Virus record (IMG/VR): IMGVR_UViG_3300029448_000175
Span: 4,923-34,571 of that record
From: a virus
Strand: one strand, 5' to 3'
DNA: 29,649 bases
The notes under the pieces were generated by a model, which had not been told where the DNA came from, made no database searches, and saw nothing but the letters and a program-made list of their open reading frames with translations. The translations under genes and the position numbers were made by a program. Shown piece by piece: positions 1 through 29,649 of the stretch; position 1 is the stretch's first letter; the number at the start of each line of letters is the position of its first letter.

Positions 1-434
1 CTCATTATTACTTCGTCGGCTGTTGCTCTGACGGTGTTAGCAAATTGAGTGCCTAATGTTACTGATGAGTCTGTTGTTTCAAAATTGATAGTTTTAAATA
101 CCATACTCTGCCCGGGAAGCAGCTTTTCGTTTTTAGCAAAATTAAGAGTAGCGTCTTGAAGACTTACAATAACAAAGTTAGTAACATCATTATTTGTTAT
201 TCTCATGTACTTAAAATCAGCACCTTTAATTTGACCAGCAGACTCGACAGGTGATCCTGAATTATCAAACTTTATAACCTGAGTAGCGCCAGTGTGAAGT
301 ATATCAAGCGTTTGTTGGAAAACATGGTTAACGCCAGAGATCTCGTAGTCGTCCGCTGTGCCTGTTGTATCAAAGCTATGGGTTGTACTTCCTATTGTTA
401 CTGACTCTTTTATTCCAAATGTTAATGTTGCCAT
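1..434 (-). CDS. Small beta-rich structural/accessory protein, 3' end cut by window edge
   Basis: The frame opens with ATG at 434-432 and runs off the left edge, giving 144 codons. The stop codon of the upstream DUF5675-type gene ends 2 bases before this start, so the two are probably translationally coupled. The product has no cysteine, membrane segment or signal peptide and is rich in Thr, Ser, Asn and Val, which suggests a beta-sandwich. Its middle part contains YMRITNNDVTNFVIVSL, followed by a KLLPGQSMVF segment. This resembles the layout of the proteins at 905-1315 and 1325-1741, where an IY-strand with an Asn/Thr turn is followed by a Gly-x-x-MF strand. I read it as a distant third member of that set. 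The role is unknown; a fibre, decoration or tail-tip component is possible. The gene is real with good confidence, the function is inference. Confidence 0.7.
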   Translation of the reverse strand, partial: MATLTFGIKESVTIGSTTHSFDTTGTADDYEISGVNHVFQQTLDILHTGATQVIKFDNSGSPVESAGQIKGADFKYMRITNNDVTNFVIVSLQDATLNFAKNEKLLPGQSMVFKTINFETTDSSVTLGTQFANTVRATADEVIM

Positions 435-436
435 AT

Positions 437-904
437 CTAATTATAATCTATATATGTTATTGTTACTTCTTCACCTTGTTCCAAAGCTTTAGCAATTTTA
501 GGATAAATCCTTTTGTAAGCGGCCGTAGAGCGACCAATGAACCCGTCTTCTTCGACCATGTTATTATTTTGGGTGTCCCCCACCAAGAGACAACCAGCGG
601 TATGCTCATCTGTGTTTCCGCAGTGTACAAGGATATAGTCAAAACCAGGAACGTCAACGATGTGAAGCATTCCTTTGTGTATATCTTGAAACCTTTTAGA
701 GTACTTAGCGTGAAAGCCACCAACGGTCCTAAACCGTATCTCATAAATACCAGCAGGAATCCTAGTCTCACTATAAACCTTATTGTCTCTGTATTCATCT
801 TCAAGTGTATAACATAAGAATGTCCTAACACCTTCGACTACAGAAAATAAAGCTCCTGACGTAGAGTCTCTACCGCTGCTAAACCTCAGTACTTCAAGTT
901 TCAT
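437..904 (-). CDS. DUF5675-family protein, possible L,D-transpeptidase-like cell-wall enzyme
   Basis: This 155-residue protein starts at an ATG directly abutting the TAA of the gene upstream. It shows the pattern I associate with DUF5675: an N-terminal strand with a TSGALFSV segment, a CYTLEDEYR segment (residues 31-39), an RIPAGIYEIRFR strand (48-59) and a C-terminal LVHCGN...HTAGCLLVG block (92-109). The last block, with His94, Thr102, Gly104 and Cys105, resembles the His...(Ser/Thr)-x-Gly-Cys active site of YkuD-type L,D-transpeptidases, so a cysteine enzyme acting on peptidoglycan is plausible. Its position after a holin-like gene fits a lysis or wall-entry role. No signal peptide is present, so it would need a holin or virion delivery to reach the wall. 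The family call is fairly secure; the catalytic role is inference. An opposite-strand frame at 365-817 is a shadow. Confidence 0.75.
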   Translation of the reverse strand: MKLEVLRFSSGRDSTSGALFSVVEGVRTFLCYTLEDEYRDNKVYSETRIPAGIYEIRFRTVGGFHAKYSKRFQDIHKGMLHIVDVPGFDYILVHCGNTDEHTAGCLLVGDTQNNNMVEEDGFIGRSTAAYKRIYPKIAKALEQGEEVTITYIDYN

Positions 905-1315
905 TTAGTATATTCCTAAATACTCAAGCGTAACACTGTCTGTAGTGCTAGGAGTAGCTATAATATCTGCACTTGCCCCGCCTGTGTAAGGCACAAACAT
1001 CCAGTCCCCACCGTATAATCTAGCGATTTCAACGTGAGATCCGGTTGTACCTATAGCTATTTCAACATACTGAGTTGAAGAAGAGCTAGTGTTTTTTATA
1101 TAAATTTTAGCTGCGTTTCCGGATATATCATCTTCGCTATAGTCTATAAGCTCAACTGCCGATGTAGAAGAGTAAGTCTTGCTTGATAGTCCAGTGGTAG
1201 AGCCAACGCCAGTGTTAACTCCAGCCTCTGTTAAAGTAGAAGATCTAGAAATGTTTAAGCCATTGTCAGATATATCTCTGCTGCTTAATCCTATTGTTGC
1301 TGTTACTATTGCCAT
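905..1315 (-). CDS. Small beta-rich phage protein, paralogue B
   Basis: This 136-residue protein is rich in Ser, Thr and Gly and has no membrane segment. It is clearly related to the neighbouring protein at 1325-1741. Both begin MA-x-x-TAT with a following L-x-S-x-D, both have a T-x-L-x-x-AG helix or strand, an IY-[IL]-x-N strand and the strongly shared LGRLYSGDWMF / IARLYGGDWMF block, and both end with an EY/EF strand. The start is preceded by AAAAAAATAAA rather than a Shine-Dalgarno site, and the stop TAA is followed immediately by the ATG of the DUF5675 gene. Similar ~130-residue proteins occur in sets near the tail and lysis genes of many marine phages, from memory. A decoration, fibre or tail-tip role is possible, but nothing here proves one. 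Confidence 0.75.
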   Translation of the reverse strand: MAIVTATIGLSSRDISDNGLNISRSSTLTEAGVNTGVGSTTGLSSKTYSSTSAVELIDYSEDDISGNAAKIYIKNTSSSSTQYVEIAIGTTGSHVEIARLYGGDWMFVPYTGGASADIIATPSTTDSVTLEYLGIY

Positions 1316-1324
1316 TTTATTTTT

Positions 1325-1741
1325 TTATGATGCGGTTAAATTTTCTCCTTCGTGAATATGAGCAAACTCCATGAACTGAGTACCAGAGCTAGCTTGAATA
1401 GTAATATCGTGAGTAGCGTCAGCGAAATTACAAGGTAAAAACATCCAGTCGCCTGAATAAAGTCTACCTAACTCAGTGCTAGCTACAGTTACGGTTACAT
1501 AAAGAGTTGGATCTGTTTCTTTGTTTACTAAATAAATCCAATTAGCTTTATTTACACCGTCAGTAGTAGCATCTACTATATCTCTCTGTGTTGTGTCTGC
1601 TATTACTACGCCATGCTTAATTTGATCTAAACCAATTTGCAAACCTGCCTTAAGCAAGTTGTTAGACGTAGATATAGACAAAGGTGCTGTTGTCAACAAA
1701 TCGTTGCTATTCAACGAAAATGTAGCTGTTGTATTTGCCAT
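1325..1741 (-). CDS. Small beta-rich phage protein, paralogue A
   Basis: This is a 138-residue, Thr/Ala/Asn-rich protein, predicted soluble and mostly beta. It shares an N-terminal MA-x-x-TAT-x-x-L-x-S-x-D pattern and the central LGRLYSGDWMFLP block with the next gene (905-1315), which marks a tandem duplication followed by strong divergence. It lies 45 bases after the holin-like gene, and its AT-rich leader (AATAAATAATTAAAA) lacks a purine-rich ribosome site. It ends 9 bases before its paralogue begins. Function is unknown. Order and composition fit a minor virion protein such as a fibre or decoration subunit that can exist in several versions. Confidence 0.75.
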   Translation of the reverse strand: MANTTATFSLNSNDLLTTAPLSISTSNNLLKAGLQIGLDQIKHGVVIADTTQRDIVDATTDGVNKANWIYLVNKETDPTLYVTVTVASTELGRLYSGDWMFLPCNFADATHDITIQASSGTQFMEFAHIHEGENLTAS

Positions 1742-1786
1742 TTTTAATTATTTATTTATTGTTTTTATTATTTTTAGCTTCTTCCA

Positions 1787-2023
1787 TTACCCTATAAATA
1801 TTTTTGCTAACGCGGCGGCTACAGCAGCATACAACACCCATATAGCTTTTGCCATAGTTTTTCTAGCGGTTGTGTTTTGATTAACTCTAGAAGCTATACC
1901 TTTATCAGGATCAAGTAGCTGCTTAGTAAGCATGTCTAGCTTCTCGTCCATCTTATCAAGCTTTTTATCCATTTGATCCATACGTTGTTGCATTAGTGCT
2001 ATTTCTTTGTCCACCGGTTCCAT
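1787..2023 (-). CDS. Coiled-coil plus single-TM protein, holin/XhlA-like
   Basis: This is a 78-residue protein. Residues about 4-37 form a short, highly charged coiled coil with a regular a/d pattern (Met11, Met15, Met18, Leu22, Met25, Leu29, Leu32, Leu36). Residues about 58-77 form one hydrophobic segment (AIWVLYAAVAAALAKIFI). This layout, a coiled coil followed by a C-terminal membrane anchor, is that of XhlA-like haemolysin/holin-accessory proteins found next to phage lysis enzymes. The DUF5675 gene downstream supports a lysis cassette. With only one membrane segment it could also be a spanin-like or membrane-tethering protein of the ejection apparatus. It starts 17 bases after the giant gene with an AATAATAAAATA leader. 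Confidence 0.65.
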   Translation of the reverse strand: MEPVDKEIALMQQRMDQMDKKLDKMDEKLDMLTKQLLDPDKGIASRVNQNTTARKTMAKAIWVLYAAVAAALAKIFIG

Positions 2024-2036
2024 TATTTTATTATTA
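2024..2036 (-). promoter_or_regulatory. AT-rich SD-less translation leader (AATAAAA type)
   Basis: The bases just before the holin-like ATG read TAATAATAAAATA on the minus strand. Near-identical leaders precede the genes starting at 12459, 13384, 11043 and 1315. No purine-rich Shine-Dalgarno site is present. Such A-rich leaders with TAAAA-like cores are typical of Bacteroidota translation starts. Confidence 0.5.
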
Positions 2037-2040
2037 CACG

Positions 2041-5000
2041 CTAATCATGCAAGTGACATCTAGTCTTAGGTTTTTTAACCATGTTCTTACATCTAGAGCT
2101 ATCTCGTTTAATAAAAGTGCATCTAGTTTTAGATTTTTCTTTAGTTTCTTTTTTTTCTTTTTTTATCTGCTCTTTAATTTTCTCTCTACGTAATTGCTCT
2201 TTAGTTAGATACTTAGTATATTCGTTTTCTTTGCCTTCGTTAATAATTCTAACACGCTCTTCATTTTTACCAGGTCCTAAACCCCAGTTACTCCAACCCG
2301 CAGCCATTAGTATTCTTTGCCAGTTATAATAATCTTGATCTAAAGCGTTTTGTATGTTATTACCTTTTTTATAATATCTATTTAAAGGTAAGTTTGCAGT
2401 AGATTCTATAACTTGAGTTGACGCTTCTAAAAGAGGACCGTTTAAAGTTAAACCTTCTCGTTCTATAATTTTTTTATTTAACTTGTAAGTATTACCAGCG
2501 GCGTCTAACTTAGTAAACTTAGAGCCTATGGTTGGAGATATATTAAGTAGTCTTTCACCAACTTCGCTATAGTCAGCGCCGTAAGATTTACCTTCTTGCT
2601 TTATAAACTCTTGAACGCCTAGCCTAACACCGTTAACAACAGCACCTTGAATACCCATACCTCTTAAAAATGAATCAGCCGTAGTGTTAAGCATTTGTAA
2701 CTTTGATTGAGCTTTTAATTCATCGTCATCTGAGTTTGTTAGTAAAGCAAATGCTCCAGACTGTAAACCAGCAAATATTATTGATTGAATAAATCCATAA
2801 TAACCTATGTTACTAAGCTTTTGTGTAAGTGAGTTTTCACCATAAAAACCTTTATACCTGCCTTTTGATATATCTAAAACATTCTTCATCATAATTCTAT
2901 TCATCTGCATTGGCGTATTAGCAAATGGTAATATGAATCTACCTGCCAAAGTTGTTTGTTGCTTAGATATTAAATCTGCTCTACTAGACTGCTGAGTTCT
3001 TTCTGCTATAGCTTGAAAGTCTATAAACGCTCTACGCTCAGCTTCTGCTTTAGATAAGCCTTCTTTTAAATATTTATTAATAGCATTTCTATAGTATGTA
3101 GCGCCGCCAGTTGATATTGCAAAGCTATCCGCTATTTTAGTAGGTAAATATCCAGCTTTAAGTATTTTAGCTATAACTGCTTTTGCTGGGTTTTTACTAT
3201 TAGACGCGGCGGCGGCAAGCTCTGCTTCACTAACGTTTATTTCCAAGCCTTGACGTCTTTGCTTCAGCATATCAGAGTTCATGATGGTCATAAAGTCTTT
3301 CCAATACTGTGGCTGGTTGGCAAAAGCTTTAGCAGCCATGAGCGGGTTGTTAAACGAAGAGTTGATAAAGTTAACAGTAGATATTAGCTGTAAAGTAGCT
3401 GATCTAGTGTTGAAGTTCATGATAGTTCCAGTAGACCCGTTTAAATAGTTCATTAAGCGTCTACTTGAGCTACTTAAGTTTTCAGCTCTAGTTCTACCAG
3501 TCTCCATGCGATCAAACATATCTTCAATAGTTTCTCTCCAGTTTTTACCAAGCTTTGACTCCATTTTATTTAGATTAGCTTCAGTAAATATTTCGTTTTT
3601 AGCTTCTATAAAATCTTTTATGTATTTAGTCCTACCAATGCCTTCTCCTAAACCTTGTATTTCGCTAGCAATAGTTTCTCCATACCACTCAGCTGTAGGC
3701 TCTCTTAAACCGCCTTCTAATTTTGTAAGCTTAGCTACGTTATCAGCGTAAGCTTTTAGTTTAGGATTATTAACTATGTGTCTTATTAATTTGTTTTGCG
3801 TAGAAGCTGCTAAGTCTGGAACTTTGTACCCTGCTTTATTCCAAATATATATTCTCATAGCCATATCAGTGGTAAAATTGCTTCCTTCTACAGGTTTGTC
3901 TAACAGTTTGACAACATCTTTGTTTTTCTTGCGAAGAGACATATAGTCGTTAGTAATAGCCTGCCTAGCGTTATTAAAATCATTTATACCTCTTTCCCAA
4001 GGTTTTATAAGATTATCTTCAAACCACTTTTTATTTTCAATACCTTGCCTACCTTTGCCATACATGGGCTCTAGCAGTAACTCTAAATCAGCAGCTGTGT
4101 CAGGTACAAAAAACTTTCTACGATTAGCTTTTTTTCCTCTAATAGCAGCTTCAGCTTTTGTAAATACTTTTTTAGATTCTATACCTAATGAACTTTCTAG
4201 TATATCGTTTACTTTTTTATTAACGTCGCTAGTTTTGCTAAATCTTAACGCTTGTTGAACATCAGACTTAATATCTAACTGATTTAAAACATTTCTAACA
4301 GCTTTAACATTAGGTAAAGCATCATCTACGAAGTACATATCATTATAGCCTTCTGAGAATTTTTTAAGCATATACATAGCTTTAGCTTCGCCAGTACTAT
4401 TACCTAGACCAGTTATGTTCTCTAACGGTATTTCAACACCTTTTGACTTAAGCCAACTGTATATAGCTGGAGCAGACTCAGCTGGCCTAGCAGTAACAAT
4501 ATACATGTGCTCTGGTCCAAACTTGTTTAGTCGCTCTTTAAACTTTTTAAACAACGGTCCTTCAACGCCGCCTCTAACATTTACAAAATCTTTAAAATCA
4601 AAACTATAACCTTGTTGCTGTAGCTCTGGTCCTTTTATAGGCCATTCACCGCTACTTATTTTAATTGTTTCTTTACCTTTAGTAGCTATAATAAAGTTTT
4701 TACCTCTGTCTATTAAAGTTTCGTCAAAGTCAAAAAAAGATCCTCCTCTAGACTGTTTATTAGGCATACGACCAAGCTCCATAGCTTTATCATATATCTT
4801 TATGTTTTCTTTTATTTTCCTAAAGTCTTTAGAAAAGCTTAGAATTTTACTTGGAGCAGCTACCTTTGTAACGCTTGCTTGCTCAGCTAACAATGTTTCA
4901 TTAATTATTTCTGCAACTTTGTTTTTATTAGCTATATATGTGCTGGCTGATTCACCTGTGAAATGTACAACTTTTCTGTCTGGTCCAAACAATTTACCTT

Positions 5001-8000
5001 GACCAAACTTTAATATACGAAGCTCACCTTCCAAGCTAACCTTATTGTCGATCATTTTATCGCCAACTTTTATTTTAGCATCTAATACTTTGTCGGCTAT
5101 ATATTTAGGAGCCCAAAGCGTTCTGTGCCCATTGTTTATATTATCTAGTGTTATAGATTTGCCGCCAGAATATATATAAGATGAGCTTTCAGCATTTGTT
5201 GTAGCAGAAGCACCTAAATGCTCGTTCTTCCATTGAAGATCAGATATTGCTAGCTCTCTAGCTTCAGCTTTGTCTTTAGTCTCTTTTAATCTTACGTTAT
5301 ATCTCTCTTTGTACTCAGCGCATTGCTCCCAAGATTTATAATACTCTTGCAGTTGCTCGTTATACTTTGGGTTAGGTCTTTTTGGTAACTTTTTAGTTTT
5401 TGGTAAAAACTTATTTGGCTTAGCTAAACCTATTTGTCTTCCTTCTCTTAAATAAATATATTCAAAAGTACTCATAGCTCTCTTACCAGACACAATGTTA
5501 GTTTGTAAAGCACCATTTAATAATACAAAAGTATTATCTATATTTTCTTTAGCATATTCTTTTTGATACAAGTCGTTCATGTATTTCAACATATCATGAT
5601 TAGCCTTGTTTATATTTTCTATTCTAGCTCTAGCGTTTGCTAATATTTGTTCTTTAGCTTGGAGTGATGTTTCTCTACCTATAGACTCTAGCGTCTGCTT
5701 AACAAAGCCTTTCATTTCCATAGGCGTAGCGTTAACTAAGTTTTCAACAGCTCCTTCGCCAAGTAGTTTTGTCATATCAGCCTCCATTTTAGCAAGTTCA
5801 GCTGGAGTAAAAGATCTATTTCTAAGTTCAGCTCTTTGAGCTTCGTAGTCTTTAACTCTAATTGTACCTTTATAACCATCTTTTAATCCTAACGAAAACT
5901 CTATCCAAGCAGACTCTATAGCCGGGTGCATTTTTTTGCCTATAGCAAAGCCCATGTCAACATACTTTTGGCGAGTTGTCGGATCGTTTAGCTTCTTACC
6001 CCTATATATACCACCTTCTGTTAATTGATTTTTTATTTCACTAGGTGTAAACTTATCAGCTTTAATAGACTTTTGATATGATCCGCCAACAGTTAAAGTT
6101 TCGTTTCTATTAAGCATTAATGTTTCAACTAAGTCAACTACAGTTGGATGTTTCTCTCTAGCTACTTTTTCGTAGTTAGCTTTACCAAAGCTTTCTATTA
6201 AGTCTCTAACTTGCAGTTTTATAGCACCTATTTGTACGCCCTGCTGCATTAAATCAGCTACAGACATACCTGTTTTTTCATTGACGCTAAATAAATACGG
6301 TGATCTACCGTCTGCTAAATGCTTAAACGCTTCGCCTAGTGGATCTAGCTTGGATCTCATAGCCTGATTTTCAAAAGCTCTAACATATTCAACTAACATG
6401 CTTTTCAATGGTCCACTCTCTGAGGCTTTAGTAATAGCTTCTAACGGCTGCATGAAAGTTTCTTTATTCATACCTTTTATTCTAACAAAAGGTTTTCTAC
6501 CTGAAGGAGCAGCAGCTATACCAAATGTTTCTTGAGTGGCTCTTTGAGTCATCTCGTTGTAGTAAGGTTTTAAACCACCTATTCTACCCATTGTAGCTTC
6601 ACCGGTTATAGTAAAGCCTTGAGGCAAAGCAGCATCAAACATTAGCCAGTTATCACCTATAGATTTTTTTAGTATAGCTATTTCGTTGCTGTTTAACTGT
6701 TGTTTTGTTTCTATTTGCTTTACAATACGATCAGCCATTGCTTTATCACCAATAACTTCTCGTCCTTTAACCTCAACTCTTTTGCCAACTACAAAAGACT
6801 CCACAAGCTCTGATAAGTATTTAGGATTAACTTGCTTATAGCTACCTGGTACTATTTCAGCTTCAGGTTTACCAGATCGTTTTTGAGCCTCAACACTTTC
6901 TGTTATTTCTTTGTATACTTTCTGGGTAGCCTCTCTTACTCTAGGGCCAGCACCTTCAGCCATGTTTAGTAAAAGCTCATTACCTTGCTTAACCATACCA
7001 GGCTTGTCTGCTATTTGCTTTTCTTTACCCGTACCTTCAACTACTTCTTGTATTACACCTAGTCTTTTAGCTAAGCTTTGAGCTCTTAAAAAACCTCTAT
7101 TTACTATAAACTTTTCTAGCTCTTGCTTGCCTTTATATTCTCTTATAACCATTTGCTCTAGCTCAGATCTCAAAGACTCTTGAAAGTTTTGTCTAGCTAA
7201 GTCTTTAGTATCTCCTAGAGGCTTTGTAAAGTCTTCGGGTATAGGATCAAACAGTCTTTTAGTCAAGCTTGTTGTTAGTCTACCTGTTGTCTCACTAATA
7301 TTATCTTTTATTCTTTGAGAAGCTCTTTGGTAAATCGCATCGCTTTCTAATAATTCAAAAGCGTTCAAACCTTTTTTCTCTGCAAAAGCGTCTGCGGCTT
7401 TTTTTATTTCATTTATTTTATTTAAGTCAGCGGCAACTTTTTCTGCTTGTTCTTTAGTGATGTTTTTAGACTGAAGCATTTCGCCCTTAACATCACCTTC
7501 TCTAGCTTTTTTACCAAACTCAATAATATCTTTACGTAAACCTTTTTTTAAACTACCACGCTGTAACGCTTGCATAAATAAAAATATGTTCTCACCGTTT
7601 ATATCTGTTTTAGCAAAGTTAGTTCCAAATCCAGCTTTTGAAAGAACAGGATATAATACATCAGATATTTTTTGACCAGTAGTTGCATTGTATGTGATCT
7701 CTCTGTTTTTAACAGCATCAGACCAAGCCATTAAATACTCTTCGTAGTATTCGTTTTTATTTCTAGTACCGTCAGGATTATAGTTTCTTTTAACTCTTTC
7801 ATTAATGATTTGTTGCTCTTGAGCTGTTAAAGAGTTTCTAAATTGATCTATTATTTTTATACCTTCATTGCTTATTTTACCATCAGGCCCCTTTAAAGAT
7901 TTTCTAAGTATAGCGTGACCTAACTCATGCAACGGATCACCCAAACTTCTAGTTTCTTTTATTCTTTGCTTATTTAAGTATATAATGTCTTTAACAGGAT

Positions 8001-11000
8001 CATAAAAACCAGAAACTTTTTTACTTTCTGCAGCCGCAGACTCTAAGCTATATTTACCACCCATGTATAGAGCGGCGGCTATACCATCACTATTAACGAC
8101 GCGAAAACCTTTTATGCCCATTTCTAAAGCAGCTGTTCTTGCTAGCTCGATCTCGCCTTTAATTATCCGGTCAAACACAGCGTCAAAAGACTTAGTTTCT
8201 ACATCAATTTTATCTGTTATTTCTTTTAGCTGCTCGTTTATTTTATTTATTTTTTCTTTTACAACACCTTCTAGCTCAGGTCTTTTTTGAACAGATCCTT
8301 GTAGATTATCTCTTTTATTTTTTACTTTTAAATATTGATCCATAAGATCAATAATTTTTTCTCTCTGCGGGCCTTGTATTCGCTCTGCGTTTAAAGACTC
8401 TACTATATTTTCAAAGTTCTTTTTTCTTAAATCAAACAGCTGTCCTTCAATAGAATTTTTACGAACACCAAGCTCTGCTTTTATATAATCAAACTCGTAC
8501 TCTTTTAAATTAGCCAACTGCTCTTTTTCTTTAGCCGTAAGCTCAACTCCTTGCTTTATTTTGTTAAGAAGCACAGACTGATTAGATAAAAATTGCATGT
8601 AATTACCGTGCGACTTAGCTGTTTCAACAGCTGTATTGTATTCGTGTAAGTATTGCAGCTTGTTTCCGGCTTTTCTAATGTCACTTATCTGTTGTTCTTG
8701 TTGCTCTTTTCTTAAGTTTTTGTTAGATTTTATTTCATTTATTTTGCTTTTAACAGCGTTATCAATAGCCTCTGGCTCAGCGCCATGCTTTAAGCCTAAA
8801 AGTCTACCAGCTTTATCAGTGCCAGGTAATTTGTTAGACAGTCTTAAAACATCTCTTTGCATCGCTTTGCCAAACTTACCTAAAGTTCTAGGTCCGCCAA
8901 CCATAAGCATGCCTACATAGTTTTCTACTAGGTGATGCGTAAAGTCTTTTTCTTCAAGTTGCTTAGCTTCAAAAAACTTTCTATCGTTTATTAGCTCTCT
9001 GTAATACTCGTCTACGCGCTCTGCAAACACTAACGTTGCAGTACCAACACCAGCCGATACATTAGCACCCATAAAAGTGCTTAATGATTTTGATCTATTA
9101 GCATTGGCTATTATAGGCGTTAATATAGGTATTTTAGTAGCCATAGTTTTTTTAATCAAACTTTGAGCCATAACATTACCAGCACCTAAAGCTCCTGGAA
9201 AAGTTAAATTAACATCTCCAGTTTGATCATTAAAAACAAATCCTTCCGCATTAAAAAGCTGTCCACCAACCACGTCAGCACCTGCTAATCTTACTATTTC
9301 GTCCGCCGCGCCTAAGCCTATTTTAACCCCTTTTTCATACGCTTTACTTTTATTGCCTCTAAGCATGTACTTTTGTATAGCGTTTTTAGTAACAGCCATT
9401 TGTTTTTCAAGCGAAACAGCTTTAGTTGTAGGCTCAATCATGCCTCTACCAGCTTTTATATACTTTGTAGTAGTACCAACTGGCAGTTTTTTAGTAGCAT
9501 ATATACTTAAAACTAAAGGCGTTAAATCTGTGGCTACATTTCTACCGCCTTCCATAACTGTTCTTACCTCGCTAGATCCAGGTCTAAGAACCTGATTTTT
9601 ATCAAACGTAGTTCCAGTAGCTTCACTGTACCAGTCAGAAAATATTTGAACTGTTTCATCGTTGCCTTCAGTAAAACCTGCGGTTTGCCCAAACAAACCT
9701 TCAGACAAATTATCTAAACCTTCAAGAGTAAAGCTTTCTTCTTCTAGCGGGGCTAAGTTTGCTTTTATTTCAATAGCTCTATTCGCTATTTTAAACTTAC
9801 TTAAAGTTTCATTAAATCTTTGAGCTATTTGAGATTCTCCTGGAAGCGTAGTTAAGTTAGCAGGAAGCTTGTTATTGTCATATATAAATTCAAGAAGTTT
9901 TATATCATCGTAATAAGTGTCTTCTGCACCCGCTAAGTTTCTCGCCGCTCCACCTAAAGTTTCAAAAGCGCTTTTAGCGCCTTTAATTGTTAAAGCTTGT
10001 CTGTTTATATAAGGCGATATTCTTTCATCTTTGACTGGTCTTTTTCCTTCAAACTGAGCGGCTAAGCCACCTAGCTCTACCAGTTCGTAATATAAATTTA
10101 ATCTTGATTGCTCTAGCTCGTCTAGTTGAAAGTCATCTGCGTCTGTTTGCGCTTGTTCTTCGTATTCTTCCTGTATAAAACCTGTAGTACTACCATCTTC
10201 GTTAAATAGCGGCACATAGCCTTTGCTTTTAAACTTAGCGTCTCTTTGTTTTATTAACTCATCTTTAACTGGACCATCAGCTAAAGTTTTTATTTTTTGG
10301 TTTAGCTCAGCTATATCTTTGTCAACGTCTAAGTCTAAGTAGTTTATACTAATGTCTTTTACTTTTTCGTTAAGTTTATTTTTATCACCTTCAGCAGTTT
10401 CTAAATCTTGCTGGTAGCTAGATTGCCAAAGAGAATTTATGTATTCTCTCTGAGCTCCAAAACGCCTATCTGCACGCTGCCAATAGCCGTCAAATTCATC
10501 GCTTACAAACGGTATAGTTGTCGCTGATCTATTTTTACCATCTATAGTTGGTCTAGTGTTAGGCATTTTAGTTTTATCTAAGCTAAAAGTTTCTTGGCTA
10601 AAATCTAGAAACAACAATGGCCCATCAGCTGAAGCGTCAGCTTTTTCCTGAGCTAATATTTTATTTTCTTTTTGTTTTTTTGTTTTTTGTATACGATCAA
10701 ATTCTTCTGGAGTTATCTCTTTATCTATGTTAGACATTTGAATAGAAGCTCCAACTCCACCTGTAGGATCAACAGCTAATGATAAATCACCAGATACATC
10801 TAAAGGGTTGAAAGACTTATAGCTTTTGGATTCCGATAAAAAATCTACCGGCTTGGATGCCGTAACGTTTGACTCCGCAGGTGCATCCACTGTCTGTGGA
10901 GTCGTTGGCTTTTCCGCGACTGTTTCTTTTTCTTTTTGTTCTTGCACAACCTTAACAGCTTTGTCGCCATGTATTTTTAAAAAATCATCTTTTCTGTGAG

Positions 11001-11043
11001 GAGCAACATCGTAAGGCTGCCCATCTACCATATATCTTTCCAT
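2041..11043 (-). CDS. Giant 3,000-residue virion/ejection polyprotein with metallopeptidase-like, HAD-like and Cys3His motifs
   Basis: This protein is likely carried inside the capsid and delivered to the host, as argued from its size, its place after the muzzle gene, and its resemblance to giant proteins of marine phages. The first 30 residues (YMVDGQPYDV...DFLKIHGDKAVKV) look like a recurrent N-terminal tag of such proteins, followed by a disordered Lys/Glu/Thr stretch. Residues about 610-675 are hydrophobic and Gly/Ala-rich. About 745-970 is coiled-coil-rich. Residues 1039-1043 are HELGH, with a candidate third zinc ligand in EEYLMA (Glu1101/1102), as in zincin peptidases. Residues about 2100-2245 carry HAD phosphatase motifs: FDFDETL (Asp2105, Asp2107), IVTARP (Thr2184), Lys2221 and FVDD (Asp2240/2241). 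Residues about 2680-2720 hold a TQQSSRADLISKQQ segment, and about 2745-2768 is membrane-like. The end has Cys2975, Cys2985, Cys2996 and His2999. It starts 6 bases after the preceding stop. No RNA polymerase DxDGD motif was found. Confidence 0.75.
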   Translation of the reverse strand: MERYMVDGQPYDVAPHRKDDFLKIHGDKAVKVVQEQKEKETVAEKPTTPQTVDAPAESNVTASKPVDFLSESKSYKSFNPLDVSGDLSLAVDPTGGVGASIQMSNIDKEITPEEFDRIQKTKKQKENKILAQEKADASADGPLLFLDFSQETFSLDKTKMPNTRPTIDGKNRSATTIPFVSDEFDGYWQRADRRFGAQREYINSLWQSSYQQDLETAEGDKNKLNEKVKDISINYLDLDVDKDIAELNQKIKTLADGPVKDELIKQRDAKFKSKGYVPLFNEDGSTTGFIQEEYEEQAQTDADDFQLDELEQSRLNLYYELVELGGLAAQFEGKRPVKDERISPYINRQALTIKGAKSAFETLGGAARNLAGAEDTYYDDIKLLEFIYDNNKLPANLTTLPGESQIAQRFNETLSKFKIANRAIEIKANLAPLEEESFTLEGLDNLSEGLFGQTAGFTEGNDETVQIFSDWYSEATGTTFDKNQVLRPGSSEVRTVMEGGRNVATDLTPLVLSIYATKKLPVGTTTKYIKAGRGMIEPTTKAVSLEKQMAVTKNAIQKYMLRGNKSKAYEKGVKIGLGAADEIVRLAGADVVGGQLFNAEGFVFNDQTGDVNLTFPGALGAGNVMAQSLIKKTMATKIPILTPIIANANRSKSLSTFMGANVSAGVGTATLVFAERVDEYYRELINDRKFFEAKQLEEKDFTHHLVENYVGMLMVGGPRTLGKFGKAMQRDVLRLSNKLPGTDKAGRLLGLKHGAEPEAIDNAVKSKINEIKSNKNLRKEQQEQQISDIRKAGNKLQYLHEYNTAVETAKSHGNYMQFLSNQSVLLNKIKQGVELTAKEKEQLANLKEYEFDYIKAELGVRKNSIEGQLFDLRKKNFENIVESLNAERIQGPQREKIIDLMDQYLKVKNKRDNLQGSVQKRPELEGVVKEKINKINEQLKEITDKIDVETKSFDAVFDRIIKGEIELARTAALEMGIKGFRVVNSDGIAAALYMGGKYSLESAAAESKKVSGFYDPVKDIIYLNKQRIKETRSLGDPLHELGHAILRKSLKGPDGKISNEGIKIIDQFRNSLTAQEQQIINERVKRNYNPDGTRNKNEYYEEYLMAWSDAVKNREITYNATTGQKISDVLYPVLSKAGFGTNFAKTDINGENIFLFMQALQRGSLKKGLRKDIIEFGKKAREGDVKGEMLQSKNITKEQAEKVAADLNKINEIKKAADAFAEKKGLNAFELLESDAIYQRASQRIKDNISETTGRLTTSLTKRLFDPIPEDFTKPLGDTKDLARQNFQESLRSELEQMVIREYKGKQELEKFIVNRGFLRAQSLAKRLGVIQEVVEGTGKEKQIADKPGMVKQGNELLLNMAEGAGPRVREATQKVYKEITESVEAQKRSGKPEAEIVPGSYKQVNPKYLSELVESFVVGKRVEVKGREVIGDKAMADRIVKQIETKQQLNSNEIAILKKSIGDNWLMFDAALPQGFTITGEATMGRIGGLKPYYNEMTQRATQETFGIAAAPSGRKPFVRIKGMNKETFMQPLEAITKASESGPLKSMLVEYVRAFENQAMRSKLDPLGEAFKHLADGRSPYLFSVNEKTGMSVADLMQQGVQIGAIKLQVRDLIESFGKANYEKVAREKHPTVVDLVETLMLNRNETLTVGGSYQKSIKADKFTPSEIKNQLTEGGIYRGKKLNDPTTRQKYVDMGFAIGKKMHPAIESAWIEFSLGLKDGYKGTIRVKDYEAQRAELRNRSFTPAELAKMEADMTKLLGEGAVENLVNATPMEMKGFVKQTLESIGRETSLQAKEQILANARARIENINKANHDMLKYMNDLYQKEYAKENIDNTFVLLNGALQTNIVSGKRAMSTFEYIYLREGRQIGLAKPNKFLPKTKKLPKRPNPKYNEQLQEYYKSWEQCAEYKERYNVRLKETKDKAEARELAISDLQWKNEHLGASATTNAESSSYIYSGGKSITLDNINNGHRTLWAPKYIADKVLDAKIKVGDKMIDNKVSLEGELRILKFGQGKLFGPDRKVVHFTGESASTYIANKNKVAEIINETLLAEQASVTKVAAPSKILSFSKDFRKIKENIKIYDKAMELGRMPNKQSRGGSFFDFDETLIDRGKNFIIATKGKETIKISSGEWPIKGPELQQQGYSFDFKDFVNVRGGVEGPLFKKFKERLNKFGPEHMYIVTARPAESAPAIYSWLKSKGVEIPLENITGLGNSTGEAKAMYMLKKFSEGYNDMYFVDDALPNVKAVRNVLNQLDIKSDVQQALRFSKTSDVNKKVNDILESSLGIESKKVFTKAEAAIRGKKANRRKFFVPDTAADLELLLEPMYGKGRQGIENKKWFEDNLIKPWERGINDFNNARQAITNDYMSLRKKNKDVVKLLDKPVEGSNFTTDMAMRIYIWNKAGYKVPDLAASTQNKLIRHIVNNPKLKAYADNVAKLTKLEGGLREPTAEWYGETIASEIQGLGEGIGRTKYIKDFIEAKNEIFTEANLNKMESKLGKNWRETIEDMFDRMETGRTRAENLSSSSRRLMNYLNGSTGTIMNFNTRSATLQLISTVNFINSSFNNPLMAAKAFANQPQYWKDFMTIMNSDMLKQRRQGLEINVSEAELAAAASNSKNPAKAVIAKILKAGYLPTKIADSFAISTGGATYYRNAINKYLKEGLSKAEAERRAFIDFQAIAERTQQSSRADLISKQQTTLAGRFILPFANTPMQMNRIMMKNVLDISKGRYKGFYGENSLTQKLSNIGYYGFIQSIIFAGLQSGAFALLTNSDDDELKAQSKLQMLNTTADSFLRGMGIQGAVVNGVRLGVQEFIKQEGKSYGADYSEVGERLLNISPTIGSKFTKLDAAGNTYKLNKKIIEREGLTLNGPLLEASTQVIESTANLPLNRYYKKGNNIQNALDQDYYNWQRILMAAGWSNWGLGPGKNEERVRIINEGKENEYTKYLTKEQLRREKIKEQIKKEKKETKEKSKTRCTFIKRDSSRCKNMVKKPKTRCHLHD

Positions 11044-11049
11044 AATATT

Positions 11050-12459
11050 TTATTTTGCAAAATCAGTGTTAACGTTTGGATATGTTTTTATTTTTACGTC
11101 TTTAAGCATTTTAAGATACGCGTTAGGTAATCCTGTAGAGCTTGATTGACTCACCCTTTCAATAAGCTGTTCTTTATCAACTATAAGTCTACTTTGGTTA
11201 GATAAAGTAAGAGGATTATCATTTTCTAATATTTCAAACGTGCCATCAGGTAATGGTCTAGCAGAAAGTTTAGTATTAAATGGAAATTGTATAACATCTT
11301 CGCCCTCGTTGAAATCACGCACGAACGTGTTTAGTTTTTGCTTTTGTACATCAGTTAAACCACCAGTTTTGTCCTTATCATTTTTATCAACTTCTTTGGC
11401 TTTGATTACAGTTTGAGCGCTAGAGTCAGCCATATCAAAAAGATAATTAGTGAAAGCATCGCTTAAGTTCTCTGTTTTTAAAGTGTCTAACATAGCGTCT
11501 AAAAGCTCATTTTTTTCAACACCTTCTGGCATATTTTTAACCTTAGCATACTCAGGATTATTATTAATCATATTTAACAAATAGTTTCCTGCGAAACTTA
11601 CATCTTCACCGGTTGTTCTCGCAGCAGAAAAACCACCAAATATTATTGGCCTAAGAGAAGAGTAATCTTTTTTAGTTATAGCGGCTATTTCAGAAAAAGT
11701 TTGTCTTCTAGTAGCGTCATTCCACTTGCCTTGCCGTGCGAGTTTAGAAGCGTTAGCTATAGCCTCTGCTAGCTCAGTCTCATATTCTAAGTCTACTTTG
11801 CTAGTAGTCATTAATTCTGGTATTGCTATTAGTTTACCTTCATCGTTGTAATAGCCACCTATTTTTTGTTCGCCATCAATTACTGGGTCCCAAGTAACTT
11901 TGTCAGGAAAAGATCCGTCTAGCAAATCGCTAGCTACTTTCGACTCTAACAAAGTTGGAAAAGGATCTGGATTAGCTTGCGCTTGTTGAGCTTGAGTAAC
12001 TAGATTATTGTAAATATCTCTATGCTCTTTGTATACTTGAAAGTTACTTTTTATTTCACCTAATCTTTCGCCGTTTTTTATTTTTTTATTTTTGCTAACA
12101 AAAGGATTTTTAGACTGCTTAATTAAGTCATAAGCTTCTTTATTATTTCTTTCTATCGTAGCTGCTAAATTTTTATTTACATCAGCGCTAAGAGATAAGT
12201 CTGACTGTATTGTTTTTTCAGACAAGCTTTTAGCATATTTTTGTCTGTCTTTTATTTCTTGACTTATAGGTTGACCTGTGCCTTTTAAAAATTGATTATA
12301 AGCAGTGTTAGTTTCATCAATAGCTGTTTGAGCAACTTCTTCTACAGTAGACAACGTTTGAGTTAAATATCTATTAAACCCAGTGCCTTTATAAGCATCG
12401 TAGCTAGCTTTTGTTTCTGCTAGTTTAGATAATGATTTTTGTAAAAAGTTTAATGACAT
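11050..12459 (-). CDS. Internal virion/cargo-like protein, 469 residues
   Basis: The protein begins MSLNFLQKSLSKLAETK. I chose the ATG at 12459-12457 because it lies 7 bases after the stop of the upstream gene and has the AATAATAAAATT leader seen before other genes here. The longest open frame starts at 12522 but would overlap the upstream gene by 56 bases and adds 21 residues with no supporting leader. The product is soluble, mostly helical and charged, without cysteines, membrane segments or recognisable enzyme motifs. A mixed segment at about residues 195-240 (VTWDPVIDGEQKIGGYYNDE) may be a small beta domain. Lying between the glycine-zipper protein and the giant protein, it fits the second member of a three-protein ejection or cargo set. 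I do not recognise a named family. Confidence 0.6.
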   Translation of the reverse strand: MSLNFLQKSLSKLAETKASYDAYKGTGFNRYLTQTLSTVEEVAQTAIDETNTAYNQFLKGTGQPISQEIKDRQKYAKSLSEKTIQSDLSLSADVNKNLAATIERNNKEAYDLIKQSKNPFVSKNKKIKNGERLGEIKSNFQVYKEHRDIYNNLVTQAQQAQANPDPFPTLLESKVASDLLDGSFPDKVTWDPVIDGEQKIGGYYNDEGKLIAIPELMTTSKVDLEYETELAEAIANASKLARQGKWNDATRRQTFSEIAAITKKDYSSLRPIIFGGFSAARTTGEDVSFAGNYLLNMINNNPEYAKVKNMPEGVEKNELLDAMLDTLKTENLSDAFTNYLFDMADSSAQTVIKAKEVDKNDKDKTGGLTDVQKQKLNTFVRDFNEGEDVIQFPFNTKLSARPLPDGTFEILENDNPLTLSNQSRLIVDKEQLIERVSQSSSTGLPNAYLKMLKDVKIKTYPNVNTDFAK

Positions 12460-12471
12460 AATTTTATTATT
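12460..12471 (-). promoter_or_regulatory. AT-rich leader that decides the start of the 469-residue gene
   Basis: The minus strand reads AATAATAAAATT directly before ATG at 12459, matching leaders of the genes at 2023 (AATAATAAAATA) and 11043 (AAATAAAATATT). It lies just past, and partly overlaps, the end of the upstream gene. It supports the shorter start over the longer frame beginning at 12522. Confidence 0.5.
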
Positions 12472-13384
12472 CTGTAAAAACGTATTGACTACCAGTATAC
12501 GGCCCTGGATCTGGAACATCACTCTGTGGTAATCCTTGAGAATTTAATTGAGGACCAAAGTTAGAGCCACCGAAAGCGCTAGCAACGCTACCTAAAGAAC
12601 TCAATCCTTGGTTAAGTAACTGCTGATTACTTTCCATCTGAGCCATACCAGCAGACGTATCGCCGGCTAGTTGTTGAGCTTGGTAACCTAAGCCTAAAGC
12701 TTCTCTTTCATCTTGAGCTCGATCAACTCTAAATTGACCTTCAGCACTAAACTGTTGAGCCTGCATAGCTCCTTGCGCTATTGCTCTATCAATATCCATT
12801 TGAGCTCTACCTATTTGCATTTGAGCTTGTCTAGCTTGTTCAGCGCCTTGAGCCTTTAATCTTTGATTTTGAGCCTCTTGATTGCCAATGTCAGCTGCAA
12901 TTTGTTGTCTAACTTGAGCATTTTGCCTAGCTAAAAGACCAGCAATACTAGCTACAGCGCCAGCACCTCCAGCTCCAGCTCTAGCAGTTTGTAAAATCGC
13001 AGCTTGAGACTCTTCAGCCATTTGTCTTTGATAATCTGCAGATTTTAAATTAACAGTTAAATCTTCAAATTTATTCTCTGTAGATATTTGAGATAAAGGA
13101 TTTTCAAGCCCAGCAAACGTATTGGTAATACCAGCGAAAGGATTTGATATTTCTCTACTCACAAAAGCGTCTATCTTGTTTTGAAAAGCTCGTTGCTTTT
13201 CGTCAATATCTTCTTGTATATCATCATTAGCTTTGCCGGTAAAATATCCTCCGATACCACCAATAACCGCGCCGGCTAAAGCACCGTATGGGCCTAACGT
13301 AGCTCCAGCTGCCGCGCCTTGTGCAGCACCTCCAAGTATATCTCCAGTGTCTTTAAGCGGGCTATTTGTTTCTCCGTAGTTCAT
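12467..13384 (-). CDS. Glycine-zipper, Gln/Ala-rich internal virion protein (ejection/pore candidate)
   Basis: This is a 305-residue protein. Residues about 17-50 are a Gly/Ala-rich hydrophobic stretch with regular small-residue spacing (GAAAGATLGPYGALAGAVIG), the glycine-zipper type that inserts in membranes. A second Gly/Ala-rich hydrophobic stretch lies near residues 134-150. Residues about 150-225 are a long Gln/Ala/Arg helix. The C-terminal tail is Gly/Ser/Pro-rich. Small proteins of this composition lie directly after the tail hub or muzzle gene in podovirus-like and crAss-like genomes and serve as ejected or internal proteins that help DNA cross the envelope; T7 gp14 is a functional analogue only. 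No catalytic motif is visible. It starts 29 bases after the muzzle stop with a TAAAAGAATAAA leader. Confidence 0.65.
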   Translation of the reverse strand: MNYGETNSPLKDTGDILGGAAQGAAAGATLGPYGALAGAVIGGIGGYFTGKANDDIQEDIDEKQRAFQNKIDAFVSREISNPFAGITNTFAGLENPLSQISTENKFEDLTVNLKSADYQRQMAEESQAAILQTARAGAGGAGAVASIAGLLARQNAQVRQQIAADIGNQEAQNQRLKAQGAEQARQAQMQIGRAQMDIDRAIAQGAMQAQQFSAEGQFRVDRAQDEREALGLGYQAQQLAGDTSAGMAQMESNQQLLNQGLSSLGSVASAFGGSNFGPQLNSQGLPQSDVPDPGPYTGSQYVFTE

Positions 13385-13413
13385 TTTATTCTTTTATTAT
13401 AATATTATTACAC

Positions 13414-16400
13414 TTATTTACTACTTTCAATAGCGTTCAGAGCTGTAGCAAAAAGCTCAGATTTGTTTTTATGATCGTTATTTCTCCACATAGCTTTAGC
13501 ATAATAGCCTTTCACACCGTCTATGTTTCCACCTTGTGATATGCTTTGAGATTCTTGAATAAAAGCAAATAATTGAGCAGGTGGGTTTACAAAAACATTA
13601 TTGTTTAAAAAATTATTTTGTAGCGCGTTGACAACATTGTTTCCTGTAGCTGGATTAAACGGATCAGTTAAAGTTACTAATGCTTGATTATTGCTAGCGT
13701 CGATGTTTAATAAGAGACCCATAAATTGATAATTGTTAAAAAACACAGTATCGTTAGGTCCTTCTTCGACTATAGCAAGAAACAAGTCAGATATAGAGCC
13801 ATTATCATCTTGTGCAACCGCGTAAGCAAATAAATCAGAAACTTGTTCAAATTGAATAATTATAGCGCTTGGAGAGCCGTCTGGATAAGTTTGACTTACT
13901 TGTACACTTTCAACTGAGCCTAAACTTATAGTTGTTTCTCCATTTACTACTGGATCATTGAAAAACTGTTCGCCTTGAACAAATTTTTCTTGTACATACT
14001 TGTTAAAGTTATTATGCCATTTGTTCTCTTTATTCTTAAAGTTTATAGACATGCCTTGCTCTAAGTCAGTGACAATATCATCTAACCACCAACCGTCTTT
14101 GTCAACCTCTGTAGAAATAACATCATCACTATAATCTGATATTATCCTAGCTTGAGATCCTTCGTAATTTACATAAGTAAAATCTTTAACCATGCCTGGA
14201 TTTTCGTTATACACAACTGCGACTCTAGGCTGATGAAGTCTAAGCATTGATCCAGTACCATCTGCATTAAGCCCAGAACCAAATATACCTTCATAAGCTC
14301 CGTAGGGTGAGATTAAACTGTCATGCTCGTAATGTCTTGCTTGAAACGGTGAAAAGTACTTGTTGTTTATACTGTAGCCTTGTGCAGAGGCAACATAAGT
14401 TCTGAAAGAAGTCCAAACATTTAAGCCTTCGTCCCAAGCCACTGTTATTCCTTCTACAAAATCTGTAGCCGGAGTTGACCCTGTTTCAGAATACTCTATA
14501 GAAGGTATAGCGCGAAATCCTTCGCTAGATATTAAATATTCGTTTTTATCAACATCATAGCTACCAAAAATATAATCTGCATTTTCAGCAGACGCTCCTG
14601 CAGATGCCCTAGTAAAGCTTAAGTTTGTTTTAAAATAAGAGTCCATACCAGCGTATGATATAGCTGTTAGCCCGTCTTTAGAAAGTCTAAGAACTACGCC
14701 TCTTTTAGCATCAGCAAAATAAGATCTAAAACCATAATGAGCAAACGATTCTGGATTAGTGGATATGCCATATTCACCATCAAAGGCAACGGACTGACCT
14801 AAAACTCTATTAGTAGCTACTAAATCAGGTTCAGAGTCTGCCTTAAATATAGCTTCTTTGTCTGCCAATACTTTTAGCACTTTATCTTCACATAAAACTA
14901 ATAGATCGTTTGATCTAGCAAAAAGCTTTTGAACAGAGCCGTGATCTGGGTTAAATCTTTTAGTAATACCTAAAGCTTCTATAAATTGATTAGTTTCATT
15001 AAATTGGCTGTAAGAGTTATATATTCCAGAAAATATCAGAGATCCACTCTCTTGTACTTCTGCATAGTCTTCATACGTAGTAGATGCCTTCACGCCTTTC
15101 TGTATTCTAGCGCTATTAAAACTGTTTCTAGCAGTAGATATTTCTACTCCGTTACCAAACGTAAAACAATTGTACCAAGGCAAAGCTATTGGCAAAGCTA
15201 TGTTGTTTGTTAAATTAAAGTTAGAAACATGAGTATGTCTTCTAACTATAACGCTGTTAGAGTTAACAACACCGCCAACAACTGTAACGTAAACGTGCTC
15301 TCCAACGTTATGTCTATCGCCTCTATGCTCTAATATTCTTAAAGTTAAAGTAGATGGAGCTGGAGGAGCTGTGAGCGTAACAGCTTGATCTAACACTATC
15401 TCTGTAAATATATCGTCATTTTGGCTGTGCCTTCCCGATAAAGTTTTAACTGCAGTAACTTTAATTGGCTGAAAAGCTGTTTCATCTAAAATACCAACAC
15501 CACCATCGCCGTTTGTGTCAACACCATATTCAGTAGGAAAGAAAGTGTCTAATGGATTTACGATAGCATTAGATTGAAGAGTGCCATCAAAGTTAGCTCC
15601 AGGCGTATAAACAAAAGCTTCAACCATTCTACCTACTTTAATAAACTGCTCGTCCGTTTCATCGTCCATTACAATTGGATAAGCTTGAGAAGCTTCAAAG
15701 TACAAATCAGAGTCGTAATTAGGCTTTGGTCTTGTTTCAAAAACACCTTGAGTTTTTGGAGTGTTAGGACCAGGCAGCGGGCCTACTGGATTATTTATTA
15801 TTAAAGGTCTATCTGTTTTTACAAAAACAAAAAACTTTCCGTCAAGTCTTTCTGTATCCGTCAACGCATCAATTATAGCTTGTGGAGCTTCGTTTTGTAT
15901 TCTTTGAACTTCATACTCTAGAGAGTCGTTATCAGGCTCATAACCATACGTAATATTGGTCAAAGCTGGATCAGGTGGACCAGCTATTCTATGTGCTCTT
16001 TTTTGTATTAATATATCGCCCTCTTGTATTTTATTTCTATCATTAGAGTTAAAAGCTAAAACAGATAAAGCTTCAGATGAGTCATTTGGCGTAGCTATAG
16101 GAAGGTCACTGTTATCGTCTTTAACAAAGTGAAAAGCTTCTTCAAGACTTGCCACGTGGTAATCAAGAGAAGTGTCTTTAACAAAAAACTTATAAGACTT
16201 AGCCCAAGACGGATGTGGATTTTTAACAGTAACTTTTATTCTATTGCTTTTTTTAGCTTGCTCTGGAGTTACTTTTAATATAGCCTGCTTGTTAGTTAAC
16301 ACTGGCGTTTCTCTACCATACTCGTCTCTATACACAATACCAACCTGATAAGATCTATAAGACTTTATAGACTCTAAAGGAACTCCAAAGTTTGCATTTA

Positions 16401-19400
16401 TTTGATTAGCATAAGAATCTTGAAAAGCATCTATTACATTATCTTCTGGTATAATACCAACTACTATACTGTTTCCATCAGCATCTAATATATCTGTTTG
16501 AGTTTGATTTATATAATTAAACAATTCAACAGATAGATTTACTTTTATATCTATTGGATTTTCACTATTAATATCTACTTCTTGAAGATTATAATCTTTT
16601 AAATAATTTCCGTATATAACTCTATTAGCTACAACTTCTTGAGCTAAAGCTGTTCTAGGCACAGAATCAAAAGGTCTTAACAATTGATTTGGATCTAAAG
16701 TTAAACCTAATGTTTCAGCTTTAAAATTATGCACGCCACTGTAAGATCCGTTAGCTGGTAGTAAATATTCGTTGTCTCTAAAGTCGTACTTTTTTATAGA
16801 GTATATGTTATTAGCTTCTTCGCTCTTCATAAATAGCTCTATAGCTTTAACGTCTTTAGGCAAATTTTTAGGCCTCCAATCTAAAAGATCTAAGTTTTTA
16901 ATTTCATTTATTAAAGATATATAGTAATTAGGCCAATCGATACTTTGGTTTAGCGTTCTCCAAACTACAGTAGTAAAAGGAGCTAAACCAGAATATTCAT
17001 TGTCAATATATTGATACCTATATGAAAACCTAAGCATTTGATCTTTAAAAGCTTTTTCATCGCTAACTTCAGAGTCAGCCACTAAAGAAGCTAAGCTAAT
17101 AGACCATACTTGTGGTAGCGGTGGCCCGTAGTACATTGGAAGGTTATTTGCACCATAAGTTTTTGGCGCGTTAGGAATAGATCCTTCAACAAATCCAAAG
17201 CCTTGGTTCAAATCAAAATAAGGTGATTTTTTAGCTAAATGATTACGCTCCATCATGGCGGCATTTTTAGTGACATCACCAAATCCTACAGGCTGCAAAC
17301 CGCCTCCATCAACGGCATTTTGAATATCTATATGCTTGTTACTTAAATCTGCTCTAAGAGAGGTTTCATGAGACTTTTTTAAGTTATTATCTATTATCTC
17401 TATGGTAAATATATATTGACTACCTAAAGACTTAGTAGAAAAGAAAGAAGGAGGTAATCCGTTTTCACCGTTTACATCAGAGCCATCTAGTATAGGTTTT
17501 CCTACAAGTTTTTCGTTTAGAAATATAAATTTTTCAGTTAAATCATTATAGGCAACCCCGTTGCAATCGATCCAAGAATCTTGTATTGTTTGAGATCTTT
17601 GGCCGTTTTCGTCTACAGTAGAAATAACAACATCGTTGTCACGTATATTAACTTGCTCTATTTTTACTATTCTAGCTCTAACTTTATCACCGTAGCCATC
17701 ATGTCTTCTGGATTGAACTTCATCGTATGGGTTATTGTATAGTACAGACTCATTGGTAAAAACTTGACCTCCTTGATCTCCAGATTCTAACACAACTGGT
17801 TCTATATTAAAATCAAGCCCGTTGCTTTTAAAGTGACTTGTTTGTCCAGCTTCGTGTATTGTATTTTTTTCAACAATATAATTTTCTCCAGCTAAATTTT
17901 TGTCTGAGTATTGACCTACGCTTTGGCTACTTATAACTGTGTTGCCTTTACCTTCTAAGATAATAATATCGCCAACGTTAAAGCCGTGTGGTGGAACTAC
18001 AAATCTACCAGGTCCAGTTGGTCTTAATAAATTATTTTCGTTAAAGTCAAACCAGCCGTTGTGTATATATTTGTCTGCTTCTGCTTGAGTTATACCCCAG
18101 TAATTACTCATAACATTAAATCCTTGCTCGCTAGCTATCGCGTTTACTTGAGATAAAAGACCGCCTCTATGGAATGCTTTTCTAATAGGGTGAGAGCCGC
18201 TGCTAACCACAGATCCCGCGACAGCAGCATTAATACTCATCACTGGATTTGTAGCATCAAAATATTCTAACAATTCGTAATCACGCGGATCATTAGTGCC
18301 TGGCAAAATTCTTGTTCCAGAAGTGCCGTAATAGTTATTGTAAAGATCAAGCATGGTAGAGCCGTCTTCATTAATAGAATCTGGATCAAAAGTTTGTGTA
18401 CTAACGTCATCTAAAAACGCCGAAGGTATAGCTCCTGGAACAGTTAAAGCGCCAAGACCTAAGCCTAAGTTACTACCAGGTATATAATCATTATTTGGAA
18501 AAGCAAAATTGCTATGTTCAGTAGCTAGAATTCTAAAATTAAGAACGTTGTCAGGACCTTCATTTTCACCAAGTAAAGCGTAACCATTTGAAGGGTGAAA
18601 TCCACCGCCAAATTGAGTATAAAGACTACCTGGGCTAGGCATAAAAACATTGCTATTACCCTGATCACCAGCTCCAACATATACTGAATAAGCGTTTAGT
18701 TCTTGAAGTGAGCTTGTGAAAAGCCAAGATGAATAAGCAAAAGCATCTGGAACAGACAAAGTGCAGCTTAACTTTCTTGATATAAGACTAGCGTCGTTGC
18801 CTGGAAGAGCAGGATCTCCTATTAGAAAAAAGTCTCCATATATTTCTTCATAAGAGTTATTTAACTCTGCTGTATTAAAGCTAATCATTGGAACATCTAC
18901 ACCTAAAACATCGTTAACATTACCGCCAACCTGGTGTTCAAAGAAGCCACCTTCATTAGCGAACGCTACCGCAAATTGAAGCTGCTTACCGCTAGACCAT
19001 ATAGGGTGTATAGGGAAAGGATGCGTCATCACTCCAACTTTAGGACCTACAACATTTTGCTCTGTCTGTATTACGCCTACGTCGCTAAGAACTTTCAAAT
19101 GCTCTTCTGGATTAGGTCTTATTACGGTGCAGTTAGATTCTATAACTCCGCCAGTACCCGTGTTTATATTGCCAAAGAAGTCGTAGTAAGGTATATTTTG
19201 GAAACCTGCAGCGTTGTCAGGATTAGGCATTATTAACCTAGTATGAAAATATCTTCTATCAGAAATCCAGTTAGGATAAACAGCGACTGAGTTAGAAACA
19301 GTGCCATCTTTTGATCTACGTATATTTATTTTCTTAGGCTCATTGTTGCCATCAGTAAAAAATATCAAGCCATCAAAAACGTTTACTCCTGTTATATATC

Positions 19401-20196
19401 CTTTTTGTTGTTGATGATTAAAATTTAATATTCTTTTAGATCTAAATCTAACATAATTAAGCGGAGCTAATATGTTAGCATTAAAAGATCCGTTTAAATC
19501 TTTTAAAAATACTCTATTGTTAACTCTATCTACTCTATCAACATATATTTCTCCTAAGTTTTCGTTTGCAGGAGCAGCAACTGTTTCTTGCTGTATAAAA
19601 CCTATTATGCTGTCCATCTGGAAAACTCTCATGTCTTCTCTGATGTCTAAATCTTGAAGCGTAGGCAATATTAAATACGTTTGATTGTTTTCATCTACTT
19701 CTACCGCTTGAACTTCTGATTGTATTTCATAGATGTCGTTAAAAACTAAATCATAACTTTGAGTTCTAGCGTCGTATTCGTATATAGAATCTGCTTTAAT
19801 AGTGTTTTCTACAAATCCAGTGTAGTCTGTTTCTTCGTTGTAGTTAGGACTTTGAGGAGTGTTATCTGCAAAAGGATAATTAGTTCTAGCAGAGTTTGTA
19901 ACTAAATGATATGCTAGGTCTGTAGATCTGTCTACGGTAGTTCCTACTATACTAGATCTAGTTATATTATTTACAAAAGGAGGATATGGTCCAAATGTTC
20001 CAGGCTGCAAAAATGAGCCATCTAAAGCAAATATTTCACTATTAGCTCTTACAGTTTCTAAAGATCCTTCATTACCTTCAGAAGAGCTACTAACTCTAAT
20101 ATTAAAAGCTTCTCTATAGTATCCTTGACCAACTAACCTTTCATCAAGGTCAAGATTCATACCACCTTTAACAAAAGTTCTTTTTAATTCAGCCAT
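13414..20196 (-). CDS. Muzzle/stabilization-like giant tail protein, 2,260 residues
   Basis: This protein probably forms the distal tail (muzzle) below the ring proteins. Its N-terminus (residues about 7-36, FVKGGMNLDLDERLV then a YYREAFNIRVS segment) is the signature I associate with crAss-like and uncultured marine phage stabilization proteins. Other recurrent blocks are a GIVYRDEYGRETPVLT strand pair (about 1280-1300), KSYKFFVKDTSLDYHVA (about 1333-1350), LTDTERLDGKFFVFVKT and, near the C-terminus, a DGWWLDDIVTDLEQG...KWHNN motif. The product is beta-rich, rich in Asn, Asp, Gly and aromatics, and has no membrane segments. Residues 1560-1571 read DTNGDGGVGILD, a dockerin/EF-hand-like calcium loop. 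The start follows the stop of the 417-residue gene by 2 bases. Gene identity is confident; the exact structural role rests on family memory and position. Confidence 0.8.
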   Translation of the reverse strand: MAELKRTFVKGGMNLDLDERLVGQGYYREAFNIRVSSSSEGNEGSLETVRANSEIFALDGSFLQPGTFGPYPPFVNNITRSSIVGTTVDRSTDLAYHLVTNSARTNYPFADNTPQSPNYNEETDYTGFVENTIKADSIYEYDARTQSYDLVFNDIYEIQSEVQAVEVDENNQTYLILPTLQDLDIREDMRVFQMDSIIGFIQQETVAAPANENLGEIYVDRVDRVNNRVFLKDLNGSFNANILAPLNYVRFRSKRILNFNHQQQKGYITGVNVFDGLIFFTDGNNEPKKINIRRSKDGTVSNSVAVYPNWISDRRYFHTRLIMPNPDNAAGFQNIPYYDFFGNINTGTGGVIESNCTVIRPNPEEHLKVLSDVGVIQTEQNVVGPKVGVMTHPFPIHPIWSSGKQLQFAVAFANEGGFFEHQVGGNVNDVLGVDVPMISFNTAELNNSYEEIYGDFFLIGDPALPGNDASLISRKLSCTLSVPDAFAYSSWLFTSSLQELNAYSVYVGAGDQGNSNVFMPSPGSLYTQFGGGFHPSNGYALLGENEGPDNVLNFRILATEHSNFAFPNNDYIPGSNLGLGLGALTVPGAIPSAFLDDVSTQTFDPDSINEDGSTMLDLYNNYYGTSGTRILPGTNDPRDYELLEYFDATNPVMSINAAVAGSVVSSGSHPIRKAFHRGGLLSQVNAIASEQGFNVMSNYWGITQAEADKYIHNGWFDFNENNLLRPTGPGRFVVPPHGFNVGDIIILEGKGNTVISSQSVGQYSDKNLAGENYIVEKNTIHEAGQTSHFKSNGLDFNIEPVVLESGDQGGQVFTNESVLYNNPYDEVQSRRHDGYGDKVRARIVKIEQVNIRDNDVVISTVDENGQRSQTIQDSWIDCNGVAYNDLTEKFIFLNEKLVGKPILDGSDVNGENGLPPSFFSTKSLGSQYIFTIEIIDNNLKKSHETSLRADLSNKHIDIQNAVDGGGLQPVGFGDVTKNAAMMERNHLAKKSPYFDLNQGFGFVEGSIPNAPKTYGANNLPMYYGPPLPQVWSISLASLVADSEVSDEKAFKDQMLRFSYRYQYIDNEYSGLAPFTTVVWRTLNQSIDWPNYYISLINEIKNLDLLDWRPKNLPKDVKAIELFMKSEEANNIYSIKKYDFRDNEYLLPANGSYSGVHNFKAETLGLTLDPNQLLRPFDSVPRTALAQEVVANRVIYGNYLKDYNLQEVDINSENPIDIKVNLSVELFNYINQTQTDILDADGNSIVVGIIPEDNVIDAFQDSYANQINANFGVPLESIKSYRSYQVGIVYRDEYGRETPVLTNKQAILKVTPEQAKKSNRIKVTVKNPHPSWAKSYKFFVKDTSLDYHVASLEEAFHFVKDDNSDLPIATPNDSSEALSVLAFNSNDRNKIQEGDILIQKRAHRIAGPPDPALTNITYGYEPDNDSLEYEVQRIQNEAPQAIIDALTDTERLDGKFFVFVKTDRPLIINNPVGPLPGPNTPKTQGVFETRPKPNYDSDLYFEASQAYPIVMDDETDEQFIKVGRMVEAFVYTPGANFDGTLQSNAIVNPLDTFFPTEYGVDTNGDGGVGILDETAFQPIKVTAVKTLSGRHSQNDDIFTEIVLDQAVTLTAPPAPSTLTLRILEHRGDRHNVGEHVYVTVVGGVVNSNSVIVRRHTHVSNFNLTNNIALPIALPWYNCFTFGNGVEISTARNSFNSARIQKGVKASTTYEDYAEVQESGSLIFSGIYNSYSQFNETNQFIEALGITKRFNPDHGSVQKLFARSNDLLVLCEDKVLKVLADKEAIFKADSEPDLVATNRVLGQSVAFDGEYGISTNPESFAHYGFRSYFADAKRGVVLRLSKDGLTAISYAGMDSYFKTNLSFTRASAGASAENADYIFGSYDVDKNEYLISSEGFRAIPSIEYSETGSTPATDFVEGITVAWDEGLNVWTSFRTYVASAQGYSINNKYFSPFQARHYEHDSLISPYGAYEGIFGSGLNADGTGSMLRLHQPRVAVVYNENPGMVKDFTYVNYEGSQARIISDYSDDVISTEVDKDGWWLDDIVTDLEQGMSINFKNKENKWHNNFNKYVQEKFVQGEQFFNDPVVNGETTISLGSVESVQVSQTYPDGSPSAIIIQFEQVSDLFAYAVAQDDNGSISDLFLAIVEEGPNDTVFFNNYQFMGLLLNIDASNNQALVTLTDPFNPATGNNVVNALQNNFLNNNVFVNPPAQLFAFIQESQSISQGGNIDGVKGYYAKAMWRNNDHKNKSELFATALNAIESSK

Positions 20197-20198
20197 TA

Positions 20199-21452
20199 TT
20201 AATGCTTAATAAACTTGTTTTGATTTCTTAACGCTTGAGCAAATTCTTCTATTTTAAAGTTAGATAGTCTTAATTTAGCCTGTCTTTTAGCTGCTCTAGC
20301 TTCTTTCTTTAGCATAGCAAGTATTCCTGCTGGTATTCCAGATCTAACAGACGCTAAGTTGTATTGAACGTGCTTATATAAAGCTTCTTCAGCAAACTTA
20401 TGTACTTTCATCTCATACTCGCTACCTAGCGAATCGCTTATATATTCAAGTACTACAGTTTTACCTACTAATCCAGAAGCAAATCTTATTCTACCAGTTC
20501 TGTCATCTATGTAGTAAGTTCCATTAACTTGAGCTCTTTCAGATTCAATACCATATCTTCTACCATATACATCCATCAAACCATTATCGACGGCTGGATC
20601 ATAAGATATATTAGAGTCTGTTATATTAGAGTTTGGCGATCTAAAGTTTGTTAACGATGTAGATTCAAAAGTTCCAAAACTAATTGTCTCAGAAATACCT
20701 GCGCCTATAAATTCGTTTAGTGTAACTATAGGAGAAACATCGCCGCCTACAGAAACAGCAGTGTTAATGTTTATAATACCTATGTTTGTATTTATAGAAG
20801 GATTAAAAACAGGATTAGAGTTATCTCTAGTTATTATAGCGTTTAAACCTATTCTAGCGTCTGAAGCTGATCCTGTAGTAAAAGCAGTCAATCTATAAAT
20901 AGGATTATCAGGCGTAGTAGCGGGTATAGCGCTTATAGTACAAGTTATAACAGTTGTTGGCACTTGTCTCATTCTTTGAACGTCGTTAGTTCCGTCAGGT
21001 CCGCCACCGTCGTTAGCTCCATTATCACCAGTATCAAAATCAGGAAATCCGTTTGAATCTTGCTGTATTCTAAAAGCATTGCTAGTTCTTCTTTCTGGAT
21101 ATATTATTCTGTGTATGCCGTCGGCGTCTACAGAAGAAAGTTTAACATAGTTAACGTAGTCTTTAGGTAATATGAAAGACAAATTGTTAGGAACTTCAAA
21201 CTCTTGAGCTTTTATAGATTTTAAAGTATCATAGCTTAGCTCTTGCAAACCTCTTTGAGAAAAGAATGCAACCTCAGTTCTATTAGCTTTTCTTATTATT
21301 TTATCTTCACCAACGTAAGATATTAAAAATCCATTTATAAAATCGTGTAAATCAGTATGTTGATATTTTGTAGCTAAATTATTAGCAGAATCACCAACAT
21401 CTAACGAAGCTTCACTATAATACGATCTATCAAAAATAAAATCTTCTGGCAT
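20199..21452 (-). CDS. Connector/ring protein, tail-tube-A/P22 gp4-like candidate
   Basis: This is a 417-residue protein. The N-terminal ~110 residues are helical (ATKYQHTDLHDFINGFLIS, then an AFFSQRGLQELSYD segment). A Thr/Asn/Ser-rich beta insertion follows (about 150-290), then a YYIDDRTGRIRFASGL strand pair, and a long basic C-terminal helix (EMKVHKFAEEALYKH, then AKRQAKLRLSNF). Helical ends around a beta insert match the portal-adjacent adaptor or gatekeeper proteins called tail tubular A in T7-like and ring proteins in crAss-like phages. It lies between another candidate ring protein and the muzzle, where a connector should be. It starts 1 base after the TAG of the preceding gene, so coupled translation is likely. 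Confidence 0.6.
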   Translation of the reverse strand: MPEDFIFDRSYYSEASLDVGDSANNLATKYQHTDLHDFINGFLISYVGEDKIIRKANRTEVAFFSQRGLQELSYDTLKSIKAQEFEVPNNLSFILPKDYVNYVKLSSVDADGIHRIIYPERRTSNAFRIQQDSNGFPDFDTGDNGANDGGGPDGTNDVQRMRQVPTTVITCTISAIPATTPDNPIYRLTAFTTGSASDARIGLNAIITRDNSNPVFNPSINTNIGIININTAVSVGGDVSPIVTLNEFIGAGISETISFGTFESTSLTNFRSPNSNITDSNISYDPAVDNGLMDVYGRRYGIESERAQVNGTYYIDDRTGRIRFASGLVGKTVVLEYISDSLGSEYEMKVHKFAEEALYKHVQYNLASVRSGIPAGILAMLKKEARAAKRQAKLRLSNFKIEEFAQALRNQNKFIKH

Positions 21453-21453
21453 A

Positions 21454-22434
21454 CTACTTGTTTCTTACGTTTAATTTTTCGTTATTTTTGCCTGTGCCAA
21501 CTTGAGCTATATCACCTTGCTTTAATGTTACACCAGCTAGCTGCAGTATTTTATTGGTTAGCATAGTAGCTTCAGAAGAATGAACTTCAAAATCTACAGA
21601 TCTAGCAGGATCATACAAAGGCTTTCTAACTTCTTTATTATCAAAACTCAAAGACTGAGTTATATATCCCCACCTAGGCGTTATAGGTTTTCTAATGTAA
21701 GTTATTATAATATTTTCAGGCCTTACATTAGCAGGATCTAAATTACCGTTGTTATCAAACCTTCTAAATCTAGGACTTCCACCTTGAGCTGCTGTGTCAT
21801 AAGAAGGGTCAACAAAATATCTTTGAGGACTATTGAAAGTATAGTTGTGTGGGTAATTATCTGCTCCAAAAACTCTTATAAAATCTTTTTCTCTACCTTC
21901 AAAAGTGTATATAGGCCTTCTTAGTGTAGGTCTTGTAAGCTTATTGCTCATACAATATATGAGTTCTTTTTTACTTACATATTCAGCTTCGCTAACAAAA
22001 TGAGCTTTTTCTCTTTGTGAATAATCAACAGGACCAACGCCTTCAAATCCGGTAGCCTCAACTTCTCCAGAGGCTTGATTGTTATTGTTTACAGAAACTA
22101 GTATAGTTTGTATTTTATAAAAGTCTTCAGGCGTAAACATATTATATAAAAAAAAGTTAAAACCTGAAGTGTCAGGAACTTTAAGAGAAGCTCCATAAAC
22201 TTCTTTTTCAAAATACTCTATTTTTTCTCTAATAATATCAAATCTATCAGAATGCTCTGAATCGTTGTGCCTAGTTCTACCGTAAGCTTCGTGGTCATAA
22301 AAATAAGAGTCAAATATTTCCATTTGAGCCTGCTCGGCAAAAACATTAAACTCTCTTGGCGTTATATACCCTCTTTGCTCTTTGTTTGAAGTGTCTAATA
22401 CTCTTTGATATATCTTGTTTATGTTTATTCCCAT
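21454..22434 (-). CDS. Connector/ring-like structural protein
   Basis: This 326-residue protein begins MGININKIYQRVLDTSNKEQ, then RGYITPREFNVFAEQAQMEI. I recall this start in a conserved structural protein of marine crAss-like or related phages, encoded just before the second connector gene. The rest is mixed: an acidic helix (about 55-85), a short LYNMFTPEDFYKIQ segment (about 92-105), a Tyr/Arg-rich beta part, then a PITPRWGYI segment, and a C-terminal helix with EVHSSEATMLTNKILQLAG. It has no membrane segment and no catalytic motif. Its place between the post-capsid gene and the tail-tube-A-like gene supports a portal-adjacent ring. Translation begins 2 bases beyond the 60-nt hairpin, so its expression may be controlled by that structure. 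Confidence 0.55.
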   Translation of the reverse strand: MGININKIYQRVLDTSNKEQRGYITPREFNVFAEQAQMEIFDSYFYDHEAYGRTRHNDSEHSDRFDIIREKIEYFEKEVYGASLKVPDTSGFNFFLYNMFTPEDFYKIQTILVSVNNNNQASGEVEATGFEGVGPVDYSQREKAHFVSEAEYVSKKELIYCMSNKLTRPTLRRPIYTFEGREKDFIRVFGADNYPHNYTFNSPQRYFVDPSYDTAAQGGSPRFRRFDNNGNLDPANVRPENIIITYIRKPITPRWGYITQSLSFDNKEVRKPLYDPARSVDFEVHSSEATMLTNKILQLAGVTLKQGDIAQVGTGKNNEKLNVRNK

Positions 22435-22436
22435 AC

Positions 22437-22496
22437 AATTACTTTTTATAGTTGAGTAACCACCCCGAAGAGTGGCTACTCTTCTATAAAGTAATT
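22437..22496 (-). promoter_or_regulatory. 60-nt extended hairpin with UUCG tetraloop filling the intergenic gap
   Basis: On the minus-strand RNA an inner 12-bp stem (GAGTAGCCACTC with GGGTGGTTACTC, two G-U pairs) is closed by a C(UUCG)G loop at 22466-22469. Two unpaired A residues on each side lead to an outer stem, AATTACTTTATAG with CTATAAAAAGTAATT, with a 2-base bulge. The left arm starts inside the upstream stop codon and the right arm ends 2 bases before the next ATG. No T-tract follows, so it is not a standard intrinsic terminator. It could stabilise or process the mRNA, or control translation of the ring-like gene. Confidence 0.75.
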
Positions 22497-23340
22497 ACGC
22501 GTTTAATCGCTTTTCAATGTTAGAATAAATCTCCATACCTTCATCAGTTTTAAACCAATGAGCAAGCGCCGTGTATGGATGCTCGTCAAAAGGTACCGTC
22601 ATTAATTTTCTACCTGTAGAACCCCAAGTAAAGTTTCTTTGATCTTGAGAAAGTCTTATTATGTTAGCTTCAACGGCTTTAATACCAAAGTTTCTAAGCT
22701 GAACATTATCGTCTTTAGCTAATTCTAAGAACAAAGTAGGATTTCTACGAGCAAATAGTAGTAAATCTCTTTTAAGTTCCTTAGAGCTCAAGTTAGATAC
22801 TTGAGATCCAACCTCTGCTCTCATTATTGCTTCAGCTAAATCAATATCTATAGATCTTGCTAGATCTAAAGCTTCTATTTCCATTTCTAAAATGTCAAGC
22901 TGGTTAGCCGCAACTTCAACAGGTTTGAACTCATAATAAATTCTATCTTTATCTGGGTGATATAGCGATAAAAGTTTTTGAAGTACTGTTTTTTCTTTAG
23001 GCACAAACAAAGATCCTTTTTTAAAAACAACATGCTCTAATCTTTGGTCGCCTTGCATTTCGTCTACAAAGCATGTTCTTTGATTAGCAGTGTTTTTTAG
23101 CTCTCTTTCGTAACCTTTTTCTTCATCAAACCAGTATATGTTGGAAGTTTTTATAGATCTTGTTAAAGGTTTTCTATTATCTTTTAAATAATAAATTCTA
23201 TCTTTTATTTCCCATTCTGGTTTTTTAAGTTGAGGCTTTTTAATAAGCGTATCAACTACATCGTTTGTAGCTTTTACTTTAGGTTGTGCTACTTTAACTT
23301 TAGGAGCAGCTTTTGCTGCAGTTTCTTTTTTCTTTGTCAT
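22495..23340 (-). CDS. Conserved phage protein of unknown function with basic Lys/Ala tail
   Basis: This is a 281-residue protein. Residues 1-45 are a disordered basic tail of Lys, Ala, Pro and Val (AAPKVKVAQPKVKATN) that could bind DNA or a negatively charged partner. The conserved-looking core begins with YYLKDNRKPLTRSI (about 49-62) and continues with NQRTCFVDEMQGDQ (about 86-99) and LQKLLSLYHP (about 121-130). The C-terminal half is helical and charged. I recall proteins with a KDNRKPL...FVDE...LLSLYHP pattern beside the capsid gene in many uncultured marine phages, none with a known job. It sits between the capsid terminator and the 60-nt hairpin, so it is probably made at a lower level than capsid. 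Capsid-linked or DNA-condensing roles are inference only. Confidence 0.6.
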   Translation of the reverse strand: MTKKKETAAKAAPKVKVAQPKVKATNDVVDTLIKKPQLKKPEWEIKDRIYYLKDNRKPLTRSIKTSNIYWFDEEKGYERELKNTANQRTCFVDEMQGDQRLEHVVFKKGSLFVPKEKTVLQKLLSLYHPDKDRIYYEFKPVEVAANQLDILEMEIEALDLARSIDIDLAEAIMRAEVGSQVSNLSSKELKRDLLLFARRNPTLFLELAKDDNVQLRNFGIKAVEANIIRLSQDQRNFTWGSTGRKLMTVPFDEHPYTALAHWFKTDEGMEIYSNIEKRLNA

Positions 23341-23360
23341 GATATAATATAATAAAAATT

Positions 23361-23393
23361 AAAAAAAATAGAGGGAGAAATTAATCTCCCTCT
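23361..23393 (-). terminator. Intrinsic terminator after the major capsid gene
   Basis: On the minus strand AGAGGGAGA and TCTCCCTCT form a perfect 9-bp stem around a 6-base loop (TTAATT). One A and an unbroken run of eight T follow. The stem begins 14 bases after the capsid TAA. The plus strand lacks a T-tract after the stem, so it acts on minus-strand transcription. The next gene starts only about 20 bases later, so this probably limits rather than stops read-through. Confidence 0.9.
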
Positions 23394-23407
23394 AATAATA
23401 TAAGTGC

Positions 23408-24940
23408 TTACTGCATTAACACGAAGTTGTTAGCACCTTGAGTTACCAAACATCTTTCAGATAAGAAGTGGATTTGCATAGCATCCAAAGCAGAAGTAGC
23501 AGCACCAACAGATCCTGTTACCCAAGACTTCATTCTTCTGTCATCAGTTTGAGAAGCTCTATAACGAACGTGTAAGAAAGGACGCTTCAAGTTTTTACCA
23601 AGAATTTGGTCGTAAACAGTTGAAGTACCAGCTGGAATAAATACACCGCGAATAGCAGCTGATCCAGCAGCGTCGTTAATACCGCCTCTAGTAGCTTTAT
23701 CATTTAGGTATCTGAAGTCAGACTTATAGAAGTCGTAAGAACCTCTTCTAAATCCAGAGAAGCCTAAGTTAAGAGCCATATCTTCAGAGTTATCAAAAAC
23801 TCCGTAAGAAGTACCACCAGCGTAATAACCGTTCATAGCTGCTAGCATATCGTCGATAGCAAGAGATACGTTTCTATTACAGAAAATCATGTTTTCTTCA
23901 ATAGCACCTTGCTTGTCAAACTCAGCTAAAATAGCATCAAACTCAGCTAAATCAGTAGCAGCAGCTACACCATCAATACCAGCAGTAATATTACCTCTAT
24001 CTAATAAAGCAGCAAATAATCCTTCTGTACCGTGGTCATTACCAGCAGCTGAAGTAGCACTTGGCAAGAATCCAGTACCCGGAGTTTCAGAAGTAGTACT
24101 ACCTAGTTCAGATTCTAGCATAGCCATTTCTAAATAATCAGCAAATCGAGCTCTAGTATCAGCTTGAGCTTTTAGATACCATAAGTAACCTGACTCACCC
24201 ATTTCAGAAGCAACTTCAACCCAACCAACTCTTGAAGCGTCTGATCCAGATACTTCGTAGTAATCTTTTAAGATAATTGGCTTGTTGTTGAAAGATACAA
24301 AGTCTGGCTCGTTAGCGGGTCTACTATCAGTAGCAGCACCAGTTGCAGTAGTATGATACGACTGTCCTTTACCAAATTCAGAACCATAAACTAAAATAGT
24401 AGTTCCGTCAGCAGTAGCGTCAGTTGTTAAAGCAGTACCATCGTAAGAAAATACTTCAATAGTGTTAGCGCCAACGTTGACAGCTACAACTATACACTTT
24501 CTAACTTCATTTGCATTAGCTACGATTACAGTGTCGTTAACTCTAATACCATGATCGACAGTACCTGTTGGAGCAGCTGTTACAGCATTTCCATCAATGT
24601 CGTTTTGTAAAGTAATTAAATCAGAAGTAGCACCAATACCACCAGTAACAGCACCACCAGCTTGAGTAACTGTACCTGTATAAGACAAATGTAATCTACC
24701 TTGCTCAGACCAAACAACTTGGTCAGCAGTCATGGGCTCTTCAGCGCCTACTTGTGATAAAAATCCTGAAATAGTTCTAGGACCAAAAACCTCAGCTTCT
24801 TTTTCCATTAAATCTGGAACATATTGTTGCGCCCAGCCTTGTCCGGCTGTTGACGCTAGGTCTAAATAATTTGAAGCTAGCGTTTGTCGCTGAGCAGAAG
24901 GAACGCTGTTCAAATTAGCACCAAATGATAATTGTGGCAT
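23408..24940 (-). CDS. Major capsid protein (HK97 fold, crAss-like type)
   Basis: This 510-residue protein would form the capsid shell. The N-terminal arm (residues 1-80) includes AQQYVPDLMEKEAEVFG and ends with a VVWSEQGRLHLSYTG strand. Residues about 88-190 are a Gly/Thr/Ala/Val-rich beta region that looks like an inserted domain or E-loop extension. The P-domain-like part has a WYLKAQADTRARFADYLEMAMLESE helix region (about 250-275), then a Glu/Asp-rich helix and an NMIFCNRNVSLAIDDMLAA segment. The C-terminus ends with RYRASQTDDRRMKSW and a TQGANNFVLMQ strand. Position after portal and scaffold, and a strong terminator directly downstream, fit the most abundant virion protein. No separate prohead protease gene is visible in the window. 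Confidence 0.85.
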   Translation of the reverse strand: MPQLSFGANLNSVPSAQRQTLASNYLDLASTAGQGWAQQYVPDLMEKEAEVFGPRTISGFLSQVGAEEPMTADQVVWSEQGRLHLSYTGTVTQAGGAVTGGIGATSDLITLQNDIDGNAVTAAPTGTVDHGIRVNDTVIVANANEVRKCIVVAVNVGANTIEVFSYDGTALTTDATADGTTILVYGSEFGKGQSYHTTATGAATDSRPANEPDFVSFNNKPIILKDYYEVSGSDASRVGWVEVASEMGESGYLWYLKAQADTRARFADYLEMAMLESELGSTTSETPGTGFLPSATSAAGNDHGTEGLFAALLDRGNITAGIDGVAAATDLAEFDAILAEFDKQGAIEENMIFCNRNVSLAIDDMLAAMNGYYAGGTSYGVFDNSEDMALNLGFSGFRRGSYDFYKSDFRYLNDKATRGGINDAAGSAAIRGVFIPAGTSTVYDQILGKNLKRPFLHVRYRASQTDDRRMKSWVTGSVGAATSALDAMQIHFLSERCLVTQGANNFVLMQ

Positions 24941-24959
24941 GTTTTAAATATTTTTAAAG

Positions 24960-26141
24960 TTATTTATTTTTTTTAATTCTAAATTTAAAATCAGAAGAAT
25001 CATCACCTAAAATTTTAACTTTTACACCATCAGAGCTATACTCTTTATGAGCACTTCTAGGTGTCATATCAACGTTTTTAGCTTTGCTTATACTTTCTTT
25101 AACAGCATCAGCTTTACCTTGCTCGTAAAAATGTTTGGCAATAGCATCAGCATTCATAGCTGTAAATAAAGATTTGTGATAGGAAGCAGCGTCTTTAATA
25201 GTTTGATCTTCTCCTAGAAACTTTCCAAGAAAATTATTCAAATCACTTTGATTCTGCTTAACAGCATCAACGTTGTTAACTTTAAATCTATATCTTTTAT
25301 CTCCGACGTTGTATTCAAAACCTTTGAACTTGTCGTTAAAAACTTCATTAGTTTTTTTGTCAAATATAGATTTTTGTTTTTCTGCTAAAACTTTAGTTTC
25401 TTCAGATTTCAAATTATAATCTTTGAAAAAATTAATTGCTTCTTGTTGTTCTTTTGTTAATTTAGAACCAGCTTTAATTTCTTCGTAATACTTAGACTTT
25501 TGCCCGTCTAAATAGGCTTTAGCGTTAGCAACTTGCTCTTTTAACGCTAGCTTTTTTCTTTTAATGTCTCTTTCATCATCAACTTCTTCGTCGTAGTTGA
25601 ACTGATCGTCCATTAAAAAACTTATTTCTTCACCGCTTAAATGTGGTTTAGTTTTTCTATAATAATCTATTAGCACAGTTTCGTTATCTACTTCTGTGTA
25701 ATTTTTATTAAGACTAACATAGTCTTCTAAAGTTCCTCCAGTCTCGTTCATAAATTCAACTAGCTTTTCTAAATTGCCAGGAACTTTAACTTGAACTTCT
25801 CCTTGCTCGTTATAACCTACTTCTAAACTAGGCTCACTTTGCTCGGTAGAGGCTTCTTCTTCATTAGTTACCTCTTCTACTAAATTTTTAAGTTCTTCAT
25901 TAGGCTCATCATCGTTAACCTCTTGCTTAACTTCTTCTTGAACTTCTTCAACTTGCTCTTGCTCTTCTTTATTTTCTTCTTGAGCCGCGGGCAAATCTAA
26001 ATTTACTTTTACAACACTTTCGTCGTCAGCAGACATAAACGTAGGTTGTTTTGTTTCAACTTGCTCTTGATTGTCATTGCTAGTATCCTGAGACTCTTGC
26101 TCAACTACTTCTTCGATAATATTTTCTTTATTTTCTTCCAT
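24960..26141 (-). CDS. Acidic scaffold-like protein
   Basis: This 393-residue protein has a very acidic, disordered first ~120 residues dominated by Glu, Gln, Asp and Val. A charged helical middle follows, with coiled-coil potential (about 190-270, for example KLALKEQVANAKAYLDGQKS). The C-terminus is short and basic (FKFRIKKNK). An acidic helical body with a basic end is the usual plan of phage scaffolding proteins, whose C-terminus binds the capsid inner face. The order portal, this gene, capsid is the classic one for a scaffold. It has no membrane segment, protease motif or cysteine. It starts 25 bases after the portal stop behind an AT-only leader. The scaffold role is inferred from order and composition. 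Confidence 0.7.
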   Translation of the reverse strand: MEENKENIIEEVVEQESQDTSNDNQEQVETKQPTFMSADDESVVKVNLDLPAAQEENKEEQEQVEEVQEEVKQEVNDDEPNEELKNLVEEVTNEEEASTEQSEPSLEVGYNEQGEVQVKVPGNLEKLVEFMNETGGTLEDYVSLNKNYTEVDNETVLIDYYRKTKPHLSGEEISFLMDDQFNYDEEVDDERDIKRKKLALKEQVANAKAYLDGQKSKYYEEIKAGSKLTKEQQEAINFFKDYNLKSEETKVLAEKQKSIFDKKTNEVFNDKFKGFEYNVGDKRYRFKVNNVDAVKQNQSDLNNFLGKFLGEDQTIKDAASYHKSLFTAMNADAIAKHFYEQGKADAVKESISKAKNVDMTPRSAHKEYSSDGVKVKILGDDSSDFKFRIKKNK

Positions 26142-26166
26142 AATATAATATAAAATTAGTTAAAAA

Positions 26167-28584
26167 TTATTTTGGGCTAAATGTCTCTAATCCAAAACCA
26201 CTTCCGAGTATATCATTACCTGATGACTCGAATTTTTTAGGTGAACCACCTGTTTTCCTTTGATCTATAAGTTCACTTTGTTGTGAGGCTTGTATTTTAG
26301 TTCTCTCATCTTTGCGGTCTTCTTTTTCTTTTTCTCTTGTAGAAATATTATCAGACTGCATTTTTTGTATTTGTTGATTATACTGAAACTCTAAAGCCAT
26401 TAATTGTTTTTTAAGCTCTACTTCTTCTAGCATAGCTTTAGACTTAAATTGAGCTTTAGCTTGTTCAACTTGTATTTCTGCTTGCGCTTTGCTAGACTGC
26501 TTGTTCATTTCTACTTGAGCAGCTAGTTGTTGTTGCTGCGCATTCATTTGAGACTGCATTTGCATGTTTCGCTGTTGAGCCGCAGCCTCTGCTTGCATTT
26601 TCTTTTTTCTTCTAAGTTTTAAAACTTCATTTGCTAGCTTTAAATTTCTTATTTGCCTAATATCTATAGCATCTTCTAAATCTATGCTACCTTGTTTTAA
26701 CGACTGCTGGATGTTGTTTTCAAGCATTTGTTTTTCTTCTTCGTCTGGAGCTAGCTCTAAAAATATCCCAAAGTCATACAGGTGCATTTGACTTAGCTCA
26801 TCTAAACTAGCAACGCTGTGAGAACCTATTGATTGAACAAAAGCGTCTCTAGTTGGAGAAAACTCAAGCACATCAGATATTCTAAGCGATAAAGATTCTA
26901 ATATATCAGACACTAAAAACATGCCAGCTTGTAGTATATGCCTTGTCGCAGTATTAGAGTTTTGAGCAGCTAGCTTTTGTAAACCAACTAAAGCATTTTT
27001 ATCAGGCGTACTACCGTCTCTAGCTTCGTTAAGTCCAGTCGTGTCTCTAATCATTTGCAAATAATAGTTATAGTTAGCTATTAAACTTTGCATTTTAGCC
27101 CCTCCGTTACCATTGCGTATTTCTTGTATAGGCACTCGACCAGGATTAATATCACCGTCAGCAGTCATTGATCTACCAATAACGCTACCTGTTTGGAAAA
27201 ACATATTTAAAGCTTCCTGAGGATTGTAATTTGTTCCGTTACCTAAGTCTATTTCAGCTAAACCATCAGCGTCTAAATAAATACCATCAGGTATTATTTT
27301 AGACATAACTTGCTGCAGCTTAAGATGAGTTAGCTGTATCATGTCTGCAAAACCAGTTATACGACTAACTAAACTTTCTATTCTACCTTCAAACATTCTA
27401 GGCGCTACAATAGAATAGTTCATTTTAACTTTAGTGTAATCACTTTTAGGTCTTATCATGTTTTTACAAAGCTCCCATCTTAAAAGCTTTTGAGCTCCTA
27501 ATATATAAACGCCATCATATAATACTTCGACCTGCTTAGATACTCTTTTAAAATTATCGTTTTCCGGCGGATTAAAACTATCATCTTTCGGTATAGCTTT
27601 TTCAGCGCCTGTTGATGTTTCTTTTATTTTATAAACATCATTCATGTAAGTTTTGTAGTTGAAATAAAGAACTTGGACAACGTTAGCGTCTTTGTCTCTT
27701 CTTTCATATTTATTACTAGCGTATCTTTTAGAGTTTTTAGAAGCTATATCTTTTAAATCTTCTTCAGTTAAAAATGGAAACTGCTTGGCTATTTCGTTTA
27801 TTGGAACTTCTTTAAGCTCGCCTATATAGTACACGTCTTCAAAAAACGGTGACTCAGTAAAAGAGTATATTAAATTAGCAGGATCAACATAGTCTATAGT
27901 GACACCTTCTGAAGTGTTAAAGCTAGTTTTAGCAGCACCTATACCTATAGTAACTAAGTCGTAGAAAAATCTACGTTTAATTAAATCAAACTTGTTTCCT
28001 TGCATTAACACGTTTAAAGCTTGCTCTTGAGCTATTTCAGCTTGCTGCTTGTAATTTAGTTGCATGTGCAATGCTAATTCTTCAACGCTGTCAGGTAAAG
28101 TGTCAGGATTATTTTCATACATGTTAACACCAAGCTCTTTTAGCGAAAAGTCTTTTAGCTCTTTAAGCTCCATGTCTTCTAGTATAGACTGCATGTATTG
28201 AGTTCTTTTGCTAGCGCCATAAGGATCTTGAGAAAAAGCTTTTATAGAATAATCTTTGTCTGACATACCATTTACTACTATGTCTACAAACTTAGATATA
28301 ATCGGCACTGGCTTCCAGTCTAAGTTTAAATAGCTTAAGTCTCCGTTTATAGATAGCTCGTCTTTATATTTTTGTATTGGCTGCTCTCCTCTAGCGTAAA
28401 GTCTAAGACTTCTATACGTATCTCCATTAGAGCTGTATCTTCTTGAATAATAGTTGTAACCATCATTGCTATTGTAAAACCACTCAGTCTCTATTGCTTT
28501 TGCTATTTTTAAGCCATAATCATAGCTAACTTTTTCAAAATCGCTTACCGCTTGGCTTGGAAAATAATTATTAGGTGACTGCAT
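26167..28584 (-). CDS. Portal protein (crAss-like type)
   Basis: This 805-residue protein would form the dodecameric DNA channel and dock the terminase. Near the N-terminus SLRLYARGEQPIQKYKDEL, then WKPVPIISKFVDIVVNGM (about 80-115), match the pattern I know from crAss-like and related marine portals. The central part alternates beta strands with helices, as in portal wing and stem regions, including an EGVTIDYVDPANLIYSF segment (about 225-242). Residues about 660-745 form a Gln/Met/Ala-rich coiled coil (MQMQSQMNAQQQQLAAQVEM), which could be an extended barrel inside the head. The length of about 800 residues is what I expect for this portal type. It starts 2 bases after the terminase stop. 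Confidence 0.85.
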   Translation of the reverse strand: MQSPNNYFPSQAVSDFEKVSYDYGLKIAKAIETEWFYNSNDGYNYYSRRYSSNGDTYRSLRLYARGEQPIQKYKDELSINGDLSYLNLDWKPVPIISKFVDIVVNGMSDKDYSIKAFSQDPYGASKRTQYMQSILEDMELKELKDFSLKELGVNMYENNPDTLPDSVEELALHMQLNYKQQAEIAQEQALNVLMQGNKFDLIKRRFFYDLVTIGIGAAKTSFNTSEGVTIDYVDPANLIYSFTESPFFEDVYYIGELKEVPINEIAKQFPFLTEEDLKDIASKNSKRYASNKYERRDKDANVVQVLYFNYKTYMNDVYKIKETSTGAEKAIPKDDSFNPPENDNFKRVSKQVEVLYDGVYILGAQKLLRWELCKNMIRPKSDYTKVKMNYSIVAPRMFEGRIESLVSRITGFADMIQLTHLKLQQVMSKIIPDGIYLDADGLAEIDLGNGTNYNPQEALNMFFQTGSVIGRSMTADGDINPGRVPIQEIRNGNGGAKMQSLIANYNYYLQMIRDTTGLNEARDGSTPDKNALVGLQKLAAQNSNTATRHILQAGMFLVSDILESLSLRISDVLEFSPTRDAFVQSIGSHSVASLDELSQMHLYDFGIFLELAPDEEEKQMLENNIQQSLKQGSIDLEDAIDIRQIRNLKLANEVLKLRRKKKMQAEAAAQQRNMQMQSQMNAQQQQLAAQVEMNKQSSKAQAEIQVEQAKAQFKSKAMLEEVELKKQLMALEFQYNQQIQKMQSDNISTREKEKEDRKDERTKIQASQQSELIDQRKTGGSPKKFESSGNDILGSGFGLETFSPK

Positions 28585-28586
28585 AC

Positions 28587-29649
28587 TTATTTAATTATTT
28601 TTGATGTGTAACCATCATTTTTATATCTGGATATATTTATGTTTAACTTAGGTATTGACTTACTAGCTACCGGCGTATACAAATGTCTATTGCAAGCCAT
28701 TATAGCTAATCCACTGCTTATTGAAGCATCATGCTTGGTTCTTTTGTTAATATCAAACTTAGCCCAGTCGTTTAAGGTATCGTTGAAATATATGTTACCA
28801 TAATTACCGTCGCCCTTGCTCCCAACGTGATCGTTAATATACATTTCAATGGCAGCAGCGTGAGCCTGCTTTATATCTTCACTAGAGTTCGGTATACCAC
28901 CTACTTCTTTTTCAGCAACAGACAACTTATTCCAAATTTTATCTGGTCTATTCATGCTAAAACCTCTATATCCTCTACGTTTTAAGTAATACAAAAGTCT
29001 TGGCTTATTGTTTTCTGCAAGCAGTGGCATGCCATAAAAAACTAAAGCCATTAACACATCTTCAAAAAACATTTCAGCGGTTTGTGGTCTGGACAAATAT
29101 TCTAAAAAAAAATGATTAGCTGGCGCGTCTTCCATTGAAAACTTTGTCAATCCATGCAAAGCTCCTTTAGATCCTCTACCGTCAACAGTACCACTAATGT
29201 CGTAACTGTCGCAGCCAAAAGCACCAACGTGTTCATTTCCTGGATATTTTACTCCATTTTTTATTATCACTCTATTTTGAAGATTTATATTAGGAACCCA
29301 GCTAATTTTAAACCTTCCGCCTGGATCTGGGTTAAAAACTACTTTTGTATCTTTAACACCATTTGACCACTGAAAGCTACCTACAGTGACAGCGTTAGTA
29401 TCATTAACTCCTTCATTGTAATCTACTTGCTCGTATATTTTAACTAAATTAAATATACTGTTTTTTGCTTCGTCTCTAAAAGCATGCTCTTCAGTTCTTG
29501 GAAATTGTCTGTAAAACTCGTTTAACGCATCTTGATCTCCTTTTAAACCATCGGCTTCGTTATTCCAGTGGTTAACTACGCCAACATCTATTAGTTCACC
29601 GTCGGGTCCGTATACATCATTACTTGGATTATTAAATACAGGCTGTCCG
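28587..29649 (-). CDS. terL: Terminase large subunit, nuclease half; 5' part outside window
   Basis: The frame is open from the right window edge, giving about 353 residues of the C-terminal part. A GTG at 29270 is internal, because the coding sequence continues upstream without a stop (FNPDPGGRFKISWVPN just before it). Three acidic clusters fit the RNase H-like headful nuclease: Asp in FGCDSYDISG (codon 29210-29208), a Glu in PLLAENN after a VLMALVFYG strand, and Asp in KHDASISSGLAIMA (codon 28730-28728). The ATPase half, with Walker motifs, would lie beyond 29649. Order TerL-portal-scaffold-capsid supports the call. The protein would cut and package DNA at the portal. Confidence 0.85.
   Translation of the reverse strand, partial: GQPVFNNPSNDVYGPDGELIDVGVVNHWNNEADGLKGDQDALNEFYRQFPRTEEHAFRDEAKNSIFNLVKIYEQVDYNEGVNDTNAVTVGSFQWSNGVKDTKVVFNPDPGGRFKISWVPNINLQNRVIIKNGVKYPGNEHVGAFGCDSYDISGTVDGRGSKGALHGLTKFSMEDAPANHFFLEYLSRPQTAEMFFEDVLMALVFYGMPLLAENNKPRLLYYLKRRGYRGFSMNRPDKIWNKLSVAEKEVGGIPNSSEDIKQAHAAAIEMYINDHVGSKGDGNYGNIYFNDTLNDWAKFDINKRTKHDASISSGLAIMACNRHLYTPVASKSIPKLNINISRYKNDGYTSKIIK

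Follow-up and report, generated by a model that had tools for sequence, protein, structure and literature searches.

A 3000-residue protein encoded in the window, by which we mean the whole 29,649-nt stretch of DNA analysed here (positions 4,923 to 34,571 of IMG/VR record IMGVR_UViG_3300029448_000175 and most of that 34.6-kb virus record), joins a predicted zincin metallopeptidase domain to a predicted phosphatase domain of the HAD fold. We consider it probable that this giant is a podoviral polyvalent ejection protein. A helical C-terminal module (C-module) would deliver it, the HAD domain would work inside the host, and the zincin would either process the chain or cleave proteins of the host. 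Polyvalent proteins with zincins are already known, and so is the N4-type ejected polymerase with an HExxH motif and two partners; what appears to be new is the HAD component in a polyvalent-type ejection protein, which is widespread in marine viromes. The source is probably a marine Bacteroidetes phage of the flavobacterial, short-tailed type.

The gene at 2041-11043 is a single open reading frame of 3,000 residues, as the initial annotation had it; the strand, absent from that annotation, is the minus strand (11043 to 2041), which codes for nearly all genes of the window. Along this strand come, in turn, the genes for terminase, portal, a scaffold-like protein, the major capsid protein, ring and tail proteins, a muzzle-like protein of 2260 aa, a glycine-zipper protein of 305 aa, a protein of 490 aa and the giant. 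Like polyvalent proteins, the giant is encoded in a virion gene cluster that also holds portal and terminase. The main features are as follows:

26167..28584, minus strand: portal protein (phrog_6547, 8.5e-141)
13414..20196, minus strand: muzzle-like tail protein, 2260 aa (by position and size)
12467..13384, minus strand: putative glycine-zipper ejection protein, 305 aa (weak PF13488 and PF10439 matches; weak matches to internal virion/pilot PHROGs)
11050..12522, minus strand: putative second ejection protein, 490 aa, immediately upstream of the giant gene
2041..11043, minus strand: giant ejection/polyvalent protein gene, 3000 aa, ATG start, last and largest of the ejection cassette
8344..11043, minus strand: lineage-specific N-terminal region, residues 1-900 (BLAST aligned no more than 0-2 of the 80 relatives over most of it)
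7399..8331, minus strand: predicted zincin metallopeptidase domain, residues 905-1215 (AlphaFold2, VIA-align and family alignment A6)
7915..7929, minus strand: HELGH, residues 1039-1043, with putative zinc ligands H1039 and H1043 and base E1040 (family conservation)
7738..7740, minus strand: E1102, which would be the third zinc ligand and lies on the second conserved helix (Glu in 72/73)
4813..7398, minus strand: lineage-specific region, residues 1216-2077, mostly without relatives beyond the closest phages
4240..4752, minus strand: predicted HAD phosphatase-fold domain, residues 2098-2268, in the effector slot (AlphaFold2, VIA-align, weak PF11019 and phrog_415 matches)
4321..4731, minus strand: HAD motifs, D2105/D2107 (4731-4723), T2184 (4494-4492), K2221 (4383-4381) and D2240/D2241 (4326-4321)
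2269..4116, minus strand: conserved helical C-module, residues 2310-2925, common to other polyvalent and internal virion proteins, with a hydrophobic helix at 2750-2768
2047..2121, minus strand: C-terminal Cys3His motif, residues 2975-2999, DUF5763-like, optional in the family

Where sequence upstream of the giant is available, almost every relative has an ORF of ~345-1200 aa in the place of the 490-aa gene. Counterparts of the glycine-zipper gene were matched in 52 of 80 loci, and those of the muzzle-like gene in 13 loci that extend far enough upstream. The nearest portals are those of flavobacterial podoviruses and of an uncultured spring-water phage. No tRNAs were found in the window, and an Rfam scan gave no match. 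A 155-aa phrog_1501 protein (window 437-904, minus strand) is far more conserved than its neighbouring genes, with 63-68% identity to ORFs in 10 related loci.

Searches with the giant protein alone against Pfam, PHROG and PDB returned nothing significant, no Pfam polyvalent domain rose above threshold in the window protein itself, and relatives were therefore needed. Neither the whole protein nor its HAD segment had a tblastn match among 50,697 phage records, and the C-terminal segment matched only Tenacibaculum phage Gundel_1, weakly. In IMG/VR, 185 loci carry a relative of the HAD domain, 80 of which were retrieved for analysis, and relatives of the C-module occur in at least 583 loci. The giant ORFs of the relatives (63 complete) are 2135-4311 aa long, with a median of 2943, and the zincin lies about 800-1380 residues ahead of the HAD domain. 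A scan of GTDB genomes with the HAD domain produced matches in two MAG contigs only (Sphingobacteriales and Maricaulis bins), so that no firm host can be named.

The conservation map of the giant has two islands. In the zincin (about 1000-1210), BLAST alignments extend to at most 21 of the 80 relatives, while the second island, from residue ~2080 to ~2925, was covered by 72-80 of the 80; apart from the zincin, the N-terminal 2,000 residues are hypervariable. Similarity breaks off abruptly at residue ~2080: loci L003-L006 are 62-75% identical to the window protein from ~2071-2080 onward and have nothing detectable by BLAST before that point. The N-terminal part is common to two contigs only (82-83%), both of which end inside the gene, one of them (L001) just where the HAD domain begins. 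Among 80 loci found by the C-module alone, the HAD profile was present in 78; one other is truncated, and the last, L171 (IMGVR_UViG_3300025543_000126), has in the HAD slot (ORF residues ~1340-1540) an ART-PolyVal (ADP-ribosyltransferase) domain (PF18760, E 2e-5, a match below the gathering score). On the strength of the breakpoint, the loci found by the C-module and the swap in L171, the HAD domain behaves, at the level of sequence comparison, like an effector unit that can be exchanged while the C-terminal chassis stays the same.

The chassis itself extends beyond this family. Along the C-module, Foldseek against viral models (BFVD) gave 52 matches at E <= 0.001, which include proteins annotated as large polyvalent protein-associated, ART-PolyVal, internal virion protein D and the Gundel_1 structural protein. 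The C-terminal metal-binding motif that the initial annotation pointed out is present, spelled C2975-x9-C2985-x10-C2996-x2-H2999, but of the 70 relatives whose 3' end is intact only 27 have it, and it is therefore accessory. PF19067 (DUF5763) scored above threshold in relative L028 (1.4e-10, 40.9 bits); it was not reported for the C-terminus of the window protein.

The HEXXH motif of the zincin was correctly located at 1039-1043, where it reads HELGH, and the proposal that an EEYLMA segment supplies the third zinc ligand also agrees with the family data: the segment is at 1101, and its conserved Glu is E1102, found in 72 of 73 aligned zincin regions (the giant of L020/L022 is the sole aligned family member without it). 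In a full-length set not selected by motif, HEXXH precedes the HAD domain in 71 of the 73 relatives whose N-terminus is complete, as compared with a chance expectation of 1.5% of shuffled N-termini; the other two, L040 and L045, have HEXXXH (HEVLGH, at positions 946 and 978 of their giant ORFs). In alignment A6 HEXXH is invariant (73/73), this set having itself been picked by HEXXH.

A zincin fold was predicted at the expected position. The AlphaFold2 model, built from a 73-sequence alignment (pLDDT 84.9), has a three-stranded sheet (strands 75-79, 108-111 and 116-120 in model numbering), HELGH on helix 132-146 and E1102 on a later helix, 197-208; this is the layout of polyvalent MPTases, with a three-stranded sheet, an HEXXH helix and a further Glu helix. 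The best VIA-align match was moderate, to the lethal factor peptidase domain (Z 6.6, about 170 residues), as was that to Certhrax (Z 5.4); Iyer et al. 2017 tie polyvalent MPTases to the lethal-factor fold (PMC5512222). Foldseek with the zincin model found no match in PDB at E <= 0.001, and a profile search of PDB sequences with the zincin alignment gave one weak hit to a zincin of the thermolysin family, aureolysin (E 0.13).

As to what the zincin would cut, mean column identity is 13% in its region, 64% in the HAD domain and 51% in the HAD domain plus C-module. The fast divergence of the zincin outside its catalytic residues would fit lineage-specific cut sites, such as expected of a maturation protease that cleaves only the giant itself, while particles assemble or once the protein has been ejected, and leaves host proteins alone. 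That practically all members whose N-terminus is complete have the zincin points the same way, as do the autoprocessing proposed for polyvalent MPTases and the processing of P1 DdrB before packaging (PMC5512222). Still, rapid divergence fits host targets in an arms race too, and related giants, the N4 vRNAP for example, are packaged unprocessed although they have an MPTase (PMC5512222). We give a purely maturational role a little short of an even chance. The further suggestion that the peptidase clips host proteins, and not the giant itself, is unsupported. The term polyprotein, used in the initial annotation, was not borne out; nothing indicates cleavage of the 3000-aa protein, and we dropped this reading.

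The HAD domain is the better preserved of the two. Motifs I-IV are present in order with the catalytic residues at the positions first assigned to them, and all six are identical in 81 of 81 sequences, as is R2186 of the TAR motif. Motif I reads DFDET in the window protein and DFD[EDQ]T across a wider set. AlphaFold2 on residues 2078-2965 (71 sequences, pLDDT 77.8) predicted a HAD fold where it was expected, followed by helices. Rows of the VIA-align comparison were almost all HAD proteins, whereas Foldseek with the HAD model found no PDB match at E <= 0.001 and a profile search of PDB sequences with the HAD alignment found no HAD entry. Far stronger conservation of this domain than of the rest of the giant suggests, as far as sequence can tell, a substrate common to many hosts.

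That the substrate is a nucleic-acid end, in line with the earlier idea of repairing DNA or RNA ends, finds modest support. The best VIA-align match is the T4 Pnkp 3'-phosphatase (Z 10.3, rmsd 2.4, 120 residues), with a lead of only 1-2 Z units over the next HAD phosphatases. PHROG 415 (polynucleotide kinase, phrog_415) is the PHROG matched by most HAD members, weakly (46 of 56, best 3.1e-5); Pfam DUF2608 (PF11019) is weakly matched by 55 of 56. No kinase Walker A motif was found in the giant protein. Set against the Pnkp match and the PHROG assignment is the possibility that the domain dephosphorylates proteins or small molecules (nucleotides, sugars, signalling nucleotides) among host targets. 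Ceg4, a HAD effector from Legionella, heads the PDB rows in Foldseek (prob 0.97, E 0.27); in the VIA-align comparison Lem4, NagD-like and acid phosphatases follow at Z 7-9; and HAD members also weakly match phosphoheptose isomerase and other families. We regard a protein or small-molecule substrate as a serious contender, somewhat under an even chance; on the models at hand, 3'-phosphorylated nucleic-acid ends are the best-supported candidate, far from proven.

Could both domains be inactive relics, kept as folded packing or scaffold units only? Some giants of the same slot, gp101 of Cellulophaga phage phi40:1 and gp127 of phi13:2, work with neither enzyme motif, which would be compatible with this. 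Relics lose their catalytic residues first, and here these residues are invariant while the surrounding sequence changes freely; loss of activity in both domains is thus very improbable.

The evidence on virion location comes from proteins of the same slot. In phi40:1, the corresponding cassette gp97-gp101, including the last large gene, is annotated from experimental MS/MS virion proteomics. The initial annotation had named virion proteomics as a check, and the outcome speaks in its favour: the slot protein gp101 (1691 aa) is recorded in virions, but it has neither HEXXH nor the HAD motif and no detectable C-module, so the MS/MS data back the slot and not the HAD-type giant itself. Same-slot proteins are annotated as 'structural protein' in Gundel_1 and the elemo phages. 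We take it as probable that the particle carries the giant and ejects it into the host. A late-expressed enzyme acting inside the cell and outside the virion would be hard to reconcile with the gene's place in the structural cassette, the detection of the equivalent phi40:1 product in virions, the 'structural protein' annotations and the matches of the C-module to internal virion proteins, and we think it most unlikely.

Among known systems the closest in architecture are the polyvalent proteins (PMC5512222), whose commonest domain is the zincin MPTase, HEXXXH forms included. Like them, the giant is a very large single chain with unrelated enzyme domains in one polypeptide, has a zincin in which HEXXH (or HEXXXH) is joined by a Glu from a later helix, is encoded among virion genes and has a C-module structurally common to proteins annotated as ART-PolyVal and LPD. 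A polyvalent, virion-type protein joining a zincin to a HAD domain, as had been proposed, is thus supported by relatives and by structure prediction. What sets it apart from that survey is its domain of the HAD phosphatase fold; the survey's main text nowhere uses the words HAD superfamily, haloacid, hydrolase, nucleotidase or phosphatase, and our literature search turned up no paper that describes HAD domains in phage proteins delivered by injection.

The ejected N4 vRNAP (gp50; 3,500 residues, also with HExxH) and its partners gp51 and gp52 (PMC12633501) offer a second parallel, a protein of ~3,000-3,500 residues with HExxH that is encoded with two smaller ejection proteins. In contrast to gp50, the giant has a HAD domain, and its phages are flavobacterial-type podoviruses, not Schitoviridae. 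No Pfam or PHROG match to an RNA polymerase domain was found in the giant, whose folded regions are 905-1215 and 2078-2965 only. T4 Pnkp shares the HAD fold of its 3'-phosphatase domain, but the family has DxDET/DxDDT in motif I, not DxDGT, no P-loop kinase is fused to it, and the domain is embedded in a virion-type giant. Gundel_1 gp074 (Pachyviridae; L011:15109-22554), annotated as a structural protein, is likewise the last gene of its cassette, with an HEXXH zincin (HEFGH there) and a C-module homologous by profile (about 1e-12); it differs in having no HAD motif and, at residues 896-966, a weak GNAT acetyltransferase-like match. Zincins therefore occur in more members of the slot than HAD domains. 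In Crassvirales phicrAss001 (PMC10172136) the genes of the cargo proteins likewise follow the muzzle gene, and their products are ejected together with the DNA, a likeness of gene order; the crAss001 cargo is RNA-polymerase related.

Taken together, gene order, conservation of catalytic residues, predicted folds, the modular boundary and the domain swap are observed, and we infer ejection, catalysis, substrates and processing. The giant would be the last of three ejection proteins, and the largest, in a flavobacterial-type phage with a short tail. The particle would hold it, in the head or the tail, next to its two partners, the glycine-zipper protein of 305 aa and the protein of 490 aa, and would eject it before the DNA or along with it. 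The helical C-module (2310-2925) may be the common chassis by which such proteins are packaged, cross membranes or are delivered. The HAD domain, catalytically intact as judged by its residues, would then dephosphorylate in the host cytoplasm a substrate shared by many hosts: nucleic-acid 3' ends, as in T4 Pnkp, are the best-supported guess, with nucleotides or phosphoproteins as alternatives. The zincin could release domains by self-cleavage or cut host proteins.

A bolder version is that hundreds of uncultured marine phages bring in with the virion a Pnkp-like 3'-phosphatase fused to a zincin, both on the shared delivery chassis, so that healing of nucleic-acid ends begins with injection, before phage gene expression. 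We think this doubtful; if true, it could heal, for instance, RNA cut by host anticodon nucleases, or broken ends of phage or host DNA. Hundreds of uncultured marine phages do encode versions of the protein, and a large family of marine phage ejection proteins, so far without a name, is now defined. Its most conserved segment, in a hypervariable protein of 2,000-4,300 residues, is an intact phosphatase-fold domain, and the question of which phosphorylated molecule a phage must remove in the first minutes of infection becomes testable with one small recombinant domain.

The family's largest giants, 4311 aa, occur in two contigs (L020/L022) and have the motif HETGH. A 3859-aa giant in the same slot of MW202828.1 (L008:741-12320), annotated 'reticulocyte binding/rhoptry protein', has HEXXH twice, at residues 1615 and 2500.

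Follow-up and report, generated by a model that had tools for sequence, protein, structure and literature searches.

The window analysed here, 29,649 nucleotides long, comes from a virus record of 34.6 kb. The structural genes are encoded on the minus strand, so that the RNA considered is the reverse complement of the window letters, and all features given below are on this strand. The gene order is terminase, portal, a scaffold-like gene, capsid (phrog_13704), a 281-aa gene (phrog_34748), a 326-aa virion gene (phrog_14543) and a 417-aa virion gene. We take the virion structural gene phrog_13704 (23408–24940) as the major capsid gene on the basis of its family and its position, which matches that of the annotated capsid gene of locus L210. 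The 281-aa gene (22495–23340) is located directly 3′ of it, and a hairpin separates this gene from the head/ring-like 326-aa structural gene downstream (21454–22434). A solved-structure search with the three virion proteins yielded no identity. The same strand also encodes a 3000-aa virion-region protein (2041–11043), whose last residues (CTFIKRDSSRCKNMVKKPKTRCHLHD) resemble a small Cys/His zinc-binding tail.

Between the capsid and 281-aa genes lies a canonical intrinsic terminator with a 10-bp stem and U8 (23361–23394), which serves as our contrast case. This strong U8 terminator is conserved across the clade, and the gut phage crAss001 also has a terminator after its capsid gene (NC_049977, about 29830–29868). 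Immediately upstream of the 281-aa gene, most loci share a conserved leader of A and T only (TTTTTATTATATTATATTATG-like; 23338–23362 in the window), which may be a promoter of an unusual kind or serve as a translation leader.

The relatives with annotated genomes (Flavobacterium elemo phages, Cellulophaga phages phi38:1 and Calle_1, Maribacter phage Panino and an uncultivated podovirus) are crAss-related phages of Bacteroidetes, while the clade relatives are metagenomic contigs throughout. The hosts are likely to be Bacteroidetes, judging from this relatedness and from a few contigs binned as Sphingobacteriales or Bacteroidetes. Two further contigs carry a Maricaulis bin label, which is probably a binning error.

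The stop codon of the 281-aa gene (22497–22495) and the AUG of the 326-aa gene (22434–22432) are separated by a gap of 60 nt. Here the gene-strand RNA reads UAAUUACUU UAUAG AA GAGUAGCCACUC UUCG GGGUGGUUACUC AA CUAUA AA AAGUAAUUG U AUG. The original prediction placed a hairpin at 22437–22496, and folding confirms it with one additional U·G wobble: the whole hairpin has 26 pairs, spans 22436–22497 and takes in the stop codon. The predicted C(UUCG)G loop, symmetric AA/AA internal loop and missing T-tract are all present as described. The conserved core (22447–22488), delimited by a covariance model and compensatory changes, consists of UAUAG and CUAUA arms, the AA residues and a 12-bp inner stem capped by UUCG; the model matches the window at 22494–22432 with 64 bits. 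Within it, the GC-rich inner stem GAGUAGCCACUC(UUCG)GGGUGGUUACUC occupies 22454–22481, with pairing kept in nearly all relatives despite letter changes, and the UUCG tetraloop, closed by C-G, is at 22466–22469. Outside the core, an outer extension pairs a 5′ arm (the stop codon UAA, then UUACUU; 22489–22497), found in a minority of relatives only, with a 3′ arm (AAGUAAUUG; 22436–22444) that ends 1 nt before the AUG and is not conserved.

The minimum free energy of the minus strand is −31.4 kcal/mol, versus −11.9 ± 2.7 in shuffles (z −7.2; 0 of 200 shuffles as stable), and the plus-strand fold has a z of −5.7. A scan in 10-nt steps found no 70-nt stretch of the window more stable than the hairpin on either strand, one coding stretch being narrowly behind. 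A bidirectional terminator was considered and rejected, the other strand likewise having no T-tract. An Rfam scan of the window gave no match at the gathering score and chance-level matches only at a relaxed threshold, none credible. The hairpin is thus a real RNA element that matches no Rfam family, and we found nothing on it in the literature on RNA structures and terminators of crAss-like phages.

Conservation and covariation in related phages

The presence of the hairpin was counted in 85 loci (L001–L006 and L009–L087) gathered by the 326-aa ring protein without regard to the gap or the hairpin. It stands directly after the 281-aa stop codon in 84 of them, and 80 of these 84 show no clear U-tract. 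L024 and L026 are included; their low automatic scores arose only because a competing fold was preferred. The exception is L022 (3266–4001), where the hairpin is missing and its place is taken by an extra gene of about 120 aa and, after this gene, a U8 terminator tipped by UUUCGG. With matches to a core string added, 158 clade loci were examined; the added loci are biased towards that inner stem and were left out of the presence count. The core string itself (CCACTCTTCGGGGTGG, 16 nt) was rejected as a family marker, being too generic: in viral contigs L088–L207 it also caps many phage terminators unrelated to this element, as a stable hairpin tip of common occurrence.

About 150 related phages have the hairpin at this site, with its sequence rewritten. 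The inner stems include CCACUC/GGGUGG, GGUCGCUC/GGGCGAUC, GGUCAUCUC/AGGUGACC, UUAGGCCGCU/GGUGGCCUAA and AGGCCUGC/GUGGGCCU, and the outer stem is found as UAUAG/CUAUA or UGUAG/CUACA. The loop is UUCG or UACG in 50 of 91 distinct hairpins and variable otherwise, with 24 loop sequences in all. The A residues and an ACUAYAA 3′ arm are conserved.

Compensatory changes occur in both the inner and the outer stem. In 73 aligned relatives, 83.0% of cells are paired; column shuffles reach 70.9% and slid registers no more than 56%. This model-based alignment, with the structure written out, was fitted to the structure, which favours pairing. The same alignment has 174 double-change cells versus 57 in shuffles (0/500), and its covariation is 0.450 versus 0.215 (0/500). 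A MAFFT alignment alone, not fitted to the structure, still has seven inner pairs with double changes. The covariation analysis proposed along with the original prediction therefore favours a functional RNA structure, as the homologous gaps do have covarying arms. With compensatory changes at homologous positions, the hairpin is a conserved structured RNA.

A first covariance model (R1) caught the inner stem only, and a second one with the full stem (R2) was used. R2 found no second site in 715 kb of loci. Each of 26 long records has one site, located in this gap, and the sole second match among them is a weak one to the same site of the L012 record on the other strand. In a bacterial genome collection that was not used for model building, three of four contigs were matched by the model, and a similar hairpin is present in the fourth. 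In the gut phage crAss001, the post-capsid gene is followed by no gap and hence by no such hairpin.

The original description of the element as near-palindromic holds for its letters but not for the equivalence of its strands, as the gene strand folds much better in the relatives. G-U pairs number 224 on the sense strand but 62 on the antisense strand, and in 90 of the 91 distinct hairpins the sense fold is more stable. Such a bias would be absent from a DNA palindrome, which indicates that the element is selected as gene-strand RNA.

Placement between the two genes

The element starts about 6 nt after the stop codon, and its first paired base is usually the 10th or 11th counted from the start of that codon. 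Its last pair usually lies 12–13 nt before the next AUG, whichever start codon follows. In L018, L020, L058, L079, L083 and L084, a small gene (ending in DCGCxKRQ..FPYK or similar) is inserted between the hairpin and the ring gene. The small gene, with its C-terminal CGCxKR..LN(K/R)xFPYK-like motif, is also present in L028 and is absent from the phage of the window. Where it is inserted, the hairpin is still found behind the 281-aa gene and none is found in front of the ring gene, indicating that the hairpin goes with the upstream gene.

It had been proposed that the hairpin masks the region where ribosomes would bind. As a general function, this is not borne out. The outer extension, in which the stop codon is paired with bases as far as −2, is limited to this phage and a dozen or so loci, most of them of the UAAUUACUUUAUAG type, and is thus not the conserved function. 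In most relatives the hairpin ends 12–13 nt before the AUG and stays with the 281-aa gene, which further disfavours masking; conserved pairing of the downstream initiation region, the mark of a masking hairpin, was not found. The UUCG loop at a stop codon also raised the idea of ribosome bypassing of the T4 gene 60 type. This was rejected, since the gap is not flanked by matching take-off and landing codons, the loop varies among relatives, and the products of the two genes are separate proteins there.

Possible role as an mRNA boundary

In five cultured or complete relatives (Cellulophaga phi38:1, Calle_1, Flavobacterium elemo phages, Maribacter phage Panino and ctfjg026), the same gap holds a U-tract intrinsic terminator. 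It is directly followed in four of the five by a TAnnTTTG motif, a type known as the Bacteroidetes promoter consensus (PMC7366714); small genes intervene in Panino. Within the clade, U-tract hairpins are found in L028 (sister to the U-less L079 with a branch support of 99), L029, L065 and L085. Clear U-tract cases are limited to these four and the cultured phages, since the automatic ‘U’ label in the tree is over-sensitive and counts U-containing outer arms. The four have a GC-rich hairpin directly followed by a U-tract, as in an intrinsic terminator, whereas the hairpin of the window has no such tract. Hairpins with and without a U-tract thus substitute for one another at this site, suggesting a shared task, namely marking the end of the head-gene mRNA.

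The hairpin gap differs from the post-capsid gap of the same genomes. A U-rich tract is found in 27 of 156 loci at the former versus 128 of 156 at the latter; the other 129 loci have at most four U in eight positions or no scored stem at the hairpin gap. Among the 73 aligned relatives, the 8 nt after the inner stem contain at most four U in 69, only one in 16 of them, and a median of three. The stem has a median of 17 pairs, compared to 13 for the post-capsid terminator. In most relatives it totals 15–20 pairs and spans 37–43 nt, with shifting internal mismatches and a variable sequence. A search of 135 loci, covering the gap and the final 500 nt of the 281-aa gene, gave no sense-strand promoter of the TTTG or TAnnTTTG form, so that the ring/tail genes should need read-through. 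An overlapping promoter was likewise rejected: the conserved CUAUAA arm is not TAnnTTTG, and no full motif of either form lies in or before the gap on the sense strand of these loci.

Among the roles listed in the original prediction, we favour an exonuclease block or a processing site. The hairpin may be a cis-acting element of the late mRNA of a clade of marine crAss-related phages that forms a leaky boundary between the head block and the ring/tail block by one or both of these routes. We regard this as the simplest reading and hold it with slightly less than even confidence. It would divide the 3′ end of the capsid block (the capsid and 281-aa genes) from the ring/tail block. The transcript would run through the hairpin, whose long stem of about 17 pairs would be cut by a double-strand-specific RNase (RNase III type) or would stop 3′-to-5′ exonucleases. 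The head-gene mRNA would thereby be kept stable, and the ring/tail mRNA would be a separate, less abundant piece. Such a role is supported by the hairpin occupying the place of the U-tract terminator of cultured relatives. The tails of crAss-like phages are built of dodecameric rings (PMC10136315), so a lower expression of the ring proteins than of the capsid protein can be expected.

Several observations could also be read against a boundary. The exchange with U-tract hairpins is equally expected if the hairpin is itself a weak terminator, and a promoter of another type than TTTG/TAnnTTTG could lie in the gap. The main rival reading is an attenuating terminator without the need for a U-tract, a pause or release hairpin acting perhaps with a host or phage factor and lowering ring/tail transcription. 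The U-tract terminators at the same position in all five cultured or complete relatives and the exchange inside the clade both suit it; a leaky stop would make sense where no TTTG/TAnnTTTG promoter follows, and leaky termination after the capsid gene is a phage strategy exemplified by T7 Tphi. We nevertheless consider it somewhat unlikely, given the few U after the inner stem in 69 of the 73 relatives, the U-rich tracts concentrated at the post-capsid gap rather than at this one, and an AU-rich covarying outer stem that termination does not need. The fixed distances to stop and start codons, kept in most loci including those with the inserted small gene, could instead reflect translation. The hairpin might insulate the two genes by blocking re-initiation or coupling or, by folding the mRNA up to about −13, set the initiation rate of the next gene. 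The leader between hairpin and AUG is A-rich, and A at −3, −6, −12 and −13 together with low pairing favours initiation in Flavobacterium (PMC6847099). On the other hand, the hairpin keeps to the upstream gene though the downstream gene changes, the extension masking the start site is not conserved, and the other gene junctions of this module, which are short, lack a hairpin of this kind. Masking of a Shine-Dalgarno sequence is inapplicable in Bacteroidetes, which lack these sequences (PMC6847099). A role in translation is thus unlikely.

Binding of a protein, for example the 281-aa protein, whose N terminus is lysine-rich, or a different virion protein regulating its own mRNA, would fit one copy per genome always adjoining the 281-aa gene, as well as the conserved A residues and ACUAYAA arm. 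However, the loop and inner stem vary freely (24 loops in 91 hairpins), unlike typical protein-recognised hairpins, and the 281-aa protein gave no match to an RNA-binding family, making this idea rather improbable. A long inverted repeat within an AT-rich gap might also suggest a DNA-level element such as a cruciform or a recombination or replication site. The strand bias in G-U pairs and stability leaves this hardly plausible, and a chance palindrome is excluded by covariation and recurrence.

Returning to the mRNA boundary, we propose quite tentatively that the hairpins might represent a novel family of cis-acting RNAs in marine crAss-related phages. In this view, a boundary hairpin lacking a U-tract would replace the terminator-promoter pair of cultured relatives and set the head-to-tail stoichiometry post-transcriptionally, by processing or decay and not by transcription stop and restart. 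The hairpin adds a conserved structured RNA, absent from Rfam, to a widespread marine phage group whose gene regulation is almost unstudied, and a covariance model now exists for finding it. As close relatives use either a U-less or a U-tract hairpin at one site, they offer a natural comparison of how capsid and tail expression are separated in one operon.

Comparison with known systems

The terminators of the cultured relatives are the nearest counterparts, being GC-rich hairpins in the same gap, bordered upstream by the 281-aa homologue and downstream by the ring-like gene or its insert. All carry a U-tract, and a TAnnTTTG motif directly follows in four of five; the hairpin described here has neither, and its stem is longer, with an AU-rich covarying outer part. 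In phage T7, Tphi is an intrinsic terminator with a U-tract after capsid gene 10, used by a single-subunit RNA polymerase. Like Tphi, our hairpin sits between the capsid and the head-tail connector or tail genes and would lower the expression of the latter, but it lacks the U-tract.

The RNase III sites of T7-type phages are long, sequence-variable intercistronic stems with an internal loop at mRNA boundaries. The hairpin resembles them in its long variable intercistronic stem and internal loop. An RNase III site would be expected to have a stem of about 20 pairs with no conserved sequence; the median of 17 pairs, the varying stem length and the moving mismatches seen here speak neither clearly for nor clearly against such a site. 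It differs in that the stem is slightly under two turns in many relatives and that there is one site per genome. Finally, phage T4 has CUUCGG hairpins between its genes, which are likewise intercistronic and C(UUCG)G-capped. In the present family, by contrast, the loop is not fixed, and it is the place and the long outer stem that are conserved.
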